From positions 2,387,392 to 2,451,391 of the forward strand of contig NZ_JACIET010000001.1 of assembly GCF_014197015.1 (NCBI RefSeq): a stretch of DNA of 64,000 nucleotides. The letters run 5' to 3'. The DNA is from Niveibacterium umoris (GTDB lineage Bacteria; Pseudomonadota; Gammaproteobacteria; Burkholderiales; Rhodocyclaceae). Position numbers and translations under genes: made by a program. Positions 1 through 64,000 of the stretch are shown one piece after another. The notes beneath the pieces were generated by a model. That model had not been told where the DNA came from and ran no database searches. It was given only the letters and a program-made list of their open reading frames with translations. The first letter of the stretch is position 1, and each line of letters opens with the position of its first letter.

Positions 1-452
1 ATGAACCGTGTCGGATCAGGGACATGCTCGAGCACTTCGGTTGCGACGACGCGCGTCACAGAGGCGGAATCCAGCGGCAACGGGTCGGTGTCAGTGACGA
101 TCGCCCGCACATTGCGCGCGCCCACCGCGCGCAGACGCGACTCGGCCTTCTCGACGTTCTCCGCCAGCAGATCCGCGACGATCATCGAGCCGGCACGATT
201 CGCAAAGAACGATGACAGAGGCGTATCGCCGCACCCTACATCCAGCACGACATCGTCACCACTTGCATCATAGCCCGGCAGCAGTTCGCCGGTCTCATGG
301 TTGAACCATCCGCTCAGCGCCCCATCGCGTGCAACGGTGCGTTCCGGCTCAAGCGGCCCTGTTGCCGTCGGCGGCTCTGCTGCGCCTTCCACGCTCGGCA
401 TTGGCGACTCGGATCGCGGGCTCAGGACTTGCAGCAGTTTGCGAAGCATCAT
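1..452 (-). CDS. class I SAM-dependent methyltransferase, C-terminus beyond window
   Basis: The minus-strand frame is open from an ATG at 452 (a second ATG follows at 449) to the window edge, so only about 150 residues are visible. The frame encodes the SAM-binding motif LDVGCG preceded by DDVV, then an acidic strand end (VADL) and a late motif EVLEHVPDP typical of Methyltransf_11 proteins. The same motifs occur in the methyltransferase domain ending the convergent-facing fusion at 847-4239 (LDVGCG, EMLEHVADP), and the stretch around TDTDPLPLD/TDSNPLPLD is also shared, so the two are paralogues. It is transcribed away from the polysaccharide genes across a 146-base divergent region. A role in methylating a glycan or lipid-linked sugar is inferred from context. 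The substrate is not determinable. Confidence 0.8.
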   Translation of the reverse strand, partial: MMLRKLLQVLSPRSESPMPSVEGAAEPPTATGPLEPERTVARDGALSGWFNHETGELLPGYDASGDDVVLDVGCGDTPLSSFFANRAGSMIVADLLAENVEKAESRLRAVGARNVRAIVTDTDPLPLDSASVTRVVATEVLEHVPDPTRF

Positions 453-539
453 TCCTCGGATCAGCGCACGGCGACGCCCCCAAACGGAGACGTACGGAAA
501 AGCAGGGATTCTAATGTATCCTCCCGGCCAGCCCCCCGC

Positions 540-570
540 GCTCGGCACTCACGCCGAGCAAGACGTCTTG
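540..570. promoter_or_regulatory. hairpin plus 12-bp palindrome in divergent promoter region
   Basis: A 7-bp stem (GCTCGGC at 540-546 with GCCGAGC at 553-559) is followed directly by the perfect palindrome CAAGACGTCTTG at 559-570. Both lie between the divergent methyltransferase (start 452) and the small ORF at 599. The position suits an operator or leader structure; function is inferred. Confidence 0.35.
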
Positions 571-598
571 TGACGTATCGCATTTACATCTGATCCGC

Positions 599-850
599 AT
601 GAACCTGATCCGCCGCATCACGAATCGCGTGCTCCGTTCCGCCCGTTACCGCATCAAGCAGACGCCACGTCTGGAACGCCTCGCGCGCGCGATCCTGAAC
701 CGCGTCCGCGGTACGGTTGCGCCGGTGCGCGCGCCGGAGCCGACGCCTTGCATCGCCCCGCCGCCAGCCTCGCCGCTCGGGCCGGTTGCCGCTGGCGTGC
801 TGGCCGATCTGGATGCCGCACGGAACGCGCACGCGAGGCCTGCGCCGTGA
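599..850 (+). CDS. small basic protein of unknown function, coupled to glycosyltransferase
   Basis: An 83-residue frame starts at ATG 599. It has a strongly basic N-terminal half (many Arg, with RRITNRVL and RLERLARAIL segments that could form an amphipathic helix) and a Pro/Ala-rich C-terminal half. Its TGA overlaps the likely GTG start of the next gene as GTGA (847-850), an arrangement typical of translational coupling, and this is the main reason to call it real. No Shine-Dalgarno is obvious and no family is recognised. It may instead be a translated leader, or a remnant of an N-terminal domain lost from a methyltransferase or glycosyltransferase. Confidence 0.4.
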   Translation: MNLIRRITNRVLRSARYRIKQTPRLERLARAILNRVRGTVAPVRAPEPTPCIAPPPASPLGPVAAGVLADLDAARNAHARPAP

Positions 851-3800
851 AGATCCTGCTCGATCTGCAAGGCTGCCAGTCAGCGAGCCGGATGCGCGGC
901 ATCGGGCGCTACTGCATGGCACTCGCTGAAGGCATCATCCGAAATGCCGGCCCCCATGAGGTATGGCTGCTGCTGGGCGACATGATCCCTGAGACGGTGA
1001 TGCCGCTGCGCGCGCATTTCTCCGCGCTGCTTCCCGCCGATCGCATCGTCGTCTTTCCGGCCCCCACGCCGGTGGCCGAGGGCGACCCGGCCAATCACGC
1101 GCGTGCGCGTGCGGCGGAATTGATCCGCGAGTACGCGATCGCCGCGATCGCCCCAGACGTGGTGCATGTCGGGAGTCTCTTCGAGGGCTTCGGGGACGAC
1201 GTCGTGAGTTCGATCGGCACCCTCGCCTGCACGGTGCCCACTGCAGTCACCCTCTACGATCTGATTCCGCTGCGAAATCCGGATGCTTACCTGAACGATC
1301 CGGTGTACCGGGCCCATTACCTTCGCAAGATCGAGTCGCTGAAGCGTGCCGACGCGCTGCTCGCGATTTCCGCGTCAGCCGCGGCCGAGACGATCGAATC
1401 GCTCGATCTGCCGGCCAGCAAGGTGACGAATATTTCTGCGGCAATCGATCCGCGCTTCCGTCGCGGCGAAACATTGCCACAAGCATTCGACGCGCTGCGC
1501 AGTCGCATCGGGCTGACTCGCCCATTCGTCATGCACATCGGCGTGATCGAGCCACGCAAGAACTTCGAAGGCCTGATCCGCGCCTGGGCGCAGCTTCCGA
1601 AAGCGCTGCGGCTGACCCACCAGTTGCTCTTGCTCGCGCAGGGGCCCGACAGTGAGCGGCTGCGCTTGCGCGAACTGGCCTCACGAGCAGGGCTGGCCAC
1701 CGACGAACTGGTGCTGACCGGCCATGTCAACGACGACGACCTGCTGGCGCTCTACCGGAACTGCCGACTCCTCGCCTTCCCGTCGCTGCATGAGGGCTTC
1801 GGCCTGCCGGTGCTGGAGGCGATGGCGTGCGGGGCCGTGGTGGTGACCTCCAGCACCAGCAGCCTGCCCGAGGTCATCGACTTTGCCGATGCCTTGTTCG
1901 ACCCCAAGAGCGATGCGGATATCGCACGCGCGCTCGAGCGGGGCCTCACCGACACAGATTTCCGCGAGGCGTTCTCGAAGCACGCATTGCAGCAGTGCGC
2001 ACGCTTTTCGTGGGACGAGACGGCGCTTCGCGCCATTGCCGCTTTCGAGCGGATTGCTGCCCGCGCTTCGCACACAACGGCAAGCAGCGCATATCCGCAA
2101 TTGATCGAAGCCCTCGCCGCACTGCCGCTGGCTGAGCGTCAATGGCCGACCATCGCCCAAGCCATTGCCGACAACCTTCCCCCGCCGCCCACCCGCCGTC
2201 TGCTGGTCGATATCTCAGAGCTCGCCGAGCGTGATGCCGGCACAGGCATCCAGCGCGTGGTACGGGCGGTACTCCTGCACCTGCTTGAAACGCCACCACC
2301 TGAGTACGACGTCGAGCCGGTGCGTTTTGACCGCAGCTGCGGCCGTTACCGACTGGCCCGACGCTATCTGGCGCGGCTGCGTCGCGTGCCCGGCGCATCG
2401 ATCGTCGAAGACCCTCTGCTCGAAACATGGCGTGGGGACGTATTCCTTGGCCTCGACCTGATTGCCGACCGCCTGCCGCAAGCGATGCCATGGCTTGCCC
2501 GCCAGCGCAGACGCGGCATGCAGCTAGCCTTTGTCGCCTACGACACCTTGCCGCTGCGACATCCGGAGTGGTGGCCGCAGGGCACCGGCGCGATGTTCGA
2601 ACGCTGGGCAGAATTGCTCGGGCGCGAGGCCGATGTCGTGCTTGGCATCTCTCGCGCGGTGCGGGACGACTTTGCCGCTTGGCTCGCAGAGCACGGCATC
2701 GATCGCACGCCCAGGCTGGGCTGGTTCCATCTTGGCGCCGACGTGCGCAGTTCGGCGCCCAGCGGCGGCATGCCAGACGATGCTGCGGCGACGCTCGCCG
2801 CGATCGCTCGCGCGCCGGCCTTCCTGATGGTCGGCACACTGGAGCCGCGCAAAGGACACCGTCAGGCGCTTGAAGCCTTTGAACAACTGTGGCGCGACGG
2901 CGTCTGCGCGAACCTGGTCATCGTCGGCAAGGCAGGGTGGATGGTCGATGACTTGATCGCACGCTTGCGCCAGCACCCCGACCGCGGCACGCGCTTGTTC
3001 TGGATGGAAGGCGCCAGCGACGAGTATCTCGAGGCCCTGTACCGGGCATCAACCGTGCTGCTCGCCCCGTCGGAAGGTGAAGGTTTCGGCCTGCCGCTGA
3101 TCGAAGGTGCGCTGCACGGCTTGCCCATCATCGCCCGCGACCTGCCGGTCTTCCGGGAAATCGCCGGCGGACATGCCAGCTATTTCTCGGGCGACGACGC
3201 GCACTCGCTGGCCATGTCGATTCGCGACTGGCTGCAACAGGGCCCCGCAGCACCAAGGTCCCACGGTATCCAATGCCTGACCTGGGCGCAAAGCACCGCG
3301 CAACTTGTTGCGGCGCTGCTGCCGCCCGCCCCCAGTGCACACTCTCAAGGCCACACCATGCTCAAGCAGAACGGCGACAGTCCGGCGTCGGCAGCGCCGT
3401 CGGCACAATCACTCCCAGCAGGGACTGCCACCACTTCGCTCCCGGCGCAGGTCGACCCCCGCATGGTCGGGCTGGTCGATGCCGTACGGGCTGGCTGGTA
3501 CCGGCAAGACACCCACGAATTGCTGGAGGGGTTCCCGATCTCCGCGGACGACACCGTGCTCGATGTCGGCTGTGGCGCGGGCATGGCGACGATCTTCGCT
3601 GCCCAGCGTGGCGCATCGGTGATCTTCGCCGACGTCGACCAGGCTGCCATCTCTGCGCTTGAAGCGCGGATGCCGGCGTCTGGCGCGCGTGCTTGGCGCG
3701 GCATCGCAACTGACTCGAATCCGCTACCGCTGGATGACGGCATCGCGACGCGCGTCATCGCCATGGAGATGCTGGAGCATGTGGCCGACCCGAAGATCGT

Positions 3801-4239
3801 GATGCGCGAATTCGCGCGGGTGGCGGCGCCGGGCGCGCTGCTGCTGTTCGCGGTACCGGACGCAGCGAGCGAAGCCCTGCAGCGCACGGTCGCGCCTGAC
3901 GCCTACTTCCGGTTTCCCAACCACATCCGCGTGCTTTCCGAGGGCGACTTCGAAAGCCTGGTAACCGAAGCCGGGCTCATCATCGAACGGCGCCACAGCT
4001 ACAGCTTCTACTGGAACATGGCGATGGCGCTGTTCTGGCTGTCAGGCAAGGGTTCGTCGTTCCCGGATGGCGCACCGTCGATGGGTTTTCTGGAACCGCC
4101 CTTCCCGCCCATCGTCGAAACGTGGGCACGCTTATGGGAAATGGTGCTTGCTCACCCGGAAGGCGAAGCGCTTCGCGCACGGCTTGATCAGGTCATGCCG
4201 AAAACCCGGATCCTGATTGCACGCAAACCCCGGCAATAG
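847..4239 (+). CDS. two-domain GT4 glycosyltransferase fused to SAM methyltransferase
   Basis: This 1130-residue protein has three catalytic modules. Residues 1-390 are a GT4 (GT-B) domain with MRGIGRY near the N-terminus, GVIEPRKN near 230 and the EGFGLPVLE E-x7-E signature near 315. Residues 450-830 are a second GT4 domain beginning LLVDISE...GTGIQRVVR, like the WbdA-type mannosyltransferases, with GTLEPRKGH near 662 and EGFGLPLIE near 743. Residues 880-1130 are a class I methyltransferase with LDVGCGAG near 904 and MLEHVADP. The frame is open from 748, but homology starts at KILLDLQG, so GTG 847, overlapping the preceding stop as GTGA, is preferred. It is likely a cytoplasmic enzyme that extends an O-antigen or capsule chain and possibly methylates it. 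It is convergent with the GDP-D-rhamnose operon, so D-rhamnose is a plausible but unproven donor. Confidence 0.88.
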   Translation: MKILLDLQGCQSASRMRGIGRYCMALAEGIIRNAGPHEVWLLLGDMIPETVMPLRAHFSALLPADRIVVFPAPTPVAEGDPANHARARAAELIREYAIAAIAPDVVHVGSLFEGFGDDVVSSIGTLACTVPTAVTLYDLIPLRNPDAYLNDPVYRAHYLRKIESLKRADALLAISASAAAETIESLDLPASKVTNISAAIDPRFRRGETLPQAFDALRSRIGLTRPFVMHIGVIEPRKNFEGLIRAWAQLPKALRLTHQLLLLAQGPDSERLRLRELASRAGLATDELVLTGHVNDDDLLALYRNCRLLAFPSLHEGFGLPVLEAMACGAVVVTSSTSSLPEVIDFADALFDPKSDADIARALERGLTDTDFREAFSKHALQQCARFSWDETALRAIAAFERIAARASHTTASSAYPQLIEALAALPLAERQWPTIAQAIADNLPPPPTRRLLVDISELAERDAGTGIQRVVRAVLLHLLETPPPEYDVEPVRFDRSCGRYRLARRYLARLRRVPGASIVEDPLLETWRGDVFLGLDLIADRLPQAMPWLARQRRRGMQLAFVAYDTLPLRHPEWWPQGTGAMFERWAELLGREADVVLGISRAVRDDFAAWLAEHGIDRTPRLGWFHLGADVRSSAPSGGMPDDAAATLAAIARAPAFLMVGTLEPRKGHRQALEAFEQLWRDGVCANLVIVGKAGWMVDDLIARLRQHPDRGTRLFWMEGASDEYLEALYRASTVLLAPSEGEGFGLPLIEGALHGLPIIARDLPVFREIAGGHASYFSGDDAHSLAMSIRDWLQQGPAAPRSHGIQCLTWAQSTAQLVAALLPPAPSAHSQGHTMLKQNGDSPASAAPSAQSLPAGTATTSLPAQVDPRMVGLVDAVRAGWYRQDTHELLEGFPISADDTVLDVGCGAGMATIFAAQRGASVIFADVDQAAISALEARMPASGARAWRGIATDSNPLPLDDGIATRVIAMEMLEHVADPKIVMREFARVAAPGALLLFAVPDAASEALQRTVAPDAYFRFPNHIRVLSEGDFESLVTEAGLIIERRHSYSFYWNMAMALFWLSGKGSSFPDGAPSMGFLEPPFPPIVETWARLWEMVLAHPEGEALRARLDQVMPKTRILIARKPRQ

Positions 4240-4270
4240 GGGGCGGGGTGGAAGGCCGGCGAAGAGTGCC

Positions 4271-5413
4271 TCAGCGCACTGAAACCGGCACGCCCGCCTT
4301 TGCGGCCTGATGCACGACTTGCCTGTAGATCTGCATGTATCGGCTGGTCATGTTCTCCGAAGTAAATAGGCGCTCGAACCGCGCCGCGGCGCTCTGCCCC
4401 ATGGTGCGCGCGCGCTCCGGCTTTTGCCACAGGTCCAGCATCGCAGCGCGGAAGGCGTCCGGGTCGCTTGGCGGCACGACATGCCCAGTCTCGCCGTTGA
4501 TATTGATGTAGCTGGTTCCGGTCCCGATCTCGCTCGAAATGAGCGGCTTGCCATACATCGCGCCTTCAAGCAGCGAAATGCCGAAAGCCTCGGAACGCAA
4601 ATGCGACGGGAAGACCATCGCATAACACAGGCGGATCAGCGCCACCTTGTCCACCTCGGAAACCGGCCCGAGAAAGTGAACGTTGCTCAACCCGAGTTGC
4701 GCTACCTGCGCGCGCAGTTCGGCCTCTACCGGGCCTGCACCGACGATCACCACCGGCAGATCCGTCCCCTTCGCGGCCTCGATCAGAATGTGCAGGCCCT
4801 TGTAGTAGCGCAACACCCCGACGAAAAGGAAGAAGCGCCGCCCAACGCGGGCCTCCCATTCGGCCATCTGTTCGGATGTCGGATCGGGATAGGCGGCACG
4901 GTCGAGGCCATAGGGCACGACGTCGATCTTGTCTTGCGGCAGGCGCGCGAGAACCTCGCTGGTTCGCAGGTAGTTCGGCGAAGCGACCACGATGCGGCTG
5001 ACGCTGCCGAGGAATCGCCGCATGAGGGGGCTGTAGAGCTTGAGCCAGTGCTTCTGGCGAATGATGTCGGAGTGGTAGCTGACGACCGTCGGTTTATCCA
5101 CGCGCGTGAGGAAATGCGCCAGGTCCATGAACGGCCACGGGAAGTGGTAATGGATGACGTCCGCGTGTCTTGCGAGCTCTGCGAGGCGTCGAAGCGCCGA
5201 CGCGGAGAACCCTGTAGATGCGATTTCGAAATCCAGCCGTGCGCGATGCACGCGATGCCCGTCGTAGTCCACATCCTCGCCATGGCGACTGAGGGTCAGC
5301 ACCTCGCTCTGTATGCCGTGACGTTTGCTCGACGTGCACAACTGCCACATCACCTGCTCGATGCCGCCCCAGGATTCACTGCGATAGGTCTTGTAGAAAT
5401 GCAGCACCTTCAT
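4271..5413 (-). CDS. GT4 family glycosyltransferase
   Basis: This 380-residue GT-B enzyme starts MKVLHFYKTYRSESWGGIEQ, with the usual glycine-rich N-terminal loop. It has FVGVLRYYKGLHILIEAA (phosphate-binding region) and a C-terminal donor site SEAFGISLLEGAMYGKPLI with the E-x7-E pattern. The frame is open to 5452, but the ATG at 5413 overlaps the TGA of the upstream gene as ATGA and aligns with the family start. It is the last gene of the rmd-gmd-GT-GT operon. It resembles polysaccharide rhamnosyl/mannosyltransferases of the WbpY/WbpZ kind in general layout. Specificity for GDP-D-rhamnose is inferred from the operon only. Confidence 0.85.
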   Translation of the reverse strand: MKVLHFYKTYRSESWGGIEQVMWQLCTSSKRHGIQSEVLTLSRHGEDVDYDGHRVHRARLDFEIASTGFSASALRRLAELARHADVIHYHFPWPFMDLAHFLTRVDKPTVVSYHSDIIRQKHWLKLYSPLMRRFLGSVSRIVVASPNYLRTSEVLARLPQDKIDVVPYGLDRAAYPDPTSEQMAEWEARVGRRFFLFVGVLRYYKGLHILIEAAKGTDLPVVIVGAGPVEAELRAQVAQLGLSNVHFLGPVSEVDKVALIRLCYAMVFPSHLRSEAFGISLLEGAMYGKPLISSEIGTGTSYININGETGHVVPPSDPDAFRAAMLDLWQKPERARTMGQSAAARFERLFTSENMTSRYMQIYRQVVHQAAKAGVPVSVR

Positions 5414-6654
5414 GCCCGCGCCCCCCGGCTTGTGGCGACATGCTGCAAGCATGCCAGTGTCTGGTCCACGGTTCGATCCCAGGTAAACCCGGTTGCCTGC
5501 CGCAATCCTGCCTCCCGCATCTGCATGCGTTGGTGCGCATTCTCAAGCAGTTCGGCAATCGCGCCCCGCCAGCCCGCAACATCGTCCGGATCGAGCAGTC
5601 GTGCGGCACCTTGCGTCACCTCAGGCAGCGAAGACGTGTTGGCGGCAATCACAGGAACACCACTCGCCATGGCTTCAATCACCGGCAAACCGAATCCTTC
5701 ATAGCGCGAGGGGTAAACGAAGAGACGGGCTGCAGCAGTGAGGGCCGGCATCATGGCTTCATCCACATAGCCCAGGTAACGCGCCCATCCTTCGCTCGCC
5801 GCACGTGCGATGCGGGCATGGACCGCTTCGCTGTGCCAACCCTCATAGCCGGCAAAGACAAGTGGAAAACGTCGGCGCAGCGTCGGAGCGAGTCCATCAT
5901 AGGCGTCGAGCAACACCTCAAGGTTCTTCCGTGGTTCGATCGTCCCGATGTACAGCACGAAGGCATCGACCTCCAGATTCAGCGATGCGAGATAGGCGTG
6001 CGCCTGCCGACGCTGCCCAGGTCGGTAATGACCACTCGCACCGAGCGGAATCGTCGCTACCTGCGTGGGCGACCAGGCGAATCGGTCGATCAGATCGCGC
6101 CGCACGTGCTCCGAATCGGTAATCAGGAACTGCGCATGGCGCAGCGCATTCTCGATCCCCCGATTCACATGGCGCACGCGCTCTGGCGGGTGATATTCGG
6201 GATACAGGTAGGTCGACAGATCGTGGATCGTCGCAACCGAAACACCGGCGAACGGCGGCACGACATAGGCGGGTCCATGGAAAACATGGTCCTCGAATCC
6301 CCGCAGGCGCATTCGCGCCACCAGAGGTAGCGCGCGTCGGTAGGCGCTACCTGCGAGCCGCAAGGCCGCGACGCGCCGACGCAACGCCGGGCCCGCCATC
6401 GACCCTTGAAGCCGGCGCTCGAGATCGCGCACCCAGCGCCCGGCTGCGTAGAGCTTCAAGCGATTGGACGGAAGCCGGGCCGCATAGCCTTGTGCAAGCT
6501 CCCACGCATAGCGTCCAACCCCGGTAAGCGGCGGTCGCACCGCGTCGACATCGAATATCAGCTTCAAAGGCGTCACCCGCCGGATAGCCCCGGCCCCGGC
6601 GCGCTGCAAGTCGGAACGCCGGGGCGCTCCGCACCTGCCTGCGCGGAATTTCAT
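5410..6654 (-). CDS. GT4 family glycosyltransferase
   Basis: Conserved GT4 sequence begins at LKLIFDVDAVRPPLTGVGRY. It continues with IGTIEPRKNLEVLLDAY and YEGFGLPVIEAMASGVPVI followed by NTSSLPEV, the standard donor-binding signatures, so an active retaining glycosyltransferase is expected. The start is uncertain. GTG 6717 would overlap gmd by 20 bases, ATG 6654 is listed here, and GTG 6576 lies just before the conserved core. None has a good Shine-Dalgarno, and the first ~47 residues of the longest form look unconserved. It lies between gmd and the second GT4 gene, with ATGA coupling downstream. It probably adds a deoxyhexose such as D-rhamnose to a surface glycan (inference from the operon). 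Confidence 0.85.
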   Translation of the reverse strand: MKFRAGRCGAPRRSDLQRAGAGAIRRVTPLKLIFDVDAVRPPLTGVGRYAWELAQGYAARLPSNRLKLYAAGRWVRDLERRLQGSMAGPALRRRVAALRLAGSAYRRALPLVARMRLRGFEDHVFHGPAYVVPPFAGVSVATIHDLSTYLYPEYHPPERVRHVNRGIENALRHAQFLITDSEHVRRDLIDRFAWSPTQVATIPLGASGHYRPGQRRQAHAYLASLNLEVDAFVLYIGTIEPRKNLEVLLDAYDGLAPTLRRRFPLVFAGYEGWHSEAVHARIARAASEGWARYLGYVDEAMMPALTAAARLFVYPSRYEGFGLPVIEAMASGVPVIAANTSSLPEVTQGAARLLDPDDVAGWRGAIAELLENAHQRMQMREAGLRQATGFTWDRTVDQTLACLQHVATSRGARA

Positions 6655-6697
6655 CGAGCCGCCGGGGGGAGCGGCACTGCTGGTATTGAGATCCGGC

Positions 6698-8568
<1,871 letters not shown>

Positions 8569-8804
8569 CCAGCATATCCCTTCGGCTCGAAACGCCGCGA
8601 TGCTAACACCAAACGGGGGGGGTGCCGGCATACGGATACGTATGGAAAAAACCACCGGAATCGTATCTGCCTCGGCAGTTTTCTTGCCCGCACCTGCGCA
8701 CCGCGCGCGTCACGGCATGTCGGCGACCAGGCCGTTTGCGCTCTGCGGCAAGGCAGGCGCCGCGCAAATCCTTGCTACGGCAGCGGCGCCTTGCAAGGTG
8801 TGGC

Positions 8805-9695
8805 CTATCCCTTGAGCGTTCCCGCCATCGCCTCGAAGCGTCCATCGCGAAACTCTGCCAAGGTGGCTTCGATTTCGTCACGCGTATTCATGACGAAGGG
8901 GCCGTATTGCACGATCGGCTCGCCGAGTGGCCTTCCGGCCACCAGGATCAGTCGCGCATCGCGGCACGCCTGCACGACCACGCCATCGCTATCGGGCTCG
9001 TTGGTCAGGATCGCCATGCGCCGTTCCGCAATGCCTTCCTGTTGCGCCCCCAGCGCAACTTCGCCGCGATAGACGTACGCAAATGCGTTGTGCCCCGGCG
9101 GCAACGCCTGTTCGAAACGGGCACCAGCCGGCAGCTGGACATCCAGATAAAGCGGCTCGGTATCAGGCCGCTGCATCGCACCGGCAACACCATGACTCGC
9201 CCCCGCGATCACCCGCACCCGAGCCCCGCTGTCGGTGACGAACTCCGGTACGTCGGCTGCCGGGATATCGCGATACCAGGGCGCCGCCATCTTCGTCGCC
9301 GCGGGCAAGTTCAGCCAGAGCTGGAAGCCTTCCATACGCCCCGCTTCCTGCTCCGGCATTTCGGAGTGGATGACGCCGCGGGCCGCGCTCATCCACTGCA
9401 CGCCACCGTCCTCGATCAGCCCTTCGTTGCCGGCGCTATCGCGGTGTCGCATACGACCTGCGAGCATGTAGGTCACCGTCTCGAACCCCCGGTGCGGATG
9501 CGGCGGAAAACCTGCGATGTAGTCGGATGCCGAATCGCTACCGAAGGCGTCGAGCATCAGGAAGGGATCGAGCCGGCGCTGCAGCGGCTGGGTAAGCACG
9601 CGGGTGAGTTTGACGCCGGCGCCGTCGGAGGTCGCCATGCCGGCGACCTGCCGCTCTACCTTGCGTGATCGGGTGACTTGCCAGGTGGATTCCAT
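8805..9695 (-). CDS. pirin family bicupin protein
   Basis: This 296-residue protein has the pirin N-terminal cupin. It carries a His cluster in PPHPHRGFETVTYMLAG followed by VQWMSAARGVIHSEMP, which supplies the metal-binding His/Glu set. The C-terminal pirin_C cupin contains GEPIVQYGPFVMNTRDEI, a motif common in bacterial pirins. Such proteins bind Fe or Ni, and some act as quercetin dioxygenases; the physiological substrate here is unknown. It stands alone between the rmd promoter side and azoR, 44 bases downstream of azoR on the same strand, so co-transcription with azoR is possible. That would fit an oxidative or quinone-stress theme. Confidence 0.9.
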   Translation of the reverse strand: MESTWQVTRSRKVERQVAGMATSDGAGVKLTRVLTQPLQRRLDPFLMLDAFGSDSASDYIAGFPPHPHRGFETVTYMLAGRMRHRDSAGNEGLIEDGGVQWMSAARGVIHSEMPEQEAGRMEGFQLWLNLPAATKMAAPWYRDIPAADVPEFVTDSGARVRVIAGASHGVAGAMQRPDTEPLYLDVQLPAGARFEQALPPGHNAFAYVYRGEVALGAQQEGIAERRMAILTNEPDSDGVVVQACRDARLILVAGRPLGEPIVQYGPFVMNTRDEIEATLAEFRDGRFEAMAGTLKG

Positions 9696-9739
9696 TTCAT
9701 GCCCTTTCGGTTACTGCGAGCGTCTTCACGTTCCGGCGA

Positions 9740-10336
9740 TCAGACGAGCGCCGCGATTTCACCTTCCGCCTGTTCGAATGCGTTCGCGATGGCTTCGGCA
9801 CCCATCGCCAAGCCTTCAGCGTAGACGGTTCGGACATCGGTCATGCCGAGAAAGCCCAACACCGTGCGCAGGTAAGGCACAAGCGTATCCATCGGCGTAT
9901 CGCGGTAGCGGCCGCCGCGCGTGAGCGCGAGATACACCGTCTTGCCGGTCAGCAGCCCTTGCGGCCCGTTTTCGGTGTAGCGGAAGGTGACGCGGGCGCG
10001 CGAAATCGCGTCGATCCAGTTCTTCAGCTGGGCCGGAACACCGAGGTTGTACATCGGCACACCGAGTACCAGCACATCCGCCGCCAGCACTTCGGCAATC
10101 AGCGCATCATCGATCGCAACGCGAGCCGCCTGGGCCGGAGTGCGCGCCGCCTCGGGCGTAAAGAGCGCGCCGAGCGCCGCCTCATCCAGCGTTTGAAGCG
10201 GCTGCAGCGCGAGGTCGCGGACCACGCGATTCGCGTCTGGGCGTTGCGCGAGCAGGCGCTCGGCGATCAGATTGGCAAGTCGGGTCGATTCGGACCCTTG
10301 GGTCTTGGCGCTGGAATTGATCTGCAGGATGTTCAT
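9740..10336 (-). CDS. azoR: FMN-dependent NADH-azoreductase
   Basis: This 198-residue flavodoxin-like protein starts [17 protein letters not shown], matching the AzoR/AcpD N-terminus whose phosphate loop binds [25 protein letters not shown] is the second flavin-binding loop and is diagnostic of the family, and LTRGGRY follows near the third. The frame runs up to 10420, but ATG 10336 gives the family start. The enzyme reduces azo compounds and quinones with NADH in the cytoplasm. It is divergent from the binding-protein gene at 10616 and is followed by pirin. The LysR regulator at 11485 is a candidate controller, since a T-N11-A type dyad lies in the intergenic region. Confidence 0.93.
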
Positions 10337-10439
10337 GGTGTTCTCCGTCGGTAAGGCCGCGCGATGCGGCATTCGATGGATGAAGTCTATTTGCGCGCCA
10401 GAAGCACCAGAAGCCATCATTTCTCACAACACTATTCCA

Positions 10440-10455
10440 CCAATGCAACAATTGG
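10440..10455. promoter_or_regulatory. dyad symmetry in azoR/binding-protein intergenic region
   Basis: CCAAT (10440-10444) and ATTGG (10451-10455) flank six bases. This lies in the 279-base divergent interval between azoR (start 10336) and the binding protein (start 10616). The interrupted dyad fits a LysR-type site. The nearby LysR gene at 11485 makes this plausible but unproven. Confidence 0.3.
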
Positions 10456-10615
10456 CGGATGATTCCACGCATGGACGCAAGCCAGCCCCAAGCGACTCAA
10501 GCCTTTCACGCAGCGCGCCGATACTCAGTCACGGACGCCGCCTCCGGGCAACTCACAGTAGCCCGGACGGCGATGCGTCGCCCGAACACCCTCAAGCCGC
10601 TCGGAGAACGAATCG

Positions 10616-11353
10616 ATGAAAACACGTCTTGCACTCTTGGCCGCAGCATCCCTGTGGTCGTTTGCCGCTCAGGCCGACACGCTTGTCGTTGGTGTCGAGG
10701 ACATCAATTACTACCCGTTCTACAAAACCGAAAACGGCAACTACGCCGGTTTTGCGCGCGAATTGCTTGATGCCTTTGCCGCCAAGTACAAGCACACGAT
10801 CACCTACAAGCCGATGGATATTCCGAGCCTGTTCAACGCCCTGCTGGACGGCAAGGACATTGACGCCAAGTTCCCCGACAACGCCCACTGGAACAAGGAA
10901 AAGCGCACCGGCAAGACCATCACCTATAGCGCTCCGGTGGTGAACGTCACCGAAGGCCTCATGGTTCCGCCTGATGCCGTCGGCAAGGGGATGGATGCGG
11001 TCAAGAAAGTCGGCACGGTACGTGGCTTCACCCCCTGGCCGCTGCAGGACGCGATCAAGAGCAAGGCGATTACGATGACCGAGGCCAACTCCTTTTCGAC
11101 CCTGGTGAAGATGGGCACGATCAAGCAGGTCGACGCGATCTACATCAGCCCGACAATCGGCAATTACCAACTGACGGAAGTCTTCAAGTCGCCCGGCCTT
11201 CTGAAGTACGACAAATCGCTGCCCAACACCCAGTCCGGGTATTCGCTCTCATCGACCAAGAACCCTGCGCTGGTGGCGCAATTCGACGAGTTCCTGAAGC
11301 AGGAAAAAGACCTCGTCGCCAAGCTGCGGGCCAAGTACGCGATCACCGAGTAG
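10616..11353 (+). CDS. periplasmic solute-binding protein, SBP_bac_3 family
   Basis: This 245-residue protein has a clear Sec signal peptide (MKTRLALLAAASLWSFAAQA, cleavage before DTLVVG). The mature sequence begins LVVGVEDINYYPFYKTENGNYAGFARELLDAF, the standard opening of family 3 binding proteins in which an early aromatic/acidic patch contacts the ligand. GKTITYSAPVVNVTEGLMV is the usual hinge region. No ABC permease or ATPase is adjacent, so it is either an orphan component or a sensor-type binding protein. Polar amino acids or similar small solutes are the usual ligands, but the substrate here is unknown. It is divergent from azoR and followed by a hairpin at 11365-11406. Confidence 0.85.
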   Translation: MKTRLALLAAASLWSFAAQADTLVVGVEDINYYPFYKTENGNYAGFARELLDAFAAKYKHTITYKPMDIPSLFNALLDGKDIDAKFPDNAHWNKEKRTGKTITYSAPVVNVTEGLMVPPDAVGKGMDAVKKVGTVRGFTPWPLQDAIKSKAITMTEANSFSTLVKMGTIKQVDAIYISPTIGNYQLTEVFKSPGLLKYDKSLPNTQSGYSLSSTKNPALVAQFDEFLKQEKDLVAKLRAKYAITE

Positions 11354-11364
11354 CACCGCCCAAC

Positions 11365-11406
11365 GCGGTCTGCCCACGCGCAGCATGACCCGCAGCGGCA
11401 GACCGC
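11365..11406 (+). terminator. stem-loop after solute-binding gene
   Basis: Perfect 10-bp arms GCGGTCTGCC (11365-11374) and GGCAGACCGC (11397-11406) enclose a 22-base loop, starting 11 bases after the stop codon. No T-tract follows, so it is either a weak terminator or an mRNA 3'-end stabiliser. Confidence 0.45.
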
Positions 11407-11484
11407 TCCGCAGTTGTCGCGAAGCCGGCATGTACGTCGTGGCTGCGTGCCACAGGCTGCGGCGATTGATCCACGCGAAAACAG

Positions 11485-12444
11485 GTGTCCGACACCGAGA
11501 AAACAGGCTTGATGCTCCCAGACGCCAATGACCTCCTGCTGTTCGCGCGCGTCGCCGAATGTGGCAGTTTCAGCCGTGCCGCCGAACGCGTCGGCTTGCC
11601 GAAATCAACGGTGTCGCGGCGGATTTCAGCGCTCGAAACGCTGCTCGGCGAACGCGTGCTGACGCGCACGACGCGCCGCCTCGCTCTGACCGATTTCGGC
11701 ATGGACTTGCTCGACCATGCACGCCGTCTAGCCGAGGAAGTCGACGCGGCCGGCGCCATGGCGGAGCATCGACAGAGCGAGCCGAGCGGGCGACTGCGAG
11801 TATCGATGCCGGCCGATTTCGCCGCCCTGCTGCTCGACGAAACGCTGGTTGCGTTCGCGGCGCGCTTTCCGGCCATCGCGCTGGATCTTGATCTTTCACC
11901 CCGGCGGGTTGATCTGATCGGCGAGAACTTCGACCTCGCGATCCGTATGGGCGACTTGCCGAGCGACGCAACGCTGGTGGCGCGCCGCGTCATCGATGTT
12001 CGGCCGGCACTCTTCGCGGCCCCGGCCTACATCGCACGCATGGGCACCCCGGATAATCCGTCAGCCCTCGCGCAGCATCAGGCCGTCCGCCTGTTGATGC
12101 AGAGCGGCGACGCCGCCCGTTGGACGCTGGAGCGCGGCGCCGAGCGCTGGGAGGGCGAGCCGCCCGGCCAGATCGCCGCCAACTCGATGGGGCTGCTGAT
12201 CGGTCTGGCCGTCAAGGGCGCCGGCATTGCGTTGCTCTCCCAGCAATTCGTTGCCGGTCATGTGGCGCGGGGCGAGTTGGTACGCGTACTCCCCGAATGG
12301 GCGCCGCCGCCGATCACCGCCTGGACGGTGATGCCAAGCAGGCGCCTGACACCCGCAAAGACCCGCGCCTTCCTTCAAGCTATCGATGACACCCTTGCGC
12401 GCTTGCCGCCTTGCGAGCCGGGTGCTTCATCGCGCTGTCTTTAG
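11485..12444 (+). CDS. LysR family transcriptional regulator
   Basis: This 319-residue regulator has the winged HTH at the N-terminus: FARVAECGSFSRAAERVGLPKSTVSRRI, then LETLLGERVLTRTTRRLALTDFG. A LysR substrate-binding domain follows, with GRLRVSMPADFA at its start. The listed start is a GTG at 11485; ATG 11512 (MLPDANDLL) is an equally good alternative and removes nine residues. It belongs to the sub-group often annotated as activators or repressors of oxidoreductase genes, so azoR/pirin about 1.2 kb upstream are candidate targets. It could also control the adjacent binding-protein gene. The effector is unknown. Confidence 0.9.
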   Translation: MSDTEKTGLMLPDANDLLLFARVAECGSFSRAAERVGLPKSTVSRRISALETLLGERVLTRTTRRLALTDFGMDLLDHARRLAEEVDAAGAMAEHRQSEPSGRLRVSMPADFAALLLDETLVAFAARFPAIALDLDLSPRRVDLIGENFDLAIRMGDLPSDATLVARRVIDVRPALFAAPAYIARMGTPDNPSALAQHQAVRLLMQSGDAARWTLERGAERWEGEPPGQIAANSMGLLIGLAVKGAGIALLSQQFVAGHVARGELVRVLPEWAPPPITAWTVMPSRRLTPAKTRAFLQAIDDTLARLPPCEPGASSRCL

Positions 12445-12457
12445 CGCGTCCGGCAAA

Positions 12458-12487
12458 GCAAACGCCCTGCCGAAGCAGGGCGCTTGC
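12458..12487. terminator. hairpin between convergent LysR and amylase genes
   Basis: 13-base arms at 12458-12470 and 12475-12487 pair except for one G:T, around a CGAA loop. It sits 14 bases past the LysR stop and 38 bases past the amylase stop. In the minus direction a short TTT follows, so it probably terminates both converging transcripts. Confidence 0.6.
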
Positions 12488-12524
12488 ACCGGGGTTCGGC
12501 CGCACGGGCCGAGAGCGAAGATGA

Positions 12525-14315
12525 CTACTTGATCGCCTTGAGCACGAGCACCTGCTGCGTGCCCATGTGCAACTCCAGCCCCGGCTTTTCGCCTTTCTTG
12601 ACCTTCTTCGGCTGCACGTCGAGCTTGCCGTCGAGCGGGAAAAGCGGCTGCCATTGCTCCGGCTTGAAATCGGCCGGCAGATCCAGCTTGCCTTCCCGGT
12701 AGGCGTAATTCATCAGCACCAGCAACTTGGTGCCTTCGTACTCGCGCTCGAAAGCGAAGATCTGCTCATCCTGCCCCGAGATCGGCTTGAAGCTGCCGAT
12801 CGAGAGCGCCGGCTCGCTGTTGCGCAGGCCGATCATCGCGCGATACCAGTTCAGCAGCGAATTCGGATCCTTCTGCTCGGCAGCGACGTTGTTGGTCTTC
12901 CAGTTCTGCACAACCGCGCGGAAGGCCGAATCCGAATCGGTGAAGCCGCCCAGCGGCTTGTCGCCATCCCAGGCCATCGGGCCGCGGATCTTCTGGTCGT
13001 CGTGGTAGCTCTGCTCCGAGAGACCCAGCCCGATTTCTTCGCCATAGTAGATGAAGGGCATGCCAGGCAAGGTCAGTAGCGTCGCCGCCGCCATCTTGTA
13101 GCTCTTGACGTCGCCATTGAACTGGCGCCACGGCCGCGCGCCGGCAAACCAGTCGTGGTTGGACAGGATCGTTCCCATGCGCGCGACCGGGAAGGTCTGC
13201 AGCGTGTAGAGCAGATCCGGCATCACGCGGCCCATCTTCACGCTATGCACGATGTGCTTCTGCAGGCCGAAAGCGAACGCGCTGCCGCAGGATGTCGCTT
13301 GCGCGAAGGGCACCGGATCGCTGGGCGCCTCGCACACCATGTAGCGCTTGCCGTACTGGTCGAGCAGCTTGCGCACATCGTTCATCAGCACATGATTTTC
13401 CGGCTGGTTGTCCCAGGCAATGGAACTGTTCTCGAACAGCACGCCGACCGCATCGAAGCGGAAGCCATCCACCCCGCGATTAAGCCAGAAGCGCAGGTTG
13501 TTCATGTGGAAGTCGACGACGTCAGGCTTGCGCAGGTTGAAGTCCGGCATGCCGGCGTCGAAGGCGGCGTAATACCAGGAATCGCCCATCTCGCGCCACG
13601 GATCGCCGGAGAAGGTGGTCCAACCTTCCGGATGCTTGTCGGCCCACACATACCAGTCGCGATACGGCGACTTGCGCTTGCCGGCGCTGTCGAAGAGCTT
13701 GTGGTCTGCGGAGCTGTGGTTCATCACATAGTCGACGATGATGCCGATGCCACGTTTATGTGCTTCGGCGATCAGCTCGTCGAAGTCGGCCAGGGTGCCG
13801 TAGTCAGGCTCGATCTGGCGGTAGTTCTCGACCGCGTAACCGTGGTCGTGGTCGCTGCTCTGGAACACCGGCATCAGCCAGATGCCATGAATGCCAAGCG
13901 ATTGCAGGTAATCGAGGCGTTGCGTGAGGCCCTTGATGTCGCCGATGCCGTCTCCGTTGCTGTCCTGGTAGGCGCGCACCAGGATCTCGGTGAAGACACC
14001 GCGCTTGTACCAGTCCGGGGCCAGGCCACTGTCGACCGGCGCAAACGGCACCGGCCCGACATCCGAGAAACCTGGGACGGTCGGCGGCACCGGGATGCCG
14101 GTCGCGGGCTTCGCCGCTGCCGGCGCGGGCGCTGGCGCAGCTGGAGCTGGGGTGACCGGGGCTGCGGCGGCCGGCGCATTCTTGGCCTTTTGCTTCGCCA
14201 ACTGCTCTTCGAGCGCCTTGAGTTCCGGCGTGGTCTGCGCAAACGCGGGCCACGCGGCAAAGCCGCTGAGCGCGAGGCAGGAAACCAGAATCCGACGCTT
14301 GAGCTCACTTCTCAT
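12525..14315 (-). CDS. secreted GH13 alpha-amylase family glycosidase
   Basis: The protein is 596 residues. A signal peptide (about 1-26, ending PAFAQ) is followed by a charged, possibly helical stretch and a Pro/Ala-rich linker to about residue 75, then a GH13 (beta/alpha)8 domain and a C-terminal beta domain. The conserved GH13 regions are present: DYVMNHSS, GFRFDAVG with nucleophile D288, VCEAP with acid/base E329, and SNHDW with the transition-state Asp D388. It should hydrolyse alpha-1,4-glucans or oligosaccharides in the periplasm or outside the cell. The sequence also resembles oligo-1,6-glucosidase/trehalose-synthase-type enzymes (DSNGDGIGDIKGL), so exact specificity is open. It is monocistronic and divergent from the UbiH-family gene. 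Confidence 0.93.
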   Translation of the reverse strand: MRSELKRRILVSCLALSGFAAWPAFAQTTPELKALEEQLAKQKAKNAPAAAAPVTPAPAAPAPAPAAAKPATGIPVPPTVPGFSDVGPVPFAPVDSGLAPDWYKRGVFTEILVRAYQDSNGDGIGDIKGLTQRLDYLQSLGIHGIWLMPVFQSSDHDHGYAVENYRQIEPDYGTLADFDELIAEAHKRGIGIIVDYVMNHSSADHKLFDSAGKRKSPYRDWYVWADKHPEGWTTFSGDPWREMGDSWYYAAFDAGMPDFNLRKPDVVDFHMNNLRFWLNRGVDGFRFDAVGVLFENSSIAWDNQPENHVLMNDVRKLLDQYGKRYMVCEAPSDPVPFAQATSCGSAFAFGLQKHIVHSVKMGRVMPDLLYTLQTFPVARMGTILSNHDWFAGARPWRQFNGDVKSYKMAAATLLTLPGMPFIYYGEEIGLGLSEQSYHDDQKIRGPMAWDGDKPLGGFTDSDSAFRAVVQNWKTNNVAAEQKDPNSLLNWYRAMIGLRNSEPALSIGSFKPISGQDEQIFAFEREYEGTKLLVLMNYAYREGKLDLPADFKPEQWQPLFPLDGKLDVQPKKVKKGEKPGLELHMGTQQVLVLKAIK

Positions 14316-14497
14316 GCTTGATCACCCCTCATAAAAGACGTTTTGGCGCCCATAAGGCGCACCATCAGATTCTAGGATGGGAAGGGCCGGAGCCACCCGA
14401 CCGATTTTGCTGTTTGTCTCAAATCCAGCCGAGCTTTCGACACTTCTCAGGCTCGGGCAGAATGGCGAGCTTTGCACACATTCCGCTGGTCGCACGC

Positions 14498-15658
14498 ATG
14501 GAACTGGACATACTGATCGTTGGCGCCGGCCTCGCCGGGGGCAGCCTCGCCTGCGCACTCGCCGCCAGTCCGCTGCGCATCGGCATGCTCGAAACCCGCG
14601 CGCCGCGACGCCCGGAGGGCTGGGATGCCCGCGTTTATGCGGTCAGCCCGACCAACGTCGAATTCCTCAACCGCATCCGTGCCTGGCCCCATCTGGACCA
14701 CGACCGGATCGGTCGTGTCGAGCAGATGCAGGTGTTTGGCGATGACGGCGGCGAACTGGGTTTCTCGGCCTACGACGCCGGCCTGGACGCGCTGGCGTGG
14801 ATCCTCGAAGCCTCCCCGCTCGCCTGCGAGTTGTGGGAGACCCTGCGTCGCCAGCCGAACCTGACCCTGCTGTGCCCGGCCCGGCCGGCCGCGCTGAGTA
14901 TCGAAGCAGATGCCGCAACCGTGACGCTCGAAGACGGCAGGCAGATCCGCGCACGACTCATCGTCGCCGCCGATGGCGCCGATTCCTGGGTGCGCGCGGC
15001 GGCACAGCTTGCGGTGCACACGACGGCCTATGGCGAACTCGGGGTGGTGGCGAACTTCGGCTGCGAGTTGCCGCACCGCGATACGGCATTCCAATGGTTT
15101 CGGGACGATGGAATCCTCGCGTGGCTGCCGCTGCCCGAGAACCGAATTTCGATCGTGTGGTCAACGCCGGAGGCGCACGCGCGCGATCTTCTTGCGATGC
15201 CCGGCGAAGCGTTCTGCGAAAAGGTGGCTGCTGCCGGCAAGCACCGCCTCGGCAAGCTGACCCTGCTGACACCGCCCGCAGGATTCCCGCTCAGGCTGAT
15301 GCAAGTGCCGCAGGTGGTGGCGCCGCGGGTCGCGCTGATCGGCGACGCGGCGCACGCCATTCACCCGCTTTCGGGCCATGGCATCAACCTGGGTTTCCAG
15401 GATGCGCGCGTGCTTGCCGACCTGCTGTGTGCGCTGCCCTCGCATCGCGATTGCGGAGAGCTTGTAACGCTGCGTCGCTATGCCCGGGCGCGAAACGAGG
15501 AAGTCCGACTGATGCAGGGTGTGACGCACGCATTGAACCGGCTCTTCCGCCCCCGTAACCCCTTGCTCGTTGCCTTGCGCAATCGAGGCATGCAACTGAC
15601 CGATCACATCCCCTTGGTACGCAGCGCACTGGTGCGCTATGCCGCAGGCCTGATCTAA
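14498..15658 (+). CDS. UbiH/UbiF/COQ6-family FAD-dependent hydroxylase
   Basis: This is a 386-residue flavoprotein monooxygenase. The dinucleotide motif LIVGAGLAGGSLACAL is at the N-terminus, the second motif VAADGADSWVR is mid-protein, and the GD motif ALIGDAAHAIHPLSGHGINLGFQDA is near the C-terminus; together these define the ubiquinone-hydroxylase family. ATG 14498 gives a normal family start. ATG 14462 would add 12 residues, and the frame stays open to 14318. It most likely hydroxylates the aromatic ring of a ubiquinone precursor at the membrane; which ring position cannot be told from sequence. dsbC follows after 15 bases with its own GGAG, so the two are probably co-transcribed. Confidence 0.9.
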   Translation: MELDILIVGAGLAGGSLACALAASPLRIGMLETRAPRRPEGWDARVYAVSPTNVEFLNRIRAWPHLDHDRIGRVEQMQVFGDDGGELGFSAYDAGLDALAWILEASPLACELWETLRRQPNLTLLCPARPAALSIEADAATVTLEDGRQIRARLIVAADGADSWVRAAAQLAVHTTAYGELGVVANFGCELPHRDTAFQWFRDDGILAWLPLPENRISIVWSTPEAHARDLLAMPGEAFCEKVAAAGKHRLGKLTLLTPPAGFPLRLMQVPQVVAPRVALIGDAAHAIHPLSGHGINLGFQDARVLADLLCALPSHRDCGELVTLRRYARARNEEVRLMQGVTHALNRLFRPRNPLLVALRNRGMQLTDHIPLVRSALVRYAAGLI

Positions 15659-15673
15659 CCACTGGAGTCTTTG

Positions 15674-16399
15674 ATGAAGTTTGCCCTCTCGGCCGTGGCC
15701 CTCGCCGCCGCCTTCTGCTCGACCGCGTACGCGGGCGAAGCTGAGATCCGCAAGGCGGTCGCCGAATTCGTTGGACAGGAGGCGGTGCTGTCGATCACCC
15801 GCACCAATTACGGCGGCCTTTACGAGGTGGTCATGGATTCCGGCGAGCTGGTCTACACCGACGATCAGGGCTCGTTCATCCTCGACGGCCAGTTGATTGA
15901 CCTGAAACGCAAGGTGAACGTCACATCCGAACGCCAGGCCGCGCTCAACAAGGTCAACATCGGCGATCTGCCGCTCGACCAGGCGATCAAGACGGTGCGC
16001 GGTAACGGCAAGCGCACGCTGGTGACGTTTGAAGATCCGAACTGCGGCTACTGCAAGAAATTCGTCAGCGAAGCCCAGCAGCTCAAGGATGTGACGATCT
16101 ACACCTTCCTCTACCCCATCCTCTCGCCGGACTCGACCGAAAAATCGAAGGCGATCTGGTGTGCCAAGGATCGCGCAGTGACCTGGCGCGACTGGATGAT
16201 CGACGGAAAACTCGCCAAAGGCGCGGAGTGTTCGACGCCGATCGACAAGAATGTTGCGCTGGGCCGCAAGCTCCGCATCAACGGTACGCCAACGATGTTC
16301 CTCGCGGACGGCTCGCGCGTCGGCGGCTTCCTGCCGCTCCCGAAGCTGGAAGAAGCCATCGCTCAGGCCGAGAAGAACAAGCCGGCGCGTTCGAAATAA
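15674..16399 (+). CDS. dsbC: thiol:disulfide interchange protein DsbC
   Basis: This 241-residue periplasmic disulfide isomerase has a signal peptide of about 20 residues (ending STAYA-GE) and an N-terminal dimerisation domain (about 21-85). A linker helix and a thioredoxin fold follow, with the C124-GY-C127 active site and the cis-Pro loop GTPTMF. A second Cys pair is present downstream (IWCAKD and GAECST), as in DsbC. ATG 15674 is chosen over TTG 15671 because of the spacing from GGAG at 15664-15667. It corrects wrong disulfides in exported proteins, which fits the many secreted glycosidases encoded here. It is likely in an operon with the UbiH-family gene. Confidence 0.94.
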   Translation: MKFALSAVALAAAFCSTAYAGEAEIRKAVAEFVGQEAVLSITRTNYGGLYEVVMDSGELVYTDDQGSFILDGQLIDLKRKVNVTSERQAALNKVNIGDLPLDQAIKTVRGNGKRTLVTFEDPNCGYCKKFVSEAQQLKDVTIYTFLYPILSPDSTEKSKAIWCAKDRAVTWRDWMIDGKLAKGAECSTPIDKNVALGRKLRINGTPTMFLADGSRVGGFLPLPKLEEAIAQAEKNKPARSK

Positions 16400-16411
16400 T
16401 CGCCACGACGC

Positions 16412-16432
16412 GGCGCGCTTGATTTGCGCGCC
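16412..16432 (+). terminator. GC hairpin after dsbC
   Basis: Perfect 7-bp arms GGCGCGC (16412-16418) and GCGCGCC (16426-16432) surround a 7-base loop, 12 bases after the dsbC stop. No T-run follows, so termination strength is uncertain. Confidence 0.4.
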
Positions 16433-16458
16433 TCAAGAATCCGCCCGCGCGACCGTAG

Positions 16459-16497
16459 TCAGGGAACACACTGCCTCAAAGCCAGCTTGTTCCCTGA
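16459..16497 (+). promoter_or_regulatory. 10-bp inverted repeat just upstream of histidine kinase start
   Basis: TCAGGGAACA (16459-16468) and TGTTCCCTGA (16488-16497) are perfect arms around 19 bases. The right arm ends two bases before the AGGA Shine-Dalgarno (16500-16503) of the kinase that starts at 16510. It could be an operator or a leader hairpin that affects translation. Confidence 0.45.
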
Positions 16498-16509
16498 TCA
16501 GGATTCCCG

Positions 16510-18153
16510 ATGGGTGTATCCCCGGAAGATCCCTCGTCTCGCCAACACACAGCACCTCGCCGGGTGCGCTGGTGGCGCTCGTCGGGTGTGCGGCTGACGC
16601 TGGCTTGCCTTGGAATCCTGCTGGCCTTCGCGACCGCACTGGCGGTCAACTCCACACGGCTGATCCAGGCAGCACTCGATCGCGACTTGCGCCAGCAAAC
16701 CGCGCAGATGTCACGCCTGATCAACCTGACCATCGCTCCCTACGCGGGCGAAGGCCGCCTCGACCTGCTGCAGGACTATTTGCGGGAGCTCCTCGCAGAA
16801 GGCGACGAGGGGGCGGGACTCACCTACCTTGTGGTGCTTGGCCCAAGCGGCGATCGCATCATTGGCGCAGGCAATACGCCGCCCGGCGCGCTACCGGAAG
16901 CATCGGGCGACGTGCGTCGCGCGGTCAAACTAGGGATCCTGCATGTCCGTCAGCCGCTGTTGCTGCCGGCGAACGAAATCGGGACATTGCAATACGGACT
17001 CAGCCTCGGCGGCTTCAGGCGCCTGGTTAACGGATTGCTGCATGACGGCGCCCTGATTCTTGCCATCAGCTTCCTCCTCGCGTCGGTTTTTTTCTGGCTC
17101 ACCGGTTTCCGGCTCTCACGCCGGCTTGGCAGCCTCGTGCGCGCCGCGCAAGGGATTGCTGATGGTCACTTCGAACGTCGAGTCGGCGTCCGCGGCCACG
17201 ATGAATACGCGGAACTTGCCGCCGCCTTCAACACGATGGCCACCGCAGTGGGCGACCGCATCACGGCGCTCGAGGCGTCACAGCGCGAAGTCCGCGAACT
17301 GAACGAGACCCTGGAACAACGCGTCGAGCGGCGCACACAAGAACTCGCCGAACGCAACAGCCTGCTGCAGGAAACCGTGGAAACGCTGAATCACACGCGC
17401 CAGCGACTGATCCGCACCGAGAAACTCGCCGGGCTAGGCAAGGTGGTCGTCGGCGTTGCCCACGAACTCAACACCCCTATCGGCAACGCCACGGTGATTG
17501 CGTCTGCGCTGGAAGACCGCACCGTGCGCCTGCGCAGCGGACTCGAGCACGGCATCAAACGCTCGCAACTCGCCGAATACCTGGACACCGCGGCGCAAAG
17601 CGCACGGCAACTGGTCGGGAACCTCGAGCGCGCGGCCAATCTCGTGGTGCGATTCCGTGACACCGCGGCAGACCGTCAGCAGGCGGAGCGTCGCAGCTTC
17701 GACGCAGAGGATTTGCTGCGGGATGTCGCGGTGCTGGCGCGAATCCGCGCAGAGCGGAATGACGTTCACACCGAGGTTCGCGCAGCCGGCCCGATCATCG
17801 TGGACAGTTATCCCGCGCTGTGGGAGAAGATGTTGCTGCACTGCCTTGCAAACTGCTACCAGCATGCATTCGCGCAAGACAGGCCCGGCACCATCCAGAT
17901 AAACGCGGATGCAGACGCACTCCGCCTGACAATCCAGATTCGCGACGACGGCGTCGGCATTTCGGAAGAAAACCTCGAACGCGTCTTCGATCCGTTCTTC
18001 ACCACCGCACTCGGACAAGGCGGCAGCGGCCTCGGCCTGCACGCGGTCTACAACATCGTAACTGGCGCGCTGGGCGGCGATATCGCCCTTGCCAGCGATC
18101 CGGGCAAGGGCACCTGCATCACGATCGAATTGCCCCGGGTCACGCCCGAGTAA
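16510..18153 (+). CDS. orphan membrane sensor histidine kinase
   Basis: This 547-residue kinase has TM1 at about 27-47, a periplasmic sensor of about 130 residues and TM2 at about 182-203. HAMP, a coiled coil (about 255-305), HisKA with GVAHELNTPIG (H318) and HATPase_c follow. The ATPase domain shows N-box LANCYQHAF, G1 DDGVGIS, F-box DPFFTT and G2 GSGLGLHAV. It should autophosphorylate H318 in response to an unknown periplasmic signal. No receiver protein is adjacent, so its partner is elsewhere. The H-box type (AHE-NTP-G) is the same as that of the LacI-fold kinase at 29221-31650, which is also an orphan. A 10-bp inverted repeat lies just before its ribosome binding site. Confidence 0.92.
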   Translation: MGVSPEDPSSRQHTAPRRVRWWRSSGVRLTLACLGILLAFATALAVNSTRLIQAALDRDLRQQTAQMSRLINLTIAPYAGEGRLDLLQDYLRELLAEGDEGAGLTYLVVLGPSGDRIIGAGNTPPGALPEASGDVRRAVKLGILHVRQPLLLPANEIGTLQYGLSLGGFRRLVNGLLHDGALILAISFLLASVFFWLTGFRLSRRLGSLVRAAQGIADGHFERRVGVRGHDEYAELAAAFNTMATAVGDRITALEASQREVRELNETLEQRVERRTQELAERNSLLQETVETLNHTRQRLIRTEKLAGLGKVVVGVAHELNTPIGNATVIASALEDRTVRLRSGLEHGIKRSQLAEYLDTAAQSARQLVGNLERAANLVVRFRDTAADRQQAERRSFDAEDLLRDVAVLARIRAERNDVHTEVRAAGPIIVDSYPALWEKMLLHCLANCYQHAFAQDRPGTIQINADADALRLTIQIRDDGVGISEENLERVFDPFFTTALGQGGSGLGLHAVYNIVTGALGGDIALASDPGKGTCITIELPRVTPE

Positions 18154-18164
18154 CTGCTACTCGA

Positions 18165-18353
18165 TCAAGCGTAGCCAGTCGCGTCAAACGCTTCGTCAGC
18201 GTCAGCAAAATCGCGCCGACTCTGCAGAACGACGGTTTCCGGCTCCGAGTCCGTCCAGGCTTCAGAAGAAAAAGCGGGCGCCTGATCAGCGGGACGTTCA
18301 TCCGTACGATGAACCATTTGACGATAGAAGAAAGCAGCTGCACCAAAGGGCAT
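18165..18353 (-). CDS. possible small acidic protein, 62 residues
   Basis: A minus-strand frame starts MPFGAAAFFYRQMVHRTDE and is rich in Asp/Glu towards its C-terminus. A GGTGG lies a short distance upstream of the ATG. Third codon positions are clearly less GC-rich than in neighbouring genes, so it could be foreign, a remnant, or not coding. No family is recognised. It sits just downstream of the kinase gene on the opposite strand. Confidence 0.2.
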   Translation of the reverse strand: MPFGAAAFFYRQMVHRTDERPADQAPAFSSEAWTDSEPETVVLQSRRDFADADEAFDATGYA

Positions 18354-18448
18354 GATTGACCACCAGAAACAACATTAGAAATCACTGCATTGGTGCGCAG
18401 TCTATGACCCGATTCCTTTGCCGCTCATGACGATGATCAACTGGCCCC

Positions 18449-18476
18449 TGTCTGGTGCATCTTCATGCACCAGACA
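18449..18476. repeat. perfect 12-bp hairpin with CTTC loop
   Basis: TGTCTGGTGCAT (18449-18460) and ATGCACCAGACA (18465-18476) are exact reverse complements around CTTC. It lies in the gene-poor interval, about 100 bases before the dispersed repeat. No T-run follows on either side, so a plain intrinsic terminator is unlikely. Confidence 0.6.
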
Positions 18477-18548
18477 AGGACGCTGGAATTTCCATTCGTA
18501 TAGCGTCCCGCCCTCTTGGTTTTCGTCTTTTGCACCTTCATTGGCACG

Positions 18549-18651
18549 GTTGCGCCTTTGGTAGGGCACGCCGACATTGGTTTGTTCCAATAAAGGCAAG
18601 GCGCAAACAGTCCCAGAGCATCCGTGCGGGCTTCCGCGCCATAGCTCTATC
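18549..18651. repeat. dispersed repeat, copy A (degenerate)
   Basis: The right half (18574-18651) matches 57195-57263 over roughly 70 bases with few substitutions and a 5-base insertion. Landmarks in order are TTGGTTTGT, AATAAAGGC, GCGCAAACAGTCCC, GAGCA, and CCGTGCGGGCTTCCGCGCC. The left inverted arm (TTGCGCCTTT at 18550-18559) is decayed compared with copy B. It is probably a palindromic repeat-type element present elsewhere in the genome. Confidence 0.65.
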
Positions 18652-19089
18652 TGGCCGATCGGGTTGCGCCGCCCGATTGAACCCGCTTGCGCCTCGCCTC
18701 GGCCATTACCTGTCGTTGAGGGCTTTGCCGAATTGATCCGCCTTGGTTCGTGCAAGATGGCCGGTTTGTGGCGACCAACTTCGATCTTTGAGGACCTCCA
18801 CCGAGGAGCGAACCTGTATCAGAGAGCAGCAGGTCTGCACCAGCGCAGCCCGATAGCGTTTCGAGATTCGGATTCGCCCGGAGCGCTTGCTTTGCCCGGC
18901 TAGCAATCTCCATGGCACGCCTCGGGCTTCACAGAGCAACTACGCATCCGCGTCCATCGCGCCCTTGGCGGTTCTTTAGCGGATGGCTACGCACGTCGGC
19001 GACTGGGCTTGAGCCGTCAAACGTGACGGGGTGGTCGCGTCGATCGTGATCGTCCGCCACGCCCATTCGCCCGAGACACGCAAACCGCG

Positions 19090-22000
19090 TCAAGCGCTCG
19101 CCGGAACGCCCTCAAAGAGCAACCCGCCGGGGATCGTGCACACCACGCTGGCCACCTCGCCCCGCCGCCAGAAGATGCTCTGGGATGCTTCGCGAGAAAG
19201 GGAGTCTCCCGCCATGCGCACCCGTGCTCCCGATGCTTCGACGACGGTGATCTCGACCGGGCCTGCGGATGGGGTGCCAAGGCGGAACACGAACGGCACC
19301 TGCGCAAGCGTGAACGCGAGTTCCCCAGCAGCGAGGGGCAGGTTCTGCTGGCAACCACGCACGTCGAGGTAACTGAAGCTGCGCTCTGTCGCGTTGAACT
19401 CCGCCGCCATCAGCAGTCGCGGAACGATTCTGATCTGCCCCTCGCGAACCAGCACACCCAGTTCGCCGAAACGCGCGATGACCTCCTCCTTGACTTGCCC
19501 GGTCATCCCCGGCTGTTGCGCGCCGCTATGCCCCGGCGTGTGCGAGTAAGGGTCGCACGGGAAGGCGCCGTATTCCGCCGGCGTCTTGTTGAACCCGAGT
19601 CCTTCACGAACACGGTAGTAGTGCTCGCCAAGGCGTCGGATGACGGCACCTGCCTCGCCGCGCTCGACCGCAGCGAAGAAGCATTCCTGCACGCCCAGCA
19701 GGAGCTTGGAGACCATGTGCCAGTAAATGCAGCCCAAGCCCTCGAAGCCGAACATGGTTCCGGAGCGCCCGGTGAAGCGGTGATGCTGGAATACCTCTTC
19801 ATACAGGGCGAGGGTCTGTGCATGCGTTTCGGGCGTGTATTCGCCATATTCCCGGCCACGCCGTTCAAGGACCGGGGCGAGCTCACCGGCATTGGCGAAC
19901 GTGGCCGCGAAACGGAACGCGCCGGTGCGATCCGGCTCGATGATCGAGACGTCCCCCCTGGCCGCCATTGCTCGCAACAGCGCGATCTGGGCGACCCGCG
20001 CAGCCGGCACCTGGTTCTTGGCCAGAAAACCGGGGAGTTGTCTGTCCGGGTAGAGCATGAAGCTCCGCTGATCTTCGCGATAGATTGCAGACGCGAACAG
20101 CACATCGAGCAGGTCCGCTGACTCGCTAGCCGTCAGCGCACCGGACGAGAGCACGGCAACCTGCCCCTCCAGCATCGGATAGAGGTGATCTACCCGAACA
20201 CCGTCCTGTCCGGAGATCATCAGGTTGTAGGCGTGGTACAGGCCATCGCCCTGCCGGTTCTGCGCAATCGAGCCGTCGAGTACCGGACATGCCGCCTTCA
20301 GGCTACGCAGAATGTCGGCGCCGGCCACCATGCGGAAGGCACCTGTCCGCGGCTGCGCATAGACCCGCTCGCGGTAGTGCGCGGCGGCACGACCAAGGGC
20401 CTCGAACAGGCGGGTGCGTCCGGCGTCGCCGCGCATACTGTCCGGCCCGAACTGCTCGAAGGCCGCACGTGTATCCCGCAGCCAATCCTCAAGTTCGGCG
20501 CTCAGCACGAAGGCGCCCGGTGTCGTCTCAAACAGGCGGATCAGGAAGTCGACATACCGCCGCGCGTGGTAGAGCGTGACCATCGACAGACCGGCGCCAA
20601 CCAGGGCGTTGTTGGCGTCGTTCCATTCGGGGCGCTGGGTGTTGAGCCAGATGCCGCCGCCCGGCACCAGATTGCCGAGTTTCGCGAGCAGTGGCACCAG
20701 GAGTTTCTCCGCCAGCGTGACCAGACGGACCTCGCCGCTCTCGTCCAGTACGAGCCGCCCGTCGCTCCCAAGCGCACTGCACCGTTGCGAAATCAGCGCC
20801 TCGTCAGCGGTGGAGAAACTCACCGTGTGCTTCGGGTCGGCCAGCAGCGCATCGAAACCGGCAATCCGGTAGGGCACGTTGGCATAACTGAAGACCGGGT
20901 CGGTCAGCAAGGCCCGCAGCGCCGCGGGGTCGTGGCGATCGCACAGTTCGAGCAAGCGCAGCAGGTAAATGAGCTGGTGATCGCCCCAGTACCCGATATT
21001 GGCCCACGGGTCTTCCGGATCCTCGACCTCCCAGTCAACGCCGTCTTCCGAGATCCGGTAGGGGTTGTAGCCGTCCAGGGTTGAGGCATTGACGAACTTG
21101 GCGATAACGCCGGTGACAAAGCCGGGAAAGGACAGCAGGAGCGCCTCCCAGTTCTGGAAGATGTCGCGCCAGTTGCCCTGGTAGGCGCGGCTCAGGCGAC
21201 CATCGGCATTGCGCCCACGAATGGTGAAGTGGTTCCACGGGCGGCTCGGATCCCCATGTCGCCGCCCGAAGACCAGTGGCAGATACTCCATCGCGAGACG
21301 GCGCAATTGCGGATCGCCACGCCCACCGATCGCTTGAGCCAGCTGCGGAAGCGTCATGCTCGCAGGCAGGGCGAGCATCCAGTCGGCGTGCCGCGCCCAG
21401 ACCACGCGATTGCGCAAACGCAGGTTTTGGAGGTAATCGTCGCGATCGATCCGGTAGTGGTCGTCGAACACGCCGCCGCGCATCACATTGAACAAGGTGT
21501 TCGCGACATGGTGGCAAGCGATCCGCTCGTCGGCGACCGCCTGGAAGGCGTCGGATGAAGCCAGAAGCCGACGTAGCGCCGCTTCATCGGCCTCTTGTGC
21601 GGCGTCAAGCTTGGCGGCGAGAGCGACCGGCGCATGCAAGGCGGCGCAGCGTTCGACGACCTCACGCTGGGTCAGCGGTGAATCAAGAACAATGCGCCAT
21701 TGCCGCGACGCATCCGCCGCCACCGTCAACCGGGTATGCAGCAGGAAGGCCCCAGCCACACCGCGGCGCAGCGGCACCGGCCCTTTGCTGGTCCGATTGC
21801 GCAGCGCATCGAAGTCGCTCGCGGCGAGGTAGATCGCGGCCCCTTCAAGACCCACCGCATATACAGCGGTGGCACGCAAGGATTCTGCCGGCTCGGCGCG
21901 ATCGCTGATGCGTGCGTACAAGGAATACGTCGCGAGGCCGCTCGGGTCGCGCTCGCTCCACTTGTAGGCGTCGATCAGGTTGCTCGCGCGGCTTTGCAGC

Positions 22001-22524
22001 GCACGCGGGGTATCCGCCGGCAGCAGGTTCAGTACACCATCGACCAGTTCCAGATCTACGGCCTGCCCAAGCGATGACAGGTCGGATTCGCGCACGATGC
22101 CGAACGCCCCGGCGCTGGTCCAGGTGTAGCTGAAGCGCAGGCCCAGGTCGTGGTTGGTCTCGCAGAACATGATGCGCATGCCCAGCTCGTCCTTGAGCAG
22201 GCTGCGCTCCAGACGGTAGCGCCCGCGCTGCTCGAGGTTGAATGGCTCCCACTCACGGGCTGCATCGCCTTCACCGACACGAATCCAGGTGCGGCTGCCG
22301 GTGTGCAGGCCGCTGCGGTGCAGGACATCGGAGGTGTTGTAGGGGAACAGCGCCTGCTCTGGGGCGCTGCGCCCGGCTGTGAGGCCGCCATGCGACGAGA
22401 TGAACAGCCACAGGTCGCTCGCCGACACCATGGTCATGAAGAAGGGCGGCATTTCGTCGTAGCCGCGAATTTCGTAGTAACGCCGACCGTTCAGGGTGAC
22501 AAAACTGCCGCTTGAGGTACTCAT
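19090..22524 (-). CDS. giant uncharacterised glycosidase/phosphorylase-like protein
   Basis: This 1144-residue protein has no signal peptide or membrane segment. The N-terminal part (FVTLNGRRYYEI, MPPFFMTMVSASDLWLFISS, GLTAGR) looks like the beta-sandwich of GH94/GH161-type enzymes. The central part (NWRDIFQNWEALLLSFP, LDGYNPYRI, GYWGDHQLIYLLRLLE, RPEWNDANNALVG) is helical and rich in aromatic/acidic pairs, as in (alpha/alpha)6 barrels. The motif P-x-W-N-D followed by N-x-L is shared with the giant protein at 43036-46410 (KPNWNDSINGLPG), and so is LDGYNP, so the two are distant relatives. ATG 22524 is preferred to GTG 22563. A LacI-type operator lies at 22607-22620, upstream of this gene. Catalytic residues and substrate cannot be assigned. 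Confidence 0.75.
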   Translation of the reverse strand: MSTSSGSFVTLNGRRYYEIRGYDEMPPFFMTMVSASDLWLFISSHGGLTAGRSAPEQALFPYNTSDVLHRSGLHTGSRTWIRVGEGDAAREWEPFNLEQRGRYRLERSLLKDELGMRIMFCETNHDLGLRFSYTWTSAGAFGIVRESDLSSLGQAVDLELVDGVLNLLPADTPRALQSRASNLIDAYKWSERDPSGLATYSLYARISDRAEPAESLRATAVYAVGLEGAAIYLAASDFDALRNRTSKGPVPLRRGVAGAFLLHTRLTVAADASRQWRIVLDSPLTQREVVERCAALHAPVALAAKLDAAQEADEAALRRLLASSDAFQAVADERIACHHVANTLFNVMRGGVFDDHYRIDRDDYLQNLRLRNRVVWARHADWMLALPASMTLPQLAQAIGGRGDPQLRRLAMEYLPLVFGRRHGDPSRPWNHFTIRGRNADGRLSRAYQGNWRDIFQNWEALLLSFPGFVTGVIAKFVNASTLDGYNPYRISEDGVDWEVEDPEDPWANIGYWGDHQLIYLLRLLELCDRHDPAALRALLTDPVFSYANVPYRIAGFDALLADPKHTVSFSTADEALISQRCSALGSDGRLVLDESGEVRLVTLAEKLLVPLLAKLGNLVPGGGIWLNTQRPEWNDANNALVGAGLSMVTLYHARRYVDFLIRLFETTPGAFVLSAELEDWLRDTRAAFEQFGPDSMRGDAGRTRLFEALGRAAAHYRERVYAQPRTGAFRMVAGADILRSLKAACPVLDGSIAQNRQGDGLYHAYNLMISGQDGVRVDHLYPMLEGQVAVLSSGALTASESADLLDVLFASAIYREDQRSFMLYPDRQLPGFLAKNQVPAARVAQIALLRAMAARGDVSIIEPDRTGAFRFAATFANAGELAPVLERRGREYGEYTPETHAQTLALYEEVFQHHRFTGRSGTMFGFEGLGCIYWHMVSKLLLGVQECFFAAVERGEAGAVIRRLGEHYYRVREGLGFNKTPAEYGAFPCDPYSHTPGHSGAQQPGMTGQVKEEVIARFGELGVLVREGQIRIVPRLLMAAEFNATERSFSYLDVRGCQQNLPLAAGELAFTLAQVPFVFRLGTPSAGPVEITVVEASGARVRMAGDSLSREASQSIFWRRGEVASVVCTIPGGLLFEGVPASA

Positions 22525-22606
22525 GTTTGCTCTGATTGCCAGAAATGAAGTCGCGAGCCACACAAGCGTTGGCCACCAGCAGCCCTCGCGAGGAAAAGCT
22601 CGAAAA

Positions 22607-22620
22607 TGAAAGCGCTTCCA
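22607..22620. promoter_or_regulatory. LacI-type operator (TGAAAGCGCTTCCA)
   Basis: 13 of 14 positions match the window consensus TGAAAGCGCTTTCA. It lies 83 bases upstream of the giant protein start (22524). Confidence 0.7.
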
Positions 22621-22756
22621 TCAGACCAGAGATTAAGCTCCTAGCAAATGATCCGTCTTGCTGAAACGGCGGCATCACACGCAAATCCAGTAATCCTTTG
22701 CCACAATGCCGTCAAAGAGTGGTCTGCAAGCGTCGGTGAGGCCCGATGATCGTGAG

Positions 22757-22786
22757 ATGACGACCGACCGGAACGATGCCTACAAT
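22757..22786 (+). promoter_or_regulatory. sigma-70-like promoter for DUF4380 gene
   Basis: The -35 is ATGACG (22757-22762), the spacer 18 bases, and the -10 TACAAT (22781-22786, five of six to consensus). The operator at 22788-22801 begins one base after the -10 box and covers the expected start point, which favours repression. Confidence 0.55.
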
Positions 22787-22787
22787 A

Positions 22788-22801
22788 CGAAAGCGCTTTC
22801 A
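22788..22801. promoter_or_regulatory. LacI-type operator (CGAAAGCGCTTTCA)
   Basis: 13 of 14 positions match the consensus, with the central palindrome GAAAGCGCTTTC intact. It overlaps the predicted transcription start of the DUF4380 gene (start codon 22914). Confidence 0.75.
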
Positions 22802-22913
22802 TTTCTGTCTGCTCGCCCTCTGAGTGATGTCGGAAACACGCCCGGCATGATCGATCGGCACCCAACCGGCCAGCGATGCAGGCGCTAACCCCTACTCCTT
22901 TGAACAAACAAAG

Positions 22914-23783
22914 ATGCCCCTGCCATCTGGTAACGCAAACCCAAGCATCCAGGCCGCCGACGAACCGTGCTGGCTCGTCGCTGATGATCTGGCCCTCGGC
23001 GTCGACATCGCAAAGGGCGGCCGGATCGTGTCGTTCTCCCGCAGCGGACAAGAAGTACTGACCCCTGCATCGGTGCATCCGGAGAATTACGGTTCCACCC
23101 TGTGGGACTCGCCTCAGACGACATGGAACTGGCCACCACGCGCGGCGCTCGACAACCAGCCGTATGCCGCCCGTACCGAAGGCGAGACCCTGCTGCTGGA
23201 GAGTGGCAACGACCCATGTGGTCTGCAGTTCATCAAACGTTTCCGGCCCAACCCGGCCGCCCGGCGGATCGAGATCGAATACCGCATCGTCAACCGGGGC
23301 AACACGCCCATGCACGTTGCCCCCTGGGAAGTCACACGCACACCCGGCGGGTTGAGTTTCTTCCCCTTCCAGTCTGCCCGCGGCCTGCCACCCAACGACC
23401 TGCATCCGGCGATCAAACAGGACGGCATCTGCTGGTACCCCTTCGCGCCAGCAGTGCTGGAAAAAGGTCGCAAGTTATTCGAGCTGGGCCGCGAAGGCTG
23501 GCTGGCCCATGTCGCCAGCCAATCGCGCATGCTGTTCGTCAAGACCTTTCCCGTGACGCCCTTCGCTTCGCTGGCACCCGGGCAGGGAGCCGTCGAGCTT
23601 TGGGGTCATGACGAAGCGCTGTACATCGAGCTGGAGAACCACGGGCCGTATGTAGAACTGGACGTCGGACAAAGCCTGTCGTACCCCGTCTGCTGGTACC
23701 TCGAGCCGCTCCCGCCCGGCCTGCGACTGGGCGTAGGCGAACCCGGACTGGTGGCGTTGGCGCGCGCAATCGCGTCACGCTGA
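22914..23783 (+). CDS. DUF4380 / mutarotase-like sugar-binding protein
   Basis: This 289-residue protein has a galactose-mutarotase-like beta-sandwich pattern. WLVADDLALGVDIAKGGRIVSFSRSGQEVL is at the N-terminus. YGSTLWDSPQTTWNWPPRAALD follows (the S-x-W-x-SPQ-x-WNWPP block is typical of DUF4380), then RIVNRGNTPMHVAPWEVTRTPGG. No signal peptide is visible, so it should be cytoplasmic. It may open or epimerise sugar anomers for the neighbouring giant enzyme or the sugar isomerase; this is inference. Its promoter is covered by a LacI-type operator, which places it in the same regulon as the beta-glucan genes at 41-56 kb. Confidence 0.75.
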   Translation: MPLPSGNANPSIQAADEPCWLVADDLALGVDIAKGGRIVSFSRSGQEVLTPASVHPENYGSTLWDSPQTTWNWPPRAALDNQPYAARTEGETLLLESGNDPCGLQFIKRFRPNPAARRIEIEYRIVNRGNTPMHVAPWEVTRTPGGLSFFPFQSARGLPPNDLHPAIKQDGICWYPFAPAVLEKGRKLFELGREGWLAHVASQSRMLFVKTFPVTPFASLAPGQGAVELWGHDEALYIELENHGPYVELDVGQSLSYPVCWYLEPLPPGLRLGVGEPGLVALARAIASR

Positions 23784-23846
23784 AGTAGCCGCGGACGGCG
23801 CGCATCGCCATCCCGGCTCAACAACGTGTGCGGAATGGCCAGGCGC

Positions 23847-24662
23847 TCAAACAGCGAAGCCCTGCCTCTTCAGATAACCGATGCTGCGGCGCGCAGACTC
23901 GATCGGGTCGGCCGCCATGTCGTGCTCGACGAAGGCATGGAGAGCGCCCGCCGCTCGGCACAACGGAACCAGCGTCGGCCAACTGATGAGGCCGGCGCCA
24001 ACGTCTGCAACATCAACGTGAAAAGCCTCGCTTGCCTGGTTGGCAGGCATCGGCAGGTCCCACTGGGGCAGGCGGGTCAGATCCTTCAGGTGTACCGAAG
24101 AAATCCGGCCCGCATAGCGCCGCAGAAAACCCCCCGGGGCGGCGCCCGCGGCGACACACCAGCCCACATCCAGCTGCATGCTCACCAGAGCAGGATCAGT
24201 CATCGACAACAGGATGTCGCAGGGCCGCTGACGTGTTCCCGGGATACGCCCGAACTCCGCAAGATGGTTGTGAAAGGCGAACGACAAACCCGCCGCCCTG
24301 CACACTTCGCCCGCGCGATTCAGGCGCTGCGCGACTTCTTCCCAGTAGCGCCGCTCAAGCGCCCTCCGGGTGTCGATACGAGCGACCACCAGTTGCTGCA
24401 CACCAAGCCTGTGAGCCTCCTCGACGGTGTCGGCCCATCGCCTGTCCAGCGCATCGAAAGGTACGTGCGCCGACACCGCAGAGAGCCCCGTGTCGCGCAA
24501 CACTGATTGTATTTGCAGCGCGGAATGACCATGGAACCCTGCGAACTCGACGGCGCGATAGCCCATCCCGGCAACCGTTTCGAGCGTTCGCTCGAAATCG
24601 CTCGCCAACTGCGCGCGCAGTGTCCACAGTTGCAGACCGATGATCGGCGAGGGCGCGCTCAT
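23847..24662 (-). CDS. sugar phosphate isomerase/epimerase (AP_endonuc_2 TIM barrel)
   Basis: This 271-residue protein starts IIGLQLWTLRAQLASDFERTLETVAGMGYRAVEFAG, the standard opening of xylose-isomerase-like TIM barrels. Metal and base residues sit in FAFHNHLAEFGR, VSMQLDVGWC, ISSVHLKDL and FVEHD, giving the His/Asp/Glu set of this family. Many relatives act on inositols, ketoses or keto-glucosides; the substrate here is not determinable. The start at ATG 24662 (MSAPSPIIG) is chosen over 24686. It lies downstream of the chemoreceptor gene on the same strand (128-base gap) and is convergent with the DUF4380 gene. Confidence 0.85.
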   Translation of the reverse strand: MSAPSPIIGLQLWTLRAQLASDFERTLETVAGMGYRAVEFAGFHGHSALQIQSVLRDTGLSAVSAHVPFDALDRRWADTVEEAHRLGVQQLVVARIDTRRALERRYWEEVAQRLNRAGEVCRAAGLSFAFHNHLAEFGRIPGTRQRPCDILLSMTDPALVSMQLDVGWCVAAGAAPGGFLRRYAGRISSVHLKDLTRLPQWDLPMPANQASEAFHVDVADVGAGLISWPTLVPLCRAAGALHAFVEHDMAADPIESARRSIGYLKRQGFAV

Positions 24663-24790
24663 CGCCGGATCGGGCGAGCGCACCATCGCCTTGGCCCATC
24701 CGCAGCGGCGATGGCTCCGGCGGGGCGAATCAGCACGCGGCCCACTGCGCAGATGCTTGCGCGAACTTGCACGCGGCGCCGCAACGGTAA

Positions 24791-26455
24791 TTACCGCACG
24801 AGAACGAAACGACCGACCGACTGCTCAAGCGCCCGCGCCAGCTCGGCCAGCCCTCTTGCCTGGTCAGCGGTCGAAACCACCGTCTGCTCGTTCTGCTCGG
24901 CAACCGCGGCGATCTGCGCGACATCCGCACCCACCGCGGCAGAGGAGACATGCTGCGCTTCGGTCGCAGCACGAATGCCGGAAACACCGCTCGCGGCCGC
25001 CTCTACCGATGCGGTCGCATCGAAAAGCACCTCCCGAACACCATTCACATACGCGTGACTGCTCGACAGGGCAGCGAGCCCCCGTGCAACCGAGGCATCC
25101 ACGACGTCCGACTGCGCAGAGAGCGTTTCCGTCATCGCGTTGATCTCTGCGGCGGCCCGGCGTGACTTCTCAGCAAGCTTGCGGACTTCATCGGCGACCA
25201 CGGCAAAACCACGCCCCTGTTCGCCAGCTCGCGCTGCCTCGATCGCGGCATTGAGCGCAAGCAGGTTGGTCTGTTCGGCAAGCTCACGCACGGTCACCGT
25301 CGTCTGGCTGATGGCGTGGGTACTCTCGACGAAAGTCCGGACCGAGTCCGCAATGGCATTCATCGCGGCGTCCGCTGCGGTCACCTCACCCACGAGCGCA
25401 TCAACCTGACCATTGCCTTCGCGTGTCTTGAGCAACGCCTGGTCCGAAATCTCGCTTACCGATTCCGACGACGCCAGCATCCCTTGCAGCGAGAAGAGCA
25501 TCTGCGAAACGCGCTCACTTGTGGCCGTCGCAATGCAGTTCTGCGCAGACGATGCCCTCGCGACACTCTCGGTGGAAACCGAAAGCGCGCGTGCCGCCAC
25601 CGCGACCTGCTCAGCACTGTCTCGCACACAGGACACCGTGCCCGAGAGATTGCCGCGCATGCGTTCCAGCGCGGCCAAGAGGTCACCGGTTTCATCGGTG
25701 CCTTTCGTTGCGATCGGGGTGTCCAGCTGGCCGCCGGCAATCCGTTCCGCATGCTGTATGGCATTCCGCAGTGGGGTAACAATCCGGCTCGCCAGCAACG
25801 CGGCGCATGCCAACCCCGTCGCGGCGGTCAGCAGGCCCACCACGCCCATCAACAGCCCCGCTCGTCGCGAGACACGGTCAGCTTCCAGGGTCGCGGCAGA
25901 AGCGCCCTGCTCGCCCAGCGTGGCGAAACGTGCCAGTGCGGCAGCCGCCAGATCGTAGCGTCGCTGTGCCTCGCCCTTCAGAAGATCTCGGGCCGTTTCC
26001 GGGTCGTTCTGCTCGACAAGGACCATGGCCTTTTCATGTTCCGCGACAAACGCCACCCAGTGACCCGCAAAATCATCGAGCGCCTTGCGTTGTTCATCGG
26101 TGCGCGCAAATGCACGCGCAGCCTCCTGTCGAAGCGCCATACGCCGGGTAGTGTCGCGCAGGCTCGCCGCAAGGCGCTTGCGCTCCGGTGCGTCGTCCGC
26201 GAGCACGTACTGCAGTTCGGCCGCGCGGAACTGGGCCGCGTCGCCTCCCAGCGCGCCGAGTTGCTTCACGCCCGGCAACCAGACGTTTGCGAGTTCCGCG
26301 GTGGCCGCATTGACCGTCGCGATCTGTCTGCTTGCAAACACGCCGAGCACAACGAAGCCGACAACCATCATGGCAATCGCGGCCATGATCTTTCCTCTCA
26401 GCCTGATGTGCTCGAACCTTGCCAAGCCGACCCCTGGTGAACGCCCCGCAAACAC
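24791..26455 (-). CDS. methyl-accepting chemotaxis protein
   Basis: This 554-residue chemoreceptor has a short cytoplasmic N-terminus and TM1 at about 24-42. A periplasmic four-helix-bundle sensor of about 150 residues (4HB_MCP type, with [14 protein letters not shown]), TM2 at about 200-222 and HAMP follow. The signalling domain has the conserved hairpin tip [39 protein letters not shown]. No C-terminal pentapeptide for CheR/CheB is evident. The listed start is GTG 26455; it could begin further in. Sitting between a sugar isomerase and the LacI-fold signalling genes, it may guide cells towards the same carbohydrate, but the ligand is unknown. Confidence 0.95.
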
Positions 26456-26877
26456 GTGTTCTCTCCTCTCGCGCCGAATGTCGGCATGGTTATCGCCTCC
26501 CCCATTCGCATGAAAGGGAGCCTTGCCCTGTATACGGCTTCAGGCACCGCGCGGCACATGATCGAGATTGCTGACTTGCGTGCCGATGATCTTGCGCCGT
26601 CGGCCTTCAGGGACATGCCAGCGCATACTCTTTTCTGGGGCGGTGCAGCCGCGCGGACGAAGAGACCAAATGCGAGCAGCCGGTGCGGTTACAACCGCAC
26701 CGTGCGGCGCAGGCCTTCACCTCGAAACGCGTAGTGCCGAACGTCTGAGCGAACCGACAACAGAGCACCCTGGTGACCAGGTGCAAGTTGAAGCACCCTC
26801 CACGCCTATACTTCTGCGCGATTCGGTATGCGCCCCAAACCGGTTGCTTGCATCGGACACAATTGCAGAGAAACAAG
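26456..26877. other. divergent intergenic region, chemoreceptor / LacI-GGDEF
   Basis: The 422 bases hold no convincing gene. The notable element is the 22-bp palindrome at 26681-26702. No GAAAGCGCTTTC-type site was found here. Confidence 0.5.
26681..26702. promoter_or_regulatory. perfect 10-bp-arm palindrome
   Basis: CGGTGCGGTT (26681-26690) and AACCGCACCG (26693-26702) are exact reverse complements around AC. It sits between the divergent chemoreceptor (start 26455) and LacI-GGDEF gene (start 26878), 176 bases from the latter. The two-base centre fits a dimeric-protein operator better than an RNA hairpin. Its regulator is unknown. Confidence 0.55.
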
Positions 26878-29184
26878 GTGAATCGCTCACTGCGCAAACC
26901 CCGCATCGGGATATTGATCAACGAGATCGACGGTTTCTTCAATGTCCCGGTGATCGCCGGGTTTCGTGCCAAGGCGGAAGAGCACGGCCTCAAGCTCCTG
27001 TTCTTGCCCGTGCGAATCATCGATGCGGAATCCGCCTTCGAGCGCCAGTACAACCAGCTTCTGAACTTCGCCGATACCCCGCACATCGACGGTCTGGTGT
27101 CGGTCACATCGTCCTTCATGTCGGCAGGCAGCCATGACGCAACCCTCGCGGCGCTGGCGCGGTGTGCGCATATCCCGATGGTCAGCATCGGGTTGCGATT
27201 ACCTTGGGCGCCGACGATCGTGCCCGATAACGCTACCGGCTTCCGCGCGCTCATCAACCATCTGATAGCAGACCACGGCTACAACCGGATCGCGTTCATG
27301 CGGGGGCGAGAGAGCAACCCGGACGCCATCGCGCGATTTGAGGTATTCCAGGAATGCATGCACGCGGCAGGCTTGGCGATTGACGAGAGCCTCGTTGTCG
27401 ACGGGCAGTTCGATCACTACCACGGACGCATCGCAATGGAGACCCTGCTTGAGCGCCGCATCCCCTTCGATGCCCTGGTGGCGGCCAACGACGAAATGGC
27501 GCTTGCCTCCATGTCCGTGGCCGCAGAACGCGGCTTGCGCATCCCAGAAGACTTGGCCGTCGTCGGGTTTGACGACCTGCTCTCACTTCACCACAGCGGC
27601 CCGCCCTTGAGCACCGTGCGCCAGCCGATGCAGGAGCAGGCGGAACTGGCGATAGAGGTTCTGCTGGCCCGTCTGCGAGGCGAAACGGTGAGTGAAACCT
27701 ACACGGTTCCGACGCGCTTGGTTCTTCGCCAGACATGCGGCTGCCTTGGCGAGCGCAGCGCCCCGGCCGGAACATCGACCCTGGCGGTGTCGCGCGATGG
27801 CGAGACTGTCCCGATCGCCGACCTGTTGAACGCAGCCGCAGTGCAGGACGAACAACGATCGGCCTATCGCAACCACCTCGCCCGCCTGAACGCGACGCTC
27901 TTTGAAGACGACGCCAAAGCCTTCGAAGATTGCGTCAGTGAAGTCGCGGCGAACTGTCTGACGCAGTACGGCGATTTGAGCCCGTTGCAAGCGCTGCTGT
28001 TCGTGATGCACCGACGCCTGTTTGAGGAAGGCACGCTGTCGCGGCAGGAACTGCAACGCTTCGGGGAACGCCTGCAACACGGGCAGATACTGATTTCCAA
28101 TGCCTATGCGCTCGATCAGGTGCGGATCACCTTCGCCTCGAAATTCTCGGACACCCAGTTCATCGGCCAGTTGCGCGCGCGCGTATCCAGCTTTGAACTC
28201 GAACAAACGCTGAATCTGATTGAAGGTGCGATTGCGCGTCTGGGATTGCGCAGTTGCCATGTCGGCCTGTATGACTCGCCAGTGTCATTCGGAGATATCC
28301 GCCATAGCGAACCGCCCGCGAGTGCCCACCTGATCTTCTCGGTCGTGGATGGTGCCCGCCAGAACTCGGGCAGCGCCCCATCGTTCCCGGCTACACACCT
28401 GGTGCCGGGCGAGTTGTTTCACGGCAGCGATTTCGAGGTGATGGGCCTGTTTCCGGTGTGTCAGCTCAATCACCACTTCGGTTATCTAGCCTTGGACATC
28501 ACTTCGCCTCCGACCACACGGCTGGAGACCATCATTGAAGAGATATCCGCGACCTTGTGCGGTGCCTTGGTCGCAGCTGAGCTGGCGCGCGCGCGGGACC
28601 TGCTGCGCAACGATCTGGAAAACGCCTCGTTGAACAACAGGCGGCTCGCCGATCTTGCCGAACGCGACGAACTGACCGGGCTTTACAATCGCCGCGGTTT
28701 CTTCAACCAAGCCCGGTCCGTCATGACTTCAGACGAGGGGCGACCACTCATTGTCTTCTTCGCCGACCTCGACCGATTGAAGTACATCAACGACACCTTC
28801 GGCCACAAGGAAGGTGATTTCGCGATCCGCATGGCGGCACAGATTCTGGCCAAGGCATTTCGAACGGGCGACATCGTCAGCCGAATGGGCGGCGACGAGT
28901 TCGTCATCCTCGGGGTTGAGTGCCCGACGTTTGCAATGGAAAGAATCCGCAACCGCATCTACAAGATGTTCGACACCTTCAACGCATGCAGTGGCAAGCC
29001 CTATCCATTGGGATGCAGCATCGGTTTCTACGAAATACCCGAGAACGCGGCGACGCTGCTGGAAACCGTCATCAGCCAGGCCGACGCTTACCTCTACGAG
29101 GAAAAGGCTCGCCGCAAGGCGCTACGGGGCGCCGAAGCAGGCGAAACGCGCACGACAGATCGACGACACCCGCCGCACAGGTGA
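26878..29184 (+). CDS. cytosolic LacI-type sugar-binding domain fused to diguanylate cyclase
   Basis: The protein is 768 residues. Residues 8-280 are a periplasmic-binding-like fold of the LacI/GalR kind (PRIGILINEIDGFFNVPVIAGF, VPDNATGFRALINHL, FDALVAANDEMALASM, LAVVGFDDL, STVRQPMQEQAELAIEVLL). No helix-turn-helix precedes it and no signal peptide or TM segment is present. A C287-G-C289 motif ends this domain. About 300-590 is helical plus a probable GAF-like domain, followed by a coiled coil. The GGDEF domain carries intact GGDEF (671-675) and the I-site RTGD (662-665), so it should be an active, product-inhibited cyclase. GTG 26878 is preferred because the 35 residues encoded upstream are unconserved. 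It likely converts cytoplasmic sugar binding into c-di-GMP (inference). It is tail to tail with the kinase at 29221. Confidence 0.9.
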   Translation: MNRSLRKPRIGILINEIDGFFNVPVIAGFRAKAEEHGLKLLFLPVRIIDAESAFERQYNQLLNFADTPHIDGLVSVTSSFMSAGSHDATLAALARCAHIPMVSIGLRLPWAPTIVPDNATGFRALINHLIADHGYNRIAFMRGRESNPDAIARFEVFQECMHAAGLAIDESLVVDGQFDHYHGRIAMETLLERRIPFDALVAANDEMALASMSVAAERGLRIPEDLAVVGFDDLLSLHHSGPPLSTVRQPMQEQAELAIEVLLARLRGETVSETYTVPTRLVLRQTCGCLGERSAPAGTSTLAVSRDGETVPIADLLNAAAVQDEQRSAYRNHLARLNATLFEDDAKAFEDCVSEVAANCLTQYGDLSPLQALLFVMHRRLFEEGTLSRQELQRFGERLQHGQILISNAYALDQVRITFASKFSDTQFIGQLRARVSSFELEQTLNLIEGAIARLGLRSCHVGLYDSPVSFGDIRHSEPPASAHLIFSVVDGARQNSGSAPSFPATHLVPGELFHGSDFEVMGLFPVCQLNHHFGYLALDITSPPTTRLETIIEEISATLCGALVAAELARARDLLRNDLENASLNNRRLADLAERDELTGLYNRRGFFNQARSVMTSDEGRPLIVFFADLDRLKYINDTFGHKEGDFAIRMAAQILAKAFRTGDIVSRMGGDEFVILGVECPTFAMERIRNRIYKMFDTFNACSGKPYPLGCSIGFYEIPENAATLLETVISQADAYLYEEKARRKALRGAEAGETRTTDRRHPPHR

Positions 29185-29220
29185 GTCCAGCGCCACACAA
29201 GCCTTCACCCCTGCCGGGCG

Positions 29221-31650
29221 TCAGCTGCACGAGCCGTGTTTGACCGGGAAGCGAATCTCGAATGCGGTGCCACCACCGGGGTTAGGGAGGCACTCGACGA
29301 TGCCACCCAAACCCTCGGCGACCAGATTGCTGACGATGGATAAGCCCAAGCCTACATTCCCCGTCATCCGCCGCGTCGTAAAGAACGGGTCGAATACCCG
29401 TCCGCGCATATCGGCCGAAATCCCGGCGCCATTGTCTGCAACCCGAATCCGTGCCGTCGACGCGCCGTCCAACAGCTCTGCCGAGATGACGATGCGCGGC
29501 TCGGTCTGCATGCCCGGCGGAAAGGCGTGATCCAGCGCGTTCTGAACAAGGTCGGTAACGATTTCCTGAACGACGGAAACGTGTGCGCGCATCCACATGG
29601 GACGTACCGCTTCGATCCTGGCGTGGATGAATCTGGCATCCAGTTCGACCTTGAAGAACTGCAGTACCGCAGCAAGTTCCCCCACCAGATCGAATTCAAC
29701 CCTTTGATCACCATACTGGGTAATGGACACCTTCTTGAAGGTCTCCACCAGTTTCGCGACGCGGTTCAGATTGCGATCAAGATGCTCAAGCGCCTCCTTG
29801 CTCGTCGAAAGGAAGTCCAGGACAGCTCTCCGCGTCAATTGACTTGTCTGGTATTTGTCTTCCAAGCCGAGCAGTTCCGAACGTAATACCGAAGCAACGG
29901 TCACGCTGACACCGAGCGGTGTGTTGATCTCGTGGGCGACCCCGCGGACCAGCGTGGCAATGGTGCGGGATCGCTCCGCCACGGCGGTTGTGCGACCCCA
30001 CTCGGCGAGATGCTTGCGGACAGCGCGACCAAGCTCACTCTCCCGCTCGCAAACCAAAGCAAGCGCGGCCTGCAATTGCACCAGCATGCCCTCCTGCCCG
30101 GGGTGCAACTCGATGGCCAACAGCCCATGCCAGGTAGAGCGGGACGCTACCGGCAAAACGAGCAATGTCGATTCTTCGAGTAAGTCAAACCATGCATCGG
30201 GTGCAATCAACGCGGCATCGAAGGGCGTGGGATCGACACCGGACGCCCTTTGTGGGTACATGGCCGCCGGCGCAAACTGCGTATCGGAGTTCACGCCACC
30301 CTCGATCCCCAAGGCGGCCTCGCTCACATCAATCTGCGAGAAACCCGCGTGGCCGGCCTGTGCAGCCAGCCCGACAAGGTTCGGGAACACGGACAGGCAA
30401 TACTTGCCGACTCCCAACGAAGGAAGATGCTTCGCCATGAATCCGGGCAGCGAAGACAGGCTTGACACTCGCAGCGCATCCAGCACTGCGGACCAATCCG
30501 ATCCGGGGTGCACCGGCGCAGCCCGATGCGGCGACTTCGATTCGCTGACCGTGCGGTAGAACAGTTCACTGCGTACCGCGTGCAGTTGCTCTGGACGCAA
30601 ACGCGCAAGCGAACCCATCTGGTCCCCAGCGTCGGCTTCCATTGCGGACCAGATGTCAAAAGCACGGTCCGCCGCATCCTCGCCCGAGCCGATGAGTTCG
30701 CTCACCGCATTGGCAAACGACTCGGGCTTGTTCGCCGCGTCAATCAAGCTGCTGCGCAAGGCCGGATCGACTGACCAGGATGTCCGACAGCAGCCGCACG
30801 AAGCGCGTATCTGCATCGTGCTCGGCAGCGTCGTCACAGGTGCCGGCTTGCCCCCCCGCCACATGTCTGCAAGCAGGTCAATTGCCGTCTCGGCTTGGGC
30901 ACGAATGGGCTGCAGGACGGAACTCAGCGGCGGATCGGCGTACCGGTTGCCCGGATCACCGTCGAAGCCGACCACGGCCACATCCTCCGGCACGCGAATG
31001 CCCGCCGCACCCAGTACAGCCACGATCTGGGTTGCCATCAAGTCGCTGGCGGCGACCACCGCGTCGAACTTACGCCCTGTCCGCCAAGCCTCCACCAGAT
31101 GATGCGGCTCATGAACCGAAACGAAGTTCCCGGCGAGCACCAGTTCCGGGTCAGGCTCGATGCCGTGAGCACGCAGGGTCTGTAGCCAGGCTGCATATCG
31201 GATCGAACCGTCTTCGGAATTGGATGGACCGCAGATGAACGCCTGGCGGCGATGACCGTGATGAAGGATGAGATGCTCGACCAACTCTCGCATTCCGGTC
31301 GCATTGTCCACAAGCACCGACGGCACCCCAGGGAGCGTTTCCGCGATCGACACCATGGGGATCCGGCCAAAGTCTCGCGGGTGCTCAGAGAAGGCGTGGC
31401 CGCCATTGAAGTACTTGAGGCCCGGGTTGAGCACCAAGCCGTCGATACGGCGCTCGTCGATCAGGCGAAAAAGCGCGGACTGCACCCTTACAGAAACATA
31501 ATCACTAACGTCTTGCGGGCCGGTGAATACCATCAGATCGAAGCCCCGGCGTCGGCAGTGCGCAACTGCACAGCGCCAGAGGCGGTTCGTATAGTGGCCT
31601 TCCCAACCGAGATGATTGATGAGAAAACCAATGCGCTTGCGTCCAGCCAT
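29221..31650 (-). CDS. cytosolic LacI-type sugar-binding domain fused to histidine kinase
   Basis: The protein is 809 residues. Residues 4-285 form a LacI/GalR-like binding fold (KRIGFLINHLGWEGHYTNRLW, VDNATGMRELVEHLILHHGH, FDAVVAASDLMATQIV, VAVVGFDGDP, SSVLQPIRAQAETAIDLL) ending in a Cys-Gly-Cys-Cys motif. A helical segment, a probable GAF-like domain and a coiled coil follow. The kinase has HisKA with GVAHEINTPLG (H573) and HATPase_c with an N-box-like LVQNALDHAF, DNGAGIS, DPFFTT and GLGLSIVSNL. There is no helix-turn-helix, signal peptide or TM segment. ATG 31650 gives MAGRKRIGF, directly at the first beta strand; the frame is open to 31758. No response regulator is nearby. It should sense a cytoplasmic sugar and signal by phosphotransfer (inference). 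Confidence 0.9.
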   Translation of the reverse strand: MAGRKRIGFLINHLGWEGHYTNRLWRCAVAHCRRRGFDLMVFTGPQDVSDYVSVRVQSALFRLIDERRIDGLVLNPGLKYFNGGHAFSEHPRDFGRIPMVSIAETLPGVPSVLVDNATGMRELVEHLILHHGHRRQAFICGPSNSEDGSIRYAAWLQTLRAHGIEPDPELVLAGNFVSVHEPHHLVEAWRTGRKFDAVVAASDLMATQIVAVLGAAGIRVPEDVAVVGFDGDPGNRYADPPLSSVLQPIRAQAETAIDLLADMWRGGKPAPVTTLPSTMQIRASCGCCRTSWSVDPALRSSLIDAANKPESFANAVSELIGSGEDAADRAFDIWSAMEADAGDQMGSLARLRPEQLHAVRSELFYRTVSESKSPHRAAPVHPGSDWSAVLDALRVSSLSSLPGFMAKHLPSLGVGKYCLSVFPNLVGLAAQAGHAGFSQIDVSEAALGIEGGVNSDTQFAPAAMYPQRASGVDPTPFDAALIAPDAWFDLLEESTLLVLPVASRSTWHGLLAIELHPGQEGMLVQLQAALALVCERESELGRAVRKHLAEWGRTTAVAERSRTIATLVRGVAHEINTPLGVSVTVASVLRSELLGLEDKYQTSQLTRRAVLDFLSTSKEALEHLDRNLNRVAKLVETFKKVSITQYGDQRVEFDLVGELAAVLQFFKVELDARFIHARIEAVRPMWMRAHVSVVQEIVTDLVQNALDHAFPPGMQTEPRIVISAELLDGASTARIRVADNGAGISADMRGRVFDPFFTTRRMTGNVGLGLSIVSNLVAEGLGGIVECLPNPGGGTAFEIRFPVKHGSCS

Positions 31651-32040
31651 TTCTTGCCCCACTACAAACCACGCTGATTCAAACTGCGCGCGGGTCGTGC
31701 CGGCCGATTCCAGCCCACACGCTTGCCTAGCATCAGCGGCGAAACATCCCCAGGGCATCAGCCAGATGGCGATTTGCGCGTACGAGGCGCATCAGCCGCA
31801 ACGTTCCTTGGTCGCAAACCAACGCACACATGCGCGCGTAGGCCATGCGCTCAAGCAAATGCGCGTAACGCAAAAGCGCCATTCACGGCAAACCGCATGG
31901 CACGCCAAAGCGTTCGGGGTAGAGCCGTTCCGTCCGGATTGCCGGCCCGGCCTGCTGCACCCCTCTCATGCCCCGAAGGAAATGAGCCACCCGCCATGCA
32001 TGCAAAGCGCACATTGACGGGTGGCTACCAACTGCTCAGA
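31651..32040. other. intergenic region upstream of LacI-fold kinase
   Basis: 390 bases with no convincing gene. It carries the stem-loop 31985-32026 near the end of the next minus-strand gene. The promoter of the kinase must lie in this interval, but no clear -35/-10 pair was picked out. Confidence 0.4.
31985..32026 (-). terminator. stem-loop after glucan-binding lipoprotein gene
   Basis: AGCCACCCG (31985-31993) and CGGGTGGCT (32018-32026) are perfect 9-bp arms around 24 bases, starting 14 bases past the stop at 32041 on the minus strand. The following minus-strand sequence has only a weak T-rich stretch. Confidence 0.45.
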
Positions 32041-33624
32041 TCAATTGAACGAAATCGGGCCGATGTTCAGGCCGTTCGGGTAGTTACCGCTTCCGTCACC
32101 ACCGGCGGTGTACTGCAGGTTGCTGCCGAGCACCTGGATGTGCACCTCGGCAACGCCAGCGGCCAGCGCCTGTGCAGCGGTGGTGTACGTACATGCCGTC
32201 TTCAAGGTGAAACCGCTCAACGGCAAGGTGTAGCTCTGCACACCAATCGCAGAAGGCGCAATCGCGCCCTCGAGCTCAGGCGTACATCCGTTGGCTGCGC
32301 CGCCTTTGAGAATCACGGTGAAGGTCGGGTGAGCATTGATGAGTTGGTCGTTGCCCCAGACGGCGACCTTCAGATTGGCGTAGCTCGCCACGTTCGCCAC
32401 GCCGTTACCGGGCGCCTTGACGAAGGCCCCGAACCCCCAGGGTTTGGCCGCTACGTTGACGCCATAGCCGAAGTAGAAGCTGGGTGTCGCGTCACCGGCA
32501 GCCAGGCCGCTCCACCAGTCTTGCGTTGTGACCCCGGTATCGATGTAACGCCCCGCATCGCCGCCTTCGACTGATTTCCATGGTGTCGGTTTGTCGGTGT
32601 AGTTGCTCGCATAGACGCCGTTGGCCAGCGTGACCAGGCCGCTGCCGGAACCGCCGCCCGAACCGCCGCCACCCGCTGCGGCGGCGGGATAGTTCAGCTC
32701 GTCGAAGTAATACGCCTTGTCTGCGCTCACCGACGCCATGAACGCCGGGAAGATGCTGATCGTGTTGTACGTCTTCGTGAAGTCATACGGCACACCATTG
32801 GTGGGCGTGGTGTAGTCGAACGTGAGCGTCTCCCAGGCATTGACCTTGGTCGTCTTGGCCTGGGCCTCCATGCCTCCCGCGCCCGGCCCGGTTTCCACCT
32901 TGAGCATGATCGTGTCGCCCGCTGCCGGGGAGTAGACCCGCAAGGTAACCGTCTTGTTCGTCGCGCTGAAGCCGATCGGCGCTACCGACTTGGTGGCTGC
33001 ATCGGTATAGACCGTTGCCCCCGCCCAGGGTTGTCCCGCTGCGACCTTGACCAGCTTTGCCACCTTGTTGGTGGCATCGACCGGGTCATTTTCCACCGTC
33101 GCGGAACCGAGCCCCTCGAATGCGTTGAGACCGACGTTGGCGCCCTCGAAACCAACACAGGGCGCAGCGGTGCACTTGCCGGTGTTGCCGCTTTCCACGG
33201 CAACCGGAATGCTGAAATCCTGCGAGACCGCGGCAGCTGCGGTGTTCGCGTTGCTGGCCAGGTCGACGAACTTGCCGGCGGCTACGCCGACGTTGATCGT
33301 GCCGGCAGAAGCACTCGCCGGCGTAACGACCAGGGTGGCGGACGTGCCGCTCACGCGGGTGAAGGCGCCGACAGATCCACCGGTGACCACGATATCGTCA
33401 GCGGTGAAGCTCGTCCCCACATCTTCGCTGAAGGTGAATGTGAAGGTAACGTCCCCCTTCGCCACCTGTCCCGATGCGCTGCTGCTGATCGTCACCGAAG
33501 GTGGGGTCGTATCCTTTGCCGCTGTCGTCACGGCGGGACTATCGCTGCCGCCGCATCCGGTGAGTATCGCTGACAGGGCAAGGCTCAGCGCAGAAAGCGC
33601 AAATCGCTTGTGATTCAGGTTCAT
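32041..33624 (-). CDS. multidomain carbohydrate-binding lipoprotein
   Basis: This 527-residue protein has a lipoprotein signal peptide ending LTGC-GG. The region of about 38-140 is a bacterial Ig-like domain (PPSVTISSSASG, VTFTFTFSEDVGTSFTADDI). A jelly-roll-like domain follows at about 150-310 (CVGFEGANVGLNAFEG, NKTVTLRVYSPAAGDTIMLK, AYYFDELNY), similar in layout to CBM4/9-type modules. A Gly/Ser linker near 320 leads to a C-terminal beta domain. No catalytic motif is seen. The start ATG has GGAG seven bases upstream. It is divergent from the GH17 gene, so it likely captures beta-1,3-glucan at the outer membrane (inference). Confidence 0.75.
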   Translation of the reverse strand: MNLNHKRFALSALSLALSAILTGCGGSDSPAVTTAAKDTTPPSVTISSSASGQVAKGDVTFTFTFSEDVGTSFTADDIVVTGGSVGAFTRVSGTSATLVVTPASASAGTINVGVAAGKFVDLASNANTAAAAVSQDFSIPVAVESGNTGKCTAAPCVGFEGANVGLNAFEGLGSATVENDPVDATNKVAKLVKVAAGQPWAGATVYTDAATKSVAPIGFSATNKTVTLRVYSPAAGDTIMLKVETGPGAGGMEAQAKTTKVNAWETLTFDYTTPTNGVPYDFTKTYNTISIFPAFMASVSADKAYYFDELNYPAAAAGGGGSGGGSGSGLVTLANGVYASNYTDKPTPWKSVEGGDAGRYIDTGVTTQDWWSGLAAGDATPSFYFGYGVNVAAKPWGFGAFVKAPGNGVANVASYANLKVAVWGNDQLINAHPTFTVILKGGAANGCTPELEGAIAPSAIGVQSYTLPLSGFTLKTACTYTTAAQALAAGVAEVHIQVLGSNLQYTAGGDGSGNYPNGLNIGPISFN

Positions 33625-34047
33625 CGCTTGTCTCCAAACACGCAGTGATGTGGTCTAGTTGTTTTCCGGGTGGTGGTGTCCGGCGACCGCAGGTTTCGCT
33701 GCGATCTGTCGGCACCTGAGCGTTTGATTGCCCGGCGGCCATACTAGGTTGGCGACAACATGCGGCTCCATGACCCGGATTGCGCATTTCCGGCAGCGAG
33801 TCCGTCGATGCGAGGCGCCCTGCCAGGCAGCCTGCCGTCACCCATACCGCCGCTCGACACCGCGACGCCGCGATGTTGCGAACCACCGGCCGTTCCGCCT
33901 GCCCGCGGGACCGCCACAACAGGCCCGCCGATTAGCAATCCGGGTCATGGCTTGCGCCCACCGGCGCCCCTAACCTCAAGCTCAAGTCGCAAATCAATGT
34001 GCGGCCACGGCGCAATTGCGCGAGATTGAAGCGAGAAGGAGACAAAG
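33625..34047. other. divergent intergenic region, lipoprotein / GH17
   Basis: 423 bases without a convincing gene. No TGAAAGCGCTTTCA-like site was found. A different perfect palindrome occurs at 34010-34021, close to the GH17 start. Confidence 0.5.
34010..34021. promoter_or_regulatory. 12-bp palindrome upstream of GH17 gene
   Basis: GCGCAATTGCGC is a perfect palindrome, 26 bases before the GTG start at 34048 and 14 bases before the AAGGAG ribosome site. It could be an operator for a second regulator such as the LacI protein at 36911. Confidence 0.4.
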
Positions 34048-35781
34048 GTGTTTGCGTTCGACCACAAAAGAAGAAGTTTGATTGGCATGCTCGCCGTGAC
34101 GGCCAGCATGCTGCTGACGGCATGCGGCGGAAACGGCTGGACCGAGACCCCGAGACCACCCGCGCCATGCTGCGCATCGCAACTGCGTCCGCTGAGTGCT
34201 GAATTCAGCACGCGCAAGGCGGTGTCGTACTCGGGCTATCGCGGCGCCGACCGTTCGACCGTGCCGAGTTCGGCCGACATCCTGCAAGACCTGCAACTGC
34301 TGGTGCAGGGCAATTTCCGCCTGATCCGGCTGTTCGACAGTTCGGACGAGCACGCACTCAAGACCTTGCAGGTCATCAAGGACAACAACCTCGACATCAA
34401 GGTGCAGCTGGGCATCTGGATCAGTGGCCCGAAGGCGACGCAGGACGCCGCCAACCAGGCCGAAATCGAGCGCGGCGTTGCGCTTGCCAACACGTACAAG
34501 GACATCGTGCTGGGCGTGAGCGTCGGCAACGAGACGATGGTCGACTGGTCAGGCCTGCAGGTGCCGCCCGCCGACATGGCCGCCTACATCTCGGCGGTGC
34601 GTGCGCGCATCACACAGCCGGTGACGACCGACGACAACTGGGCTTTCTTCGCCAATGACCAGAAGAAGTACGACACCGACAAGGTGCTGAGCGTCGTCGA
34701 CTATGTCTCGATGCACACCTATCCGCTCGCCGACACGCCGTGGGGCCTGTGGGACTGGCAACAGGCCAGCGTGCCCGCAGATCAGCGCGCAGCAGCGATG
34801 ATGGATGCGGCGCTGGCGAAGGCAAAGAAGGACTATGACGCCGTCGCGACCTATGTGGCGAGCAAACAGCCCAGCATGCCGATCGTGATCGGCGAAACCG
34901 GCTGGAAGAGTGCAACGACCGGAAACGAAACGCAGCGCGCCCATCCGGTAAACCAGAAGATGTACTTCGACCGCATGGCGACCTGGACAAATGGCCCGAA
35001 GGCGATCTTCACCTTCGAGGCGTTCGATGAACCCTGGAAGGGCGGCGACGACGGCTGGGGCTTGTTCGACGTGAATCGCCTCGCCAAGTATGTGATCTAC
35101 GACCTGTATCCGGCGAACCAGCGCGAGACCGCCAGCTACACCCTGGCAGATGCGGTGCACTTCATCGCGGCCGCTTCCAACCCGCGCATCACGGCAAACA
35201 CCTACACGCTGTTTGCCGACACGGTGCCCAACGGTGCAGCCGTCCCGGCCGGCCCCAATACACCGCTCACCGTCTGGCAGGCCTGGGACAACCCGGCCAC
35301 CGCAGTGGGCGCGCTGGTCTCCGCCGGTGCAGCAGAGGGCAGCACCGCGCTTGAGATCACGCCGGTACCGAAGAGCTGGGGCTGGGGCTTCTTCCTGCAA
35401 CTCTCCAACCCGGACGATCTGACCAACTTCAACTCGGCGACCGGCACGCTCAACTTCAGCATCAAGACGACCTACGCCGGCAAGCTGGAAGTCGGTTTCT
35501 TCACTGGCAGCACCACCGCCAACACCGGCGTCGACGTCTATCTCGCGATCGCACCGGGTCAGTACGGCTACGTGAATGATGGCGCCTGGCACACGGTATC
35601 GGTGCCGGTCAGCGCTATCGCGGCGAAGGCTGCACCGGCATTTGGCCAGCCGACCAGCGCAACGCTCGACATGACCAAGGTGTCCAATGGCTTCGTGATT
35701 GCGGACCGTTACGCGGTGACCGGCAACGCCGGCGGGTCGACCACCAAGGTGCAGGTCGACAACATCTACTGGTCGAAGTAA
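34048..35781 (+). CDS. GH17 family beta-1,3-glucanase lipoprotein with C-terminal beta domain
   Basis: This 577-residue protein starts at GTG 34048, with AAGGAG 7-8 bases upstream. The lipoprotein signal peptide ends LLTAC-GG. Residues 50-380 fit a GH17 TIM barrel: YSGYRGADRS, FRLIRLFDSSDEHALK, VGNE with E162 as acid/base and VIGETGW with E283 as nucleophile. Residues 390-577 form a beta-rich module, probably carbohydrate-binding (KSWGWGFFLQLSN, LNFSIKTTYAGKLEVGF, VQVDNIYW). It should cleave beta-1,3-glucan at the cell surface or in the periplasm. Bacterial GH17 enzymes can also act as transglycosylases, so that alternative remains. A T-tailed hairpin follows. Confidence 0.88.
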   Translation: MFAFDHKRRSLIGMLAVTASMLLTACGGNGWTETPRPPAPCCASQLRPLSAEFSTRKAVSYSGYRGADRSTVPSSADILQDLQLLVQGNFRLIRLFDSSDEHALKTLQVIKDNNLDIKVQLGIWISGPKATQDAANQAEIERGVALANTYKDIVLGVSVGNETMVDWSGLQVPPADMAAYISAVRARITQPVTTDDNWAFFANDQKKYDTDKVLSVVDYVSMHTYPLADTPWGLWDWQQASVPADQRAAAMMDAALAKAKKDYDAVATYVASKQPSMPIVIGETGWKSATTGNETQRAHPVNQKMYFDRMATWTNGPKAIFTFEAFDEPWKGGDDGWGLFDVNRLAKYVIYDLYPANQRETASYTLADAVHFIAAASNPRITANTYTLFADTVPNGAAVPAGPNTPLTVWQAWDNPATAVGALVSAGAAEGSTALEITPVPKSWGWGFFLQLSNPDDLTNFNSATGTLNFSIKTTYAGKLEVGFFTGSTTANTGVDVYLAIAPGQYGYVNDGAWHTVSVPVSAIAAKAAPAFGQPTSATLDMTKVSNGFVIADRYAVTGNAGGSTTKVQVDNIYWSK

Positions 35782-35821
35782 GCCAACGCAATGTCGCGCA
35801 GCGCCTATGCGCGCCGCAGAG

Positions 35822-35854
35822 TCCCCCGCACCGCACCAGCGGGCGGGGGATTTT
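35822..35854 (+). terminator. intrinsic terminator after GH17 gene
   Basis: 8-bp arms TCCCCCGC (35822-35829) and GCGGGGGA (35843-35850) with a 13-base loop are followed directly by TTTT. It ends at the stop codon of the opposing AraC gene. Confidence 0.7.
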
Positions 35855-36738
35855 CAATCGCTCAGGGGCATGCAAAGCTCGACCGCGACCGAGTCCGCAT
35901 TCGGCACAACGTGTGGAGCATAGACCTCGACGAAGGGCTCTTCACTCAAACAGTGACCACTGTTCGGCAACCACTCGCCAAGCATCGACAACCAGGCAGC
36001 GCCAATACCCGAGGGCGCACCAGAATAGGCAAGGCACGCGTACAGCCCGCCTTCGATACGCTTGCGCGAGACGCGCTCGCCGCGCGGCTCCCAGCCTTCC
36101 GGCAGCAGTACGCAGGCATCGTAGCGGCAGCGCGAGGGCGGCGTGATCTGCGGATCATCCAGCGCCATGCCGAAGCGCGCCTGCGTCTCGAGCTTGTGCT
36201 CGGTCACCCACGCCAGACATTGCTTCCACGCCGCTTCTGCCGTCTCGCGGTAGTCGCCGACTACACGGAAGTAGGCCACCGTGCGGGCCGGTTCGCAGCG
36301 CATGCGCACGTCCAGTCCGGCGCACGGTCGATCTCCGCGCGCACGCCCCTGCACCGGATCCCAATGGCGATAGCCGCCCGCCCGCCAGGCACTCGGGTTC
36401 ATGCCGAAGTGCTGGGAAAAGGCGCGGGAGAATGCCTCGGCCGACGTAAATCCGCAGTGCTGCGCCACCGTTTGAATCGTCGTGGTGGGGTTGTGAACCA
36501 GTTGCCCCCCCGCCTTTTCAAGCCGGCGATGGCGAATGAAGTCCTGCAAGGTCTCGCCCGTCCATGCGCGAAAGATGCGGTGAAAATGGAAAGGCGAAAA
36601 CGCCGCCACCGACGCCAGCGCTTCGAGGCGCAAGGGCTCGGTTTCGGGCAGGTGGGTGTCGATGAAATCGAGCACGCGGTTCATGCGCTGCGCGAAAGCA
36701 GCGGCCTTGTCGCTGCGTTTGTCCTCAATCCTGACCAT
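35854..36738 (-). CDS. AraC family regulator with GyrI-like effector domain
   Basis: The protein is 294 residues. The N-terminal AraC double HTH (RMNRVLDFIDTHLPETEPLRLEALASVAAFSPFHFHRIF, then VAQHCGFTSAEAFSRAFSQHFGMNPSAWR) is followed by a GyrI-like small-molecule domain from about residue 135. Its features are MRCEPARTVAYFRVVGDY, RYDACVLLPEGW and GGLYACLAYSG. This Rob/MarA-with-GyrI layout is common in regulators of drug or stress responses. It sits between the GH17 gene and the GH81/GH16 operon with no coupling to either, so it may be unrelated to glucan use. The effector and targets are unknown. Confidence 0.92.
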   Translation of the reverse strand: MVRIEDKRSDKAAAFAQRMNRVLDFIDTHLPETEPLRLEALASVAAFSPFHFHRIFRAWTGETLQDFIRHRRLEKAGGQLVHNPTTTIQTVAQHCGFTSAEAFSRAFSQHFGMNPSAWRAGGYRHWDPVQGRARGDRPCAGLDVRMRCEPARTVAYFRVVGDYRETAEAAWKQCLAWVTEHKLETQARFGMALDDPQITPPSRCRYDACVLLPEGWEPRGERVSRKRIEGGLYACLAYSGAPSGIGAAWLSMLGEWLPNSGHCLSEEPFVEVYAPHVVPNADSVAVELCMPLSD

Positions 36739-36856
36739 CGCTGCTCACCCGCATGCCGTCGGGCCACCGGCCCGGTCAGCACCCTTGCGCGAGAAGGCAC
36801 ACTGTGGCCCGCGCGGGCGACTCCCGCTAGACATGTCCATACCATCCTCCTGTAGC

Positions 36857-36884
36857 GGGGCCGTCGTGCGACCCCTTATTTTTT
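36857..36884 (+). terminator. plus-strand hairpin with T-tract, no plus-strand gene upstream
   Basis: GGGGCCG (36857-36863) can pair with CGACCCC (36869-36875) with one mismatch. TTATTTTTT follows on the plus strand. The flanking genes are both on the minus strand, so its role is unclear. Confidence 0.35.
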
Positions 36885-36910
36885 GGGCGTCTGTGCGCCG
36901 ATACCTGCTT

Positions 36911-37933
36911 CTATCTTAGACGACGCGTACTGTCCCGAATGACCAGCTCGAGCGGCCGCACAGCGACCCCCTCGCGCGCAGTTTCCCCGACGAGTTCGAT
37001 CATGTCGACCGCCGCCGCGCGCCCCAATTCGTAGACCGGCTGGCGAATCGTCGTCAGCCGCGGCTCTTTCGCCACGACATCAACGGCGTCATCAAACCCG
37101 ACCAGCGAAATGTCGTCAGGCACACGAATGCCGTAACGCTGAAGGGCGATACGCGCGCCCCAGGCGGAAAGATCGTTGCCCGCGAACACGGCGGTGAACG
37201 CGGCTGCGCGTTCGAGCAGGGCGTGCATCGCCGCAAGCCCCCCGCCTTTGAGGAAGCCGCCCTGCACCACCAGGTTCGGATCGAAACGCAGACCGGCCTC
37301 TTCGAGCGCCACCCGGTAGCCGGCGAGCCGCTCCCGCGCGTCCCACTGATCGGGCGGCCCGGCGATGTGCGCGATGCGCCGGTGCCCCAGCGACAACAGA
37401 TGATTCACAGCGAGTCGTGCACCGCCAAGGTTGTCCACGCATCGCGACCGCACCCGCTCGCCGCACAGCATGCGCCCGGTCAGCACGATGGGCAGGTGCG
37501 CGGAGAGGCGCAGCAGCTGTGCGTCATCCATCATCGAACCGAGCAGTATCACGCCGTCGGCGCGCCTCGCCGCGAGCTGAAGAACCTGTTCCGCTTCCTG
37601 ACGCGCCGACCACTCGCCGCTGATGCGCAGCGCCGTGTAGCCATGCGCCGCAAGCGCGTCGGCAATACCTGCGGTGAGCGTGCTGCAATAGCTGCTCTCA
37701 CTCAACTCGGTCAGCACGCCGATGGTCTTCGCTGCGCAAATGCCGGGCGCGCCTTCGCTGGCGGTCGACTCGGCCGAGAGCAACTCACCCGCCTCGCGCA
37801 CCGCGCGCCTGCGTTCAGCATCATTGCTGCCCGACGCACTGAGCACGCGGGCAACCGTGCCGACCGGCACCCCGGTGCGCGCTGCGATCTCCGCAACGCT
37901 TGCGCCGCGAGGTGCCTTGCCCGCGCTGCTCAT
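36911..37933 (-). CDS. LacI family transcriptional regulator, last gene of glucanase operon
   Basis: This 340-residue protein has an N-terminal LacI HTH (ASVAEIAARTGVPVGTVARVLSASGSNDAERRRAV), in which the recognition helix is recognisable but the usual Ser-Arg of TVSR is Ala-Arg. The effector fold begins AKTIGVLTEL and contains SLGHRRIAHIAGP, FTAVFAGNDLSAWGARIAL, ISLVGFDDAVDVVAKEPRLTTIRQPVYELG. Its start overlaps the GH16 stop as ATGA (37930-37933), so it is co-translated with the GH81/GH16 genes and probably feeds back on them. It is a paralogue of the LacI protein at 46748. Which of the two binds TGAAAGCGCTTTCA cannot be told from sequence. Confidence 0.93.
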   Translation of the reverse strand: MSSAGKAPRGASVAEIAARTGVPVGTVARVLSASGSNDAERRRAVREAGELLSAESTASEGAPGICAAKTIGVLTELSESSYCSTLTAGIADALAAHGYTALRISGEWSARQEAEQVLQLAARRADGVILLGSMMDDAQLLRLSAHLPIVLTGRMLCGERVRSRCVDNLGGARLAVNHLLSLGHRRIAHIAGPPDQWDARERLAGYRVALEEAGLRFDPNLVVQGGFLKGGGLAAMHALLERAAAFTAVFAGNDLSAWGARIALQRYGIRVPDDISLVGFDDAVDVVAKEPRLTTIRQPVYELGRAAAVDMIELVGETAREGVAVRPLELVIRDSTRRLR

Positions 37934-38805
37934 GGGGCTGGCTGATAGACCCGCACGTATTCGACTTCCATCTGGACCGGGAAGATCTTGTCGTCGACCG
38001 GCCCACCTAGCATGCCGCCGATCGCGAGGTTCAGCAGCAGGTACTGGGGCTTGTCGAAGGGCCAGCCGCCATAGCCGCTGCCCGGGTTGGAGAACTGGAA
38101 ATAGTTCACGTTATCGACGCCGATCACGATGCGATCTTTTGTCCAGTTGAGCTGGTAATTGTGAAACGCCGTGCACGCGTCTGGCACCTGCGTGTTATCG
38201 CCACGCTGGGTGCCGTTCATGTGGTTGAACAACTTGGTGTGAATCGTGCCAAGCACCGTCGACGGCGCGCTGCCGACCTGCTCCATGATGTCGATCTCGC
38301 CATCGTCGGGCCAGACGCCCCCCGTGCCCAGCATCCAGATCGCCGGCCAGGTACCCAGCCCACAGGGCAGCTTCGCGCGGATCTCGAAGAAGCCGTAGGT
38401 CCAGCTCGCCTTGCCGCGTGTAACCAGTCGCGCCGAGGTGTAGTTCTGGCCACCCCAGTCCGAGGCGCTCTTGAGTTGCTCTTTGCGCGCCGCAATGACG
38501 AGCTTGCCGTTGCGAACCACTGCGTTCTCGGCGCGGTCGCGGGCGTAATACTGGAGTTCGTTGTTGTACCAGCCGGCCTGGTTGCGATCGGTGTCGTAGT
38601 CCCAGCGCGATGCATCCGGGAGTCCGTCGGTATCGAACTCGTCCGCCCATACCAGTTTCCAGCCTTCCGGCACACCGCCGGCAGGCATCGCGGTGTTGCC
38701 ACGATCGGCGCGCGGCGCCGCCGCGTCACTGCCGCCGCACGCCGCCAGGCCGTAGGCCATTGCCACAATGCAGGCGTAGGTACGCGTGGTGTGATTCATC
38801 GTCAT
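37930..38805 (-). CDS. GH16 family endo-beta-1,3-glucanase lipoprotein
   Basis: This 291-residue protein has a lipoprotein signal peptide ending GLAAC-GG. The GH16 fold starts WKLVWADEFDTDGLPDASRWDYD. It continues with GWYNNELQYYARDRAENAVVRNGKLVI, then FFEIRAKLPCGLGTWPAIWML and the catalytic strand E170-I-D172-I-M-E175 (nucleophile, helper, acid/base). The bulged EIDIME form with the Met is typical of laminarinase-type members. The long frame to 39291 runs inside GH81; the true start is ATG 38805, overlapping the GH81 stop as ATGA and preceded by AGGAAAG. It should release oligosaccharides from laminarin-like beta-1,3-glucans at the outer membrane. Confidence 0.94.
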   Translation of the reverse strand: MTMNHTTRTYACIVAMAYGLAACGGSDAAAPRADRGNTAMPAGGVPEGWKLVWADEFDTDGLPDASRWDYDTDRNQAGWYNNELQYYARDRAENAVVRNGKLVIAARKEQLKSASDWGGQNYTSARLVTRGKASWTYGFFEIRAKLPCGLGTWPAIWMLGTGGVWPDDGEIDIMEQVGSAPSTVLGTIHTKLFNHMNGTQRGDNTQVPDACTAFHNYQLNWTKDRIVIGVDNVNYFQFSNPGSGYGGWPFDKPQYLLLNLAIGGMLGGPVDDKIFPVQMEVEYVRVYQPAP

Positions 38806-41063
38806 GGTTTCTTTCCTGATGTAACGGCCGCCGAACGTGGCGGCACGACAAGTCGCGTGCCATCGCCGAAATTCACCGTACGTGCGCGCGGGCCAGTGTT
38901 GTAAGCGAGATAGGTGCGGGTGCCGTCTGCGCGGCGAAACACCGAGTAAAGCGGCGCGTCGGCACCGACACCCAGATCCGGGCGACCATAGGCAGCCAGG
39001 CTGCTCATCCAGTGCCAGGTGTGGCTGCGGGTCTCGCCGTCTTCGACTGCGCCGGACGGGTTCCACCGGGCGATCGCGGCATCGGCGTCGCGCAACGCGT
39101 GGTAGCCGAGCAGGATGTCCTGCCAGATGTCGCGCGGCGCCTTGCCTCCGCGGGCAAGGAAGCGCGCGAATTCGGCATCCATCGCCTCCAGATTGCGCTG
39201 GATGTAGTCCGGATCGGTGCCGAGGTAGAGCGAAGCAGTCGTGAGCGGCAGCAGGTTGATGCCGTGCACCTCGCGCGGATCTTCCGTCCACCAGGTCGTG
39301 TGGATGTACTTGTCACCCCACACCATCGCTGCATCGAGATTGCTGTATTCGGGTGCGAACACCTTGTGATGCAGGTCGAACCAGTAATGCTTGAGGGCCT
39401 CGACTTCGGTGGTGTAGAGGTAGATGCCGGTGTCGCGGATACGCTTGTTTCCGGTCGCCTCGCCCCACAGGATCATGCCCGCCCAGGCATTGATCGCCTC
39501 TGAGGATGACTCCTGATTGTTGCCATCGTAGAACGGCGCACCGCCCGACGCCCAGGAGTGGCCTTCGTAGGGGTCGAAATGGCGCAGCCGCGGGAACATG
39601 CGGTTGGCCGGGTCGGTATTGGCGATGTCGGCGATCATCAGCTCGACCATGCCGCCCCACTTTTCTCGCTTGGCCCAATCCGGGTCGCGCAGCGCGATCT
39701 GCGCGGCCGCGAAGATCCAGTAGCCGTAGTGGAAGTGGTGGTCGTTGAGCTGGTCGGCTGAACCGTATTCGTCCGGGTAGCCGATCAGTGAGCCAACGCG
39801 GGCGTTGTAATGGAAGTAGCGATCGACCTCCTCGCCCGGCGCGAACCAGCGCTGCATGCGCGCCTTGGTCGCGGCCAGGATCGCATCGCGATCGCGGGTA
39901 CGCCCCATCGCCTCGACAATGCCCATCACCTGCACCGCACGATTGAGACCCTTGCCTTCCCAGTAGGTGCCGCGGCTGCCAAGAAGCTGATCGGGCCCGA
40001 ACTGCAGATCCTCCGCGAGGAAGGCGTCGAGCTTCGTGCGCGAGGGGCCGTCGGGCAACGCTGGCCAGGCTGGCACGAAGCCGCGATAGCGGTAGCGCGT
40101 CTTGAAACTGTTGCCGCTGACGACCTTGAGTTCACCGCGGATCGACGGATAGCTCAAGGGCAACACGGCGGGCAGCAGCGGATTGTCGTGCCACTGGTGC
40201 GGGTAGAGCGCGAATACGCTGCCCTTCTCGGTGCCCTCACGCAGAAGTGTGGTGGCTGTGTAGGTGGTCGTCAGCTCACTGCGCTTTTCGTCGTACTGCC
40301 AACTCACCTGGGTATCGGTGATGAAGGCAAAGGCATACCGCCGCAGCAGGTTCACCTGCGCCGCGTCGGCCGCCTGCAGCGCCGCAACGCTGAAATAGCC
40401 CTTGCCCGGGGGCAGCACCAGTTCGAGCGTTTGCGCATCCACTTCCTGCCACTGCCCGCCGGCCGGCGCATAGAGTGCGAAGGCCCGGTCACCCACTGCC
40501 AGGCCAAGCGCGCGACCGTCTTCGGATCGGGAGAACACGCGGTAAGGTTCGCTCGACTTGAAGCGCGCATTGCCCTGTGTGAGTTCGTAGAAGCTATAGG
40601 GCGAACCGTGTGCGATGGTGGCGGTGAATCGATCCTTGCCGCTGGCCATCACCACATCGACGGCCCAGTCCGAGAAGCGACCGATACGGGCGTCTGCCGG
40701 AACGAATGCAGTGGGCGCGATGCTCAGCGTCGCCTTGTGCGCCGCGACGATATCGTTCTCTTCACGCGATCCGTTGAAGACCGCCGCAGGTCTGGGCACG
40801 TCGACCTGGAAACCCGCCGCTACCGGCCGATAGGAAGCCGGCTGCGCGTACAAGGGCTGCGCCCATTTGTCGAACAGCAGCGACGAATACCACTTGTTGG
40901 TCGGTGCCGGCCCACCTTCGTAACGCACGGCAGGGAGTTCCCGTTCGCCGCCCGGTGCGAGCGTCGTGCTGTACTGCCCGAGCCCGACCCTGACGGGCTC
41001 CGCCGACGCCGCGATGGCCCACACCGCGAGGGCGGTGACGGCGGCCAGTTTGATGCAATTCAT
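38802..41063 (-). CDS. GH81 family endo-beta-1,3-glucanase
   Basis: This 753-residue exported enzyme has a signal peptide of about 21 residues (ending AIAASA-EP). N-terminal GH81 beta domain: PTNKWYSSLLFDKWAQPLYAQPASYRP. The helical catalytic domain shows YGSADQLNDHHFHYGYWIFAAAQ (DHHFHYGY block), HSWASG, NNQESSSEAINAWAG (the acidic cluster with the proposed base) and YWFDLHHKVF. Length and motif order match bacterial GH81 laminarinases. ATG 41063 is preferred over TTG 41078. It is the second gene of the ExoP-domain lipoprotein-GH81-GH16-LacI operon. It acts on beta-1,3-glucan chains, complementing GH16 and GH17. Confidence 0.95.
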   Translation of the reverse strand: MNCIKLAAVTALAVWAIAASAEPVRVGLGQYSTTLAPGGERELPAVRYEGGPAPTNKWYSSLLFDKWAQPLYAQPASYRPVAAGFQVDVPRPAAVFNGSREENDIVAAHKATLSIAPTAFVPADARIGRFSDWAVDVVMASGKDRFTATIAHGSPYSFYELTQGNARFKSSEPYRVFSRSEDGRALGLAVGDRAFALYAPAGGQWQEVDAQTLELVLPPGKGYFSVAALQAADAAQVNLLRRYAFAFITDTQVSWQYDEKRSELTTTYTATTLLREGTEKGSVFALYPHQWHDNPLLPAVLPLSYPSIRGELKVVSGNSFKTRYRYRGFVPAWPALPDGPSRTKLDAFLAEDLQFGPDQLLGSRGTYWEGKGLNRAVQVMGIVEAMGRTRDRDAILAATKARMQRWFAPGEEVDRYFHYNARVGSLIGYPDEYGSADQLNDHHFHYGYWIFAAAQIALRDPDWAKREKWGGMVELMIADIANTDPANRMFPRLRHFDPYEGHSWASGGAPFYDGNNQESSSEAINAWAGMILWGEATGNKRIRDTGIYLYTTEVEALKHYWFDLHHKVFAPEYSNLDAAMVWGDKYIHTTWWTEDPREVHGINLLPLTTASLYLGTDPDYIQRNLEAMDAEFARFLARGGKAPRDIWQDILLGYHALRDADAAIARWNPSGAVEDGETRSHTWHWMSSLAAYGRPDLGVGADAPLYSVFRRADGTRTYLAYNTGPRARTVNFGDGTRLVVPPRSAAVTSGKKP

Positions 41064-41085
41064 TGTTTTGGTCCGCAAAGAGACA

Positions 41086-41120
41086 GGGCCTGATGGCGCC
41101 TTCAGGCGAGCATCAGGCCC
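41086..41120 (-). promoter_or_regulatory. intercistronic hairpin upstream of GH81
   Basis: GGGCCTGATG (41086-41095) and CATCAGGCCC (41111-41120) are perfect 10-bp arms. The loop contains a second stem, CGCC-TTCA-GGCG. There is no poly-T tail on the minus strand, so it may attenuate or stabilise rather than fully terminate. Confidence 0.6.
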
Positions 41121-41143
41121 CTTGCTTCATGCAATCTAAAGCG

Positions 41144-41848
41144 TCAGCCGCCGCACTTCATCATGACGTCCGCATCTTTGCCCGCGCCCGGCACGTAACG
41201 CACGTTGGCGAAGGACATCGAGAGCGCCTTGTTGGTAAAGACCACCCACGGCGTGTTGACCACCGCGAACTTGGTGCCGGCCTTCTCGAAGCAGGCAAGC
41301 GGGATCTTGACCGTGGTCGGCTTCTCGAGCGGCATCTTCTTGAGGTAATCGGTCACGTCCACCACACCCATGCACGGGTAGCGGCAGTCGACGCGCATCG
41401 TGACCTGGTCTTCCGGCGCCTGGTGCAGGACGGTGTCGAACACCAGCGCGGCATTCGCGTCGATGTAGTCGTACTGGTCGTGCGAGATCTTCGACTGCGA
41501 ATAGATCTGCCCGGTACCACCGGTCCAGGTCACCTTCACACCGTTGATGCCACCGATTTTTGTCGGCTCCGCCTTCACCGAGCCCGCATCCATCGCGCCA
41601 AGGCCGTTCTTCGGCACAACGAAGGCCCAGTTCGCCGGCGTCCCGAGGTACAGGATGTTCGGGTCGACATTGCCCTCATTGCCATAGACCACCAGTGGCG
41701 GGAGTTTGCCCGCATCGGCAGGCGCCGCTGGCGCCGCGGCGGCCGGCGCAGCGCCGGGCGTCGACGCGCAACCGGTCACGAGCGACAGTGAAAGCGCAGT
41801 CATTGCAAGCATGGCGCTGGCAGACAGCTTAGAGATCTCCTTGATCAC
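41144..41848 (-). CDS. stand-alone ExoP galactose-binding-like domain lipoprotein
   Basis: This 234-residue lipoprotein has a signal peptide ending SLVTGC-AS, then a Pro/Ala linker. The single domain resembles the C-terminal ExoP module of GH3 exo-beta-glucosidases: MRVDCRYPCMGVVDVTDYLKKMP, VKIPLACFEKAGTKFAVVNTPWVV and ALSMSFANVRYVPG. No GH3 catalytic domain is attached, so it is probably a surface glucan-binding protein. The start is GTG 41848, preceded by AAGGAGGA with about five bases spacing; the frame is open to 41956. It is the first gene of the GH81/GH16/LacI operon. A perfect LacI-type operator lies 86 bases upstream. Confidence 0.75.
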   Translation of the reverse strand: MIKEISKLSASAMLAMTALSLSLVTGCASTPGAAPAAAAPAAPADAGKLPPLVVYGNEGNVDPNILYLGTPANWAFVVPKNGLGAMDAGSVKAEPTKIGGINGVKVTWTGGTGQIYSQSKISHDQYDYIDANAALVFDTVLHQAPEDQVTMRVDCRYPCMGVVDVTDYLKKMPLEKPTTVKIPLACFEKAGTKFAVVNTPWVVFTNKALSMSFANVRYVPGAGKDADVMMKCGG

Positions 41849-41934
41849 GACATCCTCCTTGATGGACTTGGGTTCGCAGCACATTGATCGGGGCCCGGCT
41901 TTTTGGATTGGATTCGGGCCAGTCGAAAGCGTAT

Positions 41935-41948
41935 TGAAAGCGCTTTCA
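41935..41948. promoter_or_regulatory. LacI-type operator (TGAAAGCGCTTTCA)
   Basis: Perfect 14-bp palindrome in the leader of the ExoP-domain lipoprotein/GH81/GH16/LacI operon. A partial extra half-site, CGAAAGCG, lies just beside it (about 41924-41931). Confidence 0.85.
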
Positions 41949-42066
41949 TTTTGCAAGACAGCGGTCGCAAACAGCAGGATGAGTCAGGAACCCTACAGGA
42001 GCCGCCGCAGTCTCGAAGACTGCTCGGCCGGCACCTGCATGCGCAGGCTGCCGGCGGAGCGATGAA

Positions 42067-42981
42067 TTACAGGTTTTTGAGTGCCTCGGCGCGCTTGGCC
42101 TGGTACTCGGCCTCGGTGATCAGACCTTGATCAAGCATGCGCTTGAGCAACACCAGGCGGCTTTCCTGCTGGCTGAAGTGGCGCTGGACCGCGGGGTCCA
42201 CCGTCGTCGCGGGGGCGGCAGACGCCGGTGCCGCGACGGCGGGTGCGACAACCGCCGCGGGTGCCGGTTGCGGTGCGGCCAGAGGTGCTGCGGCAGGCGC
42301 CGCCTGTGCCGCCAACGACATCGCGATCCAGTCTTTGCGCACCAGGCGCGCGTCGGACCGCGCAGGTGCTGCGATTTGCACGCCCTCTGCGGCCTTGCCC
42401 CGCTTGCCGGGGTCCAGCGCACGCGTCGGCCTCGCGCCCGGGCGCAAGCCCAGCAGCGCATCGGATAACTGCACGCCAACGATCAGTTGCAGGGCACCTT
42501 CGGCGTAGAACACCCGCCCCGTGCTGGTGAGCTTCGCCCCGTAGGCGCCCAGTTCCTTGTGACGACCGGTCGTGACGAAGGTCAGATCCTGCTCCGGCGT
42601 CGCCTTGGCCAGGCTTCCTGCAATCGCGCGGGACAACCTGGACAGCTCCCCCGCCTCGAACAGTGCAACCGTGTCCTTGCCCAATACGACCTGGACTGAC
42701 GCCAGCGCCGCCGCAACCGAATCTGCGTTGAGCTGCACCGGGTGCTGGTTCGGCGCCCCCTGCTCGGCCGCCGGGCGCTGTTGCAACTCGATGTAGTCCC
42801 ATGGACTCAGGTTCAGCCGATCCGCCGGATTCGCAATCCACACCGTCAGCCGGCTCTCGCTGTCGCTGAAAAGATCGGTCAAGCCATCCAGCGGCCCGGC
42901 ATGGGCCGGCACGCCGGCGAAGGCCGCCGCCATGGTGAGCGCCAGACAAATGCGGCGCACTGTATGGGAAGACTTGCTCAT
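42067..42981 (-). CDS. exported protein of unknown function with SHOCT-like C-terminus
   Basis: This 304-residue protein has a signal peptide ending GVPAHA-GP and a strong AGGAGA ribosome site before ATG 42981. Residues 25-190 are unrecognised (SRLTVWIANPADRLNLSPWDYIEL, with possible alpha/beta character). A long Ala/Pro linker (about 230-265) follows. The C-terminus has a SHOCT-type short helical motif (LVLLKRMLDQGLITEAEYQAKRAEAL), often an oligomerisation element. It lies 54 bases downstream of the giant GH94-related gene on the same strand and is probably co-transcribed, so it may serve glucan uptake or envelope adaptation. Nothing shows its function. Confidence 0.7.
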   Translation of the reverse strand: MSKSSHTVRRICLALTMAAAFAGVPAHAGPLDGLTDLFSDSESRLTVWIANPADRLNLSPWDYIELQQRPAAEQGAPNQHPVQLNADSVAAALASVQVVLGKDTVALFEAGELSRLSRAIAGSLAKATPEQDLTFVTTGRHKELGAYGAKLTSTGRVFYAEGALQLIVGVQLSDALLGLRPGARPTRALDPGKRGKAAEGVQIAAPARSDARLVRKDWIAMSLAAQAAPAAAPLAAPQPAPAAVVAPAVAAPASAAPATTVDPAVQRHFSQQESRLVLLKRMLDQGLITEAEYQAKRAEALKNL

Positions 42982-43035
42982 GCTTTTCTCCTGATTCGGC
43001 CCGGGCAACGCGCCGTCGCGCCCCCCCAAGCCGGG

Positions 43036-46000
43036 TTATTGTTCAGAACGCGGTGCGGCCGCTCCAGGGTCTTGTCCAAGCATCACCGTCAGCCGTTCGA
43101 TTGCGCCGTCGCGCAGGGCCTGCGCATGGGGCGCCGGGAGTTCGCACCCCGGCACCACGTGCCGGGTGCCATCGTTGTAGTGGAGCCGATAGCCCAGCAC
43201 CCGTGCGCCCGCCTCGCCCCAGGTATCCAGTCGCTGCGGGTTTTCCAGCACGAGCAGGCAATCACCCAGAATGCTGAAGGCAACCGAACCCGCCGGCAGC
43301 GTCGCCTCGCGCGCCACCTCGTGGCCGCGCTGCCCGGTTGCAAGGATGCCACTTGCGCTGGTGCGCCGCACATGCTGCGCACCCACGGTGAACAAACTTC
43401 CGGGCAAGGCGGGGCGTGCAACGAAGCTGAGCGTGCCGTCGGCGCCTTGCCGGAATGGCCGCTCGCCGAGCATAGCCAGCAGCAGGATGTTGTAGAACTC
43501 GCTGGTGCTGCCCGACAGGCGCGCCGAAAAACCATTGCCATGCAGGCGCGCATCGGGGTTCGCGCTGGTGACGAGGAAGGACACGTTCTCGAAGATCGAG
43601 CGTCCGTACTGCGCCGGGTCGCGCCATGCCACCAGCCCCGTCCACGCGGCTTGCCAGAACGCGTCATAAAGGCCGGCGCGCAGCAACTCGAGCAGGTACT
43701 TGTAGGCCATGTGCAGGAAGATCGACTCGTTCTCCAGCCAACCCGGCGTAAAGGCCTGCAGGCGGCCGATTTCCAGCGGCATGCGTCGCGTCGCCCCGCT
43801 GACCTTGTACATCCCCAGCGGCACGTCGTAGAGCTCGGAGGCACGTACACCGGCGGCGATGCGCGCCGCCTGGGCCGGATCGGTCGCCAGTCGCAAGGCA
43901 TGCACGCTGCCTTCGATGAACGGCGCCACCGGGATCGCCTCGAAGCGGAACGCACGGCAGGTCTGCAGCTGCCTGCCATGCAGCTCGCGTGTCGCGGCCA
44001 GCGGCAGGTACTCCGCCAGCTCGAACATCCAGTACGTCGTGCAGATGCCGCGTCGGTGATCGAAGGCGCGTTCAATACCGGCGCTCAGCAGCGCGTCCGC
44101 CTCGGCGAGCCAGCCTGACAGTTCTGCCAGGGGCCAACCGCGTTCGTGGCCCGACAGATCCTGCAGCAGCTTCGCCCGGTAGGCTTCGCGGGCGTCGGAC
44201 GCCTGCGACCAATAGTCGAAGGCTTCGATGGCGCCGGAAACCCGCTGCGCCACCAGCCCGCGGATCTGGTCGAACAGGCTCGCAGCCTCCTCCGGCAGCG
44301 TCACGATGGCGCCTTGCAGGGCGTAATCCTCGGCCCAGCGACGGATCAGCCGCACCAGGCGCAGCAATTCCTGGCTCTCGTTGATGGACGAACCGAAAAG
44401 GCCCGGCAGTCCGTTGATCGAATCGTTCCAGTTCGGCTTGTCGGCCTCCATCTCGATGCCCATGCCGGCGGGGTCGAGCGTGGACAACTTGACGGTCGCG
44501 AGCAGCACCAGCTTCGAGAGCAGGCTGGAACGGTATATGGCGCCGTCTTGCGTGCGGGCCTTGTCGGCCTCGCGTTCGCGCAGCGCGATCCGCGCCGCCT
44601 TGGCTTCGTCGAGGGCTACCGCTTCGTACTGACGCGGCCCGTTATCGGTGAGCACGTATTTCTGCGCACGCGGCAACACCCCCACCGCATTGTCGAAGTA
44701 GCTGAAACGCCGCGCATCGGTCAGCAGCGCCGCCATGCGATCCGGGAACAGCCCTTCATAGCTCTCGATCAGGTCGAGGTTGTAGAACCAGTGGTCGGTC
44801 CAGAAGCCTTCGCCGTGTTCGGCATCTTCGAGCTTGCGGCTCGCCAGCACCAAGGCGGAGACGAGATCGAAGAGCGACCCGCACAACGCGGACTCATGCG
44901 CTTGCGCCCAGCGGATGACCGTATCCGGGATCCACGGCTCGGCGAGCGCAGCAAGCAAGCTCTCGTGCAGGCGATGCGGGACCAGGCGCGCGAGCACCGG
45001 CATCGCAGCGGACGCGTCGAGCTGGTAGCGCACGCCTTTCACCACCTGTGGGTTGTAGCCGTCGAGCTGGATCAGGTTGATGAAGTATTCGATGTTGGCA
45101 CTGCCGACATCCGGGTTGAACCACACGTCGTTACGACGATTCTGGTTAACGTCGCGGTAGGCGCCATTCCCCTGCGAGAAGTAGGTCGGCGAGAGGCGGA
45201 ACTGGTTGTAGTCACGCTCGGTGTCGCCATGACGACGCGAAAACAGGTACATCACATCGCGTCGCTCGCCATCGCTGATCGACAACGGGAAGCCGCCGCG
45301 CAACAGGTTGTCGAGGAAGTTCTGGCCCGCGTACGCGTTGAGGCGCGCATCCTCGGTGACGAGAAAGCAGCGATCCATCAACGCCCGCACCAGTTGCTCG
45401 TTCTCGTCCGCCTTGGCGGCGAAGAAGGCCGGCGTGGCGTACTGCGGCAGGCGCGCGTTCCACTCGGCCAAGCTATCGACCTTGCCGTACAAGGCTTGTA
45501 CGGTCACCGATTCGCCCGCTGCCAGCGTGACGCTGGCGTGCGTGAGCGCACTCGGCGTGCGGTTGCCGGATTGCTGTTCGGCGCACCATTCGAAATAGCC
45601 GTCAACGAAGAGCTCGGGGAAATCGAAGTCGGTGATGCGCCCGAACACCTCTTGCGGATCGATGACCGGGTCGAGCAGGCGGCTGGCGCCACCCTGCGTC
45701 AGGATCGCGAAGAACGCATGCCCCTTCTCGATAGGCTTCACTTCTGCCGTATCGGCAAAGGTGACCTTCAAGCGCGAATAGGGCGCACGGTTTTCAAGGT
45801 TGTCGACGGTGTACCAGGCCTCGATCGTGCGCGACATGTTCTTCATCGCCCAGTCGTTGAGGCCGTAGGGCATGAATTGCGGCAGACCGTCGATGAGTTG
45901 CAGCGTGACCGGCTCGGCCGCGGTGTTGGTGATCAACACTTCACGTGCCAGCGCTGCAATCGGTTCGTTCGGGATCGTGAAATAGCGAACCTGGAAACGC

Positions 46001-46410
46001 AGCCCCAGCGCGGAATCATGCTCTTCCAGGTGCAGGTCCCAGGGGCTGATGCTCAGATGGCGCGCCGGCTCGGCGGAACGCGACGAAAGCGAATCGCGGA
46101 ACGCTTCTGCATAGCCGCTGCGCGCCCCGCGCGTCCAGTGAATGAAGGTGCGAAAGCCGGTACTTGCGGTGAGGCGATAGGCCTTGTTCGCAGGCTGGAA
46201 CTCGACAATCGCGCCGTCCTTGTCCTGCAAGCCGAAGCTGCTGACTGCCTGTCCGCGATTCACATAGAACGCCCACAGCGGTACGCCCATCACCCCGGCG
46301 ATGCCAGGAAAGAAGCTGGCAAAGGGCTTTGCACGGTGATAGCCATCAATGCGGAAACGCAACGGGTCCGCGGGATCTACCCGATAGACCGGTTCAAAAC
46401 TGGATTTCAT
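43036..46410 (-). CDS. giant GH94-related protein, candidate beta-1,3-oligoglucan phosphorylase
   Basis: This 1124-residue protein has no signal peptide, hence is cytoplasmic. The N-terminal beta-sandwich shows GIAGVMGVPLWAFYVNRGQAVSSFG and EFQPANKAYRLTASTGFRTFIHW. The (alpha/alpha)6 region has FNPDVGSANIEYFINLIQLDGYNP, WTDHWFYNLDLIESY and EMEADKPNWNDSINGLPG. GIAG...WAFYVNRGQ with this length fits the GH94-like clan of long beta-1,3-glucan phosphorylases (GH149/GH161), and the surrounding laminarin-type genes agree. The family assignment rests on memory of motifs and context and needs a profile search. ATG 46410 is chosen; the 47 residues encoded upstream look unconserved. An operator (46557-46570) precedes it, and a LacI gene is divergent. 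If it is a phosphorylase it would yield glucose 1-phosphate from imported oligosaccharides. Confidence 0.7.
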   Translation of the reverse strand: MKSSFEPVYRVDPADPLRFRIDGYHRAKPFASFFPGIAGVMGVPLWAFYVNRGQAVSSFGLQDKDGAIVEFQPANKAYRLTASTGFRTFIHWTRGARSGYAEAFRDSLSSRSAEPARHLSISPWDLHLEEHDSALGLRFQVRYFTIPNEPIAALAREVLITNTAAEPVTLQLIDGLPQFMPYGLNDWAMKNMSRTIEAWYTVDNLENRAPYSRLKVTFADTAEVKPIEKGHAFFAILTQGGASRLLDPVIDPQEVFGRITDFDFPELFVDGYFEWCAEQQSGNRTPSALTHASVTLAAGESVTVQALYGKVDSLAEWNARLPQYATPAFFAAKADENEQLVRALMDRCFLVTEDARLNAYAGQNFLDNLLRGGFPLSISDGERRDVMYLFSRRHGDTERDYNQFRLSPTYFSQGNGAYRDVNQNRRNDVWFNPDVGSANIEYFINLIQLDGYNPQVVKGVRYQLDASAAMPVLARLVPHRLHESLLAALAEPWIPDTVIRWAQAHESALCGSLFDLVSALVLASRKLEDAEHGEGFWTDHWFYNLDLIESYEGLFPDRMAALLTDARRFSYFDNAVGVLPRAQKYVLTDNGPRQYEAVALDEAKAARIALREREADKARTQDGAIYRSSLLSKLVLLATVKLSTLDPAGMGIEMEADKPNWNDSINGLPGLFGSSINESQELLRLVRLIRRWAEDYALQGAIVTLPEEAASLFDQIRGLVAQRVSGAIEAFDYWSQASDAREAYRAKLLQDLSGHERGWPLAELSGWLAEADALLSAGIERAFDHRRGICTTYWMFELAEYLPLAATRELHGRQLQTCRAFRFEAIPVAPFIEGSVHALRLATDPAQAARIAAGVRASELYDVPLGMYKVSGATRRMPLEIGRLQAFTPGWLENESIFLHMAYKYLLELLRAGLYDAFWQAAWTGLVAWRDPAQYGRSIFENVSFLVTSANPDARLHGNGFSARLSGSTSEFYNILLLAMLGERPFRQGADGTLSFVARPALPGSLFTVGAQHVRRTSASGILATGQRGHEVAREATLPAGSVAFSILGDCLLVLENPQRLDTWGEAGARVLGYRLHYNDGTRHVVPGCELPAPHAQALRDGAIERLTVMLGQDPGAAAPRSEQ

Positions 46411-46747
46411 CAAGGCACCAGTAAGAGTGAGATGCACCGCTTCGGCCGCGTCGCGAACCGATACGGATTGGGGGGAGTCGGCCCGCGCCGCCTGCGAGCA
46501 GCGAGGGATTCCGATTTGAAATGCTTGCTTTGGATTGTTTGGAGGGAACAAAATGCTGAAAGCGCTTTCCTGGCAGCACCTGCGCGCTTAGCGGCCGCTT
46601 GGCCGGCTTTTCGACGGCGGGTGTCACGCCCTTTGTGGCGGAACTGTCACGCCAGGAGCGCGGCATTGCGAGCAGGCGATGGCCCTGCAATGCGCAACCC
46701 TGACGGTCCGGAACCACGAATCGAACACAGCACTTCCCCCCTTCGAC
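46411..46747. other. divergent control region, giant GH94-related gene / LacI
   Basis: 337 bases with no gene. It carries one operator (46557-46570). The arrangement is the classic local-regulator layout, so both divergent promoters may respond to it. Confidence 0.6.
46557..46570. promoter_or_regulatory. LacI-type operator (TGAAAGCGCTTTCC)
   Basis: 13 of 14 positions match the consensus. It lies 146 bases upstream of the giant GH94-related gene (start 46410) and 177 bases upstream of the divergent LacI start (46748). Confidence 0.75.
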
Positions 46748-47782
46748 ATGACGTCCGAACACACCAAGAAAACTGATCTGCCCGAGAACATCACGCTCGA
46801 AATGGTGGCGCGCACAGCAGGCGTATCGCCGGCAACCGTGTCGCGCATCCTCAACGGTTCGGCACGTGTCAGCGACAAGAAGCGCGCCGCGGTCGCCGCC
46901 GTGATCAAGCAGCTCAACTACCGCCCGAACGCCCTGGCGCGCGGGCTGGCACAAGGTCGCACCAACAGCATTGGCGTGCTCACGCAGGACATCGCTTCGC
47001 CCTTCTACGGTGAAGCGCTGCGGGGTATTGAAGATGCGCTCAAGGACACCGGCGCCATTCCGCTGATCGTCAGCGGCCACTGGATCCTGCGCGACGAGGT
47101 CGAGCGCCTTGAGCATCTGCTCTCGCGCCGGGTCGATGGCCTGATCGTGCTGACTGGCAGTCTGCCCGACGACGAACTCATCCGTTACGCGGGCGAGGTG
47201 CCGCTGGTGGTGACCGGCCGCGATCTCGAAGCGGACAACCTCACCAGCCTGCGCTTTGATGACTACGCCGGCGCCCGCATCGCAACCGAGCATCTGATCG
47301 ACCTGGGGCACCGACGCATCGCGCATGTCGCAGGCCCGCTGGATCATTTCGACTCGCTCGAGCGCCTGCGCGGCTATCGCGAAGCGCTCATCGACGCGGG
47401 TATCGCGTTCGACGATGATCTGGTCGTACACGCCGACTTCCATGAACCCGGCGGCCTGCTCGCAATCAACCAACTGATCGCGGCGCGCACCCCCTTCACG
47501 GCGGTGTTCGCCGCCAACGATCAATCGGCGTTCGGCGCACGACTCGCGCTGCACACGCACGGCATCCGGGTGCCGGAGGACATCTCGATCGTCGGCTTCG
47601 ACGACTTGCCCGTCTCCAACTATGTCGTGCCCCCGCTGACAACCGTGAAGCAACCGGCCTACGAGATGGGCGAGATCGCCGCGCGCGCGCTGGTCAGCAT
47701 GATCCACGGCGAACCCAAACTCGGGCAGCTGCCGCGACCCGAACTTGTCGTCCGGGCCTCCTCCCGCCCGCTTCGCCGTTAG
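46748..47782 (+). CDS. LacI family transcriptional regulator
   Basis: This 344-residue protein has a well-conserved HTH (ITLEMVARTAGVSPATVSRILNGSARVSDKKRAAV, then NYRPNALARGLAQGRTNSIGVL with the hinge helix). An intact effector domain follows (DIASPFYGEALRGIEDAL, DLGHRRIAHVAGP, FTAVFAANDQSAFGARLAL, ISIVGFDDLPVSNYVVPPLTTVKQPAYEMG). The hinge NALARGL is of the type that inserts into a central CpG, which suits the CG centre of TGAAAGCGCTTTCA. It is therefore the favoured regulator of the seven operators in the window (inference). ATG 46748 is preferred to 46679. It is divergent from the giant GH94-related gene, with an operator between. Confidence 0.93.
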   Translation: MTSEHTKKTDLPENITLEMVARTAGVSPATVSRILNGSARVSDKKRAAVAAVIKQLNYRPNALARGLAQGRTNSIGVLTQDIASPFYGEALRGIEDALKDTGAIPLIVSGHWILRDEVERLEHLLSRRVDGLIVLTGSLPDDELIRYAGEVPLVVTGRDLEADNLTSLRFDDYAGARIATEHLIDLGHRRIAHVAGPLDHFDSLERLRGYREALIDAGIAFDDDLVVHADFHEPGGLLAINQLIAARTPFTAVFAANDQSAFGARLALHTHGIRVPEDISIVGFDDLPVSNYVVPPLTTVKQPAYEMGEIAARALVSMIHGEPKLGQLPRPELVVRASSRPLRR

Positions 47783-47802
47783 GGTGGCTGGTCGCAACAC
47801 GA

Positions 47803-49095
47803 TCAGGGGCGCTGCGGCGTGCCCGCGGCGATGCGTTTGCCAACAATGATGGCGCTCACTTCGTCCTTGTGGGCGTACGCGATCCGCTCGCCCTGGATCT
47901 CGCCGATGCCGACCATGTCGGCCGAGATGGCCTCATGGTTCTCGCGCGAGAACGGCGCCTGATAGGTGGTGATGACACCGAACACACCACCCTTGAGCGC
48001 TTCCAGCGCGGCACGCACCGCATTGCGCTCGGCACTCTGCGCTTGGCGGCTCGCCGCCGCCAGCAACAGCATCGCGTCGTAACCCTGGGCCGCGGCAGGC
48101 AACACCGCGAGCGCCTCGGCGCCCCCCTGTCGTTTCAGTGCGAGCAGGAATTCCTGCCGGCGCGAATTGATCGGGTCTGCCACCATCGTGGTCGGCATGC
48201 GCACCGCTTGCCCCGCTTTGCCGGCGCCCTTCACGAACGCGGCGCTGGCAAGATCACTGCCCCCGACGATCGGCACCGACCAGCCCATGCGGGCACGGGT
48301 GCGGGCGATTGCCGCGGTTTCGGCGGTCTGGCCCCACACCACCAGCGCGTCCACCTGCGCGGCGCGGGCCTGGTTGAGCAAGCCGGCCATGTCGGTCTGC
48401 CCGCTCTGGAACTGGGCGACGAAGGGGGCCTGCATCGCGCCTTCGGCATCGCGCACCCAGCCGCGCACATCGTCGGCCTTGCCGTTGAAGGGCGGCGCGT
48501 AGAGGCGGCGGCGCAGGCGTTCGCGCACCATGTCGCGCCCTGCATTGCCGTAGGGCGAGGACTCGACGAGGATGCCGAGCCGCTTGTAGTGCTGGCGGTC
48601 GATGGTCTCGCGCACGATCAGGTCGGCCTGGGCAAGGTCGTTCGCCGCGACGCGGAAGACGTAGTTGAGCTTGTGCATCGGCGGCTCGAACAGCCGCGTC
48701 AGGGATGAGTCCGAAGCACCCGCGATCAGCACCGGCACGCCGGCTTCCTGCAGGGGTTGCAGCGCGCGCATGGCAACTGCGCTGTTGCTCAGACCGACGA
48801 CGTAATCGACCCCGCCGCGGGCGGCCAGCCGCTTGGCTTCCTCTTCGCCACGGTCCGGGTCATTCTGGTCGTCGACTTCGACCAGCACGATCTTCCGGTC
48901 GGCGAGCCCGCCCTTCCAGTTGAGTTCCTCGACAGCCAGGCGCACACCCTGGCGCATGGACTGCCCGGCCTCCGCCGTCGGGCCGCTGAAAGTCCCGAGT
49001 ACGCCGATGCGCACTGGCGCCGAATCCTGCGCGAGCGCATGCGGTGCGAGGCATGCGAGCCCCACCGCCAGCGCGAGCGCGAAAAGCCTGCTCAT
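47803..49095 (-). CDS. orphan branched-chain-type ABC substrate-binding protein
   Basis: This 430-residue Peripla_BP_6 protein has a signal peptide ending PHALA-QD and a strong GGAGGAG before ATG 49095. It has VRIGVLGTFSGPTAEAGQSMRQGVRLAVEELN, YVVGLSNSAVAMRALQPLQEAGVPVLIAGASD and AAQGYDAMLLLAAASRQA, typical of LivK-like proteins. No Liv permease or ATPase is nearby, although the glucan locus has its own CUT1 transporter, so its place here is odd. It could be a sensor-type binding protein or a component for a distant permease; the ligand is unknown. It is convergent with LacI (20-base gap) and downstream of the porin on the same strand. Confidence 0.88.
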   Translation of the reverse strand: MSRLFALALAVGLACLAPHALAQDSAPVRIGVLGTFSGPTAEAGQSMRQGVRLAVEELNWKGGLADRKIVLVEVDDQNDPDRGEEEAKRLAARGGVDYVVGLSNSAVAMRALQPLQEAGVPVLIAGASDSSLTRLFEPPMHKLNYVFRVAANDLAQADLIVRETIDRQHYKRLGILVESSPYGNAGRDMVRERLRRRLYAPPFNGKADDVRGWVRDAEGAMQAPFVAQFQSGQTDMAGLLNQARAAQVDALVVWGQTAETAAIARTRARMGWSVPIVGGSDLASAAFVKGAGKAGQAVRMPTTMVADPINSRRQEFLLALKRQGGAEALAVLPAAAQGYDAMLLLAAASRQAQSAERNAVRAALEALKGGVFGVITTYQAPFSRENHEAISADMVGIGEIQGERIAYAHKDEVSAIIVGKRIAAGTPQRP

Positions 49096-49160
49096 GGCCT
49101 TCTCCTCCAAACGTGTCTTCATATGCGCCCGCCTTTATTGACGGCGGGTCGTCGGCCACG

Positions 49161-49193
49161 CGGCTTGCGACGGCATGTCACCGTCGCAAGCCG
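49161..49193 (-). terminator. strong 13-bp hairpin after porin gene
   Basis: CGGCTTGCGACGG (49161-49173) and CCGTCGCAAGCCG (49181-49193) are exact reverse complements around a 7-base loop, 54 bases past the porin stop. No T-run follows. It may be a Rho-type 3' end or a barrier before the next gene. Confidence 0.55.
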
Positions 49194-49247
49194 GGCAGCG
49201 CCCGCCTACCCGGCACAAGGCCGGTTGGCGGGACCTGCTTGCAGCGA

Positions 49248-50516
49248 TCAGAAGTGCATCAGCCAGCCAGCCTCGAACTTCGTCGCGCGGGTGTCCGCCT
49301 CGAAAGTCGCGATATCCGGCGTGGTGTACTTCTTGCTGATCGTGTTGATGCGGAAGTACGGCTGCGCGCCGATGCCGAGGTTGTAGAGCGCCCAGAAATC
49401 GAGGTTCACGCGCTCGGTCTTCAGCCGGTTGAAGGTCTGGCCGGCGCCGACGCCTTCAACGATCGTGTACTTCGCGCCCCACGAGGCCGGGGTGTTCCAC
49501 TTCATCGTTTCGAAACTGGCGTAACCCTGCAGGCTCCATCCGGCGATGTCGTAGGTTGCCTTGAAGGTCAGGTCACCCTCGTCGATGAAGTTCTTGCTGC
49601 CGTACTGCTGCTCGAAGTCCTTCGGACGGTTGTAGCCGTAGTGGTAGGTCGCCGCGAGGTTGACCGGACCGAGGCGGGTCTTGCCGGTGAGGCCGTACGA
49701 CATGTGGTTGACCTTGGCGGCACTGGCGGTGACGTACTTGTCGCCGAAATCGCCATCCGAATACAGCAGGCCAGCACCGAGCAGGCTGCCGTTGCCGAAG
49801 TCATAGGTCACCACGCCGGTGTAGGCGTAGCCATTGCTCTTGTTGTCACCCGACGCGTTGGCGTTGCTTTCGGTCTGGAACTGCAGCTCGACGCCGACCG
49901 GGCCGAAGCTGTTGCCGTAGCGCAGTGCGTTGCCGCGGATGTCGGACATCGCGTAGTAGCCGCGCTGGTCGCCCCACACCGGATCAACGGTGGTCAGGTC
50001 GTACAGCAGGCGCATCGGGTTCATGATGTTGCCGACCTGCAGACGGCCATAAGGCGTGACCAGCGTGCCGTAGACCTCGTCGTTACACATCGGGCCCTTG
50101 CTGTCGCCGTTCACGTCGCCATACGACGAGAAACCGCCGTGGCCGTTCTGCGCGTAGTTGTCCTGGCCGGCGAAGAAGGCGTCCCAGTTGTGTTGAACCG
50201 GCAATGCGTTCTTCTGCCACGCCGCATTGGCACCGCTCACCGTGGTCGCCACGGTGTTGCAGTTGAAGCCGATGTTGTAGCCGTTCTTCAGATCCTTGGT
50301 GCCGGACAGGAAGAGGGCAAAGAGGCCGTCAACCGAGGTCTTCGTGGTGTCATAGCCGGCGGCGAAATCGCCGCTGCGGGTCAGCGTGCCGACGCGCGCC
50401 TGCACGTCGCCGCTGACCGAGATGTCGGCATGGGCGGTGGTGGCAGCCAAACCGGCCAGCGCCATGGCAACCGCACAAACAATCTGACGGCGGCCGGTCG
50501 TTAGAGTGGTCCTCAT
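49248..50516 (-). CDS. outer-membrane porin, likely oligosaccharide channel
   Basis: This 422-residue protein has a signal peptide of about 30 residues (ending TTAHA-DI). Beta-barrel alternation runs throughout, and the C-terminus ends in Phe (WLMHF), the usual outer-membrane assembly signal. It opens DISVSGDVQARVGTLTRSGDF, and repeated GxYxxG strands follow. It does not look like a TonB receptor. ATG 50516 has GAGGAG upstream. Two LacI-type operators (50597-50610 and 50694-50707) precede it, so it is probably induced with the glucan genes and admits beta-1,3-oligosaccharides (inference). A general or anion porin is the alternative. Confidence 0.85.
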   Translation of the reverse strand: MRTTLTTGRRQIVCAVAMALAGLAATTAHADISVSGDVQARVGTLTRSGDFAAGYDTTKTSVDGLFALFLSGTKDLKNGYNIGFNCNTVATTVSGANAAWQKNALPVQHNWDAFFAGQDNYAQNGHGGFSSYGDVNGDSKGPMCNDEVYGTLVTPYGRLQVGNIMNPMRLLYDLTTVDPVWGDQRGYYAMSDIRGNALRYGNSFGPVGVELQFQTESNANASGDNKSNGYAYTGVVTYDFGNGSLLGAGLLYSDGDFGDKYVTASAAKVNHMSYGLTGKTRLGPVNLAATYHYGYNRPKDFEQQYGSKNFIDEGDLTFKATYDIAGWSLQGYASFETMKWNTPASWGAKYTIVEGVGAGQTFNRLKTERVNLDFWALYNLGIGAQPYFRINTISKKYTTPDIATFEADTRATKFEAGWLMHF

Positions 50517-50596
50517 TATTGCTCTCCTCACTTTTTGTAAATGCCCCGCTGGGGCGTTCAGGTGCCAAGCGCGCAAGGCTTGTGCGAACTACACGG

Positions 50597-50610
50597 CGAA
50601 TGCGCTTTCA
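50597..50610. promoter_or_regulatory. LacI-type operator, porin-proximal (CGAATGCGCTTTCA)
   Basis: 12 of 14 positions match the consensus. It is centred about 87 bases upstream of the porin start codon and 97 bases from the distal site, a spacing that would permit looping. Confidence 0.6.
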
Positions 50611-50693
50611 CTACTGCAATCGCACGAAAACTCCCAAGACTCTGTTTCTTTGACGTTTTCAACTTCACGCCCACATCCAAAACCCAGATCAAA

Positions 50694-50707
50694 TGACAGC
50701 GCTTTCA
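50694..50707. promoter_or_regulatory. LacI-type operator, porin-distal (TGACAGCGCTTTCA)
   Basis: 13 of 14 positions match the consensus. It lies about 180 bases upstream of the porin start. Confidence 0.7.
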
Positions 50708-50756
50708 TTTGATCCGCAAAAAACCCGAACGCTGTTGGCGCACGCCCCCACTCCTC

Positions 50757-50795
50757 AAAAAAGGCAGGCAGACCTCCGGTGACGGGAGGCCTGCC
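50757..50795 (-). terminator. intrinsic terminator of the sugar ABC/GH1 operon
   Basis: The arms GGCAGGC (50763-50769) and GCCTGCC (50789-50795) pair, with further inner CCTC/GAGG pairing. On the minus strand they are followed by TTTTTT (50762-50757). It lies about 100 bases past the ATPase stop. Confidence 0.8.
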
Positions 50796-50896
50796 GCGAA
50801 CTGGCCACAGGAGTAGCCGGAGGTGGTCGGTTCATCGGCTAGCGCCCTCGCAGAGCGCGATGCCGGATCGATGCGGTGTGCGGGCGCAAACATCGC

Positions 50897-51991
50897 TTAC
50901 TGCCGCGTAAGGCTGCGGCCATCGGCCGCAAACAGGTGAAAAGCGCCGGCGCGGGGCGACAAGCCGATGCGCGCACCGACGCGAACCTCGTCGGGAAAAT
51001 CGGTCGCCTTGAGCGTGAGCGGCGCGCCCGAGACGGCATCGGTCGCGTAGACGATCGTCGCGTCGCCCAGGTGTTCGACCAGTTCGACCCGCGCCGGCAG
51101 GCCAATGCTCGCGCCAACCACCTGCAGGTCTTCCGGGCGCACGCCAAGGTGCAAGGTGTCACCCTTGGCTGCGGCAATCGGGCCCGCCACCTGGACGCGC
51201 CGCACGACGTCGCCGAAGTGCAGTTCCATCATGTCGCCAAGCTGGTCGCCGGAGCGGCATTCGATGAAATTCATCTGCGGGCTGCCGAGGAAGGCGCCGA
51301 CGAACTGATTGACCGGTTGCTTGTAGAGGTCGAGCGGCCGGCCGACCTGTTCGACCTTGCCACCGTTGAACACCGCGATGCGGTCGCCGAGCGTCATCGC
51401 TTCGACCTGGTCATGGGTGACGTAGATCATCGTGGTCTTGAGCTCGTCATGCAGCTTTGCCAGCTCGATCCGCATCTGCACACGCAGCGCCGCGTCGAGG
51501 TTGGAGAGCGGCTCATCGAACAGGAAGACCTTGGGCTTGCGAACGATGGAACGCCCGATCGCCACGCGCTGACGCTGTCCGCCGGACAAGGCCTTGGGTC
51601 TGCGATCCAGGAGGTGAGAGATCTGCAGGATCTCGGCCGCGCGGCCCACCGCAGCCTTCACCTCTTCCTTCGGTTTACCGTCGAGCTTGAGCGCGAAGCC
51701 CATGTTCTCGCCCACCGTCATGTGCGGATACAGGGCGTAGCTCTGGAACACCATGGCGATGCCGCGCTTGGAGGGCTGCACGTCATTGGCACGCTGGCCA
51801 TCGATCAGCAGTTCGCCCTCGGTAATGTCTTCCAGCCCGGCAATCATGCGGAGCATGGTCGATTTGCCGCAGCCGGACGGGCCGACGAACACCATGAATT
51901 CGCCGTCGGCGACGTCCAGATTGAGGCCCTTGATGACTTCCGTACCGCCGTCATAGGACTTGCGGATGTTGCGAAGATGCAGTGTTGCCAT
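50897..51991 (-). CDS. CUT1 sugar ABC transporter ATPase (MsmK/UgpC/MalK type)
   Basis: This 364-residue protein has Walker A GPSGCGKST (37-45), Q-loop FQSYALYPH, signature LSGGQ (135-139), Walker B VFLFDE (155-160) and the H-loop in THDQVEAM. A C-terminal OB-type regulatory domain (LGVRPEDLQVVG) is typical of MalK-like ATPases. Its ATG directly abuts the TAA of the GH1 gene (51992), with AGGGAG as ribosome site. It energises the two permeases at 53391-55218. It is the last gene of the SBP-permease-permease-GH1-ATPase operon and is followed by an intrinsic terminator. Such ATPases are sometimes shared by several sugar importers. Confidence 0.96.
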   Translation of the reverse strand: MATLHLRNIRKSYDGGTEVIKGLNLDVADGEFMVFVGPSGCGKSTMLRMIAGLEDITEGELLIDGQRANDVQPSKRGIAMVFQSYALYPHMTVGENMGFALKLDGKPKEEVKAAVGRAAEILQISHLLDRRPKALSGGQRQRVAIGRSIVRKPKVFLFDEPLSNLDAALRVQMRIELAKLHDELKTTMIYVTHDQVEAMTLGDRIAVFNGGKVEQVGRPLDLYKQPVNQFVGAFLGSPQMNFIECRSGDQLGDMMELHFGDVVRRVQVAGPIAAAKGDTLHLGVRPEDLQVVGASIGLPARVELVEHLGDATIVYATDAVSGAPLTLKATDFPDEVRVGARIGLSPRAGAFHLFAADGRSLTRQ

Positions 51992-53359
51992 TTACGACTC
52001 CCTAACCGATGCAGCACGACGCTGCCCCACGATCCAGTCGTGGTACCAAAGTGCACTGTCCTTGAGCGTGCGCTGCTGCGTCGGGTAGTCGACGAACACC
52101 AGCCCGAAACGCTTTGCATAGCCGGAGTCCCACTCGAAGTTGTCGAGCAGGCTCCAGGCGAAATAGCCCCGCACGTCCGCCCCCTGCGCCATCGCTGAAC
52201 GAAGGGCCGCGATGTGCGACGCGAGAAACCGGATACGCTGCGGGTCGTGCACCGCCCCCGCTTCGGGCACATCGACACACGCTGCGCCGTTTTCGGTGAT
52301 GTAGATCGGCGGCGGGTTGTAGTCGCGCGCGATCCGCACCAGGTGCTCGGTGAGGCCCTGCGGATAGATTTCCCAGCCCATGTCGGTGACACCCAGCGCG
52401 CACGGCGCCGGCTGTCCGGCGGGCGCCCCCGCCCAGATGCGGCTGTAGTAATTGATGCCGAGGAAGTCGAGCGGCGCGCCAATGAGGGCCATGTCACCCG
52501 GCAGCACCACCGGCGCGTCGGCGCCCAGATGCGCAAGCAAGTCCGCTGGATAGGCACCGCGGAACAGCGGATCCATGAAGAGCCGATTGCACATCGCATC
52601 GGCAAGACGGGCCGCAATGCGGGCGTCTTCGGTGGGCGCGGCGGGATACGCGGGCGACTGGTTCAGCACGATGCCCAGAGCGGCGCGCGCCCCGGCCGCA
52701 CGCATCGCCTGCATCGCGAGGCCATGCGACAGCAGCAGATGATGCGCAACCTGGTAAGCCGCCTTGCGGTCTTTCAGCCCCGGCGCGAAGCGCCCTTCCT
52801 CATGGCCGATCATCGCGGTGCACAGCGGCTCGTTGTGGGTGGCGATCGTCTTTACCCGCTCACCGAAGCGGCGCACGAATTCGGCGGCATAGTCGGCGAA
52901 ACGTGCCGCGGTATCGCGGTTACGCCAGCCGCCCTTGTCCTCAAGCGCCTGCGGCAGATCCCAGTGATACAGCGTGGCATGCGCGGCGATGCCCGCGTCG
53001 TCGAGCGCATCGAGCAGGCGACCATAGAAGGCCCAGCCCTCCTCGTTCCAGGCGCCTGCGCCATCGGGTTGCACACGCGGCCAGGCAATCGAGAAGCGAT
53101 AGGCGTCGACGCCGAGCGACTGCATCAGCGCTACGTCTTCGCGATAGCGATGGTAGTGGTCGCAAGCATGCTCGCCGGTGTCGCCGCCGGCAACCTTGCC
53201 CGGCGTGGCGGCGAACACATCCCAGATCGACGGACCACGCCCCCCTTCATGGGCTGCACCTTCGATCTGGTAGGCGCTGGTGGCAACACCCCAGATGAAG
53301 TCAGCCGGAAAGGGCGCGCTCGCAGCGGCGTCGGGAAGTGCGGAGGCAAGGGTTTTCAT
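51992..53359 (-). CDS. GH1 beta-glucosidase
   Basis: This 455-residue cytoplasmic enzyme opens FPADFIWGVATSAYQIEGA (the GH1 N-terminal signature). It has THNEP with acid/base E177, LGINYYSR, ITENG with nucleophile E356, and YFAWSLLDNFEW, the aglycone/glycone-binding stretch. Length and motif order are normal. ATG 53359 is preferred to TTG 53368. It lies inside the sugar ABC operon, between the second permease and the ATPase, so it most likely hydrolyses imported beta-linked glucose oligomers such as laminaribiose. Cellobiose or other beta-glucosides are equally possible from sequence alone. Confidence 0.95.
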   Translation of the reverse strand: MKTLASALPDAAASAPFPADFIWGVATSAYQIEGAAHEGGRGPSIWDVFAATPGKVAGGDTGEHACDHYHRYREDVALMQSLGVDAYRFSIAWPRVQPDGAGAWNEEGWAFYGRLLDALDDAGIAAHATLYHWDLPQALEDKGGWRNRDTAARFADYAAEFVRRFGERVKTIATHNEPLCTAMIGHEEGRFAPGLKDRKAAYQVAHHLLLSHGLAMQAMRAAGARAALGIVLNQSPAYPAAPTEDARIAARLADAMCNRLFMDPLFRGAYPADLLAHLGADAPVVLPGDMALIGAPLDFLGINYYSRIWAGAPAGQPAPCALGVTDMGWEIYPQGLTEHLVRIARDYNPPPIYITENGAACVDVPEAGAVHDPQRIRFLASHIAALRSAMAQGADVRGYFAWSLLDNFEWDSGYAKRFGLVFVDYPTQQRTLKDSALWYHDWIVGQRRAASVRES

Positions 53360-53390
53360 TACGCGCAAACCGTCATTTTTGTTTTGGTAC

Positions 53391-54233
53391 TCAGCCCTTG
53401 ATCGCGCCCGAGGTCAGCCCGGCGATCAGGCGTCGCGACGAGATGACGAAGAGCACCAGCAATGGCAGCACTGCAATCGCAGAACCGGCAGAGATCGCCC
53501 CCCACGGCACCATGCCGGTCCCTTGCAATGCGCGCAGGGCGAGCGGCACGGTGAACATCTCCATATCGCGGATCACGATCAGCGGACCGGCGAAATTGTT
53601 CCAGGTGCCGATGAAGGTGACGAGGCCGAGCGTGCCGAGCGCGGGTGAAATCAGCGGCAGCACGATGCGCCAGTAGATGCCGAACTCGCTGCAGCCATCG
53701 ATGCGGGCCGCTTCGGCCAGTTCGCGCGGAATCGCGGTGGTGATGTACTGCCGCATCATGAAGATGCCGAAGGCGCTGCAGGCAGACGGCACGATCAGCG
53801 CCTTGGGTTGGTTCATCCAGCCCAGCCAGCTCATCACCAGCGCAGTCGGGATCATGCCGACAAAGGCCGGCAGCATCACCGTGGCCATGATCACCGCGAA
53901 CAGCCGTTCCTTGAAGCGGAAGTGGTACATCGCGAAGGCATAACCCGCGAGCGAGCAGAAGAACAGGTTGAGCGCCGTGACCGCAATCGCGATGTAGAAG
54001 CTCCAGCCCAGGTTGTGCCAGAAGTAGGGCAGCTTCTGCAGCAGCAGTGCGACGTTGTCGAGGAACGCGCTGCCGAACCACAGCGGGGGCGGCACCGACA
54101 GGATCTCGGTGTTGGTGTGCGTGGCGAACACGAACATGAACCAGAACGGCGCCAGCATGATCACCGAACCCGCTACGACGACGAAGTACGCAAACCAGCG
54201 GGATGGGCTGACGCGCTTTTGAACGATGGCCAT
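53391..54233 (-). CDS. CUT1 sugar ABC permease, MalG type
   Basis: This 280-residue protein has six predicted membrane segments: the first about 14-35, then a periplasmic loop with SVPPPLWFGSAFLDN. The cytoplasmic EAA loop ELAEAARIDGCSEFGIYWRIVLPL contacts the ATPase. ATG 54233 has AAGGA upstream and lies four bases past the preceding permease stop, so the two are coupled. The C-terminus GAIKG is the usual MalG-type ending. With its partner it forms the inner-membrane channel for the sugar delivered by the binding protein at 55298-56554. Confidence 0.95.
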   Translation of the reverse strand: MAIVQKRVSPSRWFAYFVVVAGSVIMLAPFWFMFVFATHTNTEILSVPPPLWFGSAFLDNVALLLQKLPYFWHNLGWSFYIAIAVTALNLFFCSLAGYAFAMYHFRFKERLFAVIMATVMLPAFVGMIPTALVMSWLGWMNQPKALIVPSACSAFGIFMMRQYITTAIPRELAEAARIDGCSEFGIYWRIVLPLISPALGTLGLVTFIGTWNNFAGPLIVIRDMEMFTVPLALRALQGTGMVPWGAISAGSAIAVLPLLVLFVISSRRLIAGLTSGAIKG

Positions 54234-54237
54234 GGCG

Positions 54238-55218
54238 TCAGTCCTTATGCGCAAAGAGCTTGTTGTTCACCGTGGTCAGCACGGCAATGAGCACGAACAG
54301 GATCCAGGCGACCGCGCTGGCGGTGCCGAAATCGCTATCGACGAAGGCGGTGTTGTACATGTGCATGGCCGCGGTCTTGCCCGCCTGGTCCAGCCCACCG
54401 GTACCGCCGGTGATGATGAAGGGCTCCTCGAACAGCTGCAGGTTGCCGATGATCGTCAGCGTGACCGCGAAGAACATCATCGGCTTGAGCAAGGGCAGCG
54501 TGATGTACCAGAACTGCTGCCGGCGCGACGCACCGTCGATCGTCGCAGCCTCATAGAGGTCATGCGGGATCGTCTGCAGGGCCGAGAGGTACAGCACCGT
54601 GTTCCAGCCGACGTAACGCCAGAACACCAGGAAAGCGATCATCGATTTCGTGTACTGCGGCTGACCCCAGTCGATGTTCGTGGTCGGGAAAAGCCAGGCA
54701 AACGGATGAACACCTGCCACGTCGAAATTGCCGATCGTGGTCAGGGCCAGATTGACGACGCCGAAATCACGCGAGAACAGCGAATTGAAGACCAGCGCGA
54801 TCGCGACGCTCGACGTGATGAAGGGCAGAAAGTAGATGCCGACGACCGTATTGCGCCACTTGGCAAGATAGGTATGCGCAAAGAACGCGAGCGGAATCGC
54901 CACGAGGTGTTGCGGCAATCCGGACGCCAGTGCCAGCCAGAAGGTGTTGTAGAGCGACTTCTGGAACCACTCGTCGCCCAGCACGAAGGTGTAGTTCTCG
55001 ATGCCAACCCAGTGCATCCCCCCCAGACCGGTTGCCGCGTCCCAGGTGTGAAACGACAGCCAGACAGAGAACAGCAGCGGGAAGAGCCCGAAACACAGGA
55101 ACAGGATGAAGAACGGGCTGATGAACACATAGGGTGCCCATTCCCATGGCTGTAGCCTGCGACGGCTTTTCGCGGGTGCAGCAGCACCCGACCGAGTGAT
55201 AGACATCGGCGCTTCCAT
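54238..55218 (-). CDS. CUT1 sugar ABC permease, MalF type
   Basis: This 326-residue protein has an N-terminal segment WAPYVFISPFFILFLCFGLFPLLFS, an extended periplasmic loop (TWDAATGLGG...IENYTFVLGD) and the EAA loop DLYEAATIDGASRRQQFWYITLPLL. The predicted fold has six membrane helices. GGAG precedes ATG 55218; the frame is open to 55278. A hairpin at 55241-55289 separates it from the binding-protein gene, probably lowering permease expression relative to the abundant binding protein. The substrate is inferred as a beta-1,3-oligoglucan from the operon and regulon. Confidence 0.95.
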   Translation of the reverse strand: MEAPMSITRSGAAAPAKSRRRLQPWEWAPYVFISPFFILFLCFGLFPLLFSVWLSFHTWDAATGLGGMHWVGIENYTFVLGDEWFQKSLYNTFWLALASGLPQHLVAIPLAFFAHTYLAKWRNTVVGIYFLPFITSSVAIALVFNSLFSRDFGVVNLALTTIGNFDVAGVHPFAWLFPTTNIDWGQPQYTKSMIAFLVFWRYVGWNTVLYLSALQTIPHDLYEAATIDGASRRQQFWYITLPLLKPMMFFAVTLTIIGNLQLFEEPFIITGGTGGLDQAGKTAAMHMYNTAFVDSDFGTASAVAWILFVLIAVLTTVNNKLFAHKD

Positions 55219-55240
55219 TACTGACTCCGGTTGAAAGGGT

Positions 55241-55289
55241 GGCCGGGGCAAATCCCGGGGGGGTGTGGGAGAAGACATCCGCCCCGGCC
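55241..55289 (-). promoter_or_regulatory. intercistronic hairpin between binding-protein and permease genes
   Basis: GGCCGGGGC (55241-55249) and GCCCCGGCC (55281-55289) are perfect 9-bp arms around 31 bases. There is no T-run on the minus strand. Similar structures follow other binding-protein genes and protect the upstream mRNA. Confidence 0.55.
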
Positions 55290-55297
55290 GGGGGAAC

Positions 55298-56554
55298 TTA
55301 ACGACGGCGTGCGCGCCGCTCGATCAAGGCCTTTGCGTCAGCCAGTGCCTTCGGAATGTCCTTGTTCTGCTCCAGGACCTTCTCGAGCTCGGCATTGACG
55401 ATTTCCTGCGCGATCGAGTCGTACTTGTCGACATCGATCGCCGGGATCTTCTCGGCAGCGACCTTCCACAGCTGGCGTGCCTTCTGGCCGCCGAGGAAAT
55501 CGATCGGCTGATCGATGAAGGGATCGTTCTGCGCTTCGATCAGCGCCGGGAAGGCGTCAAGCTTGCGGAACGCCTCGATCTGCATGTTCTTGTCGAGCGT
55601 CAGGAACTTGATGAACTCCCAAGCCTCGGGCTTGTGGGCCGCCTTGCTCGGAATCGCGTAGAACGAACCACCCCAGGACGCAAAGGCGCCGTTCGGCAGT
55701 TGCGCCGCACGCCACGCGCCCTTGGTGTTCGGCGCCAGCCAGGTCGACAGGTGGCCAGCCAGCCAGGCGCCCATCATCTGCGTGCCGATCTGGCCGCGCT
55801 TGAAGCCTTCCGACCATTCATTGGTCCAGGCGCCGATCTTGCCGTCGACGCCAGCCACATGGGCCGCCTTGGCCAGTTCGAAGGCCTTCACGAAGCGTGG
55901 CGAATCGACCACGCTCTTGCCTGCCTTGTCGAAGTAGATTCCTTCGCCATCCTTCAGGCCCGAGCGGATGTAGATGTCCTTGATGTCGGCCGCGCTGGCC
56001 ACCAGATAGGCGCCGGTCGCGGCCTTGAGCTTCTTGCCGGACTCGATGTATGACTCCCAGCTCTTGGTCAGATCCGCCTCGGTGATGCCGGCCTTGTCCA
56101 TCAGATCCTTGCGGTACAGCAGCGTGCCCGGGCCGATATCGGTCGGAATCGCGGCGAGCCCACCGCTGGCGCTCGTCGCCTGCGGCTCGGTGAAGCGCGC
56201 GAACTTGTCCTTGTACTGACCCGCGTTGTACGGCGGCTTGTTCAGATCTTCGAGGCCGCCCGACTCCGAGAACTTGCCGATGAAGCCGACTTCAATCGCC
56301 ATCACGTCGGGCAAGTTCGCACCGGTGGCCAGCGAAGTCGTCATCGCCACATGGTGGTCACCGTAAGCGAGGCTCACCAGCTTGATCTCGACGTCGGGAT
56401 GCGTCTTCTTGTAGAGCGGGATCGCCGCCTTCACCGCCGCGTCAAGCGCCGGAAAAGCTGCCACCGTAATGGTTGTGGCGGCACTGGCCGACGCCCCGAA
56501 CAAACCCGCCACGACAGCCACCGCGATCGCGCGGCGCTGGATCATTACACGCAT
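55298..56554 (-). CDS. CUT1 sugar ABC substrate-binding protein
   Basis: This 418-residue protein has a signal peptide of about 24 residues (ending ASASA-AT). Family 1 solute-binding features: TITVAAFPALDAAVKAAIPLYKKTHPDVEIKLVSL at the start, FTEPQATSASGGLAAIPTDIGPGTLLYRKDLMDKAGI, and WGGSFYAIPSKAAHKPEAWEFIKFLT. ATG 56554 has AGAGGAG seven bases upstream. A perfect operator lies 47 bases upstream of the start codon (56602-56615), so this is the operon promoter and the whole transporter should be sugar-inducible. The ligand is probably a short beta-1,3-glucan; this is inferred from the locus. Confidence 0.95.
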   Translation of the reverse strand: MRVMIQRRAIAVAVVAGLFGASASAATTITVAAFPALDAAVKAAIPLYKKTHPDVEIKLVSLAYGDHHVAMTTSLATGANLPDVMAIEVGFIGKFSESGGLEDLNKPPYNAGQYKDKFARFTEPQATSASGGLAAIPTDIGPGTLLYRKDLMDKAGITEADLTKSWESYIESGKKLKAATGAYLVASAADIKDIYIRSGLKDGEGIYFDKAGKSVVDSPRFVKAFELAKAAHVAGVDGKIGAWTNEWSEGFKRGQIGTQMMGAWLAGHLSTWLAPNTKGAWRAAQLPNGAFASWGGSFYAIPSKAAHKPEAWEFIKFLTLDKNMQIEAFRKLDAFPALIEAQNDPFIDQPIDFLGGQKARQLWKVAAEKIPAIDVDKYDSIAQEIVNAELEKVLEQNKDIPKALADAKALIERRARRR

Positions 56555-56601
56555 GCCTATCTCCTCTGGATTTGGACAACCTGAAAGGCTGTTGTAGGTT
56601 T

Positions 56602-56615
56602 TGAAAGCGCTTTCA
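56602..56615. promoter_or_regulatory. LacI-type operator (TGAAAGCGCTTTCA)
   Basis: Perfect 14-bp palindrome 47 bases upstream of the binding-protein start (56554), controlling the ABC/GH1 operon. Confidence 0.85.
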
Positions 56616-57163
56616 GTACAGCGCCAGTGTACCGCTCCCCGGGCTAGGCCCGTCAAGCCTCCAAGGCGCAATGGCACAAGCGGCGTTACCCGCCCCCCCG
56701 CATCTTGCTTTCTGTTGCGACGCAACCGTTGCACATCGCCCCGGTGTTGAGGTGCACCAGGTTGTTTCCTCTGACGCAGGAGGTTGAAGGCTTGTGCGCT
56801 TAAGCCCAAAGAGGTCTACAGACGTTGAAACTAGCTTGAAAACCGGACAAGGAGGCGGTTCGCGCATCGCTACGCATGCCGCTTCAGGCCGCGCGGTAAT
56901 CACCGCAAGAGCACTTTCTTGCATGACTGCTTCGTAGAAGCAGAATTTGAAACTTCGCGCTGTAGCCATGCAACCGCCTTAGCGCGAACCCGACGGAGGC
57001 TTTGGACCGCCCCCCTCCCCCCCGCCGTTCGCACTTCGCTGAAGAACATCCGCAAGCAACCTCAGCCGCCTTTGCCCCTCATGCGCATTGCGCCCGCAGG
57101 TGCGCAGGGTGCAAGAATTCAGCAGGTCTGGTCGCATACGGCGCGCCGGGCGCAGCCAGACTC

Positions 57164-57263
57164 GTTTGCGCCTTTATTAAGACGCACCAGCAACTGGTTT
57201 GTCCTAATAAAGGCGCAAACAGTCCCCGAGCAACCGTGCGGGCTTCCGCGCCCTGGCTCCCTC
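57164..57263. repeat. dispersed palindromic repeat, copy B (intact)
   Basis: Perfect 16-bp arms GTTTGCGCCTTTATTA (57164-57179) and TAATAAAGGCGCAAAC (57205-57220) enclose 25 bases. The loop itself folds as ACCAG-CAA-CTGGT. The tail to 57263 (AGTCCCCGAGC, CCGTGCGGGCTTCCGCGCC) matches copy A at 18.6 kb. There is no transposase and no flanking direct repeat that I can see. Confidence 0.7.
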
Positions 57264-57607
57264 TCCACCGTCGGTTGAAGGTGCAAACGAACGACGATCT
57301 CGCAGCATTCTTGCGACTTGCGTGCAATATAGGTGCAAACGTCGAATACGGCGCCATGCGGGCGCCAGCGGATAACGCAGCACTCTTGCTTCAGGATGTG
57401 CTTGCCACGCCTCTCGCCAGAGGCAACAGAATCAAGACTGACATCGCGCGTCGGGACACGATCGCAGTTTGGCGGTCCCGTACGCCAGTGCGGATCACCG
57501 ACATACCGCTGAATCGCAAACTCCATCTGCCGCGTACAGATATTTGGCCAAGTCCGACCGCTCTCGGCCTTAGCCGACACCCAGGCAATCGTGTTCCGTC
57601 AGCACGC

Positions 57608-57661
57608 GAACGTCAGCTTTGAAATCCCATGGTCGCAAGAACCACCCTAAAGCTGACGTTC
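57608..57661. repeat. 13-bp perfect inverted repeat
   Basis: GAACGTCAGCTTT (57608-57620) and AAAGCTGACGTTC (57649-57661) are exact reverse complements around 28 bases. It lies about 230 bases beyond the stop of the minus-strand response regulator (57889). It could be an RNA hairpin, a regulatory site or the end of a small element. Confidence 0.55.
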
Positions 57662-57888
57662 AAACCTGTCACGGTAATCGCGGCTCTGCAGCGGCAGCGG
57701 CTTTTCGATCTCGACCACAGTTTGCGCGATCTCGGCCAACGAGCAGAAATTCGACTTTTGCAGATGGCACCGGGGTCAATAGTCGATCACGCCCGCGATG
57801 CCGACGTTCGACCCCGATGGATTGAGTGCTTCCACAGAGCTCTCGCAACCATGACCTTGGTGCGTGCTGCCCCAACCAAGAACAAGCG

Positions 57889-58782
57889 TTACTCCCTGCC
57901 CAAAGCGCGGGCAGCCGCTGAAGCTGCCGCCGTTCGGGTCTCCACCCCTAGCTTTTCGAAGATGTGTTCAAGATGCTTGTTCACGGTGCGGGGGCTCATC
58001 CCAAGAATTTCGCCGATATCGCGATTGGTCTTGCCGCGCGCTACCCACAGCAGCACTTCGCTCTCCCGCGCAGTCAGCTCGGCAGCGGCACGCTTGCTCG
58101 AGCCCGTGCCCGCGGCGGTGAGCGTGAAGACCGTGATGGCCTGTGCCGACTCGCTCACGCGCCGCGCTTGCAGGGCGCCATTTAAAAGCGAAAGCGACGT
58201 GCTGGTCTGCTCGCCCAGCCCAGTCAGGAGCCCCGCCAGATGAGGCGGCATTCTGAGCCCTTCGTTGAGGTTCAAGCCCGGCTCCAGCGCGCTGAGCAGC
58301 TGCCGCGCAGCGTCGTTGCACCACAGAAGTTGCGAGGTTTCGTCCACCGCCAGCATGGCATTGCTGCTGGCGTTCACCGCCTCGCGCGTGGCGCGCACCA
58401 GGCGCGCGGTGCGGGTGTGGGCCTGCAGCCGCGCGATCACTTCGGGCGGCGACACCGGCTTGGTGACGTAATCATTACCGCCCACCGCAAAGCCCCGCAC
58501 GATGTGTTCGGTCTCGCCCAGGCCAGTCATGAAGATCACCGGAACGTCTTCGCTCTGATCGCGAATCCGCTCGCAGGTTTCAAAGCCATCCATGCCGGGC
58601 ATCTGCACGTCGAGCAGAATCGCTCCCGGAAGGTGTTTGGCCAGGTATGCAAGCGCTAGCTCCCCGCTGGCGGCAGTGTGCACCTGAAGGCCAACGGCCC
58701 CCAGTTCAAGAGACAGCAGTGCCAACGCATCAGCGCTGTCATCGACAAGCAGTACGTCACAGGCTTCTTCAACTGAATGCAT
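57889..58782 (-). CDS. response regulator, receiver-PAS-LuxR HTH
   Basis: The protein is 297 residues. The receiver (about 8-125) has acidic pocket VDD (13-15), phospho-acceptor D58 in LLDVQMPGMDG and the conserved Lys in VTKPVSPP. A PAS-like segment follows (about 140-220, with NAMLAVDETSQLLWCNDAA), then a LuxR HTH (LTARESEVLLWVARGKTNRDIGEILGMSPRTVNKHLEHIFEKLGV). ATG 58782 overlaps the end of the transporter-kinase gene by 14 bases, so the two are translated together and form a two-component pair. The divergent urtA operon is the obvious target, but this is inferred from position. Confidence 0.92.
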   Translation of the reverse strand: MHSVEEACDVLLVDDSADALALLSLELGAVGLQVHTAASGELALAYLAKHLPGAILLDVQMPGMDGFETCERIRDQSEDVPVIFMTGLGETEHIVRGFAVGGNDYVTKPVSPPEVIARLQAHTRTARLVRATREAVNASSNAMLAVDETSQLLWCNDAARQLLSALEPGLNLNEGLRMPPHLAGLLTGLGEQTSTSLSLLNGALQARRVSESAQAITVFTLTAAGTGSSKRAAAELTARESEVLLWVARGKTNRDIGEILGMSPRTVNKHLEHIFEKLGVETRTAAASAAARALGRE

Positions 58783-61700
58783 GGTCTTGCAAGGTCTGGC
58801 TGAGGGTTGCGGTAAGCGCGGCATCATCAGTGCCGATCAGCGCCAGGGAGCGCGCGGCCCAGGGTGCGAGGTCAGGGCTGTCGTCGCCCAATTCTTCAAG
58901 CCGCGCCCGCAACGCTCGCGGGTATCCGCCAGCGGCCAGCGCCAGCAGTTCTCGCAGCACGTCGGGGCCGGGCGGGACGATGCGTGGCGCTGCCGCCGGC
59001 GCGGCGTGCAACCACTCGATGCCCAGCGCACTGCGTACCTGTTCAAGCAGATCCGCCTCGGCCACCGGTTTGGTGACAAAGCCATTGCAACCGCTCTGCG
59101 CCCGCGCCTGCTCGGTGTTGTCATGCGCGTTGGCGGACACCATCACGATCGCGAGTGTGCTGTGCCCGGCTTCGCGCAGTTGGCGGCAGATCACCCATCC
59201 GGTCGTGTCGCGCAGGCTGATGTCGAGCAGCAGAAGATCCGGCGTGCGCTCGGCCAGCACCGCCAGGCAGGCGGCACCGCTATCGACTTCTTCGATGAGG
59301 AAGCCGAGCGGCTGCAGCATCGCGCGCAGCACGCCACGATGCGCGGCTTCGTCGTCCACGATCAGCACCTGCTGACGCCGCCCGAGGTAACCGCTGACCG
59401 GCGCCGCCAGCGCGCTGACTTCGACGCTCGGCAAGGTCGGCAGGTAGAGCCGCACGACGAAACGGCTCCCTTCGCCCCGCCTGCTGTAGAGCTGAATGTC
59501 ACCGCCCATCAATTCAACGAGCAGACGCGTGATGGTGAGCCCGAGCCCGGTGCCCTCCGCCCCCACCCGGCCGGCGCCACGTTCGAAGGGCTGGAAGATG
59601 CGCTCATGCTCGGCCGCATCGATGCCGACCCCGGTGTCGATCACCTCGATGTGCGCAATCTCGCGGCGGTAGCGCACACGCAGGCAAACCTGGCCGTGCT
59701 CGGTGAATTTGACCGCGTTGCCTAGCAGGTTGATGAGGATCTGGCGCAAGCGCTTGGGGTCGGCATGCACGCGCTGCGGCAAGTGGCCGCGCGCCTCGTA
59801 GTGAAAGCTGAGGCCGGAGCTTTCTGCCAGCGGGCGGAACATCTTGACGATTTCGGTAAAGAATTCCTCCAGGTACAGCCCTTCCTGCTCCAACCGCAGC
59901 TTGCCCGCCTCGATGCGCGACAGATCGAGCAAGCCATCGACCAGGCTGGCGAGGTGTTCGCCGCTGCGGTGGATGGTGCTGACCGCATCACGCAAGCCGC
60001 CCGCCAGCGCCTGCTGGCGCAAGAGCACCTGCGAATAGCCGAGGATGCTGTTGAGCGGCGCGCGCATCTCGTGGCTCATACCGGTAACGAAGCGGCTCTT
60101 GGCAAGGTTGCCGCTTTCGGCGACCTCTTTCGCCTTCTGCAGCGCGGCGTCGGTCTGGCGGTGGGCATCGATCTCGCGCTGCAAGAGCTGGTTCTGCCGA
60201 TCCGATTCCTCCTGCGCGACCACCCTGCTCTCGTTCGCCAGCACCAGCCACCAAGCCGCCACCGCGGTAAGCAGGAAGATCCCGGCGAACACCTTCCAGA
60301 ACAGCGGCGCGAGGTCGGCCGACACCGGGCCGCCGGGATGCAGCAACTCCTGTGCATACAAGAGCCAGAGCATGGCGCCGAACACGCAGACCATGCCGCC
60401 AAGCACGAGCGCGAACTGCCCGACGCGACGCGCCATCGGCAGCGACACGCGATGCGGTAGCCAACCGGCCAACAGATCGGCGAGTTGTTCGTGCACCCGC
60501 GCGCCGGTCTTGCAGCGGTCGCCGCAACGCGCGTCCAGCGTGCAGCATAGCGAACAGATCGAGCCACCGTAGGCCGGACAGTGCGCCATGTCGTCCGATT
60601 CGAACTTGTTGCGGCATATCGCGCAGCGCATCACGCGGTGCCGCGGCCCGAAGTCCACCGGCGTGCGCGCAATCGTGTAACGCTGCCGCGTGAGCAGCGA
60701 AATCAGCGGCGCGGCGAGCAGCGACACCAGCAAGGCGATACCTGTGGAGGCCGGGCGCAGGCCCTCGCCGAACAGCCCCACGTAGACCGCCACAGACAGC
60801 ACCGACGCAATCACCATAGCGCCGAAACCGGAGGGGTTGATGTCGTACAGGTAGGCGCGGCGGAATTCGATGGTTCTGGGCGAGAGGCCCAGCGGTTTGC
60901 TGATCACCAGATCGGCCACCACCGCGCCGACCCAGGCCACTGCAAGGTGTGCGTAGAGGCCCAGCACCTGCTCGATCGCTTCGAACACGCCCATCACCAT
61001 CAGCAGCACAGCGATCAGCACGTTGAAGGCCAGCCACACCACACGCCCCGGATGGCTGTGCGTCAGCCGCGCGAAGAAGTTGGACCAGGCGAGCGACCCG
61101 GCGTAGGCGTTGGTGATGTTGATCTTCAGCTGCGACACGATGACGAACACGCCGGCAAGGAAGATTGCCCCCCCGTGATCGCCGACCACCTCCCGGAAGC
61201 CGATCAGGTACATCTGCATCGGTTCGAGCGCACGCGACAGTGGCATTTCGTGCTGCAAGACAAGGAAGGCCAGGAAGGCGCCACCGACCATCTTGGCCGC
61301 GCCCATCAGGATCCAGCCCGGCCCGGCCACGATCACCGCCAGCCACCAGCGCAGCTTGCGGCCGGGCGTGGGCTCTGGCATGAAACGCAGGAAGTCCACC
61401 TGCTCGCCAATCTGCGCGATCAGCGATGCCGCCACCGTGGCTGCCGCACCGAACGCAGCCCATGAGAATTCATCGCTGCCGGCGCTGCTGCCGTTGAGCG
61501 AACTGAAGGCGACGAAGGCCTCCGGATTCTTGATTGCCACCGCGATGAAAGGCAGGACCAGCAGCAGCAGCCACACCGGCTGGGTCCATATCTGCAGACG
61601 GCTGATCAGGGTGACGCCGTGGGTCACCAGCGGCACCACGATCAGTGCACTGAGCAGGTAGCCCACGCCGCGTGGCATGCCGAACCAGAGCTCGAAGGCC

Positions 61701-62137
61701 TGCGCCATGATCGCCGCTTCGATGGCAAAGAAGATGAAGGTGAAGCTGGCGTAGATCAGCGAGGTGATCGTGGAGCCGAGATAGCCAAAGCCCGCACCAC
61801 GCGCCAGCAGATCCATGTCGAGCCCGTGGCGCGCAGCGCGATACGCAATCGGCAGACCGGTGAGGAAGATCACCAGGCTGACCACGGCGATCGCCCACAT
61901 TGCGTTGGTGAAGCCGTAGCTCAGGGTGATGGCTGCACCAATCGCCTCCAGTGCAAGGAAGGACACTGCACCAAAAGCGGTATTCGCGACCCGGAACTCG
62001 CTCCATTTTCGGAAACTGCGCGGCGTGAATCGCAGCGCGTAGTCCTCCAGCGTTTCGTCCGACACCCAGCGGTTGTAGTCCCGCCGCACCTTCATGATGC
62101 GCTGTACCGGCTGCGCTTTGGCGACTTCCTGGTCCAC
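58769..62137 (-). CDS. NCS1-type transporter fused to hybrid histidine kinase
   Basis: The protein is 1122 residues. Residues 20-500 are a purine-cytosine-permease-like (NCS1) transporter with about 12 membrane segments (SYGFTNAMWAIAVVSLVIF, LINTNAY-like QLKINITNAYAGSLAWSNFFARL). About 505-545 is a Cys-rich element (CAIC...HCP...CSLCC...CGDRC), likely zinc-binding. Two further membrane segments follow, then a coiled coil, HisKA with GMSHEMRAPLNS (H689) and HATPase_c (LLGNAVKF, DTGVGI, GTGLGL). The receiver has D972 in LLLLDIS. The C-terminal tail of about 80 residues may be Hpt-like but no clear phospho-His is seen. GTG 62137 is chosen for its GAGGGA ribosome site. The transporter domain probably senses or imports a nitrogenous compound, and the kinase signals to the overlapping LuxR regulator (inference). 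Confidence 0.9.
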   Translation of the reverse strand: MDQEVAKAQPVQRIMKVRRDYNRWVSDETLEDYALRFTPRSFRKWSEFRVANTAFGAVSFLALEAIGAAITLSYGFTNAMWAIAVVSLVIFLTGLPIAYRAARHGLDMDLLARGAGFGYLGSTITSLIYASFTFIFFAIEAAIMAQAFELWFGMPRGVGYLLSALIVVPLVTHGVTLISRLQIWTQPVWLLLLVLPFIAVAIKNPEAFVAFSSLNGSSAGSDEFSWAAFGAAATVAASLIAQIGEQVDFLRFMPEPTPGRKLRWWLAVIVAGPGWILMGAAKMVGGAFLAFLVLQHEMPLSRALEPMQMYLIGFREVVGDHGGAIFLAGVFVIVSQLKINITNAYAGSLAWSNFFARLTHSHPGRVVWLAFNVLIAVLLMVMGVFEAIEQVLGLYAHLAVAWVGAVVADLVISKPLGLSPRTIEFRRAYLYDINPSGFGAMVIASVLSVAVYVGLFGEGLRPASTGIALLVSLLAAPLISLLTRQRYTIARTPVDFGPRHRVMRCAICRNKFESDDMAHCPAYGGSICSLCCTLDARCGDRCKTGARVHEQLADLLAGWLPHRVSLPMARRVGQFALVLGGMVCVFGAMLWLLYAQELLHPGGPVSADLAPLFWKVFAGIFLLTAVAAWWLVLANESRVVAQEESDRQNQLLQREIDAHRQTDAALQKAKEVAESGNLAKSRFVTGMSHEMRAPLNSILGYSQVLLRQQALAGGLRDAVSTIHRSGEHLASLVDGLLDLSRIEAGKLRLEQEGLYLEEFFTEIVKMFRPLAESSGLSFHYEARGHLPQRVHADPKRLRQILINLLGNAVKFTEHGQVCLRVRYRREIAHIEVIDTGVGIDAAEHERIFQPFERGAGRVGAEGTGLGLTITRLLVELMGGDIQLYSRRGEGSRFVVRLYLPTLPSVEVSALAAPVSGYLGRRQQVLIVDDEAAHRGVLRAMLQPLGFLIEEVDSGAACLAVLAERTPDLLLLDISLRDTTGWVICRQLREAGHSTLAIVMVSANAHDNTEQARAQSGCNGFVTKPVAEADLLEQVRSALGIEWLHAAPAAAPRIVPPGPDVLRELLALAAGGYPRALRARLEELGDDSPDLAPWAARSLALIGTDDAALTATLSQTLQDHAFS

Positions 62138-62406
62138 CCGTAATCCCTCTGAAACGCGCGCGTCGACGCCAATGTTCACGCCGGACGCACGCAAGCGGCG
62201 TGCCCGATTGCGTGCAGTGTGTGGCGCCGATTCTGGTGTGCGCAGTGCGTATGCGCAGTACGTCAAATGACTTATTTCGCGTCTCCGCCCCTGATCCCAA
62301 AGTGCGTTCCAACAACGCAGCACATCACGACCGCCGCGGCGGCCAGTGCGGAACAAGAAACCCGGCTGCGTTGCTTTGAAGCCCGCGTTCATCAGGAGAG
62401 ACCATC

Positions 62407-63666
62407 ATGCGTGACCACGCTTCGCCCAAGCCCCGATCCACCCTTCGTCGCCATCTCATGCAGGGCATCGTCGCCCTGCCGCTGATTGGTCTGTCTGCCG
62501 TAGGCCAAGCCGCGCCGCCGGCCACCGCAGTGGTGAACACGACCAAGCTGGCCGTAACCGATACCGAAGTCACCGTCGGCCAGCTTCACTCGGCCACCGG
62601 CACCATGGCGATCTCGGAGACCGGCTCTATCCAGGCCGAACAACTGGCGATCGACCAGATCAACGCGATGGGCGGCGTGCTCGGCCGCAAGATCAAAGTG
62701 ATCAAGGAAGACGGCGCCTCTGACTGGCCGACCTTCGCCGAAAAGTCAAAGAAGCTGCTGATCAACGACCGCGTCGCAGCAGTGTTCGGCTGCTGGACAT
62801 CGGCCTCGCGCAAGGCGGTGCTGCCGATCTTCGAGAAGGAAAACGGGATGCTCTACTACCCCACCTTCTACGAGGGCCTCGAGCAATCCAAGAACGTGAT
62901 CTACACCGGCCAGGAAGCGACCCAGCAGATTCTCTGGGGCCTCGACTGGGTGTCGAAGGAGAAGAAGGCCAAGACCTACTTCCTCGTCGGCTCTGATTAC
63001 ATCTGGCCGCGCACCTCGATGAAGATCGCGCGCAAGCACATCGAGGGCCACCTCGCCGGCAGCAAGGTCGTGGGTGAGGAGTACTACCCGCTCGGTCACA
63101 CCCAGTTCAACTCGCTGATCAACAAGATCAAGGCGGCCAAGCCGGATGTCATCTTCATCGCGGTGGTGGGTGGCTCGAACGTGTCCTTCTACAAGCAGCT
63201 CAAGGCTGCCGGTGTGACGGCCGCGAAGCAGACGCTGCTGACGATCTCGGTCACCGAAGACGAAGTGCTGGGTATCGGTGGCGAGAACATGGCCGGCTTC
63301 TACGCCTCGATGAAGTACTTCCAGTCGCTCGACAACGCCAACAACAAGGCCTTCGTGCAGGCCTTCAAGGCCAAGTACGGCGCCAAGGCGGTGATTGGCG
63401 ATGTGACGCAGGCGGCCTACCTGGGCCCGTGGTTGTGGAAGGCAACCGTCGAGAAAGCGGGCAGCTTCGATGTCGACAAGGTCGCGGCAGCGTCGAAGGA
63501 CATCGAGTTCAAGGGCGCGCCTGAAGGCTACGTGAAGATCCACGCCAACCATCACCTGTGGAGCAAGACACGTATCGGCCAGGCCCAGGCTGACGGCCAG
63601 TTCAAGGTGGTCGCCGAGTCGCCGGACCTGATCGAGCCGAATCCTTTCCCCAAGGGTTACCAGTAA
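62407..63666 (+). CDS. urtA: urea ABC transporter substrate-binding protein
   Basis: This 419-residue protein has a long basic N-terminal signal (TLRRHLMQGIVALPLIG, possibly Tat type). The mature part carries VTVGQLHSATGTMAISETGSIQAEQLAIDQINAMGGVLG, AVFGCWTSASRKAVLPIFEKENGMLYYPTFYEGLEQSKNVIYTG and YFLVGSDYIWPRTSMKIA. The WTSASRKAVLP and YPTFYEGLE blocks distinguish UrtA from other Liv-type binding proteins. ATG 62407 has GGAGAG upstream. It delivers urea (or a short amide) to the UrtBCDE transporter. It is divergent from the transporter-kinase gene and followed by urtB with an intercistronic hairpin. Confidence 0.95.
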   Translation: MRDHASPKPRSTLRRHLMQGIVALPLIGLSAVGQAAPPATAVVNTTKLAVTDTEVTVGQLHSATGTMAISETGSIQAEQLAIDQINAMGGVLGRKIKVIKEDGASDWPTFAEKSKKLLINDRVAAVFGCWTSASRKAVLPIFEKENGMLYYPTFYEGLEQSKNVIYTGQEATQQILWGLDWVSKEKKAKTYFLVGSDYIWPRTSMKIARKHIEGHLAGSKVVGEEYYPLGHTQFNSLINKIKAAKPDVIFIAVVGGSNVSFYKQLKAAGVTAAKQTLLTISVTEDEVLGIGGENMAGFYASMKYFQSLDNANNKAFVQAFKAKYGAKAVIGDVTQAAYLGPWLWKATVEKAGSFDVDKVAAASKDIEFKGAPEGYVKIHANHHLWSKTRIGQAQADGQFKVVAESPDLIEPNPFPKGYQ

Positions 63667-63675
63667 CAGCCTGAC

Positions 63676-63709
63676 CCGTCACCCCGGCCCACGCGGCTCG
63701 GGGTGACGG
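63676..63709 (+). promoter_or_regulatory. intercistronic hairpin urtA-urtB
   Basis: CCGTCACCCCG (63676-63686) and CGGGGTGACGG (63699-63709) are perfect 11-bp arms around 12 bases, starting ten bases after the urtA stop. No T-run follows. It probably sets the binding-protein to permease ratio. Confidence 0.6.
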
Positions 63710-63762
63710 CCGCCTCGCGGTAACGCAAACGCACTTCACTCTGTACTTGGGAGGTAAGCACC

Positions 63763-64000
63763 ATGGCATTCGCCGACATGCTCAACATCGGAATGATGCA
63801 AGGCTTCGCAGGGCTTAGCCTGTTCGCGGTGCTACTGCTGATGGGCCTTGGCCTGGCGATCATCTTCGGCCAGATGGGGGTGATCAACATGGCGCATGGC
63901 GAGTTCATGACGCTGGGCGCCTACACCATCTTCCTGTTCTCCTCGCTCTCCGAGAGCTTCTTCCCCCAATTCACACAAACGTATTTTCTGGTCGCCATCG
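63763..64000 (+). CDS. urtB: urea ABC transporter permease UrtB, N-terminal part
   Basis: An excellent GGAGGT ribosome site precedes ATG 63763. The 79 visible residues (MAFADMLNIGMMQGFAGLSL, then a hydrophobic segment and GQMGVINMAHGEFMTLGAYT) match the LivH/UrtB permease N-terminus. The block GLAIIFGQMGVINMAHGE is the conserved first cytoplasmic/membrane motif. The gene runs off the window. Confidence 0.93.
   Translation, partial: MAFADMLNIGMMQGFAGLSLFAVLLLMGLGLAIIFGQMGVINMAHGEFMTLGAYTIFLFSSLSESFFPQFTQTYFLVAI

Follow-up and report, generated by a model that had tools for sequence, protein, structure and literature searches.

A predicted soluble histidine kinase with a LacI-type sensor core and its convergent LacI-GGDEF twin in Niveibacterium umoris

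Introduction

Bacteria usually read internal sugars by means of repressors and external sugars by means of kinases, the latter detecting sugars or other signals by periplasmic sensor domains or by periplasmic binding proteins that are separate from the kinase, as in LuxPQ and the Bacteroides hybrid two-component systems. A gene of Niveibacterium umoris, here called LacI-HK, departs from this scheme and raises the question of what such a kinase would sense and to which regulator it would report. With a LacI core on a kinase, a metabolite inside the cell could exert its effect by way of phosphorylation. The gene lies in a stretch of 64,000 nucleotides (the window; positions 2,387,392 to 2,451,391 of contig NZ_JACIET010000001.1), and an earlier note made from the sequence had described its product as a LacI-type sugar-binding domain fused to a soluble histidine kinase with no partner regulator. 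Our analysis confirmed this observation as a whole and partly supported its interpretation.

Results

Domain layout of LacI-HK. The features of the window on which the following sections draw are listed here by coordinates and strand.

29221..31650, minus strand: LacI-HK gene, 809 aa, with a start kept in relatives
30796..31650, minus strand: LacI-type periplasmic-binding-protein-like core, residues 1-285, without helix-turn-helix (Pfam, AF2, Foldseek)
30790..30798, minus strand: Cys-Gly-Cys (CGC) motif, residues 285-287, seen in all 24 output-fused proteins that were compiled
30034..30789, minus strand: LacI-HK middle region, residues 288-539, helical and then alpha/beta (alignments A1 and A4)
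29737..29955, minus strand: DHp (HisKA) segment, residues 566-638 (Pfam, motifs, AF2)
29239..29571, minus strand: HATPase_c domain, residues 694-804, with N, G1, F, and G2 boxes (Pfam, motifs)
26878..29184, plus strand: convergent twin, a fusion of a CGC-bearing LacI-type sensor to GGDEF (Pfam; start by inspection)
19090-22563 and 34048-56809: beta-1,3-glucan locus (GH149, GH17-like, GH16, GH81, GH1, ABC transporter parts)

The enclosing open reading frame extends from 29221 to 31758 on the minus strand, and all three relatives keep the start at 31650 (MAGRKRIGFL...). Pfam assigned Peripla_BP_3 to residues 125 to 285 (1.3e-28), Peripla_BP_1 (2.3e-9), and HATPase_c to residues 694 to 804 (1.5e-20, above the cut-off). 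HisKA was matched at 1.7e-4; its score of 22.0 bits falls short of the curated cut-off (26.9). The kinase motifs were all present: H573-E-I-N-T-P, the N box at 703, G1 (DNGAGI) at 739, FDPFFTT at 753, and G2 at 767. The phospho-acceptor H573 is encoded at 29932-29934, and a long helix predicted by AF2 from residue 540 on leads into the DHp segment. With a phospho-acceptor histidine in DHp and complete N, G1, F, and G2 boxes, the protein can be classed by its motifs as a HisKA sensor kinase whose catalytic motifs, as judged from the sequence, are intact. This bears out the HisKA (H573) plus HATPase assignment of the earlier note.

Pfam gave no match for the LacI helix-turn-helix (PF00356) in either LacI-HK or its twin and none for GGDEF in LacI-HK. 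A hydropathy scan for membrane segments found none in LacI-HK; the highest 19-residue value was 1.72 and lay within the binding-protein core, while a membrane kinase of a relative reached 2.6 by the same script. The protein had been called soluble on the understanding that a transmembrane segment would speak against it, and the scan agrees with that description. Indeed, Pfam, the kinase motifs, and the fold comparison below all agree on a LacI-type sensor covalently fused to a histidine kinase. A scan for promoters and terminators gave no clear excess over shuffled sequences (1 versus 0.8 and 4 versus 3.4).

Fold of the sensor core and of the middle region. We built an AF2 model of LacI-HK from 12 aligned sequences (mean pLDDT, 64.8). 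In blocks of ten residues, the pLDDT ranged from 82 to 97 between residues 101 and 280, with one block at 65; it was lower and patchy before residue 101 and fell below 50 over residues 320 to 570. When the model was compared to the PDB with Foldseek, the top matches were LacI-ancestor structures (E 2e-21; TM by target, 0.83), the RbsR-ribose and CelR-cellobiose structures reached 0.82 and 0.69, respectively, and LacI-type regulators made up 50 of the 50 matches listed. Sequence comparison with the PDB also paired the core with LacI-type regulators. The N-terminal core, as modeled, has the LacI fold, in agreement with what had been proposed from the sequence.

The LacI ancestor (9nt3) and 5ysz, whose structure title names a CelR-cellobiose complex, both have the same residues as LacI-HK at R151, D203, D230, and Q247; we take these four positions to be ligand-binding ones in LacI regulators. 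Together with CGC they are invariant across the 11 rows of alignment A1, which holds both histidine kinase and GGDEF members. The motif had been given as Cys-Gly-Cys-Cys: Cys-Gly-Cys is conserved, whereas the next residue, a cysteine in LacI-HK, varies among relatives. As for the sugar ligand named in the earlier note, the LacI-type pocket is there, but the sugar itself had been deduced from that pocket rather than demonstrated.

The middle region is common, at low identity, to GGDEF- and MCP-fused relatives (alignments A1 and A4). Pfam found GAF in one of 11 sensor members (2.1e-4), a protein other than LacI-HK, hhalign of the middle region against two GAF sequences gave a probability of 1.1, and AF2 modeled the middle region of the twin at a pLDDT of 44. 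The label GAF-like, and the fold of this region altogether, are thus unproven.

A convergent LacI-GGDEF twin adjoins the kinase gene. That the locus lacks a partner regulator gene was noted correctly, but the convergent twin next to LacI-HK had been overlooked. The twin frame is open from 26773 and, by inspection, probably starts with the GTG at 26878; GGDEF was matched by Pfam at 1.6e-33. The two convergent, neighboring reading frames end 36 bp apart, and their sensors share 27% identity.

Full-length LacI-HK occurs in four of the seven genomes of the genus, namely, our own, G120 (66% identity), G207 (64%), and G184 (62%), and the convergent twin adjoins it in all four. The twin relatives in G120, G184, and G207 are 72 to 74% identical, over 252 residues only in G207, whose contig holds just the C-terminal part. 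The pairing of LacI-HK with its twin is therefore conserved. LacI-HK is open and co-linear in our genome, G120, and G184, and the catalytic motifs are kept in the latter two; the G207 copy (loci L015 and L100), from a fragmented metagenome assembly, is interrupted by an in-frame stop. LacI-HK is thus a real gene, conserved in one genus and uninterrupted in three of the four genomes that have it, and it combines well-known parts in a new way.

A second LacI-GGDEF paralogue is L008 (G000:C1:2515383). The response regulator gene next to it appears LytTR-like on inspection.

LacI-HK is rare in the sets searched. Full-length LacI-HK was found in four of 297 family genomes. In a phylum sample of 398 genomes, with two candidates scored in each, the sole full-length match was our own genome. 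When the sensor alone was searched in an order sample of 399 genomes (three candidates scored in each), no outside match extended past query residue 353; the matches were mostly of LacI-regulator length, with a few longer frames. Somewhere in the protein, 3,653 of 72,556 plasmid records matched, none with one place covering at least 80% of it, and viral contigs yielded no relative of LacI-HK. A species-wide contig scan by two narrow peptide patterns, with which distant fusions may be missed and in a set from which our own genome is perhaps absent, gave four confirmed loci, two of them full length (L100 and L101, the former apparently the G207 contig). In the sets searched, which for whole genomes covered our own phylum, LacI-HK appears by sequence to be confined to one genus. 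Among titles and abstract openings of the literature on LacI-type sensors with kinases, cyclases, or chemoreceptors, we found no study of a LacI-histidine kinase fusion.

The sensor is a cassette with several outputs. A sensor profile search of 395 family genomes (three candidates scored per genome) gave matches at 1e-40 in 17, some of them frames of LacI-regulator length. In another genus of the family, g11, the sensor is fused to an MCP signaling domain, as Pfam confirmed in the three proteins scanned (L111, L115, and L116) and as was recognized by eye in L112 and L114; in L113, the core and the MCP part are apparently in different frames. The first five of these are apparently soluble LacI-type chemoreceptors. 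Two more genomes of the same class carry the sensor with GGDEF, by motif (L134 and L135).

The 24 output-fused proteins with CGC comprise 4 kinases, 15 GGDEF proteins (including L110, whose GGDEF match is degenerate), and 5 MCP proteins. Among short proteins of LacI-regulator length, CGC was seen only in L145 and L148, both of which end in it, and this weakens the idea that CGC is a hallmark of fusions only. Judging by these sequences, the sensor behaves as a swappable cassette, with relatives carrying GGDEF, kinase, or chemoreceptor outputs; the order in which the outputs arose is not resolved by the sensor tree. The twin kinase and cyclase genes and this three-output cassette are more striking than the missing neighbor regulator.

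LacI-HK is an orphan, as are most kinases of its class in our genome. A genome-wide search for receivers gave 88 matches at E 0.001, 87 of them above the cut-off, and no receiver gene within 25 kb of LacI-HK. The earlier note had stated this distance, and the claim is narrowly true, because the nearest receiver gene, a REC-LuxR gene at 57889-58827 on the minus strand, is 26.2 kb away. No regulator gene adjoins LacI-HK in our genome as it would in a classical two-component pair.

We use HE-NTP, a label coined here, for kinases with HE[ILV]NTP at the phospho-acceptor. By exact DNA pattern, our genome has 18 of them, including LacI-HK, and a receiver starts within 5 kb of the H box in only four (a fifth at 5,032 bp), so in this class orphan kinases predominate in our genome. 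The inference of an orphan kinase thus stands as regards the lack of a nearby regulator, but not as something special.

Some other genes were seen along the way. At 16510-18153 on the plus strand, a HAMP histidine kinase of the HE-NTP class lies beside a DsbC-like gene with no receiver within 30 kb. The REC-LuxR gene is next to a hybrid histidine kinase gene (58769-62392), and the same cluster (57889-63666) includes a Peripla_BP_5 binding protein. At G000:C2:1593964 and C2:1595346, another HE-NTP kinase and a weak match to Peripla_BP_3 are about 1.4 kb apart.

DUF3369 regulators as candidate partners. The best other kinase match in our genome was a GAF-HK (E 8.5e-44; 3 of 68 candidates scored); its gene and a DUF3369-HD-GYP gene overlap by 4 bp. 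For the receiver of this DUF3369-HD-GYP protein, Pfam gave 26.8 bits (cut-off, 30.2), and at 1e-5 no receiver was reported either here or in the G120 counterpart; we identify it as a receiver by this low-scoring match and by aspartates seen on inspection. GAF-HK lies between the DUF3369-HD-GYP gene and an ATPase-like gene in G000 and G072 (L046 and L165), the neighbor genes of this locus having been recognized by eye. In G120 and G184 (L163 and L164), it is absent from the same gene order, and the DUF3369-HD-GYP gene stays.

A 45-row kinase tree joined GAF-HK to LacI-HK with a support of 98/83. Of the 17 other HE-NTP kinases in our genome, it held 16 (the one in L083 was left out), together with 4 LacI-HK, 2 PAS-HK, and 23 family loci (from the 26 of L017 to L042). 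In a 46-row tree, from which the long rows L087, L088, and L091 of our genome were removed and to which the G072 GAF-HK and three more distant kinases (L169 to L171) were added, the split with LacI-HK and the two GAF kinases received 91/84. The kinase branch of LacI-HK is very long (2.5 to 2.7 changes per site), and the join carries a long-branch warning and may be false for this reason.

Gene neighborhoods in relatives lead to the same regulator family. In G120 and G184, LacI-HK lies 0.8 and 3.4 kb, respectively, downstream of a PAS-HK gene on the same strand. Beyond PAS-HK, again on the strand of LacI-HK, G120 has a REC-DUF3369-GGDEF-EAL gene (Pfam) and G184 has DUF3369 in an 860-residue frame, of which only the DUF3369 part was searched. 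The equivalent PAS-HK and REC-DUF3369-GGDEF-EAL genes of our genome are at C1:152.8-159.2 kb, more than 2 Mb along the contig. Since LacI-HK is near a DUF3369 gene in G120 and G184, its orphan state is partly particular to our genome.

REC, DUF3369, and HD-GYP together form a described c-di-GMP arrangement (PMC9756655 and PMC4212101). The apparent kinship with GAF-HK and the DUF3369 neighbors in relatives make a c-di-GMP regulator the leading candidate; the best candidate partner for LacI-HK would thus be a DUF3369 regulator with c-di-GMP domains. Our genome encodes three DUF3369 proteins. Because 13 other HE-NTP kinases have no receiver within 5 kb, many kinase-regulator pairings are conceivable.

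The beta-1,3-glucan locus. In our genome, the pair is flanked on one side by a GH149 beta-1,3-glucan phosphorylase gene and on the other by GH17-like, GH16, GH81, GH1, and sugar-transport genes. GH149 occurs in all four genomes with LacI-HK and in one of the three without it. The idea that the locus fixes the ligand is weakened by G120, where the locus is contiguous, contains neither LacI-HK nor the twin, and lies 2.6 Mb from the pair. Because of this separation, a beta-glucan-derived sugar is only hinted at as the ligand.

The locus has a LacI regulator of its own, with a LacI helix-turn-helix, at 46679-47782 on the plus strand. A second LacI-type regulator of the locus, at 36911-37933 on the minus strand, is matched by LacI-regulator models along almost its whole length, with the Pfam helix-turn-helix below the cut-off. 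A distant second GH149-like reading frame was also seen in the locus, at 43036-46551.

Discussion

We propose that LacI-HK senses a small cytoplasmic molecule, most likely a sugar or oligosaccharide, by binding it in the LacI-type core. As the core opens and closes, the movement would be relayed via the CGC junction, the middle region, and the long helix to the DHp helices, changing how autophosphorylation at H573 and phosphatase action are balanced. The phosphate acceptor would be the product of a gene at another site, most probably a DUF3369 protein with a c-di-GMP output (HD-GYP or GGDEF-EAL), and the twin would make c-di-GMP directly. Because the twin uses the same type of sensor, the two genes could be two arms of one nutrient-to-c-di-GMP circuit. 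To this model as a whole, a soluble sensor kinase that links a cytoplasmic ligand to a DUF3369 c-di-GMP regulator and is paired with a cyclase twin, we give a probability of about 0.5. LacI-HK thus probably reports an internal sugar-like molecule to c-di-GMP signaling; we infer the ligand class, the signal path, the c-di-GMP output, and the partner regulator, including the DUF3369 link itself. More tentatively, and with some doubt, one cytosolic LacI-CGC cassette may have moved between cyclase, kinase, and chemoreceptor outputs within the family Rhodocyclaceae, and the kinase and cyclase of the genus may form a fixed pair in which one internal ligand drives c-di-GMP synthesis via LacI-GGDEF and turnover via LacI-HK and a shared DUF3369 regulator.

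A soluble LacI-type kinase could also feed an ordinary distant transcriptional regulator of carbohydrate genes, for example, those of the surrounding beta-1,3-glucan locus. The position of the gene between GH149 and the GH17/GH16/GH81 genes, the co-occurrence with GH149, and the 88 receiver matches, with one REC-LuxR gene in the window, would all suit such a role. We nevertheless hold it to be rather unlikely, as the pair lies outside the glucan locus in G120, the locus has LacI-type regulators of its own, and the nearest relatives of the kinase point to DUF3369 regulators.

Two further explanations concern the protein itself. If the LacI core were a ligand-free part for dimerization or scaffolding (for instance, between LacI-HK and the twin) and the signal were sensed by the middle region or by CGC redox, one would readily understand why CGC is present in every output-fused protein, why the middle region is common to different outputs, and why the twins are neighbors in all four genomes. 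Conservation of R151, D203, D230, and Q247 in all aligned histidine kinase and GGDEF members and the confident model of residues 101 to 280, bar one block, make this improbable. Decay into a nonfunctional fusion, to which the in-frame stop in G207 and the long kinase branch might point, is very improbable given the open, co-linear genes of our genome, G120, and G184 with their catalytic motifs kept. We thus favor a ligand-responsive kinase that acts on c-di-GMP.

LacI-HK can be compared with four known groups of proteins. It has the ligand-binding core of LacI/GalR factors (LacI, PurR, RbsR, and CelR); these bind DNA, whereas LacI-HK has no helix-turn-helix and its output is a kinase. LuxPQ and the Bacteroides hybrid systems likewise tie a binding-protein-like fold to a kinase, but in LacI-HK the fold is LacI-type and covalently attached, with no membrane segment by hydropathy. 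The DHp and ATPase module is that of HE-[ILV]-NTP HisKA kinases, some of which are encoded beside DUF3369 regulators; in place of a GAF or PAS sensor, LacI-HK has a LacI-type sensor, and it has no adjoining regulator gene in our genome. Finally, LacI-type c-di-GMP enzymes have the same sensor core with a GGDEF instead of a kinase output; the twin is one of them and shares CGC and the middle region with LacI-HK. A Periplas_BP/LacI-like domain is indeed named among putative sensory domains of c-di-GMP enzymes in a review (PMC8846402).

With the matched LacI-GGDEF gene, a link between nutrient state and c-di-GMP can be tested directly in a single small gene pair, and the chemoreceptors that carry the same cassette allow the coupling of one sensor to different outputs to be studied in a natural series.
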